Source of the DNA: Planctomycetota bacterium
GTDB lineage: Bacteria; Planctomycetota; E44-bin39
DNA length: 64,000 nucleotides
Assembly: GCA_004376375.1 (NCBI GenBank)
Contig: SOJX01000049.1
Span: 40,173 to 104,172 of the forward strand
Direction: 5' to 3'
Shown here: piece by piece, positions 1-64,000 of the stretch
How positions within the stretch are numbered: the first letter of the stretch is position 1
How the letters are laid out: every line of letters starts with the position of its first letter
Position numbers and translations under genes: made by a program
Notes under the pieces: model-generated
Database searches by the model: none
The model's input: the letters and a program-made list of their open reading frames with translations, nothing else
Told to the model about the DNA's origin: nothing

Positions 1-1
1 G

Positions 2-127
2 CTGACCGACAATATGGAACTGAAACTCGAATACGTAATCCGGGACGAAAATACGGGCGGCTTTACTTCGGCGGAAAGAAATGTTGATAATGACGAGATT
101 CTTTTATTTTTCAGCTTCAAGTTTTAG
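2..127 (+). CDS. C-terminal end of a probable outer-membrane beta-barrel protein (partial)
   Basis: The window opens inside a reading frame that ends in TAG at 125-127 and gives 41 residues. They show alternating polar and hydrophobic residues and finish in FFSFKF. A final strand ending in Phe is typical of the beta-signal recognised by the BamA insertion machinery, so I infer an outer-membrane barrel protein. The fragment is too short to assign a family, and a cytoplasmic beta-rich protein cannot be excluded. Confidence 0.4.
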   Translation: MTDNMELKLEYVIRDENTGGFTSAERNVDNDEILLFFSFKF

Positions 128-146
128 AATATTATAAAACTGTTAC

Positions 147-164
147 GCGGGCGGGCAGGCCCGC
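147..164. other. GC-rich hairpin between convergent genes
   Basis: GCGGGC (147-152) pairs with GCCCGC (159-164) in the 49-base gap between the partial gene on the plus strand and rmuC on the minus strand. It could stop transcription from either side, but no strong T-run follows it. Confidence 0.3.
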
Positions 165-176
165 ACGCCGGATATA

Positions 177-1526
177 CTAATCTTCCTCTTTATTAAATTC
201 AGCCGGGATTTCGCGGATCGGCTTTTCTATCATTTTTACTTCCTTGATTTCTGATGATTCCGGTACGGTTCCGAGCTCAACCAGCCTGACCCCGCTGGGC
301 CTCACGCGCGTTTCCCATGATCGTACCGCTTTGTTGAAGGTTTCTCTCGCCTTATCCAGGCTCGAACCGACTCCGGCGAAATGGAAGCCGAACTTCTGTA
401 CCCTTTCAAATAGTTCTTTCGCTGCTTCTGCTATTCTCCCGGCATTTTCGGCCATTTTGCTCTGCTGCCAGACAAGCGCGGCACTGCGGAGAAGTGCGAT
501 CAGATTAATCGGGCTTGCCAGGATAACGTTCTGTCTTGTTCCGTCTTCGATAAGGTTTCCGTCATACATAAGCGCGGCACTGAAGAACGATTCCGCGGGC
601 AGGAACATCACGACGAAATCCATCGATCCTTCCTGTTTCCAGTATTCTTTCCTGGCCAGCGCCTTCATATGATCCCGCACCTTCTTCGCATGTTGCTTCA
701 GCGCTTCCTCCTTTTCACTATTATCCTGAGTCTCGAAAGCCTTGACATAATCGTCCCTCGGCACCTTTGAGTCGACAAGGATGAAGCGATTACCCGGAAC
801 ATTTATCTTCAGGTCGGGTCTGATCGTGCGCTCATCACGCGACTCGGCCGTGGCCTGTTCCTCAAAATCGCAGTATCTGGACATCCCCGCCGCTTCGACC
901 GCGTTGCGCAATGCCAGTTCGCCCCATTGGCCGCGTACCTGCGGCTTGCTGAGGGCATCGGCGAGTTTGCGCGCCTCGCCGGCAAGCATTTTGATTTGAT
1001 CGTCGACTTTACCGTAGTCGCTTTTCAGGCTCTTTTCCATTTCCAGGACGTGTTTTTCATAACTTTCAAGCGTCGTCCTGAGCGGCTCAATGCGTTTGTC
1101 CAGATCGCCCTTCGTGGTTTCGAGAATTGTAGCGAGTGTTTCCTTGGCAAGCTTCAGGAACTCGTCACCGCTGCTTTTCAGTGCTTTGCCGGCGAGTGCG
1201 TCGAATGTATCGCTCAGCTTTTTCTGGGATTCTTCAATTAACATGCGTTGCTCCTGCAGGTTTTTTCTTTCTTCTTCCAGACGGGCTTCGAAGGCAGTCC
1301 GCGCGGAACGTTCGGTATCGAGTTCTTTTCTCAAGCCGTCGATTTCACTTTCTTTTTCTTCCAGCTGTCCGCGTACCTCTTCGAGGCGTCCCTGAGAAGA
1401 TTCGGCCTTTGCGTTGAGCTCGGAATTCTCCCTTGCGCGCATTGCGGCCGCACGTGCGGAAGCGATGAGCCATCCTGCAAGAGCGCCGATAACAAGTCCG
1501 GCAACGGCATATACTGCGTAAATCAT
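177..1526 (-). CDS. rmuC: DNA recombination protein RmuC
   Basis: A 449-residue RmuC-family protein. The start is the ATG at 1526 because CGGGGGT sits just upstream and the protein then opens with one N-terminal membrane helix (about residues 3-22), as in the family. A long charged coiled coil follows (about 25-160), then the conserved RmuC domain with KPQVRGQWGE, ILVDSKVPRDDYVKAFE and the region around FLPAESFFSAAL. RmuC proteins limit inversions and other rearrangements at short inverted repeats and carry a predicted nuclease-like fold. This fits the palindrome-rich gaps in this window, but the link is inference. The gene stands alone, convergent with the partial gene at the window start. 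Confidence 0.93.
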   Translation of the reverse strand: MIYAVYAVAGLVIGALAGWLIASARAAAMRARENSELNAKAESSQGRLEEVRGQLEEKESEIDGLRKELDTERSARTAFEARLEEERKNLQEQRMLIEESQKKLSDTFDALAGKALKSSGDEFLKLAKETLATILETTKGDLDKRIEPLRTTLESYEKHVLEMEKSLKSDYGKVDDQIKMLAGEARKLADALSKPQVRGQWGELALRNAVEAAGMSRYCDFEEQATAESRDERTIRPDLKINVPGNRFILVDSKVPRDDYVKAFETQDNSEKEEALKQHAKKVRDHMKALARKEYWKQEGSMDFVVMFLPAESFFSAALMYDGNLIEDGTRQNVILASPINLIALLRSAALVWQQSKMAENAGRIAEAAKELFERVQKFGFHFAGVGSSLDKARETFNKAVRSWETRVRPSGVRLVELGTVPESSEIKEVKMIEKPIREIPAEFNKEED

Positions 1527-1606
1527 TTTACCCCCGTATGTTGAACCGGGAAAACTGAAAACAAACGAGTCCGGGCGCAACATTCTGGAAGACGCCGCGC
1601 AAAACC

Positions 1607-1634
1607 ATTATAACTTGTCAAGGATTCATGTCCA
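1607..1634 (-). promoter_or_regulatory. Probable sigma70-type promoter of rmuC
   Basis: Read on the minus strand, TGGACA (1634-1629) and a perfect TATAAT (1612-1607) are separated by 16 bases. They lie about 80 bases upstream of the rmuC ATG. Confidence 0.5.
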
Positions 1635-1692
1635 GAAAATAGGTTTATTGCGGCTGGATTTCCGCAGTAAAGGCCCCTGGATAAGAAAGCAA

Positions 1693-1721
1693 TTGCATTC
1701 CCCCAAAACTCGTGGTAATAT
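1693..1721 (+). promoter_or_regulatory. Possible promoter of the kinase operon
   Basis: TTGCAT (1693-1698), a 17-base spacer and TAATAT (1716-1721) precede the first gene of the signalling operon by 35 bases. The -35 box is weak. The gene itself has a clear AAGGAG at 1741-1746. Confidence 0.35.
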
Positions 1722-1755
1722 TACTGAACAGGGGAAATGTAAGGAGAGTTAGTGT

Positions 1756-4476
1756 ATGACGACACCGGCTGAATTGAACTTTGGAAAGATAGCGATTAGC
1801 CATAAATTCATGACCCCGGTCCAGGTCAACGAGTGCCTGGAAGTACAGCGTAAGATGCGTGAATTCGGCCTCGACGAGAAAAAGCTGGGCGAGGTCGCGA
1901 TCGAAAAAGGATTTATCTCTTCACACCAGCGCACGTTAATCCTGAATATTCAGCGCGCCGAAGTGGAAAAACTGCGCAAAAAACGCGAGTTGGAACTGGC
2001 TGTCATCGAGCAGGAGGCCCGTGAACTTGCGACCGAGTCGGACGAAGAACCGGAACCGAAAGCGGCCGCACCCTCGGCAAAACCCGCCGGACGCCGCTCG
2101 TCGAGAAAGGCCTCGGCAATCCGTAAACGGCCTTCGCGCCGTTCCAGCGCGAGAGCGCGCCCTTCGAGCCGAACCCCAAAGCGGGATTCAGCCATCCGGC
2201 AGGCGCCTGCCAGGGAAATCGACCCGGAAAGAGCCGCACAGCTTGATGAAGAACGACGCATCCGCCGCGAAGAAGAGCGCGAGCTCAAGATGCAGTCCAA
2301 CCAGATGAAAATGGTCGTCGGCGCTATTATGGGCGTGGCCGCATTGATTGTTATTGCCGTTATCGCACTGTCGGTTAATTGGGGCGGCGACCCTCAATCG
2401 ACCGACAATATCGGCGATGAGCCCGGCGTCTCCGAACGGTCCGGAAAGGACAAAGAAAAACGCGCAGCTGAAAACCAGGCGGCTAATCTGTTCGGCAGCG
2501 CCCAGAGGTGCTACAACGAAGGCGATTACCGGGGCGCAAGAGCTTTACTCAAGCAGATCTTCCAAAGCCCCGGCATGCGGGCGACCAGTTACCTGACAAG
2601 GGCCCAGTCGCTTGATAACAACGCCAGAAAGAAAATCGATGAGGCGGAAAGAGCCGGCCCTGTCGAGCCGGTGAATCCGAATAATACGGCAAACGGCGTC
2701 CAGCCCAGGATCAGTAAAGAAGCCCAGGAATTGTACACGAAGATCGTAATGGAGACCTTCGGCCTCAGAAGGGAAAAACAACTCTGGGACGCCGTGGTGG
2801 CGTTGGACCAGTTTCCAGACAGATATCAAGACACACCTGAATGGACAAAAGTGCAGGAAGAGAAGAAAAAACTCAGACTGGAAATAGGGCAGCTGCTTGA
2901 AGCCGATATCCGCGAAATCAAGGCATATCTGGCAAAAAAGATGTTCAAGAAGGCGAAAGAAACCGCCGCTTCTATCCGCATTTATGCCAGTTCCGAACAG
3001 GTTGACAGGATACAGCAGTTAATCGCCAAAGGCATCGAGGATATGACGGCGGAAGAGATTGATACCGGCCTCGACGAAGGCGAGATGCTCCAGAAACTGT
3101 CAACGGCAAAGGCATATTTTGAAAGAGGTTTTCTCAAGAAAGCCCGCAAGATTTATGAAACACTCGCGCGGGACGATGATTTCATGAAGAAACATCCCCA
3201 GATCATTCGCGACCTGGACATTATCGCCCGCGTCACGCGGCTTTACAAGGCGGTGGGCGAGGCTATTCTCATGCTCCGTAAATCCACCTCCGCCTCGATC
3301 GGCCTCTATAAAAGGGGCAGGGTAAAGGGGAAAGTCATCACGGTAAACCTGAACGAAGTCCACATGAAAGACCAGTACACGGGGGACGACATCAAGTTCC
3401 ATATTTCGGAAATCGACACGAAAGACCTGATTATTCTCGCCCAGAAACGCATGAACCCGGACCACGCGGAGACTGACATCGCAATCGGGCTGGTGTATCT
3501 CATGCGCGATCAGAAGGAAAAAGCCCGGGAACGCTTTTTCCAGGCGATGAAGCGGAGAAGGGACAAACCTCTTAGGATTGACCTCTTAATCGAAATGACG
3601 GACCCGAAAGCGGACGGTATCAGGACGCCGCCCAGACGCGTAAACGTAATGGATTTTTCGGAAACCGTCGAAGGCAAGGCTATCGAAGAAGCCAGGAAGG
3701 CATTCAGAGAAAAAGACTACAAGACTGCCTACCGCCTGCTCATGGACGCGCGCAGGAAATACGATACCAGCGCTGCATGGCTCCTGGCGGAGCGGGAAAT
3801 CAACGATATGCTTGAAAAGTGCGCCGCACAGCTCAAGAAGGCCTCTGCGTTATTTGCCGGCAAGTATATCGATATGGGCGACGGCACCGTGCGGGTTTAT
3901 TACGACTGGTCCGATGAGACGCAACTCGGCGATTGGAAGGAATACAGCCTTGATACCGTCTATGACCTCATCCCTTACCCCTGGGAACTGGTGGATCAGG
4001 AAATCAAGGGGCGCGGGTCCAAGGTCTATCTGTGGAACGGTATAATCGACGGCGATGTTACCATAGAGTTCGAAGCGGTCGGCGGCGGCGAGTGCCCGAG
4101 CATTCAGGCAACGTTATGCGATGATGGGGAAGGCGTGAACTATCTCTTCGGCGTCGGCGTAAAACGCCTCGGGCCCAAGAGAAATTCCATTACGCACTAT
4201 GTAAAAAAGGGCACCAATAAAGTTCTGGTGAAAGAAAGCGCAAACGATATCAAGGTCGGCCAACGCTACATCGTCAAGATCGAAAAAGTCGGAAGCAAGC
4301 TGCGGCTATGGGTTGACGGAAAGCTCTGCGTTGAAACCGAGAATGACGACCTGGTTTCAGGGCATGTCGGTTTGTTTGCCGGCGGCTCGGGCCAGGGCGT
4401 GCTTTTCGATAACGTCAAGATTACCGGCAAACTGTCGAAGAAGTGGCTTCGCAGGCATAAGCGGTCGAAGAAGTGA
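1756..4476 (+). CDS. Membrane-anchored TPR protein with C-terminal concanavalin-like domain
   Basis: A 906-residue protein of unknown function. Residues 1-60 form a helical module of the type FGKIAISHKFMTPVQV...LGEVAIEKGFIS, resembling the N-terminal modules of the two kinases at 4575 and 16709. A basic, Arg/Ser-rich linker (about 85-180) leads to one membrane helix (MVVGAIMGVAALIVIAVIAL). The long region after it is Lys/Glu-rich and helical with TPR-like hairpins. The C-terminal ~170 residues (from about DMGDGTVRVYYDW) look like a DUF1080/LamG-type jelly roll: W-rich strands, IEFEAVGGG, KLRLWVDGK and GHVGLFAGGSG. The gene opens an operon with the kinase downstream, so it may be a substrate, scaffold or sensor for that kinase. 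I do not recognise a named family for the whole protein. Confidence 0.8.
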   Translation: MTTPAELNFGKIAISHKFMTPVQVNECLEVQRKMREFGLDEKKLGEVAIEKGFISSHQRTLILNIQRAEVEKLRKKRELELAVIEQEARELATESDEEPEPKAAAPSAKPAGRRSSRKASAIRKRPSRRSSARARPSSRTPKRDSAIRQAPAREIDPERAAQLDEERRIRREEERELKMQSNQMKMVVGAIMGVAALIVIAVIALSVNWGGDPQSTDNIGDEPGVSERSGKDKEKRAAENQAANLFGSAQRCYNEGDYRGARALLKQIFQSPGMRATSYLTRAQSLDNNARKKIDEAERAGPVEPVNPNNTANGVQPRISKEAQELYTKIVMETFGLRREKQLWDAVVALDQFPDRYQDTPEWTKVQEEKKKLRLEIGQLLEADIREIKAYLAKKMFKKAKETAASIRIYASSEQVDRIQQLIAKGIEDMTAEEIDTGLDEGEMLQKLSTAKAYFERGFLKKARKIYETLARDDDFMKKHPQIIRDLDIIARVTRLYKAVGEAILMLRKSTSASIGLYKRGRVKGKVITVNLNEVHMKDQYTGDDIKFHISEIDTKDLIILAQKRMNPDHAETDIAIGLVYLMRDQKEKARERFFQAMKRRRDKPLRIDLLIEMTDPKADGIRTPPRRVNVMDFSETVEGKAIEEARKAFREKDYKTAYRLLMDARRKYDTSAAWLLAEREINDMLEKCAAQLKKASALFAGKYIDMGDGTVRVYYDWSDETQLGDWKEYSLDTVYDLIPYPWELVDQEIKGRGSKVYLWNGIIDGDVTIEFEAVGGGECPSIQATLCDDGEGVNYLFGVGVKRLGPKRNSITHYVKKGTNKVLVKESANDIKVGQRYIVKIEKVGSKLRLWVDGKLCVETENDDLVSGHVGLFAGGSGQGVLFDNVKITGKLSKKWLRRHKRSKK

Positions 4477-4513
4477 TTTCTGCGCCTTTTGCAGCGGATG
4501 AACGAGAATCCCC

Positions 4514-4562
4514 GTAGGGGCAGGCAACACTTGCGCGCGCGCCGTGTGTTCTGTGCCCCTGC
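4514..4562. repeat. GGGGC-arm palindromic repeat, GGGGCA copy
   Basis: GTAGGGGCA...ACAC at the left pairs with GTGT...TGTGCCCCTGC at the right. The tail CCCCTGCAATT is shared with the palindrome at 15742. It lies in the 98-base gap between the TPR/ConA gene and the kinase gene, 13 bases before the kinase ATG. Confidence 0.55.
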
Positions 4563-4574
4563 AATTCTAATGTA

Positions 4575-7439
4575 ATGGCTGAAGTCCCACCACAAATCTC
4601 TGAGCCGTTTCTACGCCTCGCCGTTGAAAGAGGTTACCTTGACGCGTCACAGGCTGAGCGGCTGGTCACCCCGCCCTCCGGCTGCAGCGACCTCGATGAC
4701 CTGGACGTTGCATTACGGTGCATACGGGAGGGTCTCCTCAGCTCGGAACAGGTGATTGAGCTCCGCCGTGCATGCGGCCACGCGCCGGTACGTAATTTCG
4801 CCGAGTTTGAGATCGAATATCCGATTGGACGCGGCAGCACTGGTGTCGTTTACAAGGCCCGCCGAACCGGCTCCGGGTTGAGGGTCGCACTCAAAATCCT
4901 GCCCGGGTGGATGTCAGAAGACAACGCGGCGGTGGACCGCTTCCTGAGAGAGGCCAAGATTCTGGGGAAGCTGAACCATCCGAATATCGTAAAAGCAATC
5001 GATGCAGGCACGGCGGAAGGGCGTTACTACCTGGCAATGGAGCACCTTGACGGCGGTTCCTTGCGGGATCTCGTAAAAAACCGTGGAATGCTTGGCGAAT
5101 ATGAAGCTCTCCGCATAGTCCGGGCCGTCGCACAGGCGCTGCGCGACACGCTCTCGCACGGGATTGTTCACCGGGACGTAAAACCGCGCAATATTCTGTT
5201 TACTTATGACGGGATTCCCAAGCTCGCGGACCTGGGGCTTGCCCGGGCAAGCGGCTACGTCCCTCAGGACGGTCCGCCGCGCGCCATCGGTACGCCGAAC
5301 TATATTTCGCCGGAGCAGGCGTCGGGACAGGCGGACGTTGACGTCAGGAGCGATATCTATTCGCTCGGTGCAACGCTTTTTTACGCCGTTACGGGGCGTC
5401 CGCCGTTCGAGGGCAAGGATGCGCACAAACTGATGGCCGCCCATCGCGCACTGCCGATTCCGAATCCGGGATCGATTAATCCGGAAATCTCCGACGGGTG
5501 CGCAAACCTTATCCTCTGGATGATGGAAAAAGACCCGGCCCGCCGCCCTCAGAAACCGGACGATGTTATTGCACGGATTGACAGAATGATGGCCCTTCCC
5601 CGCCTGTTGACCGTGCGGCTTGAAAAAGCCCTTTTCCCGGCCAGTGTATTACTCTTTCTGATTCTGGCTCTTCTCGGCGCCTTCATGATCGCCATGAGAT
5701 GGAATCCACGGAACGTTTCCTCTCCCCTGCGCCCGCCGATAAGGCAACGGGTTGAGCCGAAGAAAGTGGGAAGATCGGGGTCTGAGGTTCCGGCAGATGT
5801 GATTACCCCCGAACAGGTAGCCGAAACTTCCGTCAATCCCTACAAGTCTGAATCGGAAACGGAAACCGCGGAGCAGTCGAAGCCGGAGCTGCCGCCAAAG
5901 CCTCCGGTAGAACCGGTTGACGAAACTACGGAACCCGAGCCGATATCCGTTACTGAAACTGAACCTGCTCAGGCTTCCGAGCACCCAGGCGATACGAGCG
6001 TAGAACCGTCTCAGGCGACAGCGGTTGCCAATGAAAAAGAAGAGGCGGTCCTTGCGCCTTATTATTCACTTGTTTACGCGATTACGCCTTTTCTCGAAGA
6101 GCGGCGTTATAAAGAAGTTCTGGACCGTCTGGACCAGGCGCTTGAATCGGGCGCTCTGAATTCGAAGGTCCGCGATCATGTCTTGTGGGAGCAGGCTTTT
6201 GTGCGGGAGGTGGCAAACCTTTTCAACAGGACTTCCAACCAACTGCTGCTCCGGATCGACAAGAATGTCGAGTTTGAATTCAGGAAAGGCATTCGCGCCT
6301 CCGGCAAACTTACGCGCGTGGACCGCGGCGGCGCGCGTTTTCAAATGGACGGCGGTGGGTACTTCGAGATTAAATCCCTCTCGGTGGAATTCATTGTGAA
6401 TCTCCTTGAATTGCGCGCCGAAAGTGGGCAACCGCGGCTCCTTGTGGCCAGCCTCATGCTCGCCGACGGTTCTCTTTACGAAGCGGAACGGGAGCTCAAC
6501 GCGTCAGCGGCCGAAGGTGTTACCGACAACAGGCTGTTGAAGCGTCTTGAAAGGGCAAAGAAGCGCAAAGCCCGCCTCGAAACGGAGCAATTGAATTCTG
6601 CACGGCGGGATAACGAGTCTTCGGCGATGAAACTCTTTACCGATGCCGAAACGGCGTATAGGAACCAGGCCTTGATTGCCGCTGCCGCGAAATATCGCAA
6701 ACTGATCCGGGAATACGGTAAAACGGAAACGGCGAAAAAGAACCGTGAAAGCATCCAGGACCATTTCGTTCAGGCTGCCCATGCGGTATTGAAAAAACGC
6801 GGAGTTACCCACGCCAGTGCCGTAGAAGAGCCGGAAGATAAATCGGGTGTGCCTACCTATTTGTATTATTTCGAGAAGCAGGCTGAAGAGGAAATGAAGG
6901 ATTTTGATTGTGATTCGACCCGCTGGCGGATACGGCGGGGCGCCCTCGAGCATTTCGGCACTGACCTCTGGAAGTATCCTGTCCGCTCGAGGGTAAAATT
7001 CGAACGTGTCGACGAGATTCATCTGACGTACCGTGTTGATTTTCCGAACCGGCTCGGTATTTCGTTCTGCGGCATTTCAGTTGTGTTCTTTTTCGTCAAA
7101 AACCAGGTTGCAATCTATGCCGGGGAACTCGTCGAATACCGGTCCAAAGTACAGCCTGAAATCCTCGGCGCGCCGCCCGCGAAGAGCAAAGTCGAAACTT
7201 CGGGCCTGCATTCCATCAGAATTATCCGAAACGGCGACCGTTTCCGAATACTCATTGACGAATCATTCATGGAAGACGTTCTTATCCCGGATGCGGAAAC
7301 CGCGGGCCACATTGAGATCCGCGATAATAAAAGATGCCGCATTGCGGATATAAAGATTACCGCCATTCTGGAAAAAAAATGGGCCAAAGGAGAACGCGCA
7401 CGGCTCGAGGATGCAATCGCGAAAGAGGCGGAGTTTTAA
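4575..7439 (+). CDS. Transmembrane Ser/Thr protein kinase with C-terminal ConA-like domain
   Basis: A 954-residue Hanks-type kinase. After a helical N-terminal module (1-70) comes a full kinase domain: glycine loop GRGSTG (85-90), catalytic Lys 107, HRD 199-201 in HRDVKPRN, DLG 219-221 in place of DFG, and SPE for APE in GTPNYISPEQ. The key residues are present, so it is probably active. One membrane helix (353-374) divides the cytoplasmic kinase from a large outer part. That part has a Pro/Glu-rich linker, a helical TPR-like region, and a C-terminal jelly-roll region (from about DFDCDSTRWRIRRG) similar in layout to the end of the preceding protein. No Shine-Dalgarno is visible at this ATG, which follows a palindromic repeat, so the exact start is uncertain. 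It probably senses something outside the membrane and phosphorylates operon partners. Confidence 0.9.
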   Translation: MAEVPPQISEPFLRLAVERGYLDASQAERLVTPPSGCSDLDDLDVALRCIREGLLSSEQVIELRRACGHAPVRNFAEFEIEYPIGRGSTGVVYKARRTGSGLRVALKILPGWMSEDNAAVDRFLREAKILGKLNHPNIVKAIDAGTAEGRYYLAMEHLDGGSLRDLVKNRGMLGEYEALRIVRAVAQALRDTLSHGIVHRDVKPRNILFTYDGIPKLADLGLARASGYVPQDGPPRAIGTPNYISPEQASGQADVDVRSDIYSLGATLFYAVTGRPPFEGKDAHKLMAAHRALPIPNPGSINPEISDGCANLILWMMEKDPARRPQKPDDVIARIDRMMALPRLLTVRLEKALFPASVLLFLILALLGAFMIAMRWNPRNVSSPLRPPIRQRVEPKKVGRSGSEVPADVITPEQVAETSVNPYKSESETETAEQSKPELPPKPPVEPVDETTEPEPISVTETEPAQASEHPGDTSVEPSQATAVANEKEEAVLAPYYSLVYAITPFLEERRYKEVLDRLDQALESGALNSKVRDHVLWEQAFVREVANLFNRTSNQLLLRIDKNVEFEFRKGIRASGKLTRVDRGGARFQMDGGGYFEIKSLSVEFIVNLLELRAESGQPRLLVASLMLADGSLYEAERELNASAAEGVTDNRLLKRLERAKKRKARLETEQLNSARRDNESSAMKLFTDAETAYRNQALIAAAAKYRKLIREYGKTETAKKNRESIQDHFVQAAHAVLKKRGVTHASAVEEPEDKSGVPTYLYYFEKQAEEEMKDFDCDSTRWRIRRGALEHFGTDLWKYPVRSRVKFERVDEIHLTYRVDFPNRLGISFCGISVVFFFVKNQVAIYAGELVEYRSKVQPEILGAPPAKSKVETSGLHSIRIIRNGDRFRILIDESFMEDVLIPDAETAGHIEIRDNKRCRIADIKITAILEKKWAKGERARLEDAIAKEAEF

Positions 7440-7458
7440 TGGATTTCAAGGAGAATTC

Positions 7459-9108
7459 ATGAGCGAAAAATCCAAAGAAAGCCCGACAAAGGTCAGCAGG
7501 GAAGTAAAACAAACAATACGCGAAAGAGTCGAGCAGGCGCGTGCAGCCCACAGGAAACGAACCACCCGCTTGTGGCTGTTTGTTCTTGTTCCGGTTGTCG
7601 TGCTGACAGTTGCAGTTATTATTTTTTGGAACTCTCTGGCATTTATATGGGTCTCGTTCAACCTGGAATACGGTGACCAGGACACAAGGCTCGATTACCT
7701 GCAGATAATGGTTAACCGTAAGGACAAACGCGCCCGGGATTACTTCATCAGGGCGCTGGACGGTAACATCTTCGAGCGCCACCTTGGATTGCAGGGCCTC
7801 GATTTCGCGGGTGATGCATCGCTCTGCGGTAAGTTTATTGATATATATAACGACACCACGGATAATTACATCAACCTCGATACCCGCATCAGCAACCGGC
7901 AGCTTGCGCTCGAACTTCTTATGCAATACGGAGGCGCAGACTATATGGATTTCTTTCTGAAATTAATTCCGGATAATCAGTTCTGGCAGATTGGACTTGA
8001 GTACCTTGAAAAAAACGCCGATGTCTCCATGCTGCCGAGGCTTTTCGACATGGCAAATTCAAGCGATGCCGTAAAGCGCCATACGGCGGTGAAAACCCTT
8101 TTCTGGCTCAGGGACGAAAAGAAATGGATCAGGGAAAGCAAAGAGGTTGTGGAAGTCGGCGCCGGCCTGTGCGCGGATAATGATTCCTGCGTCCGCATGT
8201 GGGCCTGCAGACTTGTGGAAGCCCTGGGGGGGCGCAAGTATGTGCCCTTGCTGCTGGAGCGGCTCGAAGACGAGGACATGGCCGTGGTCGCGTTTGCCGC
8301 TTATGCTTGTGAAAAACTGCAGGACCCGCGCGCCATCGACGGGCTGGTGAAAGTCCTGAGGCTGACTGACGTGCCGGCGTCAAGGGCCGCAAGGGATGCG
8401 CTTCTCAAAATCGGATCTTTCGCTGCGATACCCGGCCTTTTCGCGGTAGCGCGCGAATCGAATCTTGACGTGGAGTGCCGACTCGGAGCGCTCAGGGTAA
8501 TTGTAAAACTGCGGGAACCTGAAACCGACCGTATCGCCCTGGAACTGCCGAATGTGCAGAAGGATCTGATTTCAATAATACGCTCGGTCGACCCCAACTC
8601 GCCCGTGGAGTCGGACTCCGACATGAGAGTCAGAATCAGGGTGGCGGAAATTATCTGCTCTATACTTTTCGGGTGCATCCAGGAGGCGATACCCGAGAAA
8701 GCGGGCTACGAGGAGATGGCGACTCGCGCCGCAAGACCTGCTGAGAGTGCGATACCGAGAATAAGCAAAGCCTGGTCGAAACCGGAAATAATGGACGTGA
8801 TTTTCAGGGCCTTTGCCGAGGAATCAAACATTAAAGTAAAAAGCCTGCTGGCAAACGCTCTTGCGGGCGCAAAGCACGGCAAACTGGTCGATTATCTCCT
8901 GATATGGGCGCCGGATGCCCGGTCTTCGGAGCGGGGAATTATCGACGACGCCCTGGCAATAGTGACCCATGACCGGGACAACCCCAGGGGTATTGATTTC
9001 GGGTTTAAAGATGCGAGCAATCCGGATGAAATCGCCGAGGCGGCCCGGAAGGTTGAAAAATGGATTGCTGAAAACGCCGGCGCAAACAATAGTGATGGAG
9101 AAAAGTAA
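7459..9108 (+). CDS. Membrane-anchored HEAT-repeat protein
   Basis: 549 residues. The ATG at 7459 is chosen because AAGGAG lies 6-11 bases before it; an in-frame upstream ATG at 7411 overlaps the kinase gene. A basic N-terminus precedes one membrane helix (LWLFVLVPVVVLTVAVIIFW). The rest is alpha-helical HEAT/PBS-lyase-type repeats, seen in stretches such as RMWACRLVEALGGRKYVPLL, DMAVVAFAAYACEKLQDPRA and ASRAARDALLKIGSFAAIPG. Such solenoids act as protein-binding scaffolds. It sits between two kinase genes, which suggests a scaffold or adaptor in their pathway. No enzymatic motif is seen. Confidence 0.82.
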   Translation: MSEKSKESPTKVSREVKQTIRERVEQARAAHRKRTTRLWLFVLVPVVVLTVAVIIFWNSLAFIWVSFNLEYGDQDTRLDYLQIMVNRKDKRARDYFIRALDGNIFERHLGLQGLDFAGDASLCGKFIDIYNDTTDNYINLDTRISNRQLALELLMQYGGADYMDFFLKLIPDNQFWQIGLEYLEKNADVSMLPRLFDMANSSDAVKRHTAVKTLFWLRDEKKWIRESKEVVEVGAGLCADNDSCVRMWACRLVEALGGRKYVPLLLERLEDEDMAVVAFAAYACEKLQDPRAIDGLVKVLRLTDVPASRAARDALLKIGSFAAIPGLFAVARESNLDVECRLGALRVIVKLREPETDRIALELPNVQKDLISIIRSVDPNSPVESDSDMRVRIRVAEIICSILFGCIQEAIPEKAGYEEMATRAARPAESAIPRISKAWSKPEIMDVIFRAFAEESNIKVKSLLANALAGAKHGKLVDYLLIWAPDARSSERGIIDDALAIVTHDRDNPRGIDFGFKDASNPDEIAEAARKVEKWIAENAGANNSDGEK

Positions 9109-9109
9109 C

Positions 9110-9829
9110 GTGGATGCGCCCCGCGCCGTCCGTACAAGATGGGAAGTTCTTGCGTTGCTTATCATTATCGGCGCATCCGTTGCGTTCGGATATCAGATTC
9201 GCCGCCGAATGCTGCTTGCGAACTATATCCAGATGTTACGCTCGGACTACGACGTCGTTTCCTCCGAGGGTATTTCCAAGCTATCGGCTCTCTGCCCCAT
9301 GGCCGCACCGAGCCTCTCTGCGATCGCACAGAATAAATCTGAAACGCCAAGGTTGCGCAAATCCGCACTCGAGGCGCTTCATATGTCAGGTGACGGAGAG
9401 TGCACCGGTATTGTTAACAATCTGGCGCTTAGTCCCGGCGATGAAGTACTTCAGATAGCGGCGCTTGAGGTCTTCGCCAAGTCGGAAGACCCCAGGAATC
9501 ATGCGGCGGTCCGTAATGTAATCATGAGATCGGACAATGATTCCATCAGGATGAAGGCCATACGGCTTTACGGGCGCTACCCTCTCGAGCACATTGTTCC
9601 CGACTTTATAAAGGTGCTGGAAGATCCCAACATCATGGTTGCACTGGAAGCGCGCGACGTCCTGGAGCAGGTAACGAATCTCGATTTCGGTCACTTCCAC
9701 GACGCGATGCAGCCGGCAGTATTGCGTGAGGCAAGGGCTGATTTTATCAGGCGGGCCGGGGCCTGGTGGGCAAAATGCCGGAAAGAGCGCGGTCTCCCCG
9801 AGCTGCCCGGACCCGAAAAGAAGCAATGA
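9110..9829 (+). CDS. Second membrane-anchored HEAT-repeat protein
   Basis: About 239 residues, starting with one membrane helix (WEVLALLIIIGASVAFGYQI) followed by HEAT-like helical pairs, for example KSALEALHMSGDGECTGIVN and EVLQIAALEVFAKSEDPRNH. I prefer the GTG at 9110 because GGAG (9097-9100) lies 9 bases upstream and the preceding stop is at 9106-9108, which suggests coupled translation. An in-frame ATG at 9095 without a ribosome site is the alternative. The gene overlaps the next kinase start by ATGA, so the two HEAT proteins and the kinase are translated as a unit. Function unknown; probably a partner of the larger HEAT protein. Confidence 0.75.
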   Translation: MDAPRAVRTRWEVLALLIIIGASVAFGYQIRRRMLLANYIQMLRSDYDVVSSEGISKLSALCPMAAPSLSAIAQNKSETPRLRKSALEALHMSGDGECTGIVNNLALSPGDEVLQIAALEVFAKSEDPRNHAAVRNVIMRSDNDSIRMKAIRLYGRYPLEHIVPDFIKVLEDPNIMVALEARDVLEQVTNLDFGHFHDAMQPAVLREARADFIRRAGAWWAKCRKERGLPELPGPEKKQ

Positions 9830-12800
9830 CCCAACAGAAGCTGATACAGAATCGTTATCAACTTATCCGGGAGCTTGGCCGGGGCGACATGAGCGCCGTA
9901 TTTCAGGTTGCGGACACGCATGTCTCCAGGAAACGGCTCGCGCTCAAGGTCGCACTTGCCCCGCTGCATGAGGAAGCTCTGAACCGGGAGTATTCCGCGC
10001 TCCGAAAGCTCCGGCACCCCAACCTTGTCGAAGTCTATGATTACGGCTTTGACGAGGAAACAAGCCGTCATTTCTTTACCAGCGAATATGTCGAAGGCGA
10101 TACGCTGTTTGATATCGCACCGCGCATCTCGAGCGAGGAGTTGTTCCGCATAATCGTCCAGGCGCTCCAGACGCTGGCTTTTATCCATGCGAAAGGTTTT
10201 CTGCACTACGACATAAAGCCTGAAAACCTGCTCGTCATGCGCGGCCGCGACGGAGATTACCTCCTGAAAATAATCGACTTCGGCCTTGCAGGCTCCATGA
10301 CGCGGACGCAGGCCTCCATCCGCGGCTCGCTGGACTATATCGCGCCCGAGGTGCTCCGGGGGCAGAGTGCAACCCAGCGCTCCGAGCTTTACTCGTTCGG
10401 GCAGACTCTCCGCGCAATACTGGCGGCGCTTCCGGACGAGGTAATGGATTCGCCTCAGGTAATGCAGATCGCCGCTCTTACCGGCCGCCTTTGCGCCGAA
10501 GATCCGGGAGCGCGCTACGAATCGGCGGCAGAGGCCCTTGCGAGCCTGGGCGCGGCGTCCGGCCAGAGCCTGGATGCAATGCCCGCCCACTCTGCGGTTG
10601 CGTCGATTTTCAGCGACAGGCTGATTGGTCGTGAGGGTGAGCTTCGCGAGCTTACCGGCCATTTTGAGAAAATTTTCCTGCGCAAATCGCCCGAAGATTC
10701 AGGCCGTGGAAAATCGAAGATTGTCCTCAAACGGGACGGTCCCGGGGTCCAGACTCACGAGACAAACCCCCTTGTCGTCGTTACCGGCGAATTCGGAATT
10801 GGTAAAACGCGCCTCCTGGAGGAGCTGCGCCATCATGCCCAGATAAACCACGTGCACTTCATTCCAACGCGCTTCCTCGAGCGTGCGCCGGGGCTTCCGC
10901 CCGTTTTCGAGTTCATCGAGCGCGCGATGAAGCTCCTGCCGGAAGGGCATGCGATAAGGGATGAACTCGAGCGTGAGTTGGCCGGTATTCGTGAGCCGTA
11001 CGATATGACCCGAGCGGTACGCGGCGAACTGGCATTGCCGCATCAGGCGCGCCTGAAGTTCCTGATGCGCTCCGTCGAGTTCCTTATCCAGGAGTCGGAA
11101 GAATATCCGTTCGTTGCCTCTTTCTCCGACCTGCAATGGGGCGACCCGTTCACGCTGGAGTTCATCAATTACCTGGTGCGCGGCGTCACGGACGCGCTCA
11201 GTGACGGCAGGCGCGCCCCGATAATGATTGTCGGCTCCTGCCGGGTCGAGGAGATGGGCGGGTCCCCGTTCCAGAAGCTCAAGAATGAAATGGTGGAGGA
11301 AGACCTCCTGTCGGAGACCGTGCTCGGCCCTCTGGTGCTGGAAGACCTTTTCTCTTTCCTGCACTCGATGCTGCGCACGCCGGAGGTGCCGCGTGAGCTG
11401 GTCGAGCGCATATATTCCAATTCGCGCGGCAACCCGTTCTTTATCACCGAAATCCTGAAGATGATGTGTTCCGAGGAAATACTTGTTTTCAGGGAAGGCG
11501 AATGGTCGGTGCCCGAGAAAGCCCTGAGATCACAGGTGCTCGAACATGCCGAGCTGCCCCGCTCGATCGAGTTCGTTTTCAAGCGCCAGCTTGAAATGCT
11601 GCCGCGCAATGCGCTTCTTGTCCTGCGAAACCTCGCCGTCATCAGAAGGCCTACGGACGTTGTTTTTCTGCGCGCTTTTCCGGAGCTGGCAGATTTCGAT
11701 TTGGAAGCGGTAGTCAAGGACCTTTGCGAGCGCAGAATCCTGGTCGAGGAAGACGGTAAATTCTGGTTTTCCCAAATCGGAATGGCCAAGGTTATTGCGC
11801 GCGCGCTGCATGAAGATGAGCGGGTGCGCCTCCATACCATTGCCGCGGAGCTGCTCGAGGAACTTCCGGAGAAGGATCTCGAGGCTTACGCCGATCTTGC
11901 GCACCACTCAAAAGCCTCCGGTAATGCCGAAGCCGCACAGAAATACACGCTGCTGGCGGGGAAACTTTTCGCAGAAGCCTATGAAAACGACAAAGCGCTG
12001 GCTTTTTACGATGATGCGCTTGAAATGGTGGGAACCGAGAGGCGCGACCTCGACATCTGGACCTTTATCCAGGAAAAGCGGGCAGACCTCTTTCGCGTGC
12101 TCGGAAGGTTCGACGACGCGCTTGAAACGCTGGCATCCGTACTCGACCGTTTCAGCGAGCTCAGGATTACCGAAGAACGCACGGCCCGCCTTCTCCGCTC
12201 ACAGGGCTCGATTCTCGAAAGGCTGGGACGCTACACGGAAAGCCGCGAGGCTTATAAGGAAGGCCTGAAAACGCTGGGTGTTTATACCCGGTCGTCCGAG
12301 AAAGTCCAGACCCTTGCCGCGCTCGGACGCGTCAGCATGTACCAGGGCGATTATAACGACGCCATGACTCACGCCCTCGATGCGCTGAAAGTTCTCGGAG
12401 AAAGCGATGAAGGCCTGGACCATGCGCGTGTATATTCCATTATCGCGAACACCCACTACTTCCTGGGCAATTTCAAGCAGGCGCTGGAATTTCATGCCCG
12501 CGCACTCGATATCCGCAGGGAACGCGGCACTCTTTACGAGCAGGCCGACAGCCTCAATGCAATCGGCCTGATTCGCTTCTCGGAAGCCCGGTACAGCCTT
12601 GCAGTGGAATCGTTCAAGAACGTGATAAACATTACGGAAAAATCCGGTGACATTTTCGGACGCGCTTACTCGCTCGTGAACCTGGCCGAGACCTTCTTCT
12701 CGCTGGGCATGTACGCGGAATCCGACTCGCACCTCGAAGTCGCGATGGAGATAGGCGAGAAAAACGATATGAAGTACGTCCGTTCGCTGTGTTATATTCT

Positions 12801-13971
12801 CGCCGGCCGCCATTCGATGCGCAGTGAGAGGAACGAAGAAGCGCTGGAATTCTTCAAAAAGGCGCGCGGCCTCTATTCGCCCATGGGCAACCGCGACGGC
12901 CTTTGCCGCATAAGCCTTACCATTGCGGAGCTGGAAATGGCCCGCAACCGGCTTGACGCGGTCGATGGATGGCTTGAGGACGCGGGGAAACTTGCTGAGA
13001 AGCTGGAGTCGAAGATTCTGCTTTCCCGATGGCATCTGCTCCGCGGACGGCTTAATTTCAGAAAGGGGGCGCCGCCGAAGGACGCTATCGAAGATTTCAA
13101 TTCCGGCCTTGCCCTCCTCCAGGAAAACCTGGCGCCGGACCTGGTGATCGAGTTGAACCGCGAATTGGGCGACTCGTACGTTACCATCAGGGATATGGAA
13201 TCGGCCGAAAAACATCACGGGATTGCGTCCCGACTTGTCCGCGACGTCGCGGGGCGCCTCGAGCCTGAGATGGCGAACGTGTTCATCAAGGAGCATACGG
13301 AACGCGAGACAGGTATTCGACGCGCAGGCCCCGCGCAGCAAAAGACCGAGCATACGGAAGAACGCACGACTGTTTCCGAACGCAACCAGGAAGTCATCGA
13401 GCTCCTGGCGGAAGATAATCGACGCCTGCGGGAGATTATCAAACTCGGAACCAGGCTGGAGCCGGGCCTGGCCTGGGAAGACTTTTTATGCGCAGCGTTT
13501 GAAACGCTTATTGACGTCACCGGAGCGCTGCGGGTTTTTTATCTGCGCCGGACAGGCAAGCACCCGGAAGTGGAATTCGGCCTTTCGTATACGGGCGACG
13601 TTGTCAGACCGGAAGACGCGGATATCTCGCTTACTCTTGCGGAACGCTCCATGATCTCCGGTAAGCCGATTTTATCGCGGGACGCTGCACGCGATTCGAG
13701 GTTCGCAAAGTATGCAAGCGTTACCGGATTTCGGATCCAGTCCGTCATGGTAATGCCCTTCTCACTACCCGGAGAAGACCCATGTGCAATCTACCTTGAC
13801 CATCCTTACCGCCGCGACGCCTTCCATGAAGACCACATTCCCCTCGTTGAAGCGGTGATCGGTTATCTGCACCTGGCCGCCGATTACCAGAACTGGAGAG
13901 AGGGCCAGTCCGAGGAAGATACCCGCCGTTTCACGGAAGATAAATTCGGCGGCTACAACCTCGATTTTTAA
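9826..13971 (+). CDS. Ser/Thr kinase - ATPase - TPR - GAF signalling protein (PknK-like)
   Basis: 1381 residues from the ATG at 9826, which overlaps the upstream stop as ATGA. Domains in order: protein kinase (about 10-245) with catalytic Lys 41, HYD 127-129 instead of HRD, DFG 151-153 and APE 173-175; a STAND/AAA-type ATPase with Walker A GEFGIGKT (321-328) and a Walker B-like FSDLQWGD; a long array of TPRs (about 690-1130, repeats such as ALEFHARALDIRRERG); a coiled linker; and a C-terminal GAF domain (about 1210-1381). The same architecture occurs in PknK-type regulators, where the ATPase/TPR part responds to a signal and sets kinase activity. The glycine loop is degenerate (GRGDMSAV) and the HRD Arg is Tyr, so it may not need activation-loop phosphorylation. 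Last gene of the operon. Confidence 0.9.
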   Translation: MTQQKLIQNRYQLIRELGRGDMSAVFQVADTHVSRKRLALKVALAPLHEEALNREYSALRKLRHPNLVEVYDYGFDEETSRHFFTSEYVEGDTLFDIAPRISSEELFRIIVQALQTLAFIHAKGFLHYDIKPENLLVMRGRDGDYLLKIIDFGLAGSMTRTQASIRGSLDYIAPEVLRGQSATQRSELYSFGQTLRAILAALPDEVMDSPQVMQIAALTGRLCAEDPGARYESAAEALASLGAASGQSLDAMPAHSAVASIFSDRLIGREGELRELTGHFEKIFLRKSPEDSGRGKSKIVLKRDGPGVQTHETNPLVVVTGEFGIGKTRLLEELRHHAQINHVHFIPTRFLERAPGLPPVFEFIERAMKLLPEGHAIRDELERELAGIREPYDMTRAVRGELALPHQARLKFLMRSVEFLIQESEEYPFVASFSDLQWGDPFTLEFINYLVRGVTDALSDGRRAPIMIVGSCRVEEMGGSPFQKLKNEMVEEDLLSETVLGPLVLEDLFSFLHSMLRTPEVPRELVERIYSNSRGNPFFITEILKMMCSEEILVFREGEWSVPEKALRSQVLEHAELPRSIEFVFKRQLEMLPRNALLVLRNLAVIRRPTDVVFLRAFPELADFDLEAVVKDLCERRILVEEDGKFWFSQIGMAKVIARALHEDERVRLHTIAAELLEELPEKDLEAYADLAHHSKASGNAEAAQKYTLLAGKLFAEAYENDKALAFYDDALEMVGTERRDLDIWTFIQEKRADLFRVLGRFDDALETLASVLDRFSELRITEERTARLLRSQGSILERLGRYTESREAYKEGLKTLGVYTRSSEKVQTLAALGRVSMYQGDYNDAMTHALDALKVLGESDEGLDHARVYSIIANTHYFLGNFKQALEFHARALDIRRERGTLYEQADSLNAIGLIRFSEARYSLAVESFKNVINITEKSGDIFGRAYSLVNLAETFFSLGMYAESDSHLEVAMEIGEKNDMKYVRSLCYILAGRHSMRSERNEEALEFFKKARGLYSPMGNRDGLCRISLTIAELEMARNRLDAVDGWLEDAGKLAEKLESKILLSRWHLLRGRLNFRKGAPPKDAIEDFNSGLALLQENLAPDLVIELNRELGDSYVTIRDMESAEKHHGIASRLVRDVAGRLEPEMANVFIKEHTERETGIRRAGPAQQKTEHTEERTTVSERNQEVIELLAEDNRRLREIIKLGTRLEPGLAWEDFLCAAFETLIDVTGALRVFYLRRTGKHPEVEFGLSYTGDVVRPEDADISLTLAERSMISGKPILSRDAARDSRFAKYASVTGFRIQSVMVMPFSLPGEDPCAIYLDHPYRRDAFHEDHIPLVEAVIGYLHLAADYQNWREGQSEEDTRRFTEDKFGGYNLDF

Positions 13972-14013
13972 GTTCCCGCTTATAACCAACCCCGGGTAAA
14001 TGAAAAGAATTAA

Positions 14014-14272
14014 GAGTCTGTAACAAAATGAAATTAAACGTCATCGCGAGAAGCGGTCATATAAGGTTTCAGGTTTCAGGTGTCAGGAAATAATAGAATA
14101 TATCCTAAAACCTGATACCTGAAACCTGATACCTTTTATGAAATTGCCGCGTCGGAAGCAATAATCGGTACGACAGACATTCCTGTCTGTCGATTAAATG
14201 AACAGACAAGAATGTCAGTTCCACCAATTCAATGATTCCTCCTCGCAATGACATTCATTTTGTTATAGGCTC
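14014..14272. mobile_element. MITE-like nested inverted-repeat element
   Basis: This fills most of the 402-base gap after the PknK-like gene. The ends are inverted copies of each other: left arm 14014-14050 (GAGTCTGTAACAAAATGAA ... GTCATCGCGAG) and right arm 14242-14272 (CTCGCAATGAC ... TTTTGTTATAGGCTC). Inside is a palindrome made of iterated TCAGGTT words (arms 14063-14087 and 14107-14135) and a second palindrome CGACAGACA/TGTCTGTCG (14171-14192). There is no open frame for a transposase, so it would be non-autonomous. The GGTACGACAGACATT stretch recurs at 27251-27265. Confidence 0.6.
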
Positions 14273-14302
14273 TAAATCATCCTGAACACCGCAGGGTTTT
14301 GC

Positions 14303-14331
14303 TTGAGATTCGGCGAGGTTTCATGTACTAT
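14303..14331 (+). promoter_or_regulatory. Probable promoter of the lipoprotein gene
   Basis: TTGAGA (14303-14308), a 17-base spacer and TACTAT (14326-14331) lie 42 bases before the ATG. GGGAGG at 14361-14366 is the ribosome site. Confidence 0.5.
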
Positions 14332-14373
14332 ATCGGCTCATGATTTCAACCCGGTGTTTTGGGAGGATGAGTC

Positions 14374-15729
14374 ATGCGTTACAGTACTCTTTTAGCCGTG
14401 ATAGTTTTCCTTGCTTCCGTGTCCCTTGCGGCCGGTATCGCCGGTTGCAGCGAGAAAAAGAAAACGCCGTTCTGGATACCGCCGGACGACGGACCGGGTG
14501 CGGGTGGCGGCCCGATAAACGGCACCTTCACCTTCACCGCGATCGAAGCTGAAACCGAAGACCCGATCCCGGGCGTCAGCGTACACGTTGACGACGGCAA
14601 TGTCAGCGACACGAAAACCACGGATGCCGATGGTGTCGCGACTTTCACAGGCGTGGTGGGTCCGATCGAACTTACGTTCTGGCGGGTCCCGGAATCGAAA
14701 TTTACGTTTTTCGATTTCAATTACGCCGAGCTCACCTTTCCTTTCCCGACTGCGGGCCCGGGCGGTAACGGCAACATCATGGTCGACGTTACAATTACGG
14801 GTGTAAATCTGACGTCCGGCGACATAGCCGGTTTTCTGTTCGCGATATCCGGCAATACGAATTTTTCGAATACCGCGTTCGACATTATCGGAACATCGAC
14901 CATTCCCAGCCCCATCCCGATCCAGCTATCCCTTGGTGAGCCGACGATTTTGATGGCCGTTATCGGGGGTCTTGTAACCATATTCCCCCCCGAACCTGGT
15001 ATTACCAAGTACGGTGTTGAGACCTATCCAACCGGAGTTCCGCCTGGAACGACTGATATATCCCTTGCCGTCAGCTCGGCCTCCGGGATCGTGCCTTTTG
15101 CATTCTCGGGCACGATCGACAAGAGCGGGCTCTCTATTTCACCCGGCAACGGCGCCGTTACAATTCTTGCCGACCTCGGCGTTGACGGAATCTTCCCCTT
15201 CGGTGTCGGCAGCGCGGACCTTGTTGCCGATACGTATAGCGGGTCCGCCGTAAGATTCAAACAATACAACCGTTACGGAATGATGGTCGTAGCGGGCAGT
15301 TTCGATAACGGCATGTCCGCAACCCTGGCCTGGGGAACTTACAATACTATTGAGACGATCACACAGGGACCTGTTACGCTCTACGACGTGCCGGTGATGA
15401 CTTCTCCCGCCCCCGGGGCAATCGGCGTCCCCGTCACCCCGACCGTCACCTGGAATGCCGCGGGAACCGGGTCAGGCGCGAATTACTACTTTGTTACGAT
15501 TGCGCAGCTCGCGCCTCCATACAACTGGGTGGGGCTTATCCCGGCCGGCACTGCCACTGCAACCGTGCCGTCGGTTGCTTCGCTCGGCGCCGGCGCACCT
15601 GCCACCATCAACGTCATTGCAGTTACACTGGATGATTATAATTATTCGACAATAGACCCGGAAGAGCTGCTTCTTGACTCAACCTATCTTGGAACTTCGG
15701 GTATTACGCCGATAACTACTGCACCGTAA
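14374..15729 (+). CDS. Lipoprotein with carboxypeptidase-regulatory-like domain
   Basis: 451 residues with a lipoprotein signal peptide whose lipobox is AGIAGC (Cys at 26), so it is exported and lipid-anchored. After a short Gly/Pro linker comes a beta-sandwich of the CarboxypepD_reg type (ETEDPIPGVSVHVDDG ... TKTTDADGVATFTG), then a long Gly/Ser/Thr-rich beta region. The last ~100 residues, from SPAPGAIGVPVTPTVTW, look like a fibronectin/Ig-type sandwich. No catalytic motif is visible. It stands alone between a MITE-like element and a palindromic repeat, with its own promoter. Likely a surface or periplasmic binding or structural protein; the specific role is unknown. Confidence 0.8.
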   Translation: MRYSTLLAVIVFLASVSLAAGIAGCSEKKKTPFWIPPDDGPGAGGGPINGTFTFTAIEAETEDPIPGVSVHVDDGNVSDTKTTDADGVATFTGVVGPIELTFWRVPESKFTFFDFNYAELTFPFPTAGPGGNGNIMVDVTITGVNLTSGDIAGFLFAISGNTNFSNTAFDIIGTSTIPSPIPIQLSLGEPTILMAVIGGLVTIFPPEPGITKYGVETYPTGVPPGTTDISLAVSSASGIVPFAFSGTIDKSGLSISPGNGAVTILADLGVDGIFPFGVGSADLVADTYSGSAVRFKQYNRYGMMVVAGSFDNGMSATLAWGTYNTIETITQGPVTLYDVPVMTSPAPGAIGVPVTPTVTWNAAGTGSGANYYFVTIAQLAPPYNWVGLIPAGTATATVPSVASLGAGAPATINVIAVTLDDYNYSTIDPEELLLDSTYLGTSGITPITTAP

Positions 15730-15741
15730 TCTGATTGATAT

Positions 15742-15782
15742 CAATTCTGCAGGGGCGGGTCTGAGACCCGCCCCTGCAATTG
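15742..15782. repeat. GGGGC-arm palindromic repeat, GGGCGGGTC copy
   Basis: Near-perfect palindrome just after the lipoprotein stop. The arms are CTGCAGGGGCGGGTC and GACCCGCCCCTGCA around TGA, flanked by CAATT/AATTG. It could also act as a transcription terminator for the plus strand, since a T-rich run begins about 13 bases later. Confidence 0.6.
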
Positions 15783-15847
15783 AAGTATTATGTTTTCTTT
15801 TTTTTCAGAGTGCTTCGAAAAGTAATCGAAGGTCTTTGGCTTTGAGG

Positions 15848-16657
15848 CTATTTTCCCCCAGGCTTTCTCGGCCACGGAAAACGCGGTTTGGGCGGCCTTT
15901 TGCCGGGATCAGGCTTTTCCGCGGGTTCCTCCCATTCCATAGGGTTGCGCTTGCGGCGGCGCCTGTCTTTATCGGGCGGATCTGTCGGTTTTTTCGTCCT
16001 TCCCCATTCTTCAAACTTGGGAATGGTTCTTTTCTGACCGATGTTTTTCAGTTGCTTCAGTGTTTCGACGAGCTGGTCGTACAGGCCGCGTAAGTGTTTC
16101 TCGAGGTCTTCCCAGAGGCCCGGGGAAGTCGCGCTCCAGATTCCGGCGGCGCCCAGCTGGATTCTGCGAAGCTCTTTCCTCAGCTCTTCGTCGGCTTTCC
16201 TTCCTAGTTCGTGGCGTTCCCGCTGGGGGCGGCCTTCGATTTCTTTCATTTTTTTCCTGTAATCGCTTTTGGCCGCGCCCTCCCCGCGTGACTGGAAGTT
16301 TTTGACAAAGCTTGTGACCCGTTCCAACTCCAGCGCGAAGGTCTTCCGCGCGAGATTTGCACTATATTTAATCCTGCCATGGCGCAGTAAAAGCTGTCTC
16401 AGCAGTTTACTCTTATTGCCTTTCAGCCGTGCGATAACTTTTTTTCTTGTCGGCGGGAAAAAGTCGGCGTTGCTGCCGGCTTTGTTTTTCATTTGGGACT
16501 TCAGGTTTGCTTCCATCTCGGCAACCAGTTCCGCGGCCTTGGACTCGCGTTGGCCTTTTGGAACAGGCCCGCTGTTTTCCCCGGCGTGGAGTTGAAGCCA
16601 CGGGCACAGAATGACGGCAGCGGCTGCAATCATCGTGATGAGATGTAAATCCTTCAT
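15848..16657 (-). CDS. Exported basic hypothetical protein
   Basis: 269 residues with a Sec signal peptide (hydrophobic ITMIAAAAVILCPWLQLHA, cleavage probably after LHA). The mature part is rich in Lys, Arg and Glu and predicted mostly helical. Its C-terminal 50 residues are Pro/Lys/Arg-rich (PDKDRRRRKRN, KPRFPWPRKPGGK). No family is recognised. It lies 51 bases downstream of the kinase gene at 16709-19237 on the same strand and is probably co-transcribed, so it may be a partner of that kinase's outer domain. Confidence 0.65.
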   Translation of the reverse strand: MKDLHLITMIAAAAVILCPWLQLHAGENSGPVPKGQRESKAAELVAEMEANLKSQMKNKAGSNADFFPPTRKKVIARLKGNKSKLLRQLLLRHGRIKYSANLARKTFALELERVTSFVKNFQSRGEGAAKSDYRKKMKEIEGRPQRERHELGRKADEELRKELRRIQLGAAGIWSATSPGLWEDLEKHLRGLYDQLVETLKQLKNIGQKRTIPKFEEWGRTKKPTDPPDKDRRRRKRNPMEWEEPAEKPDPGKRPPKPRFPWPRKPGGK

Positions 16658-16708
16658 GCTGATTTCCTGTCCGGTTTTTTCTCACGTATACCGGGGCCGA
16701 AGCCCGGC

Positions 16709-19237
16709 TTATTTTCTACCCACCCTGGGCACTTGCCCGGGTAAATAATAACAGTTACCCATATCCAGTGGAACGGGATGTTCATCATCAACGTCCCATC
16801 GAGCGAAAATAACCCGCTTCTCATCGCTCCTGCTGAAGGTGACCCGTGCAAATACTTTTCGCGGCATGCTCGATTTTGAAAGGGTAACGGCCTTTTTCAT
16901 TTCATAAGCGTCTTCCTGTCCGGTCATTTTCCTGAAGCGCATCGTTATCGAGCCTATCCGTAAAGTCGGCTTGCCCGTCGTATACGCCATGAACTTCGTT
17001 CGCGCCGTCTTGTCGATTACCATGTAACCTTCCCAGGTTACGGTGAATTCACCCTGGAAAGTCCCGAAGTCAAGCGCGATGCATCTCTTGATTCCAGTCT
17101 GCGCGCTGTGGAAGACCTGGGTGACCTGCTTGTATCTTGTTATGTAAATTACGAGCCCGCGCCGGGGGCGGATTAAATCTATCTCCGCGCGTTTTTTCTC
17201 CATGAAGGCGGTATTGCCATATTTTAGATCCAGGCTCTCGAAGGCATCGGCCGCCCGCAGGAAATCTCTTGAATCGAGCAGCTTTTTTGCGGCCTCGTAT
17301 TTCTTCTCGGCGGTTTTCTCGATTTCTCGAAGTACCGCTTCTGCCGCTTTCTCTTCCTTGTCTTCCTGGTTGAGCGCTTCCTTCCTGTTTTTTGTGGATT
17401 CGTCGGCGACCCGTATGGCTTCGTAATCCTTTCGTGCCGCCTCATCCAGCGATTTAATGCCGGTCGACCTGAATAGATCGAGCCTGGTTCTTGCGTCTGC
17501 GAATTTGCGGTAACGGCAGTCTTCCACCGCGGCTTCCCTGGCCTCCATGTAACGCTCGCGTATCAGTACGGGCAGTTTCGCCATGTAGCGGTCCCCGAGC
17601 TTCGACGCTTTCTCAGTCCTAGCGTTCACCCGTGCCACGGCGAGCAGCTCCATCGACTCCCTGAACCTTCCCGCTTTCACGGCATCTTTTGATTCCTGGA
17701 TTTTTCTTTCCATGGCGTTGAAATCTTCCGTGGCATCAGCTTCGAGGCCGGCAATCAGGGCTTCCAGTTCCGCCTCATCGTCCATCAGGAGTATGCCCTC
17801 CTCCACGTTGCTCAACAGTTTCTTGAGTCGCGAAATGATTTCTTCCAGGAAAAGATCTTTTCCGGCGGTGATTTCATGCGCCCTGTTTAATATTTTTTTT
17901 GCTTCTTGTTCTCTTTTTCGCCTCAGCTCCGCCTCTATTTCCTCCGTTCGCCCGGCGCCGGTGATGTCCGACGAGATGCCGGCTGTTCCACCGGAGCCAC
18001 CTTTTCCCTGGCCGAGGCGGTCCGGCAGATACCCGGTTGCACGACCGCCAATAAGGTATACGAGCAGCAGTATGATGATTATCAATGCAACGGCGCCAAT
18101 CGCGGCGCACACCAGAAGCCGCATGATATTGCGCGACGGCTGCGCGCCTTCATCGGTTTCTTCTTCCGGCGCTATTGCTTCTTTCAACAGTATTGAATTG
18201 GCCAGAAGAGGAGGCTGGCCGTTCCGGGCGAGCTCAAGGTCTTTACGGAGTTCAGACGTCGACTGGTAGCGGTCGTTCGGGTCTTTTGCGGTCATCTTCA
18301 GGATGACCCGGGCAATTCCGCCGGACATCTTCGAAAAAATATTCTTTGGTATCCGGAAAAGTTCTGAAATGTGTTTGCGCATAACCTCGCCGGGCGTTTT
18401 ACCCTTGAACGGGAGCCGTCCGGTCATGATGTAGTAAAGAGTAATCCCGAGCGAATAAACGTCCGCGCGAATGTCGATATCGACGCGCCCGCGGGCCTGT
18501 TCGGGGCTGATGTAATGCGGTGTGCCCATCGCTATGCCCTGGACCGTGAGTTTTGAATCGGCATTGGTGGTTTTGACAAGTCCCAGGTCGCAGAGCTTGG
18601 CAATCCCGTCGGGCGTCAGCATTATATTGTCCGGCTTGATATCACGATGTACGAGGCCGTGTTTTTCCGCGTGTTCGAGGGCTTTTACAATCTGGATGGC
18701 GATATCAAGTGCACGCTTTTCTCCCATGGGCCCGGTCTTGCGTACTATTTTCGCGCAGGTGTCGCCTTCCACATACTCCATGGCGAAGTAATAAACGCCG
18801 GCTGCTTCGCCCGCGTCCAGCACCTGCACGACGTTCGGGTGGTTCAGTTTCGCCTGCGATTTGGCCTCACGGAGGAAACGCTGAACAAACTGTTCGTTTT
18901 CGGCAAGCTGTGGGGGCAGCACTTTCAGCGCGACGGTCTTGCGGAGTGAACGCTGTAAGGCGCGGTAGACCGTTCCCATGCCTCCCGCGCCGATACGATC
19001 CTTGATATCGTAGCCGGGGATGTGGTTAATGCTGAGCCGATCCGCCTCATCGCTTATTGCAAGAAGCGAGTCGTCGTCCAAAATGCCCTCTTCGCATGAA
19101 AGGGCAAAGAGGGATTTGGTGATTCCGGAGCGCCGCAACTCGGCCTGCCGCCTGCGGAGTTCTTTCAATTCCGCTTCGCCGAGCAGGCCCTGCGAGGCCG
19201 TTGTGTTACCGAATAATTCGTCGTCTACGTATGGCAT
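16709..19237 (-). CDS. Transmembrane Ser/Thr protein kinase
   Basis: 842 residues. A helical N-terminal module (about 15-70, RRSGITKSLFALSCEEGILD) resembles those of the 1756 and 4575 proteins. The kinase domain is complete: glycine loop GAGGMG (83-88), Lys 105, HRD 197-199 in HRDIKPDN, DLG 217-219 for DFG, and SPEQ for APE. A Glu-rich linker leads to one membrane helix (371-396). The outer part has long coiled or TPR-like helices rich in Ala, Lys and Glu (about 420-690), then a beta-rich C-terminal domain of about 150 residues that I do not recognise. It probably relays an envelope signal; the exported basic protein follows in the same transcript. Confidence 0.9.
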   Translation of the reverse strand: MPYVDDELFGNTTASQGLLGEAELKELRRRQAELRRSGITKSLFALSCEEGILDDDSLLAISDEADRLSINHIPGYDIKDRIGAGGMGTVYRALQRSLRKTVALKVLPPQLAENEQFVQRFLREAKSQAKLNHPNVVQVLDAGEAAGVYYFAMEYVEGDTCAKIVRKTGPMGEKRALDIAIQIVKALEHAEKHGLVHRDIKPDNIMLTPDGIAKLCDLGLVKTTNADSKLTVQGIAMGTPHYISPEQARGRVDIDIRADVYSLGITLYYIMTGRLPFKGKTPGEVMRKHISELFRIPKNIFSKMSGGIARVILKMTAKDPNDRYQSTSELRKDLELARNGQPPLLANSILLKEAIAPEEETDEGAQPSRNIMRLLVCAAIGAVALIIIILLLVYLIGGRATGYLPDRLGQGKGGSGGTAGISSDITGAGRTEEIEAELRRKREQEAKKILNRAHEITAGKDLFLEEIISRLKKLLSNVEEGILLMDDEAELEALIAGLEADATEDFNAMERKIQESKDAVKAGRFRESMELLAVARVNARTEKASKLGDRYMAKLPVLIRERYMEAREAAVEDCRYRKFADARTRLDLFRSTGIKSLDEAARKDYEAIRVADESTKNRKEALNQEDKEEKAAEAVLREIEKTAEKKYEAAKKLLDSRDFLRAADAFESLDLKYGNTAFMEKKRAEIDLIRPRRGLVIYITRYKQVTQVFHSAQTGIKRCIALDFGTFQGEFTVTWEGYMVIDKTARTKFMAYTTGKPTLRIGSITMRFRKMTGQEDAYEMKKAVTLSKSSMPRKVFARVTFSRSDEKRVIFARWDVDDEHPVPLDMGNCYYLPGQVPRVGRK

Positions 19238-19259
19238 ACTTTAACTCTTCAGACTGCCT

Positions 19260-19288
19260 ATTATATTCTACACATGTTAAACGCTAAA
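19260..19288 (-). promoter_or_regulatory. Possible promoter of the second kinase gene
   Basis: On the minus strand, a perfect TATAAT (19265-19260) has TTTAGC 17 bases upstream (19288-19283), about 23 bases before the kinase ATG. The -35 box is weak. Confidence 0.4.
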
Positions 19289-19360
19289 GTCACAAAAAAG
19301 TTGTGGACAGAGAGAAAAAAACATTCTGCTTCAAGTAATCCTTTTTAGGCCGTTTGAGGC

Positions 19361-20938
19361 CTACTGCGAATATTCCAGGACGGTCTGCACAAAACCGGTC
19401 TCGTCCTGGGGGCCGATAATCGGGTCTCTCTTCGGGTCCAGAATTATGTGCGGGACGCTCTTTATTTTGTGGCGGATGGCCAGATGCGGGAATGACGTTA
19501 TGTCTATGATATCGGCACGGATAAAGTCACTGACGTATGCGAATCTCTGGGCAAGGGTTACGACTTGCGGTGAATCCGGGCACATGGGGGTGACGAAAAC
19601 CTTGAGGTGCATGGGGCTTTTCACTGCCGCAAGTTTGGCCTGAGTATCGAAGCCCAGTTTGACCTCGCCGCGGCCGACAAGCAGAATCGCCTCCAGCAGG
19701 GTCGTGAAAAGATATCCTGACGGAACGCCGTAGAACCGGATTCCGTTGTCACGCTCGCCCAGAAAAACCAACCCGGGAATCCTTTCGACGTCAAACCGCT
19801 TGATTTCCTCGCTGTCTTTTGTGAAATCCAGGACGTGTAGTTGGGCCTTTCCAGCCGTGAGCGAGGCCGCTTCCTCGAATAAAAGACGCGCCTCCCGGCA
19901 GGCGAAACTTTCACGGTCCTGCGTCGCCAGAAGGAGTTGTACCTTCCCCTGGATACCGGGGAAAAGGCCCTGGTACCGTTTTATTTCTTCCTCCGTCGTC
20001 GGCATCTGCTCCTCCTTGATGGGGTTGTTGCACGTCGGGCAAATATTTTGCGCCTGCTCGGGATTGATGAGCCGCTCTGCAACCTCGGCGTAGCGTGCGC
20101 TTGTACGTTCGATTATCTCGGCGGGCAGTTTCGGTCCCGGCGCCGTTTTATCCCAGTCCAGAGTTTCCAGGTAGTTTCTTACTATCTGCTTGTCGAAAGA
20201 GTTCTGTGAACGTCCCGGCTCGTATTCGTCGGCGGGCCAGAAGCGGGACGAGTCCGGGGTGAGCACTTCGTCAACCAGGACTACTTTCCCGTTTATCATT
20301 CCCCACTCAAACTTGGTGTCGGCAATGATAACGCCGCGCTCCCGGGCATGTGCCGATGCCTCGTTATAGAGCGCCATCGAACGGTCGCGAAGTTCTTCAG
20401 CAATCTCGGCGCCAAGCGCTTCAGCCATATCTTCAAACGTAATCGGCTCGTCGTGACCGCTTTTAGCCTTGGTTGTGGGCGTAAATATGGGCTCTGGCAA
20501 CTTCGAGCTGTTCTGAAGGCCCGGCGCGAGCTTGATTCCGCAGACTTCGCCGGATTCCTGATAACTCGCCCAGCCGCTGCCGGCAAGGTAGCCGCGGATT
20601 ACGCATTCAACCGGAATAACTTCCGCCTTGCGGACAAGGGTGAAGCGGCCGTCCAGGACTTCGGCGTGGGGCGCAAGTTTCGGCGGGAGTTCCGCGGTGT
20701 CCGTGGTTATGACATGATTGGGGCTGGCGGCTTTTAATTGTCTGCACCAGAATGCGGACAGGCTGGTCAGCAGCTTCCCTTTTCCCGGTATGGGATCGGG
20801 GAGGACGACGTCAAAAGCGCTGAGGCGGTCGGTGGCGATAATGAGAAGTTTGTCGCCGAGGTCGTAAATATCGCGCACTTTGCCGCGGTTGAAAAGCTTC
20901 ACTCCCTTTAGTCTTGTTTTGGTGACGTGTTTAGGCAT
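19361..20938 (-). CDS. purC: SAICAR synthetase (PurC) fused to a protein-disulfide-oxidoreductase-like domain
   Basis: One uninterrupted 525-residue frame. Residues 1 to about 297 are a full long-form SAICAR synthetase, which joins CAIR and aspartate in purine synthesis: GKVRDIYDL, ATDRLSAFDVVLPDPIPGKG, ECVIRGYLAGSGW and DEVLTPDSSRFW are all present. A linker with a CPTC pair (300-303) joins it to residues 312-525. That part has the tandem thioredoxin-fold layout and the usual ~215-residue length of archaeal/bacterial PDO (glutaredoxin-like) proteins, with cis-Pro sites ERIPGL and KSVPHI and the FYGVPSGYLF stretch. Its redox motifs are degraded: CREA at 347-350 and CPDS at 453-456 each keep only the first Cys. 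An internal ATG at 20005 has a strong AAGGAGG, so a separate PDO-like product is possible. It lies 29 bases after ruvC. Confidence 0.9.
   Translation of the reverse strand: MPKHVTKTRLKGVKLFNRGKVRDIYDLGDKLLIIATDRLSAFDVVLPDPIPGKGKLLTSLSAFWCRQLKAASPNHVITTDTAELPPKLAPHAEVLDGRFTLVRKAEVIPVECVIRGYLAGSGWASYQESGEVCGIKLAPGLQNSSKLPEPIFTPTTKAKSGHDEPITFEDMAEALGAEIAEELRDRSMALYNEASAHARERGVIIADTKFEWGMINGKVVLVDEVLTPDSSRFWPADEYEPGRSQNSFDKQIVRNYLETLDWDKTAPGPKLPAEIIERTSARYAEVAERLINPEQAQNICPTCNNPIKEEQMPTTEEEIKRYQGLFPGIQGKVQLLLATQDRESFACREARLLFEEAASLTAGKAQLHVLDFTKDSEEIKRFDVERIPGLVFLGERDNGIRFYGVPSGYLFTTLLEAILLVGRGEVKLGFDTQAKLAAVKSPMHLKVFVTPMCPDSPQVVTLAQRFAYVSDFIRADIIDITSFPHLAIRHKIKSVPHIILDPKRDPIIGPQDETGFVQTVLEYSQ
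20003..20017 (-). promoter_or_regulatory. Internal ribosome-binding site and ATG inside purC
   Basis: On the minus strand AAGGAGG (20017-20011), then 5 bases, then ATG (20005-20003). It would start translation exactly at the first residue of the PDO-like domain (Met 312 of the fusion), giving a 214-residue protein of normal PDO length. Confidence 0.6.
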
Positions 20939-20967
20939 TTCAGTTGTCTTCCTTAGCTTATGGCTAT

Positions 20968-21531
20968 TCAGGATTTGTTTCCCCGATTATGCCGTTGTTT
21001 CGCCTTGCTGTCAAGTGTACGACCCAATAATTTGCTTTTCCTGAACAGGGCGTGGCAGAAGGCAATTGCGAGCGCGTCAGCGGCATCGCTGGGCGAAGGG
21101 GCTTCGGGAAGCTTGAGGTGGTGTTTTATCGCCTTCTGGACCTGTGTTTTCTGCGCGCGTCCGTTCCCCGTGGTGGCCTTTTTCACCTGGGTCGGATCGT
21201 ATTCGAAGTACGGCACCCCCGCGCGGGCAGCCGTGAGAATTATTACTCCGCGTCCCTCGCCCATTGTGAACGCGCTTCGAATCGAGCGGCCAAAAAACGC
21301 TTTTTCGACCGCAATCTCGTCCGGCTTATAAACACGTATAAGCTCCTCGAGCCGGTCGGCAAGGTGGAGAAGGCGGCGGCTGTATTCAGCCTTTCCGGGC
21401 GCCTTGATAGCTCCGTGCCTGACCCACTTGACGCCGCCCGGCCCCGCCTCCAGGATCCCGAAACCGGCGATACGCGTGCCCGGGTCGATGCCGAGAATCG
21501 TTACAGAATTCGCTTGCGGTGAATCAGCCAC
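20968..21531 (-). CDS. ruvC: Crossover junction endodeoxyribonuclease RuvC
   Basis: 187 residues, starting at a GTG that overlaps the last base of the der stop codon. It resolves Holliday junctions as a dimer. The acidic catalytic residues are recognisable: Asp in LGIDPGT, Glu in IAVEKAFF, and the C-terminal pair in PSPSDAADALAIAFCH. GEGRGVIILTAA and KKATTGNGRAQK (DNA-contacting region) also match the family. ruvA and ruvB are not in the window. It is translated together with der and followed by the purC fusion. Confidence 0.95.
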   Translation of the reverse strand: MADSPQANSVTILGIDPGTRIAGFGILEAGPGGVKWVRHGAIKAPGKAEYSRRLLHLADRLEELIRVYKPDEIAVEKAFFGRSIRSAFTMGEGRGVIILTAARAGVPYFEYDPTQVKKATTGNGRAQKTQVQKAIKHHLKLPEAPSPSDAADALAIAFCHALFRKSKLLGRTLDSKAKQRHNRGNKS

Positions 21532-22865
21532 TATTTCTTCCCCTGTTCAAAGAATGACGTTCGCTCGCGCATGATGAGTTTCAGCGGCACTTCTGCAAAC
21601 GGGAGTGATTTGCGGAGCGCATTTTCCACGTAGCGTATATAATCCGGCGAGAAAAACTCGGGCTTATTGACGAACATAACGATTGTCGGCGGATGCACGT
21701 CGACCTGCGATGCAAAATATATTTTCGGCAGAGCCGTGCCGCGCGACCTGGGCGAGCGTTTGCGAAGAGCGTCCTGAAGCACCTGGTTCACTTTTGCAGT
21801 GGGCGCGCGGGTCCCGGCCTGTTTGTACAATTCTTCTGCCAGGCCGATCGTGCCCCGGACCCCTTCTCCGGTCATCGCCGACATGAAGGCCAGCGGCACG
21901 AAATCGAACCCGCTGAGATGATGCGCGATGTATTCCTCGTATGCTTCGGTTCCGGCGTGTTTTGCCAGGTCCCACTTGTTGACGCCGAGCACAAGCGGTT
22001 TCTTTTCCCCGAGCACGAAGCGCGCGATTTTCTTGTCGGTGGCCGAGATGTCGGCAGCAGCGTCGATAAGCAGAAGACATACGTCTGCGCGCCTGATTGC
22101 CGCCTCGGTGCGGACCCGGCTGTAGCGCTCGATTGCATCTTTCATGCGTGCCCGTTTGCGCAGGCCCGCGGTGTCAATTGCGATGAAAACCTGCCCCGCC
22201 CGCTCGAAACGAACGTCCACGGAGTCGCGCGTGGTGCCCGGAACCTCCGAAACGATTACCCTGTCCTCACCGGCAAGCGTATTAATCAGTGTTGATTTTC
22301 CGACGTTGCGCTTGCCGACCACGGCGAGGCGCATGACCGCTTCAAGGGGTTCATCACGCCCTTCGATGTTTCCAAGGTGCTCAGAGAGGGCCTGAAGCAG
22401 CTCAAGGCGGCCTTTACGGCCCTTTGCGGACACGGGCATCGCTTCGCCGAGGCCAAGCTCGAAGAACTCCACGGCGGCTTCGGCCAGTCTGGGAGTATCG
22501 GCCTTGTTGGCGCAGAAGACGACGGGTTTCAGCAGGCGGCGAAGGCGGTTCGCCACCCGCCGGTCAAGCGGCGTTATCCCGTCGCGCGCGTCTACAAGGA
22601 AGCATATTAGGTCCGCGCTTCTGAGCGCTGTTTCGATCTGCGCTTCGATATGGTCTTCCAGAGATTCGCTGTCAACCACTCCCAGGCCGCCGGTGTCGAC
22701 CAGCTCGAATCTGAGGTCTTCTTCCTCGATAACGGTGCTTATTCTATCGCGGGTTACGCCGGCCGTCGGCTCGACGATGGCAATGCGGCGCCGTGCAAGA
22801 AAATTGAACAGCGTCGATTTCCCGACGTTCGGGCGGCCTACTATGACAACGGTAGGAAGAGGCAT
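21531..22865 (-). CDS. der: Ribosome-assembly GTPase Der (EngA)
   Basis: 444 residues with two tandem GTPase domains and a C-terminal KH-like domain, the diagnostic Der layout. First domain: GRPNVGKST (G1), DTGG (G3), NKAD (G4). Second domain: GKRNVGKST, DTAGLRKR, NKWD. The C-terminus contains PPTIVMFVNKPEFFSPDYIRY-type KH sequence (split here between strands). Der binds the 50S subunit and is needed for its maturation. The gene heads the der-ruvC-purC transcript. Confidence 0.96.
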   Translation of the reverse strand: MPLPTVVIVGRPNVGKSTLFNFLARRRIAIVEPTAGVTRDRISTVIEEEDLRFELVDTGGLGVVDSESLEDHIEAQIETALRSADLICFLVDARDGITPLDRRVANRLRRLLKPVVFCANKADTPRLAEAAVEFFELGLGEAMPVSAKGRKGRLELLQALSEHLGNIEGRDEPLEAVMRLAVVGKRNVGKSTLINTLAGEDRVIVSEVPGTTRDSVDVRFERAGQVFIAIDTAGLRKRARMKDAIERYSRVRTEAAIRRADVCLLLIDAAADISATDKKIARFVLGEKKPLVLGVNKWDLAKHAGTEAYEEYIAHHLSGFDFVPLAFMSAMTGEGVRGTIGLAEELYKQAGTRAPTAKVNQVLQDALRKRSPRSRGTALPKIYFASQVDVHPPTIVMFVNKPEFFSPDYIRYVENALRKSLPFAEVPLKLIMRERTSFFEQGKK

Positions 22866-22943
22866 TGCAGAGTTTCTCTAACAAGTAACCCGTGCCTGGC
22901 ATACAGAGGTTATCATTTATGGGAAGGGCATGGAAATAAAAAA

Positions 22944-22961
22944 ACTCCCCGTGCGGGGAGT
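22944..22961. terminator. Bidirectional intrinsic terminator
   Basis: ACTCCCC (22944-22950) pairs with GGGGAGT (22955-22961) around GTGC. A T-run follows on the plus strand and a T-run (A-run on the plus strand) on the minus strand. It lies 45 bases after the last gene of the chaperone operon and probably ends that transcript. Confidence 0.85.
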
Positions 22962-23005
22962 TTTTGTTTTTGCAGCGAAGGGCGCCCGGAGATACTTCCC
23001 GGCGC

Positions 23006-24592
23006 CTAGTCCTCTTTTTTCTTCCGCTTGGACGCGCGACCGCCCTTCTTCCTGACGCTTTTCTTCTTCGCTTTATCCTCTTTCTCTTCTTCCTCAGGTT
23101 CTTCCTTGGATTCTTCCTCTTTTTTCTTCTCTCCTTTCTTCTCTTTTTCCTTATCTTCTTTCTTCTTTTTTTTCTTCTCTTCTTTCTTCCCGGCCTCTTC
23201 CTTCTTCTCATCCTTGCCGAGCTTTTCGAAGGAGAAATAGGCGTCTTCCTCCTCGCCTTCGTCGAGGTATACTTCCTCGAGGCGGTCGCCGTCTACGTCC
23301 TTACGGAGCAGGAAGTAGGCTACCGTCTGCGAGCCGATCCAGTAAGCGACGACATACGCTATGATAAGGTAAAAAGCGATGAAATACATGATCTTTACGA
23401 CAATGGCCAACAGGTAAATCGTGGCAGTCGGTTTGCCGTATATCCCCCATTTCTTCAGCGCGATCGCATTTTTCATTTGCTTTATTTCATTGTTTATTTG
23501 GTCCTTATCCCTGGCCTTGGCGAGCAGGACGTTCGGGTCACCCTTATCTTTATCTTTATACTCGTCGTCGAGCTTTGCCAATTGCTCGTACTGATTATCA
23601 AGGTCATCGTACATCTGCTCGAGCTCTTTTTTCATATCTTCGTAGTCTTTATCCGTAAAGTTTTTCCCTTCTTTGTCCTGCCATGGTTTTGAAAGCTGTT
23701 TCGTAATCTCCCATTTGTCGACATCCTCAATAAACGCACGCGGGCCCACGATAAACTTCTGCGGCGTTCCATATGGGCCCGGCTGTTCGTATTCACCGCC
23801 CCACTTCGGCCCCATGCCGATGCCGACGGCTCCCAGTGTGCGGTTGAGGAAGATGCCGTTGGCGAATGCGAAAAATATGATCAGGAATGCGAAAGGCAAT
23901 ACGGTATAGAGAAGTATCTGCCAGGGCCGGCTGAATACGTAAGAGTAAGCGCGGGAGATGGCGTCGAAAGTATCAACGCCGTCGCTTGCGATGGACGCGC
24001 TGATAAGGTTGAAGCCGAATACCAAACCTACCGCAAGAAGCGTGACGATCAGAATCGCAGCGAATACGAGGATATACACGAATATGAGGATAATAGGCCC
24101 GACGTGCGGTATCCGGCCCATGACGCCCGCGAGCATGCAGCACATGTAAAAGAAGATCATCGCGATAACGATGAACAGAACCGCAAAGATGTGCGTGCCG
24201 AAACGTTTCACCGCGAATGCAACCGCGTTCTTGAGCTCGATAGTCTCGTCACGCGCGATTCGCATGGCCATTATGCGTGCGATTGCGCCCGAGAAAAAGG
24301 CCCAGGCGATGACGAACCAGATCGCATACAGAAGGTTCTGGCACGAGAAAACAGATGTAGTGATACCGGGGCCCGGTTTCCACCAGGCGAGGTTCTCAAT
24401 GAACTCCCAAATGGGCATGATTATTCCCCATTTGGCGTACGCCTCGGTCGGACCGGCCAACGCCTTGAAGAGCAGGAAGTTACCCAGCCTGAAAATCCAG
24501 ACGCCAATAAAGGCGAGGAGAAGTGCGTTCAGGCAGAAGGGAACTTTCAACCCTTCAAACAAACCCCGGCGCTCACGGCTATAATCTTCCAT
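23006..24592 (-). CDS. Multi-pass membrane protein with Lys/Glu-rich tail
   Basis: 528 residues. About six to seven hydrophobic segments are visible (for example NALLLAFIGVWIF, LYAIWFVIAWAFF, HIFAVLFIVIAMIFFYMCC, IILIFVYILVFAAILIVTLL and ILLYTVLPFAFLIIFFAFA), plus one more near residues 395-430. A charged loop of ~110 residues separates the last one. The motif DAISRAYSYVFSRPWQ follows a membrane segment and looks conserved in type. The final ~75 residues are almost only Lys, Glu and Asp, so the DNA strand is a ~200-base purine tract. It is the last gene of the chaperone operon, 20 bases after yacG. Function unknown. Confidence 0.75.
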   Translation of the reverse strand: MEDYSRERRGLFEGLKVPFCLNALLLAFIGVWIFRLGNFLLFKALAGPTEAYAKWGIIMPIWEFIENLAWWKPGPGITTSVFSCQNLLYAIWFVIAWAFFSGAIARIMAMRIARDETIELKNAVAFAVKRFGTHIFAVLFIVIAMIFFYMCCMLAGVMGRIPHVGPIILIFVYILVFAAILIVTLLAVGLVFGFNLISASIASDGVDTFDAISRAYSYVFSRPWQILLYTVLPFAFLIIFFAFANGIFLNRTLGAVGIGMGPKWGGEYEQPGPYGTPQKFIVGPRAFIEDVDKWEITKQLSKPWQDKEGKNFTDKDYEDMKKELEQMYDDLDNQYEQLAKLDDEYKDKDKGDPNVLLAKARDKDQINNEIKQMKNAIALKKWGIYGKPTATIYLLAIVVKIMYFIAFYLIIAYVVAYWIGSQTVAYFLLRKDVDGDRLEEVYLDEGEEEDAYFSFEKLGKDEKKEEAGKKEEKKKKKKEDKEKEKKGEKKKEEESKEEPEEEEKEDKAKKKSVRKKGGRASKRKKKED

Positions 24593-24612
24593 CTTTCCCC
24601 CTTTAGTGGGCT

Positions 24613-24885
24613 TTATGAAGTTGTATTCCTTTTTCGTTTATTACGTTCCGCGTCCGTTCGGATCCGCGGTTCTTCCTCGCCTTTGATTGCATTCTCTTCG
24701 GGTGCGTTCAACGATTCATCCGGTAAAAGCGAATCACTGATCCCGTATTCCCCGTCGAGCCATTTCCCAAGGTCGATAAGCTTGCACGGCTCGCAGCAAA
24801 AGGGGTAGAACGGATTCAATTTCTTGCTGGCAGCGTTTTTGGTCAGGGGCTTATGACAAATCGGACATTTCACATGCGTCCCCAT
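24613..24885 (-). CDS. yacG: YacG-type zinc-ribbon DNA gyrase inhibitor
   Basis: 90 residues. The N-terminal zinc ribbon CPICHKPL ... FPFCCEPCKLIDLGKWL-type sequence (CxxC and CxxxC) followed by DGEYGI is the YacG signature. YacG binds GyrB and inhibits gyrase in Escherichia coli. The acidic/basic C-terminal half is variable. Its ATG shares one base with the stop codon of the preceding fmdB-type gene (TAATG), so they are translated together. Confidence 0.85.
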   Translation of the reverse strand: MGTHVKCPICHKPLTKNAASKKLNPFYPFCCEPCKLIDLGKWLDGEYGISDSLLPDESLNAPEENAIKGEEEPRIRTDAERNKRKRNTTS

Positions 24886-25196
24886 TAGTCCGGCTTTGCC
24901 TCTGACTTTGAATTTTCCGCTGCTTTGCCTGAAGAAGTTCCTTTCGCGGTTTTATTTTCCCCAGGCTTTTTTTCCGCCCCTTCTTTGCCGTTTCCACCCC
25001 GGTTGGATGACTTGCGTTTATAATCCGTTTCATAGAAACCGGAGCCTTTGAAAATGATACCTGACCCGGTTCCCAGAAGCCTCTTTACCTTCCTTTTCCT
25101 GCAGTTCGGACAGTACCTGACCGGCTTTGCCGTCATGGACTGAAATTTCTCAAAACGGTATCCGCAATCCGGGCATTCGTACTCATAAGTCGGCAT
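24885..25196 (-). CDS. FmdB-family zinc-ribbon regulatory protein
   Basis: 103 residues from the ATG at 25196; the longer frame from 25229 has no family support. MPTYEYECPDCGYRFE, the second pair CPNC and the GIIFKGSGFYETDY stretch are the FmdB/putative regulatory zinc-ribbon hallmark. A Lys/Ser/Gly-rich tail follows. The biochemical role of the family is not established. In the chaperone operon it sits between grpE and yacG. Confidence 0.88.
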   Translation of the reverse strand: MPTYEYECPDCGYRFEKFQSMTAKPVRYCPNCRKRKVKRLLGTGSGIIFKGSGFYETDYKRKSSNRGGNGKEGAEKKPGENKTAKGTSSGKAAENSKSEAKPD

Positions 25197-25325
25197 GACA
25201 GCCTCAGAAGTATCACGGTATTCTAGCAAACCGCGGATTCAACGCAACATTTTTCCGGCCTAATTACCGTGTTTTTTTAAGCCTTCCGCGGGCCGTGCAT
25301 TGGATGCGCCGCACGGCATAATCTA

Positions 25326-26018
25326 TCAGTCCTCAGCGGGTCCACCGTTCGGCAGTTCTTCTTCCTGATCTGGCGGGCCGGGCTCGGAGACTTTGACCTT
25401 GGGCGCCCTGAGGACCCATTCATCAAGCATATAGCCCGTTTGAAGCTCCTCAAGCACCATCGCCTCCGTATGCTCCGGCACCGGTTCGGTGAACATTGCC
25501 TCGTGAAAATGTGGGTCAAAGGGCTTGCCTGCCGCCTCCAGCTGCCTGAGCCCATATGATTCAAGGGCAGAAATCAGGGAATCATGGGTGATTTTCAGGC
25601 CTTCAAGCAATCCCGCGCTGTCTTCCGGGGACTCTTCAGCGTGTTTAAGCGTAAGATCGAAGTTGTCCAGCGTCGTAATCAATGAGCGCATGACGTTTCT
25701 GAGCGCCTGGCGTGACCAGATTTCACGTTCTTTCTTGATACGGTTCCGGTAATTGATAAGGTCGGCTTTCGCGCGCTTCAGCTCTTCAAGAAATGAATCC
25801 CTTTCTGCCGCTTTACCAAATAATTTGCGTGCCTGTTCCTCTTCCATCGGCCACTCGAATGACGCTTTCACTTCGGCAGAATCGTCCTCAGCTCCGTTTT
25901 CCGCAGCAGGCGCAGTTTCGGAACTGAGGATTTCTTCTATCTCCTCTTCCGACGGGACGACAATACTTTCGGGCTCGTTCTCGTTGTCAGGCACTTGTTT
26001 GTCTTTTTCCTGGTCCAC
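25326..26018 (-). CDS. grpE: Nucleotide exchange factor GrpE
   Basis: 230 residues, starting at GTG (26018) with AGGTGA upstream. GrpE releases ADP from DnaK. An acidic N-terminal tail (1-70) precedes the long dimerisation helix (RAKADLINYRNRIKKEREI) and the beta-domain motif AGKPFDPHFHEAM. The C-terminal ~25 residues are an extra acidic/Pro tail. It follows dnaJ by 44 bases. dnaK itself is not in the window. Confidence 0.93.
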   Translation of the reverse strand: MDQEKDKQVPDNENEPESIVVPSEEEIEEILSSETAPAAENGAEDDSAEVKASFEWPMEEEQARKLFGKAAERDSFLEELKRAKADLINYRNRIKKEREIWSRQALRNVMRSLITTLDNFDLTLKHAEESPEDSAGLLEGLKITHDSLISALESYGLRQLEAAGKPFDPHFHEAMFTEPVPEHTEAMVLEELQTGYMLDEWVLRAPKVKVSEPGPPDQEEELPNGGPAED

Positions 26019-26062
26019 GGTTCACCTGTATCCTTTCCGAACGATGGCGGTTTGGACCGGTA

Positions 26063-27178
26063 CTACTCGAAAAACTCCTTGACTCTTCTGAACAATCCTT
26101 TCTTTTTCCTTTTTGTCAGGTTCTTTTCCTCCAGGACGCCGAGTTCCCTGTAAAGCTCTTCCTGGCGTTTTGTCAGCTTCTCGGGAATCTCCACTACCAC
26201 CTTCACAAGCTGGCTACCGCGTCCGTAGCCGTCTATATTTGGGAGTCCCCGGGCGCGTAGCCTGAGTACCTGCCCGCTCTGGATGCCGGACGGTATTTCA
26301 AGGTTTGCGGTCCCGTCGATTGTCGGCACCTCCACCACGTCACCCATAACTGCCTGCGGGACAGTAATTGGAAGCTCGCAGACGAGGTCGTCGCGGGAGC
26401 GGACAAAGAACTCATGAGGCTTTACCCTCACGAATACGTACAGGTCACCGGGTGGCCCGCCGGGTTCGCCCGGCTCGCCCTCGCCTGTTATGCGCAGGCG
26501 CATGCCATCCTCGATGCCGGCGGGTATGTTTATCTCAAGGCTTTTCTTGACCATTATCCGGCCGCTGCCTTTGCAGGTCTTGCAGCGGTGTTTTATTGTC
26601 TTTCCCCGTCCGCCGCAGCTCGGGCAGGTGGTCCTGAGCCTGAAGAAACCCTGAGACTGTTCAACTTCGCCCACACCTTCGCATGTATTGCATACTTCGG
26701 GCTCCGTACCCGGTTTTGCTCCGCTGCCTTCACATGTTTCGCAGGTATCGTGTTTTGAGATTTCAACCGTTTTTGCCGCGCCGGTTGCGGTTTCTTCCAG
26801 CGTGATTTCCAGTTCAATCCGAAGGCTTGCACCGGCGCGCGGCCCCCGGCGCCTGCGCGAACCGAACCCAAGCAGGTCCGAGAAAAAAGAATCGGAGCCG
26901 AAAAGGGATTCGATAATATCCTCGACCGAAGAAAAGCTTCTTATGCCCACGCCGGCGAGGCCCGCATGTCCGTACTGGTCGTAAAGGCGTCGTTTTCTCG
27001 CGTCGGAGAGAACCTCGTATGCTTCAGCGGCTTCCTTGAATTTTTCCTCGGCTTCGTGGTCGCCCGGGTTTTTATCCGGGTGGAACTTCATTGCGGCGCG
27101 ACGGTACGCTTTTTTTATTTCCCCGAAGGAGGCGTCTCTGCCGACGTCCAGAACTTCGTAATAGTCGCGCTTCTCCAT
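26063..27178 (-). CDS. dnaJ: Chaperone DnaJ
   Basis: 371 residues with the complete type I layout: J domain with HPD in [10 protein letters not shown] (residues 33-35), a Gly/Phe-like region, four zinc motifs [24 protein letters not shown] and CKTCKGSG, and the C-terminal substrate-binding domains. It stimulates DnaK ATPase and delivers unfolded substrates. The gap to groEL1 (123 bases) is filled by a palindromic repeat. Confidence 0.96.
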
Positions 27179-27192
27179 GAAAACCCCAAAAC

Positions 27193-27301
27193 GATTTCAG
27201 ATTGCAGATTTCGGATTGCAGATTCGTGGCACGGCATGCCGTGCTCAATTCGGTACGACAGACATTTCTGTAATCCGCAATCGACAATCCGCAATCCGCA
27301 A

Positions 27302-27304
<3 letters not shown>
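27193..27304. repeat. Iterated-word palindromic repeat between groEL1 and dnaJ
   Basis: The left arm (27193-27224) repeats GATTGCAGATT-type words. The right arm (27272-27304) is its inverted counterpart made of AATCCGCAATC words. Between them lie the palindrome GGCACGGCATGCCGTGC and the stretch GGTACGACAGACATT, which is also found at 14168-14182. The right arm overlaps the groEL1 stop codon (27302-27304). Confidence 0.6.
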
Positions 27305-28915
<1,611 letters not shown>

Positions 28916-28978
28916 TTATCCTCCTCTTTTTCGCATCGCAGCATGTCGTGATGCGATAATTGTTGTTACCGGTTCCTA

Positions 28979-29266
28979 CTACTCAATAATCGCGAGGATT
29001 TCGCTTTCGCGCATGATGATGTGCTCATCACCGTCGATTTTTACTTCCGAGCCGGAGTATTTGCCGAAAAGCACCACGTTGCCGGCCGAGACGGACATTT
29101 CGCCGCGTCCGCCGTCATCGAGCAGTTTGCCCGGGCCTACGGCGATAATCCTGCCTTTTTGCGGCTTTTCTTTGGCTGTGTCGGGGATTACGATTCCGCC
29201 TTCGGTTGTCTCCTGGGATTCGAGCCGTTTTATGAGTACCCGGTCGTCAAGTGGTTGGATTGCCAT
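28979..29266 (-). CDS. groES: Co-chaperonin GroES
   Basis: 95 residues. [30 protein letters not shown] and the ending [16 protein letters not shown] are classic GroES; the mobile loop (about 17-32) is present. It caps the GroEL ring. It lies between two groEL genes, 58 bases after the GGM-tailed one and 66 bases before the tailless one. Confidence 0.97.
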
Positions 29267-29324
29267 GAATAAATCCTCCTCTTTTTTACAGGCGGCGAGT
29301 GCGCCGCGACGATTTAAAAGTGAT

Positions 29325-30995
29325 CTACATCATCCCGGGCATTCCGCCCATTCCACCCATACCGCCCATACCGCCCATACCTCCGGGCATTCCGGGCATC
29401 GCCTGATCATCATCTTCCCTGGGAATTTCGGTGACGATCGCTTCGGTTGTAAGCAGCAACCCGGACACACTCGCAGCGTTCTGAAGCGCCGAGCGAACGA
29501 CTTTGGTTGGATCGACGATGCCGGCATCGAACATATCGACATAATCTTCTTTCGCCGCGTCGAAACCGAAGTTCATGTCTTCGGACTCGGATACTTTTTT
29601 GTGTACCACCGAGCCGTCAAGGCCGGCGTTTTCCGCGATTTGTCTCAGCGGCGCCGGCAGTGCGCGGCGGACAATATCGATTCCGGTAGCTTCGTCGCCG
29701 GTTGCCTCGAGGCCGCCAAGGGCTTTAGCCGCGCGGATAAGCGCAACTCCGCCGCCCGGAAGTATGCCTTCCTCGATTGCCGCGCGGGTTGCATGCAGCG
29801 CGTCTTCGAAGCGGGCCTTTTTTTCCTTCATCTCGGTTTCGGTCGCCGCGCCGACGTTAACCTGCGCGACCCCTCCTGCCAGCTTTGCGAGCCGCTCCTG
29901 GAGTTGTTCACGGTCGTAATCCGAGTCACTTTCATCAATCTCGCGGCGTATCTGTTTTACACGCGCGGAAATGTCCGCAGCATCGCCTGCGCCCTCGATG
30001 ATAATTGTATTTTCCTTGGAGATCGTAATCTTCTTGGCGCGGCCCAGGTAGCTGAGGTCGGCTTTTTCAAGGTCGATTCCAAGGTCCTTGAAAATCGCCT
30101 TGCCGCCGGTAAGGATGGATATGTCTTCAAGCATCGCCTTGCGGCGGTCGCCGTAGCCCGGAGCCTTTACCGCACAACAGGAGAGGATTCCCTTGATGTG
30201 GTTGACCACAAGCGTGGCCAGTGCTTCGCCTTCGATGTCCTCCGCTATCACCAGGATTGGTTTTTTCTCTTTCGAGAGAGTATCAAGCAGAGGCAGAAGC
30301 GGCTTGATGCTGGAAATCTTTTCTTCGTAAATAAGTATGAACGCTTCCTCGAGCACGCATTCCATGTCTTCAGCGTTGGTGACGAACCTTGGAGAAAGGT
30401 AACCGCGTTCGAACTGCATGCCTTCGACGACATCGATGGTTGTTTCTATACTTTTTCCATCCTCGATTGCAATAGGAGCTTCCTGCCCAACCTTGGAAAA
30501 AGCTTCTGCTACTATTTTGCCGATTTCCGGGTCGTTATTTGCGGAGATGGTGCCGATTGCCTCGATCTTTTTTGTGTCGTTTGCCACGTCAACGGACATC
30601 TTGTGCAACTCTTCGACTACTGCCGCAACTCCTTTTTCAATACCGCGCTTCAGTGACATCGGGTCGGCGCCTGCCGCAACGTTTTTCAGGCCTTCGTTGA
30701 AGATGGCCTCCGTGAGGATGGTCGCAGTCGTTGTGCCGTCGCCGGCAACGTCCGAAGTCTTCGACGCGACTTCCTTCACCATCTGCGCGCCCATGTTCTC
30801 GTAGGGGTCGATAAGCTCGATCTCCTCTGCCACGGACACACCGTCCTTGGTAATGGTCGGGCCGCCGAAGCCCTTGTCCAGGACAGCGTTTCGGCCTTTC
30901 GGTCCCAGAGTGGTTCGGACGGCTCGTGCGAGCTTGCCGAGGCCCGAGCGAATCTTTTCCCGGGCTTCCTGCTCAAACGCAATTTGTTTTGCCAT
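29325..30995 (-). CDS. groEL: Chaperonin GroEL, paralog with GGM tail
   Basis: 556 residues from the ATG at 30995, which has AGGAGG upstream. It carries [18 protein letters not shown], the ATP site [14 protein letters not shown], catalytic Asp in [16 protein letters not shown], and a C-terminal GGM-type tail (four GGM units then PGMM). Tail and sequence make it the most standard GroEL of the three, probably the housekeeping chaperonin. First gene of the chaperone operon. Two tandem TGCCA-N3-TGGCA sites lie about 180-235 bases upstream. I find no CIRCE element. Confidence 0.96.
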
Positions 30996-31176
30996 GTGGG
31001 TCTCCTCCTGAAATAGCATATTGGAAAGTGGATAGAGATTTTCCCTGAATATGAACGATTAAAGCAAAGCGAATGCCAAGCTGAATAACCGGGGAGCGGA
31101 ATGTCGTAACAGGCTGATGTAATAGAAGTTACGTCAAAGCCGATTCTGTGGAAATATTTGCAATAAAAATTATCTA

Positions 31177-31242
31177 TGCCATAGTGGCAGAGGCCGGCCA
31201 CTCAATCGTATATTACCTGCCATTGTGGCAGCGCTGGCCGCT
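31177..31242. promoter_or_regulatory. Tandem TGCCA-N3-TGGCA candidate operators upstream of the chaperone operon
   Basis: Two near-identical units, TGCCATAGTGGCA (31177-31189) and TGCCATTGTGGCA (31218-31230). Each is followed by a GGCCGGCCACT / GCTGGCCGCT block. The units are 41 bases apart, close to four helical turns, so a dimeric regulator would bind the same face. They lie in the 402-base gap ahead of groEL2. Confidence 0.5.
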
Positions 31243-31272
31243 TACGTAAAAGCTCAGGACTGGACTGCTACT

Positions 31273-31393
31273 TCATGACAATTGATTTTGTGGGTATTGA
31301 TTTAGCGGGCGGGCTTGCCCGCCGTTGTATTTTTATTAACGCGCCGCAAGCGGCGCCGCTAAATATTTTTATCCCAAATTTCAATTGTCATGA
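31273..31393. mobile_element. MITE-like 121-base inverted-repeat element
   Basis: The ends are exact inverted copies (TCATGACAATTGA at 31273 and TCAATTGTCATGA ending at 31393). The similarity continues inward for ~37 bases on each side to TTAGCGG / CCGCTAAA. Inside are GCGGGC/GCCCGC and GCCGCAAGCGGC palindromes. No coding capacity. It ends 4 bases from the stop codon of the oxidoreductase gene. Confidence 0.55.
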
Positions 31394-31397
31394 GGTA

Positions 31398-32543
31398 CTA
31401 CCCAATGATGGCGTGAACGATTTCTTTCACATGTTTCGCTATCGCGGGGGAAGAAGTCAGGCCCGGTGATTCTATTCCGATAAGGTTGATAAGGCCGGGG
31501 AGGTTTCTGTCTTCTTCGTGTTTTATGACAAAATCCCTGACGCTGCCGCCGGGCCGCGTGAGCTTCGGCCTTATGCCGGCAGTGTCGGGTGCGAGGTCTT
31601 CGAGTTCGAGAAAGGGCAGGAACTTTTTTGCGGACTCAAAGAATTTCGTTTTACTGTCCGCATCAACATCGTAGTCTTTGATCCTGTCGATGAAAACGGA
31701 ATCCGGACCGAGGCGCATCCTTCCCTGGAGGTCGAGGGTCGCATGGATTCCCAGGCCGGCCGTATCGGACGGTGGCACCGGGTAAACGAGCCTGCTGATA
31801 AGTCTGCTCTTTCCGCCTGCCACGCTGAAGTACCGGCCCTTGCAGTAGCGCAGGTCATAGCCGGCCTCGGCCGTATCAATCCCGGCCATGCCTGCAACGC
31901 GATCGGAGTCGAGGCCGGCGCAGTTGATCAGGATACGGGTCCTGAACGAGTATTCGACAATCTCCTTTTTATCGTTATCGAAAACTCTTACCGTAATCTT
32001 ATAACCTCCCGGAATTTTTTCTATCCCCACGACCTCAGAGCCGTAGAGAAACTCGGCGCCCCTCTCCCCCGCCTTTGAAGCGCAATAATGCATAAGCCCG
32101 TGCGTGTCGATGATTCCCGTTGACGGCGAGTGGATGGCTGCAACCGCCCGGATATTCGGTTCGAGTTTATTCACTTCATCGGCGGTAAGCAGCTTCAGGT
32201 CATCCACCCCGTTGGCGTTGCCTCTTTCCTTAAGATATTCGAGGCGCCCGACCTCATCGCCGTCAGTCGCCACAATCAGTTTGCCGATTCTTCTGAAGCC
32301 GATTCCGTTTTCTTCACAGATTCCGTAGAGCAGCTTTTTCCCCTCTACGCATAGCCTTGCCTTCAGCGAATCTTTCGGGTAATAGATACCGGCGTGTATG
32401 ACTTCGCTGTTTCTGCCGCTGGTTTCCTGGCCGAATTTTTTGTGCCGCTCGAGAACGCAGACGGATCCGTTGCCATCCGCGAGTTCCGCGGCTATGGCCA
32501 GCCCGACGACTCCTGCCCCGATAATGGCTGTGTCGGTGTCCAT
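31398..32543 (-). CDS. FAD-dependent oxidoreductase, L-2-hydroxyglutarate oxidase-like
   Basis: 381 residues of the DAO/glycine-oxidase fold. The FAD-binding motif IIGAGVVGLAIAAEL is at the N-terminus, followed by QETSGRNSEVIHAGIYYP, which is characteristic of LhgO/L2HGDH proteins. The C-terminus has IGIESPGLTSSPAIAKHV, the second FAD-contacting motif. LhgO oxidises L-2-hydroxyglutarate to 2-oxoglutarate and passes electrons to the quinone pool. A related 2-hydroxy acid is possible as substrate. Single gene, between a MITE-like element and the divergent lipoprotein. Confidence 0.85.
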   Translation of the reverse strand: MDTDTAIIGAGVVGLAIAAELADGNGSVCVLERHKKFGQETSGRNSEVIHAGIYYPKDSLKARLCVEGKKLLYGICEENGIGFRRIGKLIVATDGDEVGRLEYLKERGNANGVDDLKLLTADEVNKLEPNIRAVAAIHSPSTGIIDTHGLMHYCASKAGERGAEFLYGSEVVGIEKIPGGYKITVRVFDNDKKEIVEYSFRTRILINCAGLDSDRVAGMAGIDTAEAGYDLRYCKGRYFSVAGGKSRLISRLVYPVPPSDTAGLGIHATLDLQGRMRLGPDSVFIDRIKDYDVDADSKTKFFESAKKFLPFLELEDLAPDTAGIRPKLTRPGGSVRDFVIKHEEDRNLPGLINLIGIESPGLTSSPAIAKHVKEIVHAIIG

Positions 32544-32704
32544 TTGCGAACCAATCAGCGCGTGTTGAAAATATCTTTGACGAAAATTTCCCGGCCGGTA
32601 TTATACCCGCTGCAGCGCTGCCCGTCCATCACGAAGACCGGGCTTTCAGCCACTGCTGCCGTTCCTGCACGCTTTGATGTAAACTCCGCGCCTCCGCATT
32701 TTTA

Positions 32705-32733
32705 TTCCAATTCTTTCCCAGGCAAGATATAAT
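32705..32733 (+). promoter_or_regulatory. Possible promoter of the heparinase-like lipoprotein gene
   Basis: TTCCAA (32705-32710), a 17-base spacer and a perfect TATAAT (32728-32733), 57 bases before the ATG. The -35 box is weak. Confidence 0.4.
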
Positions 32734-32790
32734 TCTGCTGCGTCGTATCAGCAGCATCTCCCCGGCCCGGACCGTTAGGTGAGAATCGCG

Positions 32791-34845
32791 ATGAAAAAAT
32801 GGATTTTTATTCTCGTTGCCGCCATATGCATCACCGTCGCCTGCGCGTGCAGCAAGAAGAAGAAAGACAATTTCATTTACGGTACGCCGCCTACCGGGAC
32901 CGGAACGGGAACCGGTACGTCCACCGGAACCGGCAGCGGTACCCACACCGTCCCGAACGTGCACCCGCGCATTCTCGGCACGAGGCAGAGACTTGTCGAC
33001 CTCTCGACGTCGCGCGCATCCGCCTACACGCGCATGAAAAACGTGGCAAACGCCGGAACAGCAGGCGACCATTCGCTGATGATATCGCAGGCGCTCGTGA
33101 GCTGTATCGAGCAGGACCAGACGATGGCCCGCAGCGCGATAGACAAGGCGATGGTTTACGTGAACGGCCCTATCCGCTCGGGGCACGTCCCGTTCGGCGC
33201 CGACCTCGCGCGGTGCGGGATAGTTTACGATCTCTGCTACGACGAATGGACGCAGCCGGAGCGCGACGCGTTTCACACCTACCTGAACGCGACCGTCGAT
33301 GCAAACGTGACCTCCGAAACCCACGTTTTCCACAACGGCTTTTACGGCTACAAGTGGTGGGGCATCGGTATCGCCTGCTACGCGAGCTATTACGAGAACA
33401 CCCGCTCACCCGCGATTCTCGACGACCTGGAGAACGAGTTCCGCACGCGCGCGGCGCCCGCGCTCGAGCTTGCGGGCGACGGCGGCGGCTGGGGCGAAGG
33501 TTATTACATAAACTACTGGATTTACGAATGGCTTTTCTTCTGCGAGGTCGCTCGGTACTGTGAAGGCTTGGACTACTACGCGATCGCACCGAAGTTTTTT
33601 AATAACCGCGCAATCGCGGGTATGTTCGAGATGTACCCGGGGATAAAGATTTACAACTCCCGCCGCCCGATACCGATGGGTGACGGCGGCGGCCGGGTCT
33701 TCGGCGGCGACCGCGACAAGACGTTATCGGCGAGGCGGATACTGGTAAATTATTTACGCAACGACGCGGCCCATCAGGCCGTGCACGCGTTCAACGAGAC
33801 GACGCCGAACTCGAGCGTCGGCGATTACGCATACAAGGATTTCCTCTGGCGCGACGACACGGTGACCGCGGGCAACCTTTCGACGTATAAACTTTCCCAC
33901 TACAGCCCGGGACCGGGCTACGTATACGCGCGAAGCTCGTGGGATGAGGACGCGGCGCATTTCTTCTTCAAGTGCGGCGACCGGTTCACTGCGCACCAGC
34001 ACCTCGACGTGGGCCATTTCCTTATATACAAGAACGAGGAACTCGCGGGCGACGGCGGGCATTACGATTCCTTCGGCTCGAGCCACGACGTGAACTACCA
34101 CCTCCGCACCGTCGCGCACAGCACCGTGCTTGTATATAACGCCTCGGAGACGTGGCCCGGCATCCGCGCGGGAACCGTCACCGGCAACGACGGCGGACAG
34201 CACCATAACTGGCCACACCACAACGGCGCGGTGGCGGACGTGGACGCGTGGCAGGCGGACAGCAACCTGTATGATATCGGAAACATCCTCGCATTCGAGG
34301 ACAACGGCAGCCACGTCTACATCGCGGGCGACTGCACGAAAGCGTATTCGTCCACAAAACTTGAATTCTTTACGCGGCAGATAGTTTTCATCAGGCCGGG
34401 CACGTTCGTCATTTTCGACCGCGTGAAATCAAAAGAGGCATCGCTGAAGAAAACGTGGAATCTGCAGGCGATGAAAGTCCCGACCGGGACCGCGCCCAAC
34501 CTTGTTATCACCAACGGAACCGGGCGGCTTTTCGTCCAGACCGTGTTGCCGACAAGCCCCATTGTTACTCTCAACTCGGGCGCCGACCTGTACAAATACG
34601 GCGGCACGACTTACACACCCGGAAGCGATACCGGTCCTGCGCCGGAATGCCGCATCGAGGTGTCGCCGCCCGCGCCCGCGGCGACGGATTATTTCCTCCA
34701 CGTACTTACGGCGACGGACTCATCAACCGCATCGGTAACACAGGCCACGTCCCAGGTTACGGCGAGCGATATCACGGTTACAATCGGAACGGCGGAAATC
34801 GTTTTCAAGACCGCAAGCGTGGACGCGGTAATTGATATTCCCTGA
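32791..34845 (+). CDS. Heparinase II/III-like polysaccharide lyase lipoprotein
   Basis: 684 residues from the ATG at 32791, preferred over the GTG at 32779 because AGGTGAG lies 8 bases upstream. The lipobox VACAC gives an exported lipid-anchored protein. A Gly-Thr linker (about residues 34-50) follows. The body matches the heparinase II/III-like fold: an alpha-helical toroid (about 55-330) and a beta-sandwich region with FTAHQHLDVGHFLIYKN, DGGHYDSFGSSHD and TVAHSTVLVY, which hold the His and Tyr residues expected for uronic-acid lyases. Substrate not predictable; alginate, heparin-like or ulvan-like polymers are possible. No sugar transporter or sulfatase is nearby, so it is not part of an obvious polysaccharide locus. 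Confidence 0.85.
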   Translation: MKKWIFILVAAICITVACACSKKKKDNFIYGTPPTGTGTGTGTSTGTGSGTHTVPNVHPRILGTRQRLVDLSTSRASAYTRMKNVANAGTAGDHSLMISQALVSCIEQDQTMARSAIDKAMVYVNGPIRSGHVPFGADLARCGIVYDLCYDEWTQPERDAFHTYLNATVDANVTSETHVFHNGFYGYKWWGIGIACYASYYENTRSPAILDDLENEFRTRAAPALELAGDGGGWGEGYYINYWIYEWLFFCEVARYCEGLDYYAIAPKFFNNRAIAGMFEMYPGIKIYNSRRPIPMGDGGGRVFGGDRDKTLSARRILVNYLRNDAAHQAVHAFNETTPNSSVGDYAYKDFLWRDDTVTAGNLSTYKLSHYSPGPGYVYARSSWDEDAAHFFFKCGDRFTAHQHLDVGHFLIYKNEELAGDGGHYDSFGSSHDVNYHLRTVAHSTVLVYNASETWPGIRAGTVTGNDGGQHHNWPHHNGAVADVDAWQADSNLYDIGNILAFEDNGSHVYIAGDCTKAYSSTKLEFFTRQIVFIRPGTFVIFDRVKSKEASLKKTWNLQAMKVPTGTAPNLVITNGTGRLFVQTVLPTSPIVTLNSGADLYKYGGTTYTPGSDTGPAPECRIEVSPPAPAATDYFLHVLTATDSSTASVTQATSQVTASDITVTIGTAEIVFKTASVDAVIDIP

Positions 34846-34873
34846 AAAGAAAACAACCGGGCGCAATATGTGC

Positions 34874-34902
34874 TTGATTAGCGCGGCACGGCGTAATATA
34901 AT
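34874..34902 (+). promoter_or_regulatory. Probable promoter of the CAP-domain lipoprotein gene
   Basis: TTGATT (34874-34879), a 17-base spacer and a perfect TATAAT (34897-34902) within an AT-rich stretch, 35 bases before the ATG. Confidence 0.6.
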
Positions 34903-34937
34903 ATATTATAAGTAATTTTCAGAAGTGGGGCATGCCG

Positions 34938-35528
34938 ATGAAACATCTCCTGGTCTGCGGAATAATTATTCTCCTGCTTGTCTTTGCCAAGGGCTGCGGC
35001 GCAGGTCTTCCATATCTTGCCGCGGGCGGTGCGGCCGCAGTCGGAGCGGGAATATATGCCGCATCCGACGACGATGACGACGACGATTATATCTATTTTC
35101 CCCCGGGTACCGGAACGGGAACCGGTACAGGCACGGGAACCGGCACGGGTACGGTCACAGGGCCCAACCCGGGCGGTACTATCGGGGCGCTTTTCGATGC
35201 GATAAACAGCGAGCGGGCCTCGGCCGGCGCAGGGCTGTTGAGCTATGACAACGACCTGGCGGCCGTCGCACAGGCATATGCGGAACTGCTGGCAGATGAC
35301 GACCGTGAATATTATTCGGCTTATATCGGTGGAACCACACCGGAAGAGCGTATCACAAACGCCGGCATAACTTATATCATTGCCGGTGAGGTTGGAGCGG
35401 TGGAAGTCTCGATTGAAAACTGGTCCGACGCCTTTGATGTGCTGATGTATAACGGTTCGGGTTCATTGTTACATGCTCCCTTTAATCGGATGGGCGTGGG
35501 TTATACCGATTTTATAATGACCGGGTGA
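34938..35528 (+). CDS. CAP/SCP-domain lipoprotein with Gly-Thr linker
   Basis: 196 residues. The ATG at 34938 is chosen over that at 34932 because GGGG (34927-34930) is then at normal spacing. The signal peptide ends at a Cys in FAKGC. A short hydrophobic stretch (LPYLAAGGAAAVGAGIYAA), an Asp run and a (Gly-Thr)n linker follow. The rest is a compact CAP-like domain: DAINSERASAGAGLLSYD, DLAAVAQAYAELLADD, an E-R-I element, and FNRMGVGYTDF at the end. The family's metal-binding His residues are poorly conserved, so it may be a binding rather than an enzymatic version. It uses the same kind of linker as the heparinase-like protein upstream. Confidence 0.72.
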   Translation: MKHLLVCGIIILLLVFAKGCGAGLPYLAAGGAAAVGAGIYAASDDDDDDDYIYFPPGTGTGTGTGTGTGTGTVTGPNPGGTIGALFDAINSERASAGAGLLSYDNDLAAVAQAYAELLADDDREYYSAYIGGTTPEERITNAGITYIIAGEVGAVEVSIENWSDAFDVLMYNGSGSLLHAPFNRMGVGYTDFIMTG

Positions 35529-35545
35529 ACCGAAAACATCCACCA

Positions 35546-35645
35546 CTACGTCTGGATAGTGGACCTTATCCAGAAGTAGCGGCGAGAGCCCCCAGGGGGA
35601 GCTCTGAAGCGAAAAGCGAAAGGCCGGGAAACCGGCCTTTTTTTA
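35546..35645 (+). ncRNA. Candidate structured RNA: three consecutive hairpins ending in a terminator
   Basis: Stem 1: CTACGTCTGGATA / TATCCAGAAGTAG (35546-35579, 12 pairs with one mismatch). Stem 2: AGAGC CCCC / GGGG A GCTCT (35585-35605). Stem 3 is the terminator (35619-35640). The gap holds no reading frame. It could be the 3' end of the CAP gene mRNA or a separate small RNA. I do not recognise a known riboswitch class. Confidence 0.4.
35619..35645. terminator. Intrinsic terminator between convergent genes
   Basis: AAAGGCCGG, loop GAAA, CCGGCCTTT, then seven or more T on the plus strand and A-rich sequence on the other side. It ends the CAP-lipoprotein transcript and may also serve the minus-strand genes ending at 35667. 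Confidence 0.85.
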
Positions 35646-35666
35646 TTTCGGGCTGCCTGCTCAGGA

Positions 35667-35963
35667 TCAGGTATACAGCCTTTTCCTGATATATTCGACC
35701 ACCAGGTCGCGGGCGTACTGGAGGATCTGCTCCGGCGTTTCGTCGGGCTCTGCAAAATCAGGGGTCTCGATCACGTCCGTAACCATCTCGGCCCACCAGT
35801 CGGATTTCAAGGTCAGGTTTACAGCTTCTTCGCCAAAACCTTCTTTTTTAAAATCTTCCGCAGCCGGTTCGTTGAACATGACCTTTACCGCATCCGCGCC
35901 TTCATCAAGCGTTATCCTGCCCTGAAGCCACTCGTGCAGCCTGATTATCTGTTCTTTTTCCAT
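35667..35963 (-). CDS. Small acidic hypothetical protein
   Basis: 98 residues, acidic, mostly helical, without signal peptide or membrane segment; WW at residues 56-57. It follows the TPR gene by 9 bases on the same strand, so the two are probably one transcript. No family is recognised and no ribosome site is clear before the ATG. Confidence 0.6.
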   Translation of the reverse strand: MEKEQIIRLHEWLQGRITLDEGADAVKVMFNEPAAEDFKKEGFGEEAVNLTLKSDWWAEMVTDVIETPDFAEPDETPEQILQYARDLVVEYIRKRLYT

Positions 35964-35972
35964 GAATGGTCC

Positions 35973-36638
35973 CTAGTCCACAGGTTTCGTTCTTACCGAC
36001 CTGCCGCCGGGATTGGGATCGAGCGATGCGGCTTTCTCCATGTCGGCGTTGGCGCCTTCCTCATCGCCTGCCATTTTCTTGGCTATGCTTCTCTCGAAAA
36101 ACGCGCGGGCGCATTGGGGGCGAATCTCGAGTGCGCGGTTGTAGTCGTTTATGGCGCCCTGTATATCGCCAAGCTCTTCCTTCGCAACACCGCGGTCGAC
36201 ATAGGCCTCGTAGTAATTCGGCAACATCTCGATAACCTTTGAGGCGTCAGCGATCGCGCCTTCGAGATCGCCGCACATGTGTTTCGCCAGTCCGCGAACA
36301 CCGTAGCCAGCCATGTAATCGGGCTTGATTTCAAGCGATTTTTCGGCGTCCTCGAGCGCGCCCTCGTAATCGCCCTTCTCTCTTCTGGCGACCGACCTGA
36401 AGCCGTACGCAAGGTGATGCATCGGGTCGATTTCAATCGCCTTATCGCAATCCATAATCGCGCCGGGCGTGTCGCCCATTACCTGCAGGAGCAGACGTGC
36501 GCGATGGTGGTAAGCATCGGCATTTTTCGGGTCGAGTTTGATGGCCTGGGCAAGGCCGGTGAAAGCGGGCTGCATGTCGCCGCTGCGGGCGGCGTCCATC
36601 GCCTTCTTAACAATCTTTTTGGATTCTTCTGCGCTCAT
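35973..36638 (-). CDS. TPR-repeat protein
   Basis: 221 residues from the ATG at 36638 (AAGGTG upstream). Five to six tetratricopeptide repeats fill the protein, each with the ALxxDxAIEIDP ending, for example DYEGALEDAEKSLEIKPDY and DIQGAINDYNRALEIRPQ. No signal peptide, so it is cytoplasmic. It probably acts as a protein-protein adaptor; the partner is unknown. Co-transcribed with the small acidic protein downstream. Confidence 0.85.
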   Translation of the reverse strand: MSAEESKKIVKKAMDAARSGDMQPAFTGLAQAIKLDPKNADAYHHRARLLLQVMGDTPGAIMDCDKAIEIDPMHHLAYGFRSVARREKGDYEGALEDAEKSLEIKPDYMAGYGVRGLAKHMCGDLEGAIADASKVIEMLPNYYEAYVDRGVAKEELGDIQGAINDYNRALEIRPQCARAFFERSIAKKMAGDEEGANADMEKAASLDPNPGGRSVRTKPVD

Positions 36639-36723
36639 GGTGGCACCTTTCTCATTCCTGGAAAATTCAAGGTCGATTATAAACATTATTACTGAAAAAG
36701 CAAGGGAAGGCGGGCGGATAACG

Positions 36724-36906
36724 GAAAAGCTGTCAGCATTCAGCTATCAGCTTTCAGCTTAAGACGAAATACCATAGAAGCAAGTTCAAAGGTTCGAAGG
36801 TCATAACTTTTGAACTTTTGAACCTTCGAACTTTTTAACCTCATGATAAGACATTTCTTTTTTTGCTGAATGCTGACGGCTGAAAGCTGAAAGCTGAAAG
36901 CTCAAA
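36724..36906. repeat. Nested iterated-word palindromic repeat
   Basis: The outer arms are built from CAGCTTT/AAAGCTG words (36724-36760 and 36864-36906). An inner pair uses GGTTCGAA/TTCGAACC words (36784-36809 and 36810-36834). Together they occupy half of the 366-base gap between the TPR gene and the receiver gene. No coding capacity. Confidence 0.6.
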
Positions 36907-37005
36907 GTCTCGCTTTTCAACCTGAGATGTAACTTGATAGACGTCGGGGTATTATGCAAAAGTCAGTCAACTTGAGTAATGTAGAGATTTCCGCAGAGAT
37001 TAAAA

Positions 37006-37449
37006 TCAGTCAAGCGGCCGGTGGAGAGGTGAAAGCAGCCTCTCGACCTTGGCCTCGACGGTCTCGGCGTTGAAGGGTTTGACAATATAGCCGGAAGCGC
37101 CGAGCTGGCCCGCCTTGCGAATTTCGTCGGTATCAGTCACAACACTGCACATTACAACCGGTATTTCGGCGGTGGCGGGTTCATCCTTGAGATGCTTGAG
37201 GACTGCAAAACCGTCCATGCCGGGCATTCGGACGTCTAGGATTACCAGGTCGACCTGGTGGATTCTGGCGAACGAGATCGCCTTCTGCCCGCTGGAAACT
37301 GTGAGAGCTTTATAATTCTGGCCCTCCACGATCTGCTTCAGAGAATGGCAGACGGCGGCCTCATCGTCGACGATAAGTATGGTTTTCTGACTGCGCGGTT
37401 TATCAACTTTTTTTACAGCCCGTTCGTTCGTGTTGTCCGATGCTGGCAT
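37006..37449 (-). CDS. Single-domain response regulator (CheY-like receiver)
   Basis: 147 residues from the ATG at 37449 (AAGGG upstream). The receiver fold is clear: IVDDEAAV (acidic pocket), the phospho-acceptor Asp in LVILDVRMPGMDGF, Ser/Thr at CSV after VVM, and Lys in YIVKPFN. No output domain, so it acts by protein contact. The basic N-terminal 25 residues are an extension. No histidine kinase gene is near. It lies 101 bases after the RND pump gene on the same strand, with its own possible promoter. Confidence 0.92.
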   Translation of the reverse strand: MPASDNTNERAVKKVDKPRSQKTILIVDDEAAVCHSLKQIVEGQNYKALTVSSGQKAISFARIHQVDLVILDVRMPGMDGFAVLKHLKDEPATAEIPVVMCSVVTDTDEIRKAGQLGASGYIVKPFNAETVEAKVERLLSPLHRPLD

Positions 37450-37530
37450 TGGGTGATCCCTTCGCAAGCTTTTGTCAGTTGTGCCCGGATTGTCAGAAGG
37501 GCATACCCGCGGCTTCGCGGCGTATGTTAC

Positions 37531-37549
37531 ATTATATCATATACAGGAG

Positions 37550-37560
<11 letters not shown>
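37531..37560 (-). promoter_or_regulatory. Possible promoter of the receiver gene
   Basis: On the minus strand TTGATT (37560-37555), 18 bases, then a perfect TATAAT (37536-37531). A GC hairpin (about 37502-37526, CCGCG/CGCGG core) follows between it and the gene and may act as an attenuator. Confidence 0.42.
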
Positions 37561-41001
<3,441 letters not shown>

Positions 41002-41005
<4 letters not shown>

Positions 41006-42333
41006 GGGGCAGACTCTGCCTTGCCCGGGCCCGTCCCGGGAAGGCCCTCTAGGATTTCCAGTTCCTGGCCTTCAATGACGCTTTGCTGCCCCTTCACTAT
41101 CAGCAGGTCACCGGCCTCGAGACCCTTCTTGATCTGGAACGTTTCTTCGCGCATAATCCCGAGCGATACCTTGCGCCGCCGGGCGCGGAAGGTTTCTCTC
41201 GCGTTATCCCCTGAATCATCTCTTTTGGCCACGAATACAAAATAGTCTTCCCCCACCGGCAGGATCGCGTTGATCGGAACAACAATTGCATCTGTAACTC
41301 TTTCCAGTACGAAATCCACCTTCGCAATCATCCCCGGCTTGATGAGCCGGCCCGGGTTTTCAATCGTGATCTCGACGGGAAAAGTACGGGTCATCTGGTC
41401 GGCCGTGTCCGGCATGCGGGTTATGCTGCCGTTTATCGCCAGCGATTTTAGCGCCGGTATCCTGACAAGGAGCGGCTCTTCGGGGGTAACCCGGCCGATG
41501 TCGCTCTCAGGCACCTGGACGATGACTTTAACCCTGTCGATGGAGATCAAATGCACGACCCTTTTCCCGGACGAAAGATAAGCGCCGATCTCAACCGGGA
41601 CGTCGGCCACCACACCGGCGAACGGGCTTGTTATCGTCGCTTTTTCGTGCGCCAGCTCGGCGGCCGTAAGGGCGGACCCGGCCTGAACGAGGAGCAGGCG
41701 GGCGGCTTCGTGGCCGGCTTGCGCGGCCTGGAAACCCAGCAAAGCCGACTCGTATGCGGAGCGCGACTGAATCCAGCTCATCCGGGCGCGGTCAAGATCC
41801 TGCGTCGACGCGCTGCCCATGTCTTCAAGCGCTGCTTTTCGCGCATACGTTGCGTTTGCCAGTTCATACGCGGCCGCGGCCTGGACAAGCCCCTGATTAG
41901 CAAGTTCCAGGGCGAGCTTTGCCTGCACGTGGTAACCTGCATTGGCAAGTTCAAGACCTGCCTGGGCCTGTTTCAGCAGGGCGGCTGAAAGACGGGCGTC
42001 GATTCTTACCAGTTCTTCGCCTTTGGCGACGTCGCTGCCTTCAATCGTCGAGCCGTCGCCGCGGGTTTTTATCCACTCGACTCTGCCCGGGGACTCTGCG
42101 GCCAGGAAAACGCTTCTGAGAGCGACAACTTCACCGGGAAGGGTGATGCGGTCTTCAATCAGCGAAGGCTCGAGTACTTGAACCGCAACTTTCTTGGGTT
42201 TCTCGACAGTCTGTTTCGGCGTTGCTTTTTTGCATCCCGCGGCCAGGGACAATGCCACAGCGCTGGCAAGCAGCAAAGAGAATATGATACGGCGCCTGAA
42301 AAGGCGGCCGAAATACCGGTTATTCTTTAACAT
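41002..42333 (-). CDS. RND efflux periplasmic adaptor lipoprotein (HlyD/MFP)
   Basis: About 443 residues with a lipoprotein signal ending in SLAAGC. The domain order is that of membrane-fusion proteins: a lipoyl half-motif, a long helical hairpin rich in Ala/Leu (with repeated LELANxG units), the second lipoyl half-motif TITSPFAGVVADVPVEIGAYL, a beta-barrel and the membrane-proximal domain. It bridges the RND pump encoded immediately downstream to an outer-membrane channel. The ATG at 42333 has no clear ribosome site; an in-frame GTG at 42366 is an alternative start. Confidence 0.9.
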
Positions 42334-42456
42334 AACTAAAGCCACCTGCCTCAGTTGAGGGAGCACTATCCCGGGGAGGAATTGGAATTATAAATAATTA
42401 TGCAAAGATTCGCAAGCAGAAAATCACGGCTGAAATCAACACCCATTGCATAAAGC

Positions 42457-43875
42457 ATGAGTTTTTTCTATAATGCCTTTGTGAATAAAACCAGCGCAAG
42501 TCAGAGTCACGCTGAACCGCAACCCGGGAACAAGTCAGCGGGTGCCGGCTCAAAAGCCGCACCCGGCCGGCGTCGCCTGTTCATCGTCGCCATATCAACG
42601 GCTGTGGGCGGCCTTTGCCTTATCCTTCTGCTTTCTTTCTGGATTCCCAACCGTTTCGAAAGGTTTTTCCTGGTCCTGCCGTTTGCATATTACATTTATC
42701 GACAATTTACCGGCCGACCGATTTACAGGGACGTTTCAATTGCCGGAATAATTGCCGCGGCGTGCTTTCTCTACATGCTCCTTTTCCCGCTGCCGTTTTC
42801 AATCGGCAGCATGGACATGACGTTCCGTATCGTCAGCCTGCCCGTGCTGCTCTGGGGCGTGCACGGGATATTCCTGATTTTTCTGGGCGTACGGCTGATT
42901 ATAAACGGGCTGGTCCGCATCTTGTGGCGGCGATCGGCTGAAGCGACTGCCGGCAGACCGGAAGTTGCGGTTCGGATTGCGGCGAGCGCACTTGTTTTCA
43001 TCGTTATTTTTCTGCCTGCGTTCATCTATATGTCGCACTTCCATCGCGCAAAATTCAGGAGCCGTGTAACGCCTTTGTCCGAATGCGGTGCTGAATTTGA
43101 AAATGTTATATTGACAACCCGCGATAACGTTTCGCTTTCGGCCTGGTTTGTTCCCGCTGCGGGCGGGAGTAAAACAACAGTGATAATCACCCACGGCATA
43201 GGCGCGAATAAAGGTAATGCCCTGCCCTGGGTCGCTGCGGCGTGGGGTGCGGGCGCCAACGTGCTGGTTTACGATTCTCGCGGGCACGGCGACTCCGGCG
43301 GCTGGTCCGTGTCGCTGGGTTACAGGGAAATCGAGGACATCCGCGCGGCGGTCCGGTATTTGAAGAAAAACAAGACCGAATCAGCCAGGCGTGTCGTCTG
43401 CTGGGGTTTTTCAGCCGGCACGGCCGCTGTGGTCCGCGCCGCGGCAAAAATGAAAGAAATTGATATCGTTATCATCGATTCCCCAATAACGGGTTTTGCA
43501 GACATGGTCCGCGACTTTATGAGAAATGCGCCTTCGTTTGTGCGGTCGTATAGCGTTTTCTTCGTAAGGGCTCTTGCATGGCTCGACTTCGGGGTTGACA
43601 TCGAACATGACAGCCCGCTTGAAAACATTGCGAAGATCTCCCCCCGCCCGGTAATTATCGTGCATGGAACTGCGGACCGGCTTGTGCCGGCCGAGTGCGG
43701 AAAACGGCTTTACGAGGCTGCGAAAAAGCCGAAATACCTGCTTCTCGTGGAGGGGGCGGGGCATGTCGGCTCGAACGACGTATCCGAAAAGTGCGACTCA
43801 CTCCTCCGCGACTCCATCCGCGGCAGTGATTCCCTTTCCGAACTCCACGGGATACATACGGAAAAACGGAAGTAA
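42457..43875 (+). CDS. Membrane-anchored alpha/beta hydrolase
   Basis: 472 residues. About five membrane segments fill residues 40-195. A serine-hydrolase domain follows: oxyanion region ITHGIGANKGN, VYDSRGHGDSGG, nucleophile Ser in GFSAG, acid Asp in HGTADRLVP and catalytic His in EGAGHVG. The set is complete, so an active esterase, peptidase or acyltransferase is expected; the substrate cannot be told. No clear ribosome site precedes the ATG. Alone between the divergent RND operon and dxr. Confidence 0.85.
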   Translation: MSFFYNAFVNKTSASQSHAEPQPGNKSAGAGSKAAPGRRRLFIVAISTAVGGLCLILLLSFWIPNRFERFFLVLPFAYYIYRQFTGRPIYRDVSIAGIIAAACFLYMLLFPLPFSIGSMDMTFRIVSLPVLLWGVHGIFLIFLGVRLIINGLVRILWRRSAEATAGRPEVAVRIAASALVFIVIFLPAFIYMSHFHRAKFRSRVTPLSECGAEFENVILTTRDNVSLSAWFVPAAGGSKTTVIITHGIGANKGNALPWVAAAWGAGANVLVYDSRGHGDSGGWSVSLGYREIEDIRAAVRYLKKNKTESARRVVCWGFSAGTAAVVRAAAKMKEIDIVIIDSPITGFADMVRDFMRNAPSFVRSYSVFFVRALAWLDFGVDIEHDSPLENIAKISPRPVIIVHGTADRLVPAECGKRLYEAAKKPKYLLLVEGAGHVGSNDVSEKCDSLLRDSIRGSDSLSELHGIHTEKRK

Positions 43876-43989
43876 GCCCCCCCCCGCCTGTCAATCGTTA
43901 TCAGTTGACATTACGGAGACCCGCGGTTAAAATGCATTTTGGGGAAGGCGAAAAACAGGGAAAGAGTGTAAGTACGTTTCCGGGAAAGC

Positions 43990-45132
43990 ATGAAGAAAAA
44001 AATCGCCATACTGGGATCGACCGGCTCGATTGGACGTAACGCCTGCGAGGTAGCGAAAAACCTCGCGGCGGACGTCGAAGTGACAGCCCTTTGTGCCGGC
44101 TCGAATGCCGACGTTATCGCCGCGCAGGCCCGCGAATTCAAGCCATCGGTTCTGACCCTTGCCGACGACGCCGCGCGGAACTCCCTCGACGGTAAAGTTC
44201 CGGACGAAACGCGTATCGTCGAGCCGGATGATTTTATTTCCGCAGCCTTCGACTCCGGCGTCGACGTTGTAATAAACGCGTTTTCCGGCGTCCGCGGCCT
44301 CGACGCCAGCGAAGCCACGCTCCTTGCCGGCAAAGTACTTGCGCTGGCGAACAAGGAGTCGCTCGTTGCCGCCGGTGAGCTGCTTTTCAGCATCAAGGAA
44401 AAGACAGGCGGCGACCTGATCCCGATCGACAGCGAGCATTCCGCCGTGCTCCAGGCCATGCTTGCAGGGAGACACGAGGAAGTTACCCGGATTATTCTTA
44501 CCGCGAGCGGCGGGCCGTTCCGCACGCGGACCGACCTGGAAAATGTAACGGTCACGGAAGCGCTCAATCACCCGACGTGGCCTATGGGTCGGAAAATAAG
44601 CATAGATTCCGCCACCCTGATGAACAAGGCGCTCGAAATAATCGAGGCGCACTGGTTCTTCGGACTGCCTGTAGAAAAAATCGATGTTCTCATACATCCC
44701 CAGTCCATTATCCACGGCATGGTCGAGTTCGTCGACGGGTCGGTCGTGGCCCAGATGGGCTGGCCCGACATGAAGCTGCCCATACAATACGCGCTAACCT
44801 ATCCGCGGCGCTGCCCACTCCCCGGCAGACCGCTTGACCTTGCCGATGTCGGGAAGCTTGAATTTGAACAGGTTGACAGAAGCCGGTTCCCCGCAGTCGA
44901 CCTTGCCGGCCGGGTGATCGCCGAAGGCGGGACCTCCGGCGCCGCCTTCAACGCCGCAAACGAGGTCGCCGTACAGGCTTTTCTGAAGGGAGAATTGAAG
45001 TTTACCGCAATTACTTCCGGGGTCGCGCACGTGCTTGAAATCCATAAGGTTGAGCCGGCCACGGGAGAAAGCGTCCGTGCGGCAGATGCGTGGGCGCGAA
45101 AGGAGATTGCTGAATGGATCGCAGCCCGTTAG
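43990..45132 (+). CDS. dxr: 1-deoxy-D-xylulose 5-phosphate reductoisomerase
   Basis: 380 residues, the normal length. It makes 2-C-methyl-D-erythritol 4-phosphate from DXP with NADPH, the committed step of the non-mevalonate isoprenoid route. NADPH motif GSTGSIG at residues 8-14; metal and substrate residues in PIDSEHSAVLQ, ASGGPF, MGRKISIDSATLMNK and HPQSIIHGMVEF. It overlaps the site-2 protease gene by 19 bases, a widespread bacterial gene pair. Confidence 0.96.
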   Translation: MKKKIAILGSTGSIGRNACEVAKNLAADVEVTALCAGSNADVIAAQAREFKPSVLTLADDAARNSLDGKVPDETRIVEPDDFISAAFDSGVDVVINAFSGVRGLDASEATLLAGKVLALANKESLVAAGELLFSIKEKTGGDLIPIDSEHSAVLQAMLAGRHEEVTRIILTASGGPFRTRTDLENVTVTEALNHPTWPMGRKISIDSATLMNKALEIIEAHWFFGLPVEKIDVLIHPQSIIHGMVEFVDGSVVAQMGWPDMKLPIQYALTYPRRCPLPGRPLDLADVGKLEFEQVDRSRFPAVDLAGRVIAEGGTSGAAFNAANEVAVQAFLKGELKFTAITSGVAHVLEIHKVEPATGESVRAADAWARKEIAEWIAAR

Positions 45133-47183
45133 TTCGTAATATTATTTTTGTGCTTCTTTTTGTGGCCGTAATAACGCTTGCATTTTCGTTCGAGGTCTTT
45201 TTCAAGATACTGCTCGTTATCGTCGGTTTCGGCGCGATAATTTTCGTCCACGAGCTGGGCCACTTCGTCGCCGCCAAGGCGACCGGCGTACGCGTTCACC
45301 GTTTCTATCTGGGTTTCTGCCCCACAATCGAAATTCCCGCAGGAGAATACAGGTTCCTGTGGATCGGACCCAAATTCCACTTCCCCGGCTTCAAATGGGA
45401 GATGAAGCTGTTTTCCGTGCAGATCGGCGAGACGGAGTACGGCGTCGGGCTTCTGCCGCTCGGCGGCTTCGTACACATGGCGGGTGAACCCGGCAGCGAG
45501 GAGGCCGAAACCGGCGGTTCGACGGACCCGCGTGACTTCACCTCAAAGCCCGCCTGGGCGCGCTCAACCATACTGGTGGCCGGCGCATTCATGAACGTGG
45601 TTTTTGCTTTCGTATTTTTTATCGCAGCGTTTATGGTTGGCGTTGATTTCGTCAGCCCTGAAATCGGGCATGTGCTTTCCACCATTCCGGTCGTCGGTCC
45701 TGACGGACGTGTGAAGGCGGTTCCCGGGCCGGCCTGGGTCGCGGGTATGGAATCCGGCGATGAAATCGTCGCCGTTAATGGAAAACCTTATCGGGAATTC
45801 AGCGAAATAGTAACGGAAATAAAACTCCTTCCTTCGGACAGCAACGTGACGCTGACGGTTGAACGCCTTCTCCCCGGCGGCGGCAGGAAGAGAATGTCGT
45901 TTACAATGGAGCCCGAACCGGGGCCGCAGGGATTCCAGGTGGGCCTGACACCGGTGCAAAGCCTCAAGGCCGGGAAGTTCATCAAGGGGAGCCCGGCCGC
46001 AAAAAGCGGGATGCAATTGGGCTCCACCATCGAGTCAGTTACATTCGGAAACGAGACCACTCCGGTATCCGACGTAGAATCGCTTGCATTGGCGATAAAG
46101 GACCGCGCAGGCCAGACGGGTGTATTTCAAATCAGGCGCCGCGACGGCATTAAAGAACAGATAAGAATACCCATTGAGCGCCCATCCGGCAGGAAGGACT
46201 GGCAACTGGGTTTTACTCAGGGCGGGCAGTTGACCGTCTTTGCCCACCGCGTTTCCGCGAAACAGGAAATCGTGACTTCCTTTCCGAAAGGCGCCGTCAT
46301 AACCGAAGTGACGGTCACCGACGCCGACGGCGGGCAGAAAACCCACAAGCTCTTTTCCAGGTCCGGCCTGGAACATGTGATAAAGGCAGCAGGGGGAAAC
46401 CTGGAGTTCAAGGTCAGGTTGCATGGTATCGAAAGTTCGGTGAATATCGATGCGAACAGGTTCAAGAATGACTACCTCCCTAACCTGGCGATTGAAACAT
46501 CGCCGCCTGAACTGGGCGTCGTGGTCGGCCGCATCGAGCCCGGCAGCGCGATTGAGGAAAAAGGCATTGCCGCAGGCGACACGCTCCTGGCCATAGGCAG
46601 CGTGCCTCTGAAGGGTTTTATCGACGCCATGATTGCCATTCAGAATTCCAAAGGCGAGTCGATCAAGCTTACCTACCTGGACGCCGAATCGGATGAGAAG
46701 AAGACAATCAACATCACGCCGCGGCGGCCGAAGGACGGCACGATCGGCGTGTTCTTTGAACCGAAAATGTTTACTCTCACCCGCGGACCGTGGGAAGCAT
46801 GCGTCCTCGGCGTGAACCGCACCTGGTTGTGGGGCAAGCGCATCTTTCTGATACTGCGCTCGCTTTTCACCGGCACGGTCGAGGCAAAAAACCTCGCGGG
46901 CCCCGTCGGAATCCTGAATATAATGTACCTTATCACGCAGTACGGCATCGGAAAGTACCTGTACATCCTGGGCCTTATCTGCATCAACCTTGCAATCGTG
47001 AACCTGCTTCCCATACCGCTACTGGACGGCGGCCACCTCATGATAATACTTATAGAGAAAATCATCCGCCGCCCCGTGCCGCTCAAGTACCAGAACGCCG
47101 CGGCATGGGTCGGGCTCATCCTTATTCTTTCCCTGCTTGTTTTCACGACTTTCTGGGACATCAAGCGGTTGTTTATGTATTGA
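45114..47183 (+). CDS. rseP: RseP-like site-2 zinc metalloprotease with three PDZ-like domains
   Basis: 689 residues, much longer than the ~450 of Escherichia coli RseP. Zinc site HELGH (46-50) lies in the first membrane segments and the second motif NLLPIPLLDGGHL near residue 625. Between them are three PDZ-like regions (around GMESGDEIVAVNGKP, KSGMQLGSTIESV and EKGIAAGDTLLAIGS) instead of the usual one or two. These proteases cut membrane anti-sigma factors and signal-peptide remnants inside the bilayer. The stop overlaps the region before the next small gene, suggesting coupled expression. Confidence 0.92.
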   Translation: MDRSPLVRNIIFVLLFVAVITLAFSFEVFFKILLVIVGFGAIIFVHELGHFVAAKATGVRVHRFYLGFCPTIEIPAGEYRFLWIGPKFHFPGFKWEMKLFSVQIGETEYGVGLLPLGGFVHMAGEPGSEEAETGGSTDPRDFTSKPAWARSTILVAGAFMNVVFAFVFFIAAFMVGVDFVSPEIGHVLSTIPVVGPDGRVKAVPGPAWVAGMESGDEIVAVNGKPYREFSEIVTEIKLLPSDSNVTLTVERLLPGGGRKRMSFTMEPEPGPQGFQVGLTPVQSLKAGKFIKGSPAAKSGMQLGSTIESVTFGNETTPVSDVESLALAIKDRAGQTGVFQIRRRDGIKEQIRIPIERPSGRKDWQLGFTQGGQLTVFAHRVSAKQEIVTSFPKGAVITEVTVTDADGGQKTHKLFSRSGLEHVIKAAGGNLEFKVRLHGIESSVNIDANRFKNDYLPNLAIETSPPELGVVVGRIEPGSAIEEKGIAAGDTLLAIGSVPLKGFIDAMIAIQNSKGESIKLTYLDAESDEKKTINITPRRPKDGTIGVFFEPKMFTLTRGPWEACVLGVNRTWLWGKRIFLILRSLFTGTVEAKNLAGPVGILNIMYLITQYGIGKYLYILGLICINLAIVNLLPIPLLDGGHLMIILIEKIIRRPVPLKYQNAAAWVGLILILSLLVFTTFWDIKRLFMY

Positions 47184-47194
47184 TGGAGGATGAA

Positions 47195-47476
47195 ATGTGC
47201 CCGGTGCCCAAGGAATTTGAAGAGTTCCATAACCAGAACATCGTGCTGGATACCGCAACGCCGCTCCTGTACATCGGGCACCTCGTGGACGTGGACGATT
47301 CGTTTCTGACGCTCGAAAAAGTGGACGTGCACGACCTTTCGAGCACTCCCACGTCAAAAGACGTATACCTTATCGACTCCCGCAAAATCGGGGTCAAGGT
47401 CAACCGTGAGCGGGTGAAAGTACGCCGTGACCTGATCGTATCCATAACACGGCTTGACGATATCATTGAATACTGA
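47195..47476 (+). CDS. Small conserved protein, possibly Sm-like
   Basis: 93 residues. The ATG at 47195 has GGAGG 5 bases upstream; an in-frame ATG at 47183 overlaps the rseP stop. The sequence has five short beta-strand-like segments (IVLDTATPLLYIGHLVDVD, SFLTLEKVDVHD, DVYLIDSRKIGVKVNRERV, RRDLIVSITRLDDIIEY), which fits a small beta-barrel such as an Sm/LSm fold. The ending SxxRLDDIIEY looks conserved. No signal peptide. I infer RNA or protein binding only from the predicted fold. Confidence 0.65.
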   Translation: MCPVPKEFEEFHNQNIVLDTATPLLYIGHLVDVDDSFLTLEKVDVHDLSSTPTSKDVYLIDSRKIGVKVNRERVKVRRDLIVSITRLDDIIEY

Positions 47477-47494
47477 TTGCTTACCGGAGGAGAA

Positions 47495-48469
47495 ATGGCG
47501 CGCAAGATTTTGGATAAGGTGTCGATGGGTCTTTCCTGGGACAGTTTCTCAGGCGCGCTGACCGACATCCTGAATTACCTGGGCGGAGGCTTCGAGCCGT
47601 ACGAGGTGCCCGGCCGGAGCGCATACGCGTTTCGCATCACGATGCATGAGATTGCCTGCCCTTCCGGTCCGCAGATGACGGCGTGGCCGGTGCTTTTCCC
47701 ACCGGCTCTTACGCGTTGCGGTTTCAACGGCGAGTTCTTCCACGGCTGGCCCAACGAGCCGGGTTTCGAGCGGAAGAAAAACGACGCCATCGCCGCGCTT
47801 CGGGACTCCATTGATAGAGACATTCCCGCTCTCCTCTACGCGCCCGGAGACGTGCTCAAATTCGGCCTGGTAATAGGAAGCGATGACGGCATGCAGAAGT
47901 TTATTGCCAGCGCTCATACAGAGCCCGGCAAAATAGACCAGATTGAAATACCTTATAAAGAGATCGGGACCAACAAGCTCGGCCTGATGTCCGTGCTTGT
48001 CGTCGGCGGGAAAAATCCTGATTTCGATAACGAAGCTGCGGTGCGGGAAAGCTTCAAAGCGGCGTGGGAACACCTCGAAGGCAGAGACTGGGTGCATTCC
48101 GACGGCAAGTATGCGAACGGTATTGCCGCCTATGATCTCTGGATAAAAGCAATGCGTGGAAAGCGCGACGACATCGACCAGTTCGGCCTGGCCTATTGCG
48201 CGCATTACTACGCCGAGGCACGGGCACACGCGCTGGAATACGTCAAGGCTTATTCGGGAGTACTCGGGGACGACGACGCCGGCAGGAAACTTGTGGAAGA
48301 TTACACGGCGTCCAGCCGCGCACTTGCCGAGATTGCCGAAATGCTTCCGTTCCCGGAGGGCGCCTTCATTTCCGACGAGCGGGCGGCGGCGATGATTAAC
48401 CACCTGCGCGTCGCCAAGGAAAAGGAAATCAACGCGCACGCTGTGCTCGGGGAAATATTCTCCGGCTGA
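47495..48469 (+). CDS. Conserved hypothetical protein, possibly BtrH/C39-like
   Basis: 324 residues from the ATG at 47495 (GGAGGAG upstream). The N-terminal ~170 residues (DILNYLGGGFEPYEV, SAYAFRITMHE, RDIPALLYAPGD, FGLVIGSDD) recall the BtrH N-terminal/C39-like fold in which a short helix is followed by a ligand-gated cleft. No Cys-His pair typical of an active peptidase stands out. The C-terminal half is helical and Ala-rich. It shares a transcript with rseP and the small Sm-like protein. Function unknown. Confidence 0.6.
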   Translation: MARKILDKVSMGLSWDSFSGALTDILNYLGGGFEPYEVPGRSAYAFRITMHEIACPSGPQMTAWPVLFPPALTRCGFNGEFFHGWPNEPGFERKKNDAIAALRDSIDRDIPALLYAPGDVLKFGLVIGSDDGMQKFIASAHTEPGKIDQIEIPYKEIGTNKLGLMSVLVVGGKNPDFDNEAAVRESFKAAWEHLEGRDWVHSDGKYANGIAAYDLWIKAMRGKRDDIDQFGLAYCAHYYAEARAHALEYVKAYSGVLGDDDAGRKLVEDYTASSRALAEIAEMLPFPEGAFISDERAAAMINHLRVAKEKEINAHAVLGEIFSG

Positions 48470-48498
48470 CGCCCGACGGCCCGCCCAATAATATACCA

Positions 48499-48524
48499 TA
48501 GGGCGACCCGCCGGGTCGCCCCTA
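48499..48524. repeat. GGGGC-arm palindromic repeat, GGGCGACCC copy
   Basis: GGGCGACCCG and CGGGTCGCCC form a perfect palindrome flanked by TA on the left and CTAC on the right. It follows the 47495 gene by 30 bases and precedes the AT-richer DUF3800 gene. Confidence 0.55.
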
Positions 48525-48558
48525 CAACTGAGGCATCACAATGCAATTAAATTTTTCC

Positions 48559-48587
48559 TTGACATATCTAATAATTGGCCTTAATAT
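48559..48587 (+). promoter_or_regulatory. Strong sigma70-type promoter of the DUF3800 gene
   Basis: A perfect TTGACA (48559-48564), 17 bases, then TAATAT (48582-48587). Transcription would begin near 48594. Confidence 0.62.
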
Positions 48588-48684
48588 AGATTGAGCGTCT
48601 GGGATGAGTCGCTATGCGTCTTATAGTGGGACTATTAGTCCTAACCCCAGTCGCTTTTTTTTACACATCCTGTTGATTAAACCC

Positions 48685-49584
48685 ATGTACTTGTGCTACC
48701 TCGACGAATCAGGCACACCCGATGTTCCAGGCAATACGCCTCATTACGTCCTTGCCGGCCTATCAATACCTGTATGGCATTGGAAAACGTGTGATAATGA
48801 TATCAGTCTTGTAAAACAAAAATACAATCTATCGGATGTTGAAATACACGTTGCCTGGATACTCAGAAAATACCCTGAACAAGTAAAAGTTCCAGATTTC
48901 AATTCACTTGATCATCGACAACGCAGGTATGAAGTCGAAATGCTGAGGAAGCGCGAATTGCTTAGACTTCAAAAGTCAGGTAATTCCAAGCTATACAGAC
49001 AAACACGCAAGAATTATAGAAAGACAGAAGACTACATACATTTGAGCCATAAAGATAGAAAGGATTTCATTGCGGATGTAGCTAAATGCGTATCACATTG
49101 GGGTTTTGCGAGACTCTTTGCAGAATGTGTGGATAAGATATTTTTCGATCCCGTCCGTACCGCTCAATCCGTAGATGAACAGGCATTCGAACAGGTTGTC
49201 TCGCGCTTTGAACAGTACCTTGAAATTACTACGCCACCAAGCGTCAAAGACAAGAATTTCGGACTGATTATCCATGACAACAATGAAACCGTTGCCAGGA
49301 AACACACGAACCTGATGAAAAAGTTCCATCACAAAGGCACATTATGGACAAGGTTAAAAAACATTATTGAAACACCGCTGTTCGTTGACAGCCAACTGAC
49401 AAGCATGGTCCAAATTGCCGACTTATGCGCCTATGCATTGCGAAGGTATCTTGAAAACAACGAGGAAGAACTGTTCAAATTGATTTATCAGAGGGCAGAC
49501 CGTAAAGAGAGCATTGTGGTCGGCATAAGACACTTCACGACTTCGGCGTGTTCTTGCAGAATCTGTAAAACCCATAGAGCATAA
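48685..49584 (+). CDS. DUF3800-domain protein
   Basis: 300 residues starting at the ATG before YLCYLDESG, the hallmark opening of DUF3800. An in-frame ATG at 48604 would add 27 residues with no family support and lies only ~10 bases after the predicted transcription start. The fold is RNase H-like, with conserved acidic residues in YLDESG, IIHDNN and QIADLCAYAL. The family is frequent in mobile and defence-related loci but its activity is not settled. The gene is clearly AT-richer than its neighbours, with many AAA, AAT and TTT codons, and is flanked by a palindromic repeat. I infer recent acquisition. Confidence 0.82.
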   Translation: MYLCYLDESGTPDVPGNTPHYVLAGLSIPVWHWKTCDNDISLVKQKYNLSDVEIHVAWILRKYPEQVKVPDFNSLDHRQRRYEVEMLRKRELLRLQKSGNSKLYRQTRKNYRKTEDYIHLSHKDRKDFIADVAKCVSHWGFARLFAECVDKIFFDPVRTAQSVDEQAFEQVVSRFEQYLEITTPPSVKDKNFGLIIHDNNETVARKHTNLMKKFHHKGTLWTRLKNIIETPLFVDSQLTSMVQIADLCAYALRRYLENNEEELFKLIYQRADRKESIVVGIRHFTTSACSCRICKTHRA

Positions 49585-49609
49585 TGATTTACCCGCCTTT
49601 TCCATTTAA

Positions 49610-50398
49610 TCAGATTCTAAATTCCGCGAACATTACGGTGTGGTCGGACGGTCTCGGGCCGAGGCGGGGTTTCATGTCAATGCCCGCGTTTACGGACTTT
49701 TTCGCAAGCGTTTTTGTGGCGAGGATGTGGTCGACGCGCCAGCCCATCTTGCGCCTGATTCCGCTGCGCCCGATGCGGTAATCGTAGAAGCTGTAAAGCT
49801 CCGGCTCCGGGCGATGCTTCCTGAAGACGTCCACAAACCCCCAATCAAACGCCTTCCTGAAGGCCACCTGCACGCCTTCGTGGTAGCAGACGTGGTCTGT
49901 CTTCTCTTCGGGCTTATAAACGTCGATCGGCGCCGGAGCGATGTTCAGATCGCCGAGCCAGATCAGTCTCTTCCGAGTGGTATAGTGTTTTGTAAAGAAC
50001 CTTTTCAGGCGGGCGAACCATCTCAGCTTGTATTTATAGTGCTCTGTCTCAATATCCCGGCCCTGTGGAATATACGTATTCACAATATTAACGCCGGCGA
50101 TACTGGCGCGGATCAGGCGCGATTTGTCGGGCTCCTTCCCGACGTCCAGCCCGTATGATACTTTCTTCGGCTTTTCAAGACTGACCATGGCAACGCCGTT
50201 ATAGGCTTTCTGTCCACGGAAAACCACGTTGTAGCCGATTTCAGTAAACGGCTCGACGGGGAAAAACTCGTCTATGACTTTTGTTTCCTGCATGCACAGG
50301 ACGTCGGGCCTGCGCTTTTTCAGCCAGGCAATAACGGGGCCAATCCGTGCGCGGATAGAGTTGACGTTCCATGTTGCAACCACGAATTTCCGCGCCAT
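49610..50398 (-). CDS. xthA: Exodeoxyribonuclease III
   Basis: 262 residues of the ExoIII/AP-endonuclease family. All active-site motifs are visible: NVNSIR, Glu in QETK, Tyr and GDLNIAP (Asp-Asn), GWRVDHILAT and the final SDH. It cuts at abasic sites and removes 3' blocking groups in base excision repair. Single gene, convergent with the DUF3800 gene. Confidence 0.93.
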   Translation of the reverse strand: MARKFVVATWNVNSIRARIGPVIAWLKKRRPDVLCMQETKVIDEFFPVEPFTEIGYNVVFRGQKAYNGVAMVSLEKPKKVSYGLDVGKEPDKSRLIRASIAGVNIVNTYIPQGRDIETEHYKYKLRWFARLKRFFTKHYTTRKRLIWLGDLNIAPAPIDVYKPEEKTDHVCYHEGVQVAFRKAFDWGFVDVFRKHRPEPELYSFYDYRIGRSGIRRKMGWRVDHILATKTLAKKSVNAGIDMKPRLGPRPSDHTVMFAEFRI

Positions 50399-50433
50399 CG
50401 CTCTTCCCCGTCCCGTCAGTTGAGTTAAATAAG

Positions 50434-50467
50434 CAGGAGGACAAGGTAATGCTCCCTTGTCCTCCTG
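50434..50467. terminator. Long hairpin, probable terminator
   Basis: CAGGAGGACAAGG (50434-50446) and CCTTGTCCTCCTG (50455-50467) are perfect 13-base inverted arms. On the minus strand CTTATTTAAC follows. It lies after the HEAT-vWA gene and before the exonuclease gene on the same strand. Confidence 0.5.
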
Positions 50468-50493
50468 TCAACATATTTACTCGAAACTCAAAA

Positions 50494-50515
50494 CCCGGTA
50501 CCCGGTACTCGGTAC
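50494..50515. repeat. Iterated CCGGTAC words
   Basis: Three tandem CCGGTAC/TCGGTAC words in the same gap. They are the same style as the iterated-word palindromes elsewhere in this window, but with only one arm. Confidence 0.4.
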
Positions 50516-50518
50516 TTC

Positions 50519-51886
50519 TTAGGGTATGTCCGTAAATGTGCCGCCCCAGTCACCCGAGAGCTTGCGCAGAAAGGCGTCGTTTGCATAACTGTCGGGCGTC
50601 ACGAAACCGTAGGTAAAGATTTTCACCTTGCGCTGCTTGTTGGCGTTATTTACGAACTCGTAAATCGGCTCGAGCGGCAGGTCGCCCTGCCGGAACGGGT
50701 GGCCGTCGGAGAGCAGGAACAGGTGGTCGAATTCCTTGTCCTCGAAAGCCTTCCGGAGCGCCACGTCGGTCGAGGTGCAGCCCATCGGCGAGAACTTGTC
50801 GACCCAGGTGCACGAGTCAATCTTGTTTCTGGCGGTCGCGGGCATGAGCTTTTCTTTCCATGCGGCCGCACCGGTGGAGAATGCAATGATGTTGAATTTC
50901 ACGTTCGGCTCGAGGCTTTCAATACACTGCCTGAGCTCTTTCTGGACGCGCTTTATCCTCATGCGGTCCAGCGGAAGGGACGGGTCGCCGCCGAACGGAT
51001 TGCTTCCAGACTGCGGCCTCGGCTGGCCAGGCTTGGGCTGTACCGCTGCATCGTCGCGTTTCTTCTTCGGGTCCTTGGCAACCATGCTGCCCGAGCAGTC
51101 GATCAGGAACATGATGCGCTTCGAGCGGATTTCGGTCCCGAAGAATTTCGGCAGCTTCTTTTTTTCCGCGGCAGAGGTGCGGCTGGTTGAGCCCCCGGAT
51201 TCACCGCGTTCTTCATCCTGATTGAAGCCCTCTCTGACCGCATCCCACCATTGTTTCCAGTTGGCGGGATCGGCCTCGTCGTGGCCGGTAAGGGCATGCA
51301 GCGCTTCGCGGATAAGTATCCAGATAAGGCCTTCCTTGTCCTTTTCGTTCAGCTCGGTGTAAAAGTCGATGAGCGGTCCAACGGCGCGCGTTTCGTCGCG
51401 GTCCTTGAGGGCATTGATCGCGTCGCGCTGAACCTTTTCGGATCTGTCCTTCATAAGGATTATAAGGGCGTCGAAAACGTCCTGGCCCTCGTCTTCTTTA
51501 TAGATCTCGATCAGGACGCAGCGAATTTCCCACGGTGTGCGCTTGGACGTCATCTGCTTGACAAGGTAGGGGCGGATATCGGCCTTGTCCTTCAGGGGCG
51601 GGAGCGCGGCCTTGAACGCTTCAAACACTTCTACCGTGTCAGCATTCGGGAAGCATGAGAACATCAGCTTCACGGCTTTCAGGTCGTTTAGTTCACCCAG
51701 CTCGGTAACGATTGCGGCGATTTTCTTGCACGCGGCAGACTTGACGTCAGGACTCGCCTTTTTCCCCATAATTACGCCAAGGGAAACTGCCAGGCGCTTT
51801 TTAAGTCCAGACAGTTTCGAGCCCGCAAGCGCAACCTGCAGGCCAACCAAGAGTACGACGATAATAATAATTGTTCGGCGTGACAT
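50519..51886 (-). CDS. Exported HEAT-repeat and von Willebrand A domain protein
   Basis: 455 residues from the ATG at 51886 (AGGAGGG upstream). A signal peptide or N-terminal anchor (TIIIIVVLLVGLQVALA) is followed by HEAT-type helices (about 30-230). A vWA domain (from RIMFLIDCSGSM) has the MIDAS motif DCSGS, a later Thr in GCTSTDVAL and Asp in LLSDGHP. A Lys/Pro/Gln-rich insert interrupts the vWA domain after its first strand. Such proteins bind ligands through a metal ion in the envelope. Partner unknown. Confidence 0.85.
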   Translation of the reverse strand: MSRRTIIIIVVLLVGLQVALAGSKLSGLKKRLAVSLGVIMGKKASPDVKSAACKKIAAIVTELGELNDLKAVKLMFSCFPNADTVEVFEAFKAALPPLKDKADIRPYLVKQMTSKRTPWEIRCVLIEIYKEDEGQDVFDALIILMKDRSEKVQRDAINALKDRDETRAVGPLIDFYTELNEKDKEGLIWILIREALHALTGHDEADPANWKQWWDAVREGFNQDEERGESGGSTSRTSAAEKKKLPKFFGTEIRSKRIMFLIDCSGSMVAKDPKKKRDDAAVQPKPGQPRPQSGSNPFGGDPSLPLDRMRIKRVQKELRQCIESLEPNVKFNIIAFSTGAAAWKEKLMPATARNKIDSCTWVDKFSPMGCTSTDVALRKAFEDKEFDHLFLLSDGHPFRQGDLPLEPIYEFVNNANKQRKVKIFTYGFVTPDSYANDAFLRKLSGDWGGTFTDIP

Positions 51887-52024
51887 AAAGCCCTCCTGCG
51901 AATAGAGGAATAGAATTATCTTCTCTCCCCGTTTTTCCACACGCACAGGGTGAAAAAGTTCCCTTTTTTTCCCTGTAGGCGGCTGATTCCGGCGATGCCC
52001 GGCTTTACCATAGAAATCAGGCCG

Positions 52025-52246
52025 CTAATTCATTTTAACCAGTATCAACGCCAGCACAATCAATGCTATAACTGACATTGTCACAAGCATTAAGAAAGGC
52101 TTGATTGACTTGGGCACTCCTGCATTAAAGTCAAGTCTCCGAGCACCGTCTTTACGCTTACCGGCGTCGGGGTAATCCGAGTCATTTTTTTTCTGCTTTT
52201 GCGTTTCGCCGTTTCTGGTTTCTGGAGCATCGGCTTGCTCAGACAT
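52025..52246 (-). CDS. Small tail-anchored hypothetical protein
   Basis: 73 residues from the ATG at 52246 (AAGGAGGT, an excellent ribosome site). A hydrophilic N-terminal half rich in Asp, Lys and Gln and one C-terminal membrane helix (LMLVTMSVIALIVLALILV). Probably anchored with the N-terminus in the cytoplasm. No family recognised. Confidence 0.65.
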   Translation of the reverse strand: MSEQADAPETRNGETQKQKKNDSDYPDAGKRKDGARRLDFNAGVPKSIKPFLMLVTMSVIALIVLALILVKMN

Positions 52247-52401
52247 CCTACCTCCTTCGCGGCGCCTTTGATGTGATATTATAATGGATAATCGCTGGAT
52301 TTGCAACTGTGATTTTGCATCATACGCATCAGGCGTTTGTGACGAAAAACTGGTTTTGGTAACGTTTCTCGTGATTTTTAACCCTATTGCGATGAAAATC
52401 C

Positions 52402-52430
52402 TTGCGCCCGTGCGCGGATTTTGCTAAATT
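52402..52430 (+). promoter_or_regulatory. Possible promoter of the thiolase-like/DUF35 operon
   Basis: TTGCGC (52402-52407), 17 bases, TAAATT (52425-52430) in the 343-base gap between 52246 and 52590. Both boxes are imperfect. Nothing else is clear in this gap except an AT-rich stretch from 52520 to 52570. Confidence 0.35.
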
Positions 52431-52589
52431 AGCCGCTCATAATCCGCGGATATATCCCGCAAATGCGTCCAGGCATTTTGAAAATCGTCTTCCCCAGAAA
52501 GTCTTGGCACCGAGTGGACTAATGTGTAATGTTTTTTCTACTTTTCAAAATCAAATCCTGCAACTAATCGACCATGTGCGGAGGGTACG

Positions 52590-53741
52590 ATGGATAAAAG
52601 AGTCGGCATAGTAGGAATCGGAACAACGGGATTCAGGGCGACGACGCCCGACGTATCATACAGGGAATTGACCTACGAGGCGGCTGTAAAAGCCTATCTT
52701 GATGCCGGCGTCGAGCCCGGGGATGTTGGCGCGTTCGTCGCCACAGCCGAGGATTTCGTCGAAGGCTACAGCATCTCGGACGAATATTCGCCCGACCAGC
52801 TCGGTGCAGTGCTGAAGCCAATCCACACCGTGCCAGGCGACTTCATCCAGTCCCTCGCCAACGCTTACATGATCATCCTCACCGGATTCTGCGATATTGC
52901 GGTCGTGCAGGGATTGAGTAAGGCATCCAATATGCTGACCAAGGGAGATCTCCGCACTTTCGCTGCCTGTCCATTTACCTGGCGACCGTTGAGAGAAAGT
53001 CCTCACGCTATCGCGGCGATGGAGATGACCAGATTCCTGCACTGCACAGGCAACACGCGCGAGCAGTGCGCCCGGGTGGTTGTGAAAAACAGAAGGAACG
53101 CCCTGAATAACCCGAGGGCTGCTCACGGCGCCAACCTCGAGCTGGAAGATGTCATGCGTGCCGAGATGAGAAGTGAACCTCTCGGAAAACTCGATATAGC
53201 GCAATATGCCGATGGTGCCGTAGTATGCGTTATTGCTACTGAAGAAAAAGTAAAAGCTTTGGGAAAAGATGCGATATGGATAAAAGGAGTAGGCTGGGCC
53301 ACCGAGGCATACTCGCTCGAAACACGAGATTGGGAGAGTGCTCCATATTTCCGCCTTGCAGGCGACATGGCCTATAAAATGGCCGATATACGTACGCCGC
53401 GAAAGGAAATAAACTTCGCCGAAATCAACGATGAATATTCATTCAAAGAACTGCAGCATCTCGAGGCGCTGCGCCTTTGCGGAAAGGGAGAATCGGGGAA
53501 ACTGATGGAAACCGGCTTCACCGAGATGACGGGCGATTTCCCCGTAAACGCTTCCGGCGCAAATCTCGGCAGCGGCGCCACGTTTGACCTTGACGGTGGG
53601 CAAAAAGTACTCGAAGTAGTCCTTCAACTGCGAGGAGAAGCGGGCGCCAACCAGTTGAAAGACGTGCGCACAGGCCTTGCTGCCGGATGGCGGGGAGTTC
53701 CCACGACAACGGGTGCAGTAGCCATCCTGTCCAGAGACTAG
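52590..53741 (+). CDS. Thiolase-fold protein lacking catalytic residues (subunit 1)
   Basis: 383 residues of the SCP2-type thiolase superfamily, seen in VGIVGIGTTGF at the start and VLQLRGEAGANQL near the end. The residues that define thiolases are missing. The nucleophile Cys region reads TVPGDFIQSL (80-89). The His of the HDxF motif is Asn 280 in EINDEYSFKEL. The C-terminal Gly-His-Pro is replaced by GANLGSGATF (323-332). It therefore cannot work by standard thiolase chemistry. GGAGGG lies 5 bases before the ATG. First gene of a tight four-gene set with a second such protein and two DUF35 proteins. Confidence 0.85.
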   Translation: MDKRVGIVGIGTTGFRATTPDVSYRELTYEAAVKAYLDAGVEPGDVGAFVATAEDFVEGYSISDEYSPDQLGAVLKPIHTVPGDFIQSLANAYMIILTGFCDIAVVQGLSKASNMLTKGDLRTFAACPFTWRPLRESPHAIAAMEMTRFLHCTGNTREQCARVVVKNRRNALNNPRAAHGANLELEDVMRAEMRSEPLGKLDIAQYADGAVVCVIATEEKVKALGKDAIWIKGVGWATEAYSLETRDWESAPYFRLAGDMAYKMADIRTPRKEINFAEINDEYSFKELQHLEALRLCGKGESGKLMETGFTEMTGDFPVNASGANLGSGATFDLDGGQKVLEVVLQLRGEAGANQLKDVRTGLAAGWRGVPTTTGAVAILSRD

Positions 53742-53769
53742 GAATTTAGCAAACCCCGGGGAGGCTAAA

Positions 53770-54933
53770 ATGGGATATAGAAGAGTAGCGGTAGTCGGCG
53801 CCGGAATTACCAAGTTTGCGCGTTTCGCCCAGGAAACTCCTGGAGAGCTTGCGTTCCAGGCATCCAGAATGGCGCTCGATTCATGCGGCATGAACATCTC
53901 GCAGATAGACAGCGTCTCGATCGGCACCGCGCCCGACGCCTTCGATGGATTTCACATGAAATCCGAAATGCTCTCGGACGGCAGCGGCGGCTGGCGCAAA
54001 CCTGTCATGCGCAACTACGTCGGAGGCGGCACCGGAGTTATGAGCATTATTCACGGCTGGCAACACGTCGCATCGGGAATGTTCGATACATGTCTTGTTG
54101 TCGCCGAAGAAAAGATGTCCAGCGCTTTCCCGCATCCTGCCGGCGCGTTTGTAACTATCTTCGACCACACTACTGAACAGCCGCTCATGCCCACGCTTCT
54201 CTGGATATTTTCAATCGAGATGAACCGGTTCATGAACGCCCACGGCTATAAGAAGGAAGAAATCGCCCAGGTCGCGGTAAAGAACAAGAAAAACGCGCTC
54301 GACCACCCGTCCGCTCAACTGGCGGCCGAAATCACCGTTGATGACGTCCTCAATTCCGAGGTAATGGCGTGGCCCGTCAACAGGTTTGATGTAAGCCCGA
54401 CGAGCGATGGAGCGGTCGCCCTTGTCCTTGCCGCGGAACCCGTCGCCCGGCGTGTTACGGAAAAGCCGATCTGGATAGACGGTGTCGGCTGGACACTTGA
54501 CACGGCTTACTGGTGCACCAGGGATCTTTATTATCCGGATTACGTGGAAGTCGCCGCGCGAAAGGCATACGAAATGGCGGGCATTAAGGAGCCATCCAAA
54601 GAAATCCACATTGCCGAGCCTTACGATCCGTTCACCTACAAGGAACTGCACCATGTTGAAGGCCTCCAGCTCTGCCCGAGAGGCGGCTCGGTGAAAATGC
54701 TTCTTGACGGTGTTACTCAGCGCGACGGTAACCTGCCCGTCTGTCCTTCCGGCGGACTTCTGGGAGTAGGTAACCCCATCGCCGCCGCCGGCCTCATGAA
54801 ATGCGCCGAGATTTTCTGGCAGTTGAGGGGCGAAGCCGGCAAAAGGCAGGTGCCGGGCACACCCGAATGCGGCGTAGCCCAGGCGTGGGGAGACCTGATG
54901 CAGGTCGGAACCGTCGTAGTAATGAGAAAATAA
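53770..54933 (+). CDS. Thiolase-fold protein lacking catalytic residues (subunit 2)
   Basis: 387 residues, related to the preceding protein and closer to the archaeal SCP2-thiolase type (VAVVGAGITKF, SGMFDTCLVVAEEKM). The nucleophile Cys position is Gly in YVGGGTGV (83-90), the HDxF His is Tyr 285 in EPYDPFTYKEL, and GHP is GNP (334-336). A Tyr in place of the thiolase His recalls the Ltp2 steroid side-chain aldolases, thiolase-fold enzymes that work with a DUF35 partner; this is an analogy. GGGGAGG precedes the ATG and the gap to subunit 1 is 28 bases, so a heteromer is likely. Confidence 0.87.
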   Translation: MGYRRVAVVGAGITKFARFAQETPGELAFQASRMALDSCGMNISQIDSVSIGTAPDAFDGFHMKSEMLSDGSGGWRKPVMRNYVGGGTGVMSIIHGWQHVASGMFDTCLVVAEEKMSSAFPHPAGAFVTIFDHTTEQPLMPTLLWIFSIEMNRFMNAHGYKKEEIAQVAVKNKKNALDHPSAQLAAEITVDDVLNSEVMAWPVNRFDVSPTSDGAVALVLAAEPVARRVTEKPIWIDGVGWTLDTAYWCTRDLYYPDYVEVAARKAYEMAGIKEPSKEIHIAEPYDPFTYKELHHVEGLQLCPRGGSVKMLLDGVTQRDGNLPVCPSGGLLGVGNPIAAAGLMKCAEIFWQLRGEAGKRQVPGTPECGVAQAWGDLMQVGTVVVMRK

Positions 54934-54948
54934 CCGGGGAGAAATTAT

Positions 54949-55494
54949 ATGGCCATCATCAACAAGCGGATTACAAGGGAAATGGTTGAGAAGACCGTCA
55001 CTCCGCTGAGGCGGAATGACCTTTTGGAGAAGAATGTCATCACCAGCGAATGGGAGCCAAAGCTCCATTACGCCTGGGACAACGGCCCGGCTATCGCAAG
55101 ATACCTTGCGGAGTTGAAAAACGGAAGAATCATAGCGAGACGCTGCAGGAAATGCGACAGAATCATGCTTCCGCCGCGGATGTTCTGCGAGCTCTGCTGG
55201 AGGCCGACTGACGAATGGATCTTCGTCAAAGACTCCGGCGTCATCAACACGTTCTGCATCAGCCACGTGGACTGGAAGGCGGGAAGACTGGATATAGAAG
55301 GCGGCGAGCGCCCCTACACGCCTGCCATTATCGAGATTGACGGCGCATCACCGGGAATGGGTATTCTGCACATGATCGACGAGGTTGATCCGAAGAAAAT
55401 CAAGATCGGGATGAAAGTGAAGGCTGTCTGGAAGAAACCGGAGGAACGCGAAGGCGCAATAACCGACATAATTCACTTCAAGCCGGTGAAATAA
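54949..55494 (+). CDS. DUF35 zinc-ribbon OB-fold protein 1
   Basis: 181 residues. A ~45-residue helical N-terminal extension precedes a rubredoxin-like zinc ribbon (Cys 66, 69, 80, 83 in CRKCD and CELCW) and an acyl-CoA-binding OB-fold (INTFCISHVDW ... GMKVKAVWKKPEER). DUF35 proteins pair with thiolase-fold enzymes and form the binding tunnel for the CoA substrate, as in archaeal HMG-CoA synthase complexes and in Ltp2 aldolases. It begins 15 bases after subunit 2. Confidence 0.9.
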   Translation: MAIINKRITREMVEKTVTPLRRNDLLEKNVITSEWEPKLHYAWDNGPAIARYLAELKNGRIIARRCRKCDRIMLPPRMFCELCWRPTDEWIFVKDSGVINTFCISHVDWKAGRLDIEGGERPYTPAIIEIDGASPGMGILHMIDEVDPKKIKIGMKVKAVWKKPEEREGAITDIIHFKPVK

Positions 55495-55521
55495 TACCTG
55501 TAAACTCCGAAGGAGGCTCAA

Positions 55522-56004
55522 ATGGCGCTTATAGAGAGGCTCGAAAAGACTACCGACGCCACCCACTGGTGCGGACAAATCCCCATGAACTACGTCTATA
55601 CGGCCGGCCGCGCCGGGGAATTGTTTTTCAAAACCTTGAAGGAAAAAGGCGAATTCGTAGGCGCCCGATGCAATGATTGCGGAATTGTCTACCTGCCGCC
55701 GAGAATCCACTGCGAACGATGCTTTTCCAACATCGAAGGAAATAACGTTAAAGTCCCGAATAAAGGGACTGTGCACACATTTACCGTCTGCCATGAAAAC
55801 TATGAAGAAAAAGCCAAAGAAGCGCCGTCCATAGTCGCCATGATAAGAATGGAAGGCGCTGCAGGCGGGCTCGTTCACTGGATACGGAAATGCGAGCCTG
55901 AAGAATGCACAATTGGAATGGAAGTCAAGGCCGTCCTGAAACCCGAAAAAAATAGAGAGGGCAGCATACTCGACATCGACTATTTTGAGCCGATAAAAAA
56001 ATAA
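55522..56004 (+). CDS. DUF35 zinc-ribbon OB-fold protein 2
   Basis: 160 residues with zinc ribbon Cys 50, 53, 64, 67 (CNDC, CERC) and OB-fold (VHTFTVCHENYEE ... GMEVKAVLKPEKN). Clearly a paralog of the preceding gene, with AAGGAGG before the ATG. Two different DUF35 proteins beside two different thiolase-fold proteins suggests a four-component complex or two related pairs. Confidence 0.9.
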   Translation: MALIERLEKTTDATHWCGQIPMNYVYTAGRAGELFFKTLKEKGEFVGARCNDCGIVYLPPRIHCERCFSNIEGNNVKVPNKGTVHTFTVCHENYEEKAKEAPSIVAMIRMEGAAGGLVHWIRKCEPEECTIGMEVKAVLKPEKNREGSILDIDYFEPIKK

Positions 56005-56124
56005 GGAAACAATGCGAAAGACCTGCCCGAGGAGACACCTTCGAGGCATAATTTATCTTCAAAAATGCCCTGAGCAGGTATCACGCCTGGCTTTTCTTTT
56101 AATCTGCGCCGGCCTTTATTTCAT

Positions 56125-56154
56125 TTGCTTTTAGCTTTTGAATTCTGTATATTC
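56125..56154 (+). promoter_or_regulatory. Possible promoter of groES2-groEL3
   Basis: TTGCTT (56125-56130), 18 bases, TATATT (56149-56154) in the 214-base gap after the second DUF35 gene. If used, the chaperonin pair can be expressed apart from the DUF35 operon. No CIRCE and no TGCCA-N3-TGGCA site is seen here. Confidence 0.38.
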
Positions 56155-56218
56155 TTTGGCCCGAACGACTTCTATTCTTTTACAATACACTGTCCGTTCA
56201 ATACGAGGGAGGCCGAAA

Positions 56219-56506
56219 ATGAAAGTCCGTCCATTAGGTGCAAACGTGCTGGTCAAACGCATCGAGGCAGATGGGGTAACAAAAGGCGGAATTGTGATCC
56301 CCGATTCTGCGAAGGAAAAACCGCGTGAAGGCAAAGTGATCGAGCTCGGCGACGGCCGGCTCCTGGAAAAAGGCGGCCGCGCGGAATTTCAGGTGAAGAA
56401 AAATGACAGCATCCTGTTCTCGTCTTACGCCGGCACCGAGGTCAAGATTGAAGGTGAAGAGTATCTGATTATGAGCGAGGACGATATTCTCGCTATCATC
56501 AAGTAG
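56219..56506 (+). CDS. groES: Second co-chaperonin GroES
   Basis: 95 residues from the ATG at 56219 (GAGGGAGG upstream). [32 protein letters not shown] and [16 protein letters not shown] mark a full GroES with its mobile loop. It differs from the copy at 28979 and is followed by its own groEL 18 bases on, so the two probably work as a pair. Confidence 0.96.
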
Positions 56507-56524
56507 GCGCCGGAAGGAGACGTC

Positions 56525-58144
56525 ATGCCGAAAACAGTAAAGTTTTCCCGCGAGGCGCAGGAGGCGCTCCTGCGAGGACTCGAGCCTCTTGCACGGGCGG
56601 TCAAAGTCACGCTCGGACCCACCGGGAGATCTGTAATACTTGAAAAAAAGTGGGGAAGCCCGACCGTCACAAAAGACGGGGCCATGGTCGCCAAGGAGAT
56701 CGATTTCGAAGAGCCGGAAGCCAACATAGGCGCCCAACTGCTCAAAGAAGTCGCCGCCAAGACCCAGAAGGACGTGGGCGACGGCACTACAACGGCCGTG
56801 GTGCTGGCGGAATGCATATTTCAGGAAGGAATGAAATTCCTCGCAGCCGGCAACGACGCCCAGAAACTGGCGGGAGGGATACGCGCCGCGACAAATGCGG
56901 TTGCCGAGCATCTCACGAAGACGGCAAAGCCCATCACGGGTGCGGACGATACAAAGGCGGTCGCAACATCCGCGGCCAACAACAACCCGGCCGTCGGCAG
57001 CCTTGTCGCTGAGGCGTTTGAAAAGGTCGGCAAGGACGGCGTTATCACCATAGAAGAAACCGAAGGCATGGAGATGAGCTGGACCTGGGCCGAGGGCATG
57101 GAGTTCGACCGCGGTTATGCGTCGCCGTATTTCATCACCGACGCGGAAAACCTTCTTACCGAGTTGGATAACCCCCATATCCTCGTGCACGAGGACAAGA
57201 TTTCCTCGCTGCAACCCCTGATACCTCTGCTCGAAAAAGTGCACGAGTCTGGAAGACCCCTGCTTATCATCGCAGAAGTCGTGGAAGGCGAGGCGCTGAC
57301 GGCTCTGGTTATGAACCATATTAACGGCGTTCTGCGTTCATGTGCGGTTAAGGCGCCGGGCTTCGGCGACCGGCGCAAGGCGATGCTGCAGGATATCGCC
57401 ATCCTGACCGGCGCGCGCGCAATTATGAAGGACATAGGCGAGAAACTCGAGAACCTTACGCTCGATGCGCTCGGCAGCGCAAAGCACGTTACCGTGAGTA
57501 AGGACAACTGCACATTAGTTGGTGGAGCCGACAACCCCGACGACGTTGCCGCCAGAGTCGCGCAACTCAAAGCGGAATACGAAGAAAGCGACTCCAGCTA
57601 CGACCGTGAAAAGCTGCAGGAGCGGATAGCAAAACTTGCGGGCGGAGTTGCCCGTATAGACGTGGGCGCAGCCACCGAAACCGCGACAAAAGAACTCAAA
57701 GCGCTTGTGGAAGATGCCGCGGCGGCGACGCGCGCCGCGCTCGAGGAAGGCGTGGTCGAGGGCGGCGGTACGGCCCTGCTCAGGTCCGCCGGCGCCGTAA
57801 ACTCGCTCGCCCTGACCGGCGAGGCTGCAATAGGCGCAGACATCATCCTCCGTGCGCTCAAGCGGCCGTTGCACCAGATTGCGGAAAACACCGGCCACAG
57901 CGGCGACATCGTCGTCGACCGCGTCCAGGGCGCGGCGGAGGGCCAGGGATTCAACGCCCTTACGGGTAAATACGAAAACCTGGTGGAGTGCGGAATCCTC
58001 GATGCGGTAAAAGTCGTCCGGACGGCGCTTCAGAATGCGTCATCGCTTGCGACTCTCATGCTTACCTGCGACGCGCTTATTGCAGAGATACCGGAAAAGG
58101 ACAAAGGGCCGGGCATGCCGGACATGGACGATTACGACTATTGA
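56525..58144 (+). CDS. groEL: Third chaperonin GroEL, divergent paralog
   Basis: 539 residues. The core is intact: [25 protein letters not shown] start, [13 protein letters not shown], catalytic Asp in [16 protein letters not shown], and [11 protein letters not shown]. The ending MPDMDDYDY is acidic and has no GGM repeats. The sequence differs at many positions from both other GroELs here. Downstream of the thiolase-like/DUF35 set, so it may be a client-specific chaperonin for that complex (inference). Confidence 0.96.
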
Positions 58145-58174
58145 TTCCCAAACGCGGATTATCCTATAACTGAA

Positions 58175-58204
58175 AAAGCCCCTGACCGCCTGGCCCGGGG
58201 CTTT
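58175..58204. terminator. Hairpin between convergent genes
   Basis: AAAGCCCC (58175-58182) pairs with GGGGCTTT (58197-58204), with A-rich sequence on one side and TCATATT on the other. It probably ends the groES2-groEL3 transcript. Confidence 0.6.
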
Positions 58205-58225
58205 CATATTATGAAACGACAGGAG

Positions 58226-58585
58226 TTAAAAAATGATAATCAAAATCAGTATTATAAGTAAAACTCCCAGTATAATGAGGATTACCTCTTCCGCATGTAA
58301 ATGTATATCCGCGTGATGGTCGCCGCCGGTCATGTCGCCGAGGTTACTCGACTGGGCTGAGATTTCCGTCAGTTCCTGCAGCTCTTCTTCAGACAGCAAC
58401 TGTTTCTTCGGCTGAATCGGGCGGACAGGTTCGTTCCCGCCTGGAGTATTAACCCCGGCGTTGATTTCCTGACCAGGCGAGGCGCCCCCCGCTCCGGAAA
58501 ATGCCGGGACAGCACCGCCGAGAGTTACCGACAACACTCCCGCACTTACCAGAATTACGCGAAAAACGACGCGCAGCTTTTGCAT
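58226..58585 (-). CDS. Small exported protein with C-terminal membrane helix, PA2779-like
   Basis: 119 residues. A Sec signal peptide (VILVSAGVLSVTLGGAVPAFS) is followed by a Gly-rich region with GG pairs, an acidic helix LLSEEELQELTEI, a His-rich stretch (DHHADIHLHAEE) and a very hydrophobic end (VILIILGVLLIILILIIIF). The layout resembles PA2779-family proteins, which are encoded beside PA2778-family C39 peptidases. Here too it follows a C39 peptidase gene, by 71 bases. It might be the peptidase's partner or substrate. Confidence 0.65.
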   Translation of the reverse strand: MQKLRVVFRVILVSAGVLSVTLGGAVPAFSGAGGASPGQEINAGVNTPGGNEPVRPIQPKKQLLSEEELQELTEISAQSSNLGDMTGGDHHADIHLHAEEVILIILGVLLIILILIIIF

Positions 58586-58656
58586 TATCCACCTCCGGGA
58601 CGGGTTTCGCTTGAGAAACCTGCATGCAACCGGACTATACTTTACCAGTACACGGT

Positions 58657-59250
58657 CTATTTTGGAACAGCTAAAAGAGAAAACTTTTCACAAGGCTCCC
58701 ACATCTTTTCAAACCTGTCGTGCGGCAACGCCATAAGGCCCCGGACCGGGTCGATAAAAACTACCCGATTTTGAGGAATGTCGTAGCCCATAATAAGCAG
58801 GTAATGCTTTCTGGCCCCTGTACCCGTAGAAACCAGAACGAGAACGGGTCTTCCCTTATCGATATGATAGAAAAGGCTGCGCTTTGAGTCGCCGGACAGT
58901 ACGCCGTTAAATAAAAACACGCTGAAACCGCACTCCTCCAGGTATTCCTGAACCGCTTTGCCGCTCAGCCCGTTTTCGGATTCGGCCTGCCGGGCCAGTT
59001 CCTTTTCCACTTCCGGTTTGCCCGGCACCTTCCAGTATTTCATCAGCATTACCAGAGAACTCAAGCCGCAGAGGCCCTCCTTCTTCTGCTTTTCAAACTC
59101 CACCTTCAGGACGACGGCTTCATCGGAAAGAGAGATGGTTTTCTTTGACGGCCCGCCGAATAAACTGCATCCCGGTAAAATCACGAAGACGGCCGCAAGC
59201 GCCATCGGCATGAAACAGAAATTGCCACGTTGCAGACTGTTATTTATCAA
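58657..59250 (-). CDS. C39-family cysteine peptidase lipoprotein (PA2778-like)
   Basis: About 197 residues. I chose the TTG at 59250 because GGGGAG lies 7 bases upstream and it supplies the N-terminal Arg of a lipoprotein signal ending in ILPGC. The ATG at 59211 would leave no basic residue before the hydrophobic core. The catalytic triad is visible: Cys 61 in EGLCGLSSL, His 149 in ARKHYLLIMGYD and Asp 167 in FIDPVRG. C39 peptidases often cut after Gly-Gly; this one is probably in the envelope, with no transporter domain. The frame reads open much further upstream, but that part overlaps the lipoprotein gene and is not protein-like. Confidence 0.8.
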   Translation of the reverse strand: MINNSLQRGNFCFMPMALAAVFVILPGCSLFGGPSKKTISLSDEAVVLKVEFEKQKKEGLCGLSSLVMLMKYWKVPGKPEVEKELARQAESENGLSGKAVQEYLEECGFSVFLFNGVLSGDSKRSLFYHIDKGRPVLVLVSTGTGARKHYLLIMGYDIPQNRVVFIDPVRGLMALPHDRFEKMWEPCEKFSLLAVPK

Positions 59251-59284
59251 AGGAATGCTCCCCGATGACAACTCTTTAATGCTG

Positions 59285-60106
59285 TTATTGCTTCTCAGGC
59301 GGGCTCTCAGGTTCCTTTTCCGGTGGTGCGGCGCCTGCGGTTGGTTTGAACAGGTCGGGATTATTCTGCAACTTGACGTCGAGCGCGCGTATGAATTCCG
59401 CGGCGACGACCTCGGCCATGTAGCGCCGGAGGCATTTATAGTTCTTTCCGTTAAGATCTTTCGCCAGCGCCGGTTTATCGAATTCATTGCTCTTGTAGTA
59501 TATTCCCTGCACGACGGAGATTTCCTCCTCCGCCTGGAATATCCATGACGGCGCCGGGTCGCCGCGCCGGAAAATCTCGACCTTAACTGCGTAAGTTTCC
59601 GCGGCCGTAATAATCGGCGCGCCGAAAAACCAGAGCAGGAAGCCGGGCACCGACAGGCCGTAAGACCAGAACTTTTCCTTCTGCGATGCCTTGATAATTT
59701 TTCCCCGCACAACCAGCTCGCCCGCCTTGTCCTTGCGGGGGTCGCTTATAAGGTGGACTTTTGTAAAGATTTTTGAAGTCTTCAGCGCGCTTATGAATAT
59801 GTCCTGGGTTTCCCTCTGCGGGCTGAACAGCATCGGCCCCGTGCTTATGCCGACGGGCTCCTTGTCGGGCGCTTCATAATAGAACCAGCCGAAAGGCACC
59901 AGTGGGAAAATGTAACATGCTTTGCCCGTAAACCTATATTCTCTTCTATCATCACCGAACAGTTCAACGCCTATTTCAAGCGGCACGCGGGATTTCGCCG
60001 GCTCAACCACTGCGTCGGAAACGGGGATCGTTGAACAGCCGGCCCATAATGAACCGCTGAATACGAGGGCGGTCAGAAGAAAACAGGCGGGTCGATAATT
60101 CTTCAT
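59285..60106 (-). CDS. Lipoprotein of unknown function
   Basis: 273 residues with signal peptide and lipobox LWAGC. The mature part has ELFGDDRREY, YIFPLVPFGWFYYEAP and a later hydrophobic stretch LSVPGFLLWFFGAPIITAAE. Alternating strands suggest a beta-rich periplasmic domain. The end is Pro/Glu-rich (PPEKEPESPPEKQ). First gene of a three-gene set with the C39 peptidase and the small membrane protein. No named family recognised. Confidence 0.75.
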   Translation of the reverse strand: MKNYRPACFLLTALVFSGSLWAGCSTIPVSDAVVEPAKSRVPLEIGVELFGDDRREYRFTGKACYIFPLVPFGWFYYEAPDKEPVGISTGPMLFSPQRETQDIFISALKTSKIFTKVHLISDPRKDKAGELVVRGKIIKASQKEKFWSYGLSVPGFLLWFFGAPIITAAETYAVKVEIFRRGDPAPSWIFQAEEEISVVQGIYYKSNEFDKPALAKDLNGKNYKCLRRYMAEVVAAEFIRALDVKLQNNPDLFKPTAGAAPPEKEPESPPEKQ

Positions 60107-60316
60107 TGAATGCTCCGAGTTATTAGAATCGTAATTCCCCGGATATCGGCCGGGCCGTTAACCGTCCAGTCCAACGCCGCATCATGACCGGCGGATTATA
60201 GCACAGCCCCCGGCTTCCCGCAAGCCTGGAAAAAAGGCTTGCACTCCACCGGGCGCACCCTAAAATGAAACTTCAGCCATGGTTTACCCGCCAATTCGCC
60301 GTTACAGGAAGGCGCA

Positions 60317-61339
60317 GTGACTGACGAAGAAGATACAAACAACGAAACCCGGGAAGACATGGCGTTTATGTCTGTCGGCGACCACCTCGAAGAACTGCGC
60401 AAGCGCCTAATATATTCATTCCTCGGCTTCCTTATCTTTTTCATCATCGCGCTCTTTTTCCAGGACGAGCTTCTCTGGATAATAACGCGCCCGCATATGT
60501 CGGCACAGAAAATACTTTCAGAAAAACTTCGCAAGCTGACTGTGGAGGACCCGGTTGAAATTGCATGGAAAAAGCAGCTCGCCGCCGCGAATATAACGCT
60601 GGACAACGGGACCGGGCTTCCGCTTATCCTTAATGAAGCAGGCAAAGAAGGAAATGCCTCGAACCTCTCCCCCGAAGAAATGGCGCGGCTCCGGATTGCC
60701 CTCCAGTACGCGGACCACGTCAGGACGGTGAACCCGCCGCCGCAGTTGATGGTCCTCAAGTACCAGGAATCGTTTCTCATATACATGAAAGTATGCGCGG
60801 TTTTCGCGCTGCTTCTGGGAATACCTTTTACCCTTTACAATTTCTGGAAATTCATCGCCGCCGGCCTGTATCCTCATGAGCGAAGCGTCGTCTACATTGC
60901 AGCTCCGCTTTCGCTTGGCCTTTTCGTCGCCGGGATATTATTCGGATATTTTTTCCTGATACGATTCGGCCTCAAGTTTCTCATCACATACGGGAATCCC
61001 GAAATCATCCGCTCCTCCATGACTCTGGGATTTTACTTCGGCCTATTCGTTCTCCTGACCCTGGTTGTTGGAATAATATTTCAGCTTCCGATGGTTATGC
61101 TCGCCCTCGCCAGGATCGGTATCGTTTCGCCACGTTCACTCCGCAAGCACCGTAAAATCGCCATCCTCCTGGCCGTTATCGTCGGAGCGATCCTCACCCC
61201 TCCGGACCCGGTTACACAGATAATGTTGGCCATGCCGGTCATATTTCTATATGAATTCGGCTTGATACTGGTCCGCCTGACGGTTCCCGACGAGGAAGAG
61301 GAAGATTCCGACACAGCGGCGGCGGAGGCAAAGGCGTGA
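60317..61339 (+). CDS. tatC: Twin-arginine translocase subunit TatC with long first periplasmic loop
   Basis: 340 residues, starting at GTG (AGGAAGG upstream). TatC docks twin-arginine signal peptides. DHLEELRKRL at the N-terminus and six membrane helices are recognisable. Between helix 1 (about 33-52) and helix 2 (about 157-180) lie ~100 residues, far longer than in Escherichia coli. This loop contains a helical region KILSEKLRKLTVEDPVEIAW. An acidic tail follows helix 6. The stop overlaps the next start (GTGA). tatA/tatB are not in the window. Confidence 0.93.
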   Translation: MTDEEDTNNETREDMAFMSVGDHLEELRKRLIYSFLGFLIFFIIALFFQDELLWIITRPHMSAQKILSEKLRKLTVEDPVEIAWKKQLAAANITLDNGTGLPLILNEAGKEGNASNLSPEEMARLRIALQYADHVRTVNPPPQLMVLKYQESFLIYMKVCAVFALLLGIPFTLYNFWKFIAAGLYPHERSVVYIAAPLSLGLFVAGILFGYFFLIRFGLKFLITYGNPEIIRSSMTLGFYFGLFVLLTLVVGIIFQLPMVMLALARIGIVSPRSLRKHRKIAILLAVIVGAILTPPDPVTQIMLAMPVIFLYEFGLILVRLTVPDEEEEDSDTAAAEAKA

Positions 61340-62382
61340 AGCTCGGTATAATCGGCCTGACGCAATCGGGCAAAAGCACCGCAATCTTTGCCCTGACCGG
61401 CCAGACGCCCGGAGCCGCAGGGCTTGTGGGAAAGCATCAAGCCGTCGTGCCCGTCCCTGACGAGCGCCTCGACGCCCTGTTCCAGATATACCCCCGCGAC
61501 AGGCGTGTTCCGGCAACGGTGGAATTTATCGACTACGGCGAGATTCCCCGCGATTCTTCCGCCTACTGGGCGAACGTGCGCCTTGCTGACGCGCTGGTGC
61601 ACGTCGTTGCCGGGTTCGACCCCGTGAGCCGGGAGGAGCGTGATTCATCCGCTCTCCGCGCGGCCTATAACGAGTTGAACGCCGAGCTCGCCGTTTCCGA
61701 CCTTGATATCATCGAAAGGCGCAGAGATAAACTCAGCAAGCAGATTAAACGCCCGACAAAAACCCAGGATCAGGACCTCGAAGAACTGGCCCTGCTCGAG
61801 CGCATGCTCGAGGCGGAGAATGCGGGCGGCTCATTCGCGGACGTCGAGATGTCGGACAGTGAGGCGAAACTCCTGCGAAGTTTTCAATTGCTTACACGTA
61901 AGCCCGAGCTGGTTCTTCTGAATCTTTCCGAGAACGCGTGGTCCAATCGCGGAGAGATTAAAGCGGCGTTTCCGGAAAACGTTCAGTTCATCGAGATGTG
62001 CGCCATCATCGAGGTGGAACTGGGGCAACTGGAAGAATCCGAACGCGGTGAATTTGCGGAATTATATGAAATTGCCGAGCCGGTCGGACCGCGGGCGATT
62101 ACCGCCGCGTACGGCGTCTCCGGAAGTATCCGCTTTTATACGGTCGGCAAGGACGAGGTCAGGGCATGGACGATTCCTGCCGGCCTGTCCGCAAAAGAAG
62201 CCGCCGCCAAGGTCCACACCGACATGGCGAAAGGCTTTATCCGCGCCAAGACAATCGCATTCGACGACCTGAGCGCGCATGGCTCCGAAAAAGCGGCAAA
62301 GGAAAAAGGCCTCGTCCGCCTCGAAGGAAAAGACTACCGCGTCGCCGACGGCGACGTGCTCGAGTTTCATTTTTCGAAATAG
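61336..62382 (+). CDS. YchF/Obg-like nucleotide-binding protein, atypical
   Basis: 348 residues. P-loop GLTQSGKST (residues 7-15) and a C-terminal TGS-like region (AWTIPAGLSAKEAAAKVH ... YRVADGDVLEFHFSK) give the YchF layout. In YchF the G4 site is NxxE, giving ATP preference; here NLSE fits that. The G3 site, normally DxxG, reads DYGEIP and lacks the Gly. So it is an atypical member, possibly binding nucleotide with altered or no hydrolysis. It starts at a GTG overlapping the tatC stop. Confidence 0.82.
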   Translation: MKLGIIGLTQSGKSTAIFALTGQTPGAAGLVGKHQAVVPVPDERLDALFQIYPRDRRVPATVEFIDYGEIPRDSSAYWANVRLADALVHVVAGFDPVSREERDSSALRAAYNELNAELAVSDLDIIERRRDKLSKQIKRPTKTQDQDLEELALLERMLEAENAGGSFADVEMSDSEAKLLRSFQLLTRKPELVLLNLSENAWSNRGEIKAAFPENVQFIEMCAIIEVELGQLEESERGEFAELYEIAEPVGPRAITAAYGVSGSIRFYTVGKDEVRAWTIPAGLSAKEAAAKVHTDMAKGFIRAKTIAFDDLSAHGSEKAAKEKGLVRLEGKDYRVADGDVLEFHFSK

Positions 62383-62386
62383 GATT

Positions 62387-62414
62387 GTAGGGGCAAGGCA
62401 TGCCTTGCCCCTAC
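62387..62414. repeat. GGGGC-arm palindromic repeat, GGGGCAAGGCA copy
   Basis: Perfect 28-base palindrome with arms GTAGGGGCAAGGCA and TGCCTTGCCCCTAC, directly after the YchF-like gene. It may also work as a terminator for that gene. Confidence 0.65.
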
Positions 62415-62449
62415 ATGAGATTGCCACATTTCTGAAAATCGAAACTCGT

Positions 62450-62478
62450 TTGACATTGCAGCGTATACAACGTAATAT
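62450..62478 (+). promoter_or_regulatory. Strong sigma70-type promoter of argG
   Basis: A perfect TTGACA (62450-62455), 17 bases, then TAATAT (62473-62478), 63 bases before the argG ATG. Confidence 0.65.
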
Positions 62479-62541
62479 TGATAAACGGGTTAACTTGATT
62501 TAGCACTATGCGGTTTACCTTTTCTTTTGCCGGAGGGCTTT

Positions 62542-63744
62542 ATGAAGCGCGTAATTCTCGCATATTCCGGCGGCCTCGACACCAGTGCTGCTCTCCATTG
62601 GCTCAAACACGAGCGCAATTATAAAGTTTCCACATTTTATGCCAACGTCGGCCAGCACGACGACGTTGAAGCCATAACGGACCGCGCGCTCAGCATCGGC
62701 GCCGACGGCGTTTTCGTTGAAGATTTGCGCAAAGTATTTATTGAAAAATACTGCATGCGGGCGCTCATGGCGAATGCGGAACGTTACGACGGTTCGATTC
62801 TCGCCGGCGCTCTTTCACGCCCGCTTATAACCTACGAACTTGTTAAGCGTGCGTCGCACGAAGGCTGCGAGGCCATTGCCCACGGCGGCACTCTGGGCGG
62901 AAACGATACCATCAGGTTTGAAATCGCCGCGGCCGCGCTGGCGCCGGAGCTTCAGGTTATCGCGCCCCACGGCGAATGGCCTATGAAGAAACGCGAAGAC
63001 CTGTTCGAATACACGGACCGCCACGGCATCGAAATCCCGCGGCGGGACGTCAGCGAAATAATTACAGCCGACCAGAACCTGTGGGGCGCTTCGTTCGAGT
63101 GCGTCTCCGACTCGCATTGCCTGAGGACGGCCGGTAACAATGCGTTTTTTATCACAACAAGCCTTGAAGAAGCGCCCAGCCAGCCCGCAACAATAAAAAT
63201 AGGCTTTAACGAAGGATTGCCGGTTTCATTGGACGGCGAGGACATGAGCCCGCTCGATATGGTCAACACATTGAACGAGCTCGGGGCGGCCCACAGCATC
63301 GGGCGCGGCAGCGGGATTGAGAACCGGCTCATCGGCGACAAGGTTCTCAAGTTTCATGAACACCCGGCCGCCGCCATACTTTTTGCAGGCCACCGCGCGA
63401 TGGAGGACGCCACGATTTCAAAGAGCGTGATGTGGCTCTCGCGGCAACTGTCAAACAACTACGCCGAGCTGGTTTTCAACGGGCTCTGGTTTTCCGATCT
63501 GCGCGAAGCGCTGGATGCGTTTTTCCGCCAGACCCAGAAATACGTCACGGGCTCATGCACTGTGCAGATTCACAAGGGCAAAATCAGGCTCGTGGAGCTT
63601 GAAAGCCCCTACTCGCTTCTGACCGCAACGGGCGCCGCTTCCGAGAAAGACAAGGAATATTACAGACAGGCGACCAGCGGTTACAGTGAAGTAATCGCAC
63701 ACAACCTCCGCCTCGAAGCCAAGCGCCGCAAGCGCATCTTCTAA
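62542..63744 (+). CDS. argG: Argininosuccinate synthase, divergent
   Basis: About 400 residues from the ATG at 62542 (GGAGGG upstream). It joins citrulline and aspartate with ATP in arginine synthesis. The ATP motif AYSGGLDTS (7-15) and SRPLI are normal. The second substrate motif is changed: canonical HGCTGKGNDQVRFE reads HGGTLGGNDTIRFE here (114-127). Most residues of the family length are kept, so activity is likely, though a relative with another substrate is possible. argH is not in the window. Confidence 0.87.
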   Translation: MKRVILAYSGGLDTSAALHWLKHERNYKVSTFYANVGQHDDVEAITDRALSIGADGVFVEDLRKVFIEKYCMRALMANAERYDGSILAGALSRPLITYELVKRASHEGCEAIAHGGTLGGNDTIRFEIAAAALAPELQVIAPHGEWPMKKREDLFEYTDRHGIEIPRRDVSEIITADQNLWGASFECVSDSHCLRTAGNNAFFITTSLEEAPSQPATIKIGFNEGLPVSLDGEDMSPLDMVNTLNELGAAHSIGRGSGIENRLIGDKVLKFHEHPAAAILFAGHRAMEDATISKSVMWLSRQLSNNYAELVFNGLWFSDLREALDAFFRQTQKYVTGSCTVQIHKGKIRLVELESPYSLLTATGAASEKDKEYYRQATSGYSEVIAHNLRLEAKRRKRIF

Positions 63745-63753
63745 AGATGAAAT

Positions 63754-64000
63754 ATGAATGATGAACCAGGCCAGGACGTGATCAGCGCCCACGGCAGAAG
63801 CCTGCCGGAAACTGTTTACGGCTTACTCAAAGAGAATGACCTTACACTGGCAACGGCGGAATCATGCACAGGCGGGCTGGTGGGCCATTTACTGACGGAA
63901 GTTCCCGGCATTTCAGCACATTACCTCGGCGGGTTTATAACTTATTCAACCACGCAAAAGTGCGCGACCTGAGCCTTCCGGCCGAGCCTATCGAAAACTA
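63754..64000 (+). pseudogene. cinA: CinA-like C-terminal amidase, broken by a frameshift and cut by the window end
   Basis: The first ~68 residues match the CinA C-terminal domain (nicotinamide-nucleotide amidohydrolase): AESCTGGLVGHLLTEVPGIS and LGGFITYSTTQK. After the AAAA at 63956-63959 the frame runs into TGA at 63970-63972. Shifting by -1 (equivalent to one missing A) restores KVRDLSLPAEPIEN to the window end. Only this domain is present, not the N-terminal MoCF half. The cause could be mutation, sequencing error or slippage. Confidence 0.75.

Follow-up and report, generated by a model that had tools for sequence, protein, structure and literature searches.

The stretch of DNA analysed here (hereafter the window) comprises 64,000 nucleotides from a Planctomycetota bacterium and carries four genes on its forward strand that encode two thiolase-fold proteins, T1 and T2, followed by two DUF35 proteins, D1 and D2. 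On profiles, phylogeny and conservation, T1 (52590..53741), which has neither the Cys nor the two His of the thiolase active site, is a putative partner subunit, and T2 (53770..54933), of the PRK06065 family, the putative catalytic subunit. The gaps measure 28 bases between T1 and T2, 15 between T2 and D1 (54949..55494) and 27 between D1 and D2 (55522..56004), and a Shine-Dalgarno-like purine-rich stretch is present for each gene. The coordinates, the gene order, the gaps of 15-28 bases and the DUF35 assignment given in an earlier note on this DNA were all borne out.

T1 matches the Pfam family Thiolase_C_1 (93 bits), and T2 matches Thiolase_C_1 (100 bits) and Thiolase_N (51 bits), in each case over the curated cut-off; modelling predicts a thiolase fold over the whole length of both proteins. 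With NCBIfam models T2 scores 610 bits against PRK06065 (cut-off 455), and T1 is nearest PRK06066, its 444 bits lying below the cut-off of 516. The four-Cys zinc ribbon and OB fold of the DUF35 family (PF12172 and PF01796) were found in D1 and D2, which both exceed the curated cut-offs of zf-ChsH2 and OB_ChsH2_C; the zinc-ribbon ligands (C66/C69/C80/C83 in D1 and C50/C53/C64/C67 in D2) are kept in 72-74 of 74 D1 rows and 69-70 of 70 D2 rows. The best solved-structure match of D2 is SSO2064 (3irb). PF22691 and PF01796 have two matches each in the window's genome (E 1e-3), all of them at this gene set.

Active-site residues and phylogeny

The thiolase triad (Cys nucleophile, HDxF His and GHP His), as found in true or DUF35-linked thiolases (SCP2, BbsB and archaeal AACT), is absent from the window's T1 and T2, and the alignment confirms the earlier note on the loss of all three residues in both proteins. 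The Cys column is occupied in T2 by Gly86 (VGGGTG; codon at 54025..54027, forward strand) and in T1 by a shortened loop (TVP-GDF). The HDxF His corresponds to Tyr285 in T2, within the motif PYDPF (residues 284-288, 54619..54633, forward strand), and to Asn280 in T1; the GHP His corresponds to Asn335 in T2 (codon at 54772..54774, forward strand), a candidate for the oxyanion hole, and to Ala330 in T1. Gly85, Gly86, Tyr285, Asp286, Pro287, Phe288 and Asn335 of T2 are unchanged in 76/76 rows. The earlier reading, which combined the loss of Cys and His in proteins with DUF35 partners with the description 'catalytically empty', holds in its first part; the second is ill-suited to T2, in which the substitutions to Gly86, Tyr285 and Asn335 are invariant.

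The T1 family keeps a different set of residues: Asp55, Asp69 and Asp281 in 81/81 rows and Glu54 in 80/81, with a variable GHP-His column (His in 36 of the 81 rows). Many near-invariant positions fall in residues 53-70 (AEDFVEGYSISDEYSPDQ; 52746..52799, forward strand), a putative subunit-contact or active-site loop for which the monomer model has low confidence (under 50 at residues 60-65).

In a tree of hand-picked superfamily rows (from which Nonomuraea thA was left out, the stretch as cut containing a stop), T1 and T2 each form a clade with 100/100 support inside a 46-row branch (100/99) that also holds pairs of the Ltp3/Ltp4 type. This separate Cys-free branch joins neither Ltp2/Sal nor the true thiolases, so that the superfamily tree proposed as a check in the earlier note places both proteins outside true thiolases. 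T1 and T2 are joined to each other at 84/76 in the free tree; a clade of T2 with the Ltp3-like protein is not rejected (p-AU 0.254), yet is absent from the free tree. A single clade of all Tyr-motif proteins was rejected (p-AU 0.013), and membership of T1 and T2 in the Ltp2/Sal family was likewise rejected on the tree and the AU test. Judging from these sequence comparisons, the likeness of T2 to Ltp2/Sal appears convergent, and its function is therefore read by analogy.

Recurrence and genomic context

The four-gene set is not confined to the window's lineage: many bacterial phyla have it, with its gene order preserved. Neighbours were analysed in the best 80 of 332 loci found, and the counts therefore favour closer relatives. 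T1-T2-D1-D2 is complete, on one strand and in the same order, in 70 of these best 80 loci, and is thus more than a chance arrangement; eight of the other ten stop at a contig end and two (L046 and L073) are without one part. The distances of the four proteins co-vary (r 0.64 to 0.85), none of 999 label permutations reaching any of the six values. T1-T2 and D1-D2 can be unlinked: in the window's phylum D1/D2 were not found beside T1-T2 (E 1e-3) in L203, L207 and L208, three of the 17 stretches fetched, and two of these three genomes (G011 and G098) hold the D1-D2 pair elsewhere. No description of the set was found in the literature searched, which was largely open-access.

Neighbouring genes were called with a crude ORF picker (a codon-GC picker for high-GC loci), and their clusters carry Pfam annotations from one or a few representatives. 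Within the best 80 of 332 loci, an acyl-CoA dehydrogenase lies in the fetched flanks of 38, less than 400 bases away in 27, and a B12-dependent mutase is matched in 14. The 13 linked mutases that could be checked fully are all of the Phe/Gln type, that is of the isobutyryl-CoA-mutase and not the methylmalonyl type; in the fourteenth (L064) the Phe is seen and the contig ends before the second position. In Syntrophaceae-type loci T1-T2-D1-D2 lies within a mutase/acyl-CoA dehydrogenase cluster. The 17 same-phylum stretches, several of them short contigs, include one with an acyl-CoA dehydrogenase and one with a mutase small subunit, and in the window the set has no matched acyl-CoA gene next to it. 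Note also that the gene directly after the mutase pair of G011 and G312 encodes another thiolase-fold protein with Gly for Cys, accompanied by one DUF35 gene; this unit, which keeps HD and GHP, differs from T1-T2, which therefore need not be the partner of the mutase. Among 391 other same-phylum genomes, T2 occurs in 16, the closest mutase group in 14 and both in 8 (Fisher p 2.7e-9, with a cut chosen after seeing the data; 1.5e-7 for the loosest of three cuts, the genomes not being independent).

The window's own genome encodes, on another contig (C101), an isobutyryl-CoA-mutase-type mutase with its small subunit and MeaB, clustered with two acyl-CoA dehydrogenases and a 3-hydroxybutyryl-CoA dehydrogenase. 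It has three Thiolase_C proteins, so that there is no obvious gap for a thiolase or lyase; with these proteins elsewhere in the genome and no Cys at the site, the assignment of T1 and T2 as true thiolases was rejected. A leucine-type cluster was considered on a further contig (C128), but it is probably not a methylcrotonyl-CoA carboxylase set: glutaryl-CoA dehydrogenase is the closest model for the acyl-CoA dehydrogenase encoded there, at 428 bits (cut-off 470), and the gene stands beside those for an mmdA-like carboxyltransferase and the beta subunit of a sodium-pump decarboxylase. For both full-length carboxyltransferases mmdA, below its cut-off, is the only NCBIfam match at E 1e-40. The profile NF004283, which we take to be the HMG-CoA lyase model, had no match in this genome at E 1e-20.

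Proposed function and alternatives

Aldol-type cleavage by such thiolase-like proteins is best known from steroid breakdown. We propose, with a probability of about one half, that the four proteins form a 2+2 heteromeric complex that catalyses aldol-type C-C cleavage (or joining) of a branched beta-hydroxyacyl-CoA, T2 being the likely catalytic subunit. The inference of the earlier note, a hetero-oligomeric acyl-CoA enzyme and perhaps a C-C lyase or aldolase, is partly supported. CoA would bind across T2 and one DUF35 subunit, and Gly86, in the place of the thiolase Cys, would leave space for the beta-hydroxyl group, whose proton would be abstracted by Tyr285 to start cleavage. The resulting acyl-CoA enolate would be held and protonated, the acid perhaps coming from the conserved loop of T1 or from water; neither known proton donor is present in T2, where Asn335 stands at the Ltp2 Tyr344 column and Pro287 at the Sal Cys304 column. 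As thiolase-fold proteins dimerise, T1 may act as a non-catalytic or co-catalytic partner. Methyl-branched acyl-CoAs that have been dehydrogenated and hydrated would be likely substrates, because acyl-CoA dehydrogenases and isobutyryl-CoA-mutase-type mutases are often encoded next to relatives. A more specific version, which we regard as speculative and unlikely, is an independently evolved second thiolase-fold aldolase, built of two thiolase-fold and two DUF35 proteins, that splits tertiary beta-hydroxyacyl-CoAs (e.g., 3-hydroxyisovaleryl-CoA to acetone and acetyl-CoA) and gives anaerobes a biotin-free branched-chain route without methylcrotonyl-CoA carboxylase or HMG-CoA lyase.

Since aldol reactions are reversible, the complex might instead use an aldehyde or ketone as acceptor for an acyl-CoA enolate in the biosynthesis of a branched beta-hydroxyacyl-CoA, as the acyltransferase (FabD-like) and short-chain dehydrogenase (FabG-like) genes beside the set in several Chloroflexota loci and the terpene synthase near the Streptomyces Ltp3/Ltp4-like set would suggest; breakdown is, however, the direction indicated by the linked acyl-CoA dehydrogenases and mutases, and other neighbours in several Chloroflexota loci are housekeeping genes such as nusB and tatC, which makes the joining direction rather improbable. 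Decarboxylation, in which the Cys-less fold would stabilise the enolate left by CO2 loss from a malonyl- or methylmalonyl-type CoA ester, is a little less probable still. It could draw on the carboxyltransferase matched in 5 of the best 80 of 332 loci and on TbSLP, a thiolase-fold protein with YDCF, but the accessible text of PMC12329534 describes TbSLP as very slow on malonyl-CoA and Sal as not decarboxylating it; moreover, both active-site His are replaced in T2, and the fully checked mutases are not of the methylmalonyl type.

That the fold is kept without catalysis, as an acyl-CoA-binding sensor or scaffold, seems to us about as doubtful as decarboxylation. Such a role would fit the disappearance of Cys and both His with no proton donor identified, as well as the DUF35 protein Trf, which acts outside acyl-CoA metabolism in the part of PMC6996347 consulted, yet T2 has 145 positions conserved at >=97% across phyla, including the Gly, Tyr and Asn of the active-site columns, a constraint needless for binding alone. 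Very improbable, finally, is a thiolase-type (Claisen) enzyme whose nucleophile is supplied by another subunit or residue: some records name relatives acetyl-CoA acetyltransferases, the mutase/acyl-CoA dehydrogenase cluster of Syntrophaceae-type loci would need a terminal thiolase, and 5 of 81 T1 rows carry a Cys within the Cys loop (position 82); against this, no Cys reaches a conservation of >=97% in the T1 or the T2 rows, the conserved Cys residues of D1 and D2 are those expected of a zinc ribbon, and the genome has its three Thiolase_C proteins.

The acetyl-CoA acetyltransferase label is contradicted by the active-site columns; the relatives that bear it belong to groups for which environmental genomes are the main source of knowledge (Deltaproteobacteria, Chloroflexota, Planctomycetota and Syntrophomonadaceae). 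If the aldol reading is true, pathway predictions that count T1/T2-type genes as thiolases would be corrected, thiolase-fold aldol chemistry would have evolved two or more times through one pair of replacements (Cys to Gly and His to Tyr), and it would extend past steroid degraders to B12-mutase-linked branched-chain acyl-CoA metabolism. The set offers a concrete four-protein target for purification.

Relation to known systems

The steroid aldolases Ltp2-ChsH2(DUF35) and Sal-Shy(DUF35) (6ok1, 9myr) share with the window set a thiolase fold with a DUF35 partner and, with T2, a Gly at the Cys site, where T1 has its shortened loop. Tyr285 of T2 falls in the column of the Tyr that serves Ltp2 (YDHF) and Sal (YDCY) as catalytic base, and T1 has Asn280 there; Tyr294 of Ltp2 and Tyr302 of Sal are the reported bases, and in Sal the hydroxyl is in contact with Gly89, according to the accessible portion of PMC12329534. 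In the source text available, Ltp2 and Sal are built from a thiolase-fold homodimer flanked by one kind of DUF35 domain, whereas the window set has two kinds of each; their second catalytic residue (Tyr344 or Cys304) is missing from T2, and they lie on the other side of the tree. BbsB and the archaeal thiolase rows retain Cys, HD and GHP, unlike T1 and T2.

Closer in gene content are sets of the Ltp3/Ltp4 type (Streptomyces L132 and Nonomuraea L136), named here from gene order, size and an EchA19-like neighbour rather than from comparison with tested proteins, which have two Cys-free thiolase-fold genes and two DUF35 domains per operon. In the Ltp3-like protein, as in T2, the HDxF His is replaced by Tyr and the GHP His by Asn, and the protein lies on the same side of the 100/99 split; its sets differ in that the DUF35 domains are fused in one protein, the context is that of sterols and identity to the window proteins is 25-32%. 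The actinobacterial pair is known as ltp4 Rv3522 and ltp3 Rv3523, with the two-domain DUF35 protein Rv3521 (PMC6429209). Secondary statements in the accessible parts of PMC8708139 and PMC6593523 call ltp3 and ltp4 aldol lyases for C24-branched sterol side chains, and in one study knockouts showed both to be dispensable for 4-HBC formation.

As for the mutase context, the isobutyryl-CoA mutase cluster of Syntrophothermus lipocalidus (large and small mutase parts, adenosyltransferase and MeaB-like protein) corresponds to the genes beside T1-T2-D1-D2 in Syntrophaceae-type loci, and the portion of PMC5017805 examined mentions no thiolase-fold/DUF35 set. The acetone-induced cluster of Desulfotomaculum arcticum, likened here by its description in part of PMC8084838, encodes acetyl-CoA acetyltransferases, one of which (04022) adjoins a DUF35/zinc-ribbon protein (04021), together with a B12-dependent mutase; it differs in that one DUF35 protein is named and the proposed route runs through a thiamine-diphosphate enzyme and a 2-hydroxyisobutyryl-CoA mutase.

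The four-gene set and its distribution

Four adjacent genes on the forward strand encode the thiolase-fold proteins T1 (52590-53741, 383 aa) and T2 (53770-54933, 387 aa), followed by the DUF35 proteins D1 (54949-55494, 181 aa) and D2 (55522-56004, 160 aa). The successive intergenic gaps measure 28, 15 and 27 bases, and each gene is preceded by a Shine-Dalgarno-like stretch. T1 and T2 both match the thiolase C-terminal family PF22691, and D1 and D2 each match both DUF35 Pfam models; coordinates and Pfam matches thus agree with the earlier note, which had described two thiolase-fold and two DUF35 genes separated by 15-28 bases. T2 scores above the cut-off of NCBIfam model PRK06065, while the model nearest to T1, PRK06066, is matched under its cut-off. 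At E 1e-3, neither PF22691 nor PF01796 has a match outside the set in the window's genome. Note also that T2, D1 and D2 (53770-56004) share one reading frame, with stop codons and short gaps between them, and that groES-like and groEL-like genes, recognized by eye, lie directly 3' of the set on the same strand (56138-58144).

T1-T2-D1-D2 is a real and widely conserved four-protein set. Among the best 80 of 332 relatives in named genomes, 70 loci carry it complete, on one strand and in the same order; eight of the ten incomplete loci stop at a contig end, and two (L046 and L073) lack a part. The titles of these 80 loci, some of which are cut so that T1-T2 alone is visible, include Deltaproteobacteria/Thermodesulfobacteriota, Syntrophaceae, Chloroflexota, Syntrophomonadaceae, Armatimonadetes, Abditibacteriales, Spirochaetes, WOR-3, Latescibacteria, Krumholzibacteriia, a Bdellovibrio, an actinomycete and Planctomycetota. 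The closest set among them belongs to a Candidatus Brocadiia (L025; T2 89% and T1 78% identity). A divergently oriented gene lies upstream of T1 both there (2794-3858) and in the window (50519-51946, by eye a von Willebrand-like protein); the two may differ, since the L025 protein has no match in the window at 1e-20.

Over the 70 sets, the pairwise distances for each of the four proteins correlate with those for the others (r 0.64 to 0.85, none of these values being reached in 999 label permutations), as expected from joint function and from shared ancestry alike. In three of 17 fetched same-phylum stretches (L203, L207 and L208), T1-T2 occurs without adjacent D1 or D2 (E 1e-3). Two of the three genomes hold a D1-D2 pair on another contig than T1-T2, at L233 6559-7655 (G011) and L234 5410-6534 (G098), with 50 and 57% identity for D1 and 44 and 42% for D2; the four parts therefore travel together even where the pairs are split. 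No such pair was seen in G312, a genome 56% complete. In L075, a second, divergent set of DUF35 and two thiolase-fold genes (6259-8934) lies directly upstream of a normal one. In L046, the T1 match (10001-11047) covers residues 1-349 only, and T2, D1 and D2 were not found though the contig runs on; this may be a set in decay next to a mutase that is still intact.

Active-site columns and tree position

Across 76 aligned T2 rows, including the window, Gly85, Gly86, Thr88, Pro284-Tyr285-Asp286-Pro287-Phe288, Gly334 and Asn335 are invariant. When T2 is aligned jointly with solved proteins, Gly86, Tyr285 and Asn335 occupy the columns of the nucleophile Cys, the HDxF His and the GHP His, respectively. 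In T1 (81 rows) the Cys loop is shortened, with Cys at position 82 in five rows; the HDxF-His column holds Asp or Asn in 76 rows, Asp281 is invariant, and the GHP column is variable. Many residues of T1 loop 53-70 are near-invariant, and the monomer model leaves this loop ill-defined. Judged from these columns, T2 is likely the catalytic subunit and T1 its partner. The earlier description of the pair as catalytically empty agrees with the loss of the usual thiolase residues from both proteins but suits T2 poorly, given its invariant replacements.

The earlier note had also likened the pair to Ltp2, a steroid aldolase. Gly at the Cys column and Tyr at the HDxF-His column are common to T2, Ltp2 and Sal. 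According to PMC12329534, the base is Tyr302 in Sal and Tyr294 in Ltp2, the acid is Cys304 or Tyr344, and in Sal Gly89 touches the hydroxyl. Neither of these two acids occurs in T2.

The superfamily tree (66 rows) also separates them. T1 (18 rows) and T2 (19 rows) each form a 100/100 clade within a 46-row branch (100/99 split), no row of which keeps Cys in the nucleophile column, and which also holds a Streptomyces pair, a Nonomuraea Ltp3-like protein, a Natrinema pair, two planctomycete proteins and a Cupriavidus pair with two DUF35 genes. Ltp2 and Sal fall across the split with BbsB, SCP2 thiolase and the archaeal thiolases, so that the tree proposed in the earlier note sets T1 and T2 apart from true thiolases. 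A single clade of all Tyr-motif proteins was rejected (p-AU 0.013), and the Gly/Tyr site therefore probably arose twice; T2 and the Ltp3-like rows as one clade were not rejected (p-AU 0.254). Several end branches of this tree are long, and the tested groups were chosen after its inspection. A thiolase-fold protein of G022 (L011 1501-2661), with GG at the Cys site and HDAF and GHA kept, takes a basal position on the thiolase/Ltp2 side.

Mutase and dehydrogenase neighbours

Of the same best 80 of 332 loci, 38 have an acyl-CoA dehydrogenase in the fetched flanks (less than 400 bases off in 27) and 14 a mutase large subunit. In the linked mutases of the 13 fully checked loci, Phe and Gln occupy the two positions held by Tyr and Arg in methylmalonyl-CoA mutase; L031, L034 and L037 also have second mutases, which are of the Tyr/Arg type. 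The linked genes comprise large and small subunits, an adenosyltransferase and, in some loci, MeaB, resembling the Syntrophothermus lipocalidus isobutyryl-CoA mutase cluster described in PMC5017805.

Some observations weigh against a pathway link. In the window the set is isolated, in keeping with the earlier observation of no lipid gene nearby; a single acyl-CoA dehydrogenase and a single mutase small subunit occur in the 17 same-phylum stretches; and in several loci from Chloroflexota the set is surrounded by housekeeping genes. On another contig (C101, 1-7949), the window's genome has an isobutyryl-CoA-mutase-type cluster whose Phe/Gln mutase shares 62% identity with the L028 mutase; the cluster consists of 3-hydroxybutyryl-CoA dehydrogenase, acyl-CoA dehydrogenase, MeaB, mutase large and small subunits and a second acyl-CoA dehydrogenase; G098 has dehydrogenases, MeaB and mutase in the same order. 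Two Tyr/Arg mutases, one cut by a contig end, are also present. Of 391 other same-phylum genomes, 16 have a T2 ortholog, not counting a 39% match in G022; 14 have the closest mutase group, and eight have both (p 2.7e-9; 8.5e-9 and 1.5e-7 at looser cuts). In G312 (L231 3181-7132) and G011 (L232 8483-12593), the mutase pair is directly followed by two genes, one for a 443-residue thiolase-fold protein in which Gly replaces Cys while HDAY and GHP are retained, the other for a DUF35 protein. This unit, possibly a half-converted relative, again ties a Cys-free thiolase-fold/DUF35 pair to the mutase, and indicates that the mutase partner need not be T1-T2.

Candidate substrates and known systems

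The four proteins likely form a heteromeric aldolase of the thiolase fold, and T1 and T2 belong to a branch that includes the Ltp3/Ltp4 type. Branched beta-hydroxyacyl-CoAs would fit as substrates, judging from the neighbouring mutase and dehydrogenase genes, from the resemblance of the active site to that of aldolases and from the precedent of C24-branched sterols. NF004283, which we take to be the HMG-CoA lyase model, has no match at E 1e-20 in the window's genome (completeness 94%), and the two full-length carboxyltransferases look mmdA-like, which would allow a retro-aldol cleavage route for 3-hydroxyisovaleryl-CoA. On contig C128 of this genome (L120 6690-11734), a glutaryl-CoA-dehydrogenase-like gene precedes an mmdA-like carboxyltransferase and a sodium-pump decarboxylase beta subunit, possibly a Na+-pumping decarboxylase set.

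A search of mainly open-access papers returned no description of the T1-T2-D1-D2 set. Streptomyces and Nonomuraea have a two-DUF35-domain protein followed by two thiolase-fold genes, PRK07937 and PRK08313 in Streptomyces, here named Ltp4/Ltp3 by order, size and context; the Nonomuraea set adjoins an acyl-CoA ligase and an EchA19-like gene, the latter scoring 344 bits against a cut-off of 400. The gene list in PMC6429209 gives Rv3521, ltp4 (Rv3522) and ltp3 (Rv3523), and assigns fadD19 to Rv3515c and echA19 to Rv3516. The acetone-induced Desulfotomaculum arcticum cluster of PMC8084838 likewise combines a B12 mutase with a DUF35 gene that sits by an acetyl-CoA acetyltransferase.
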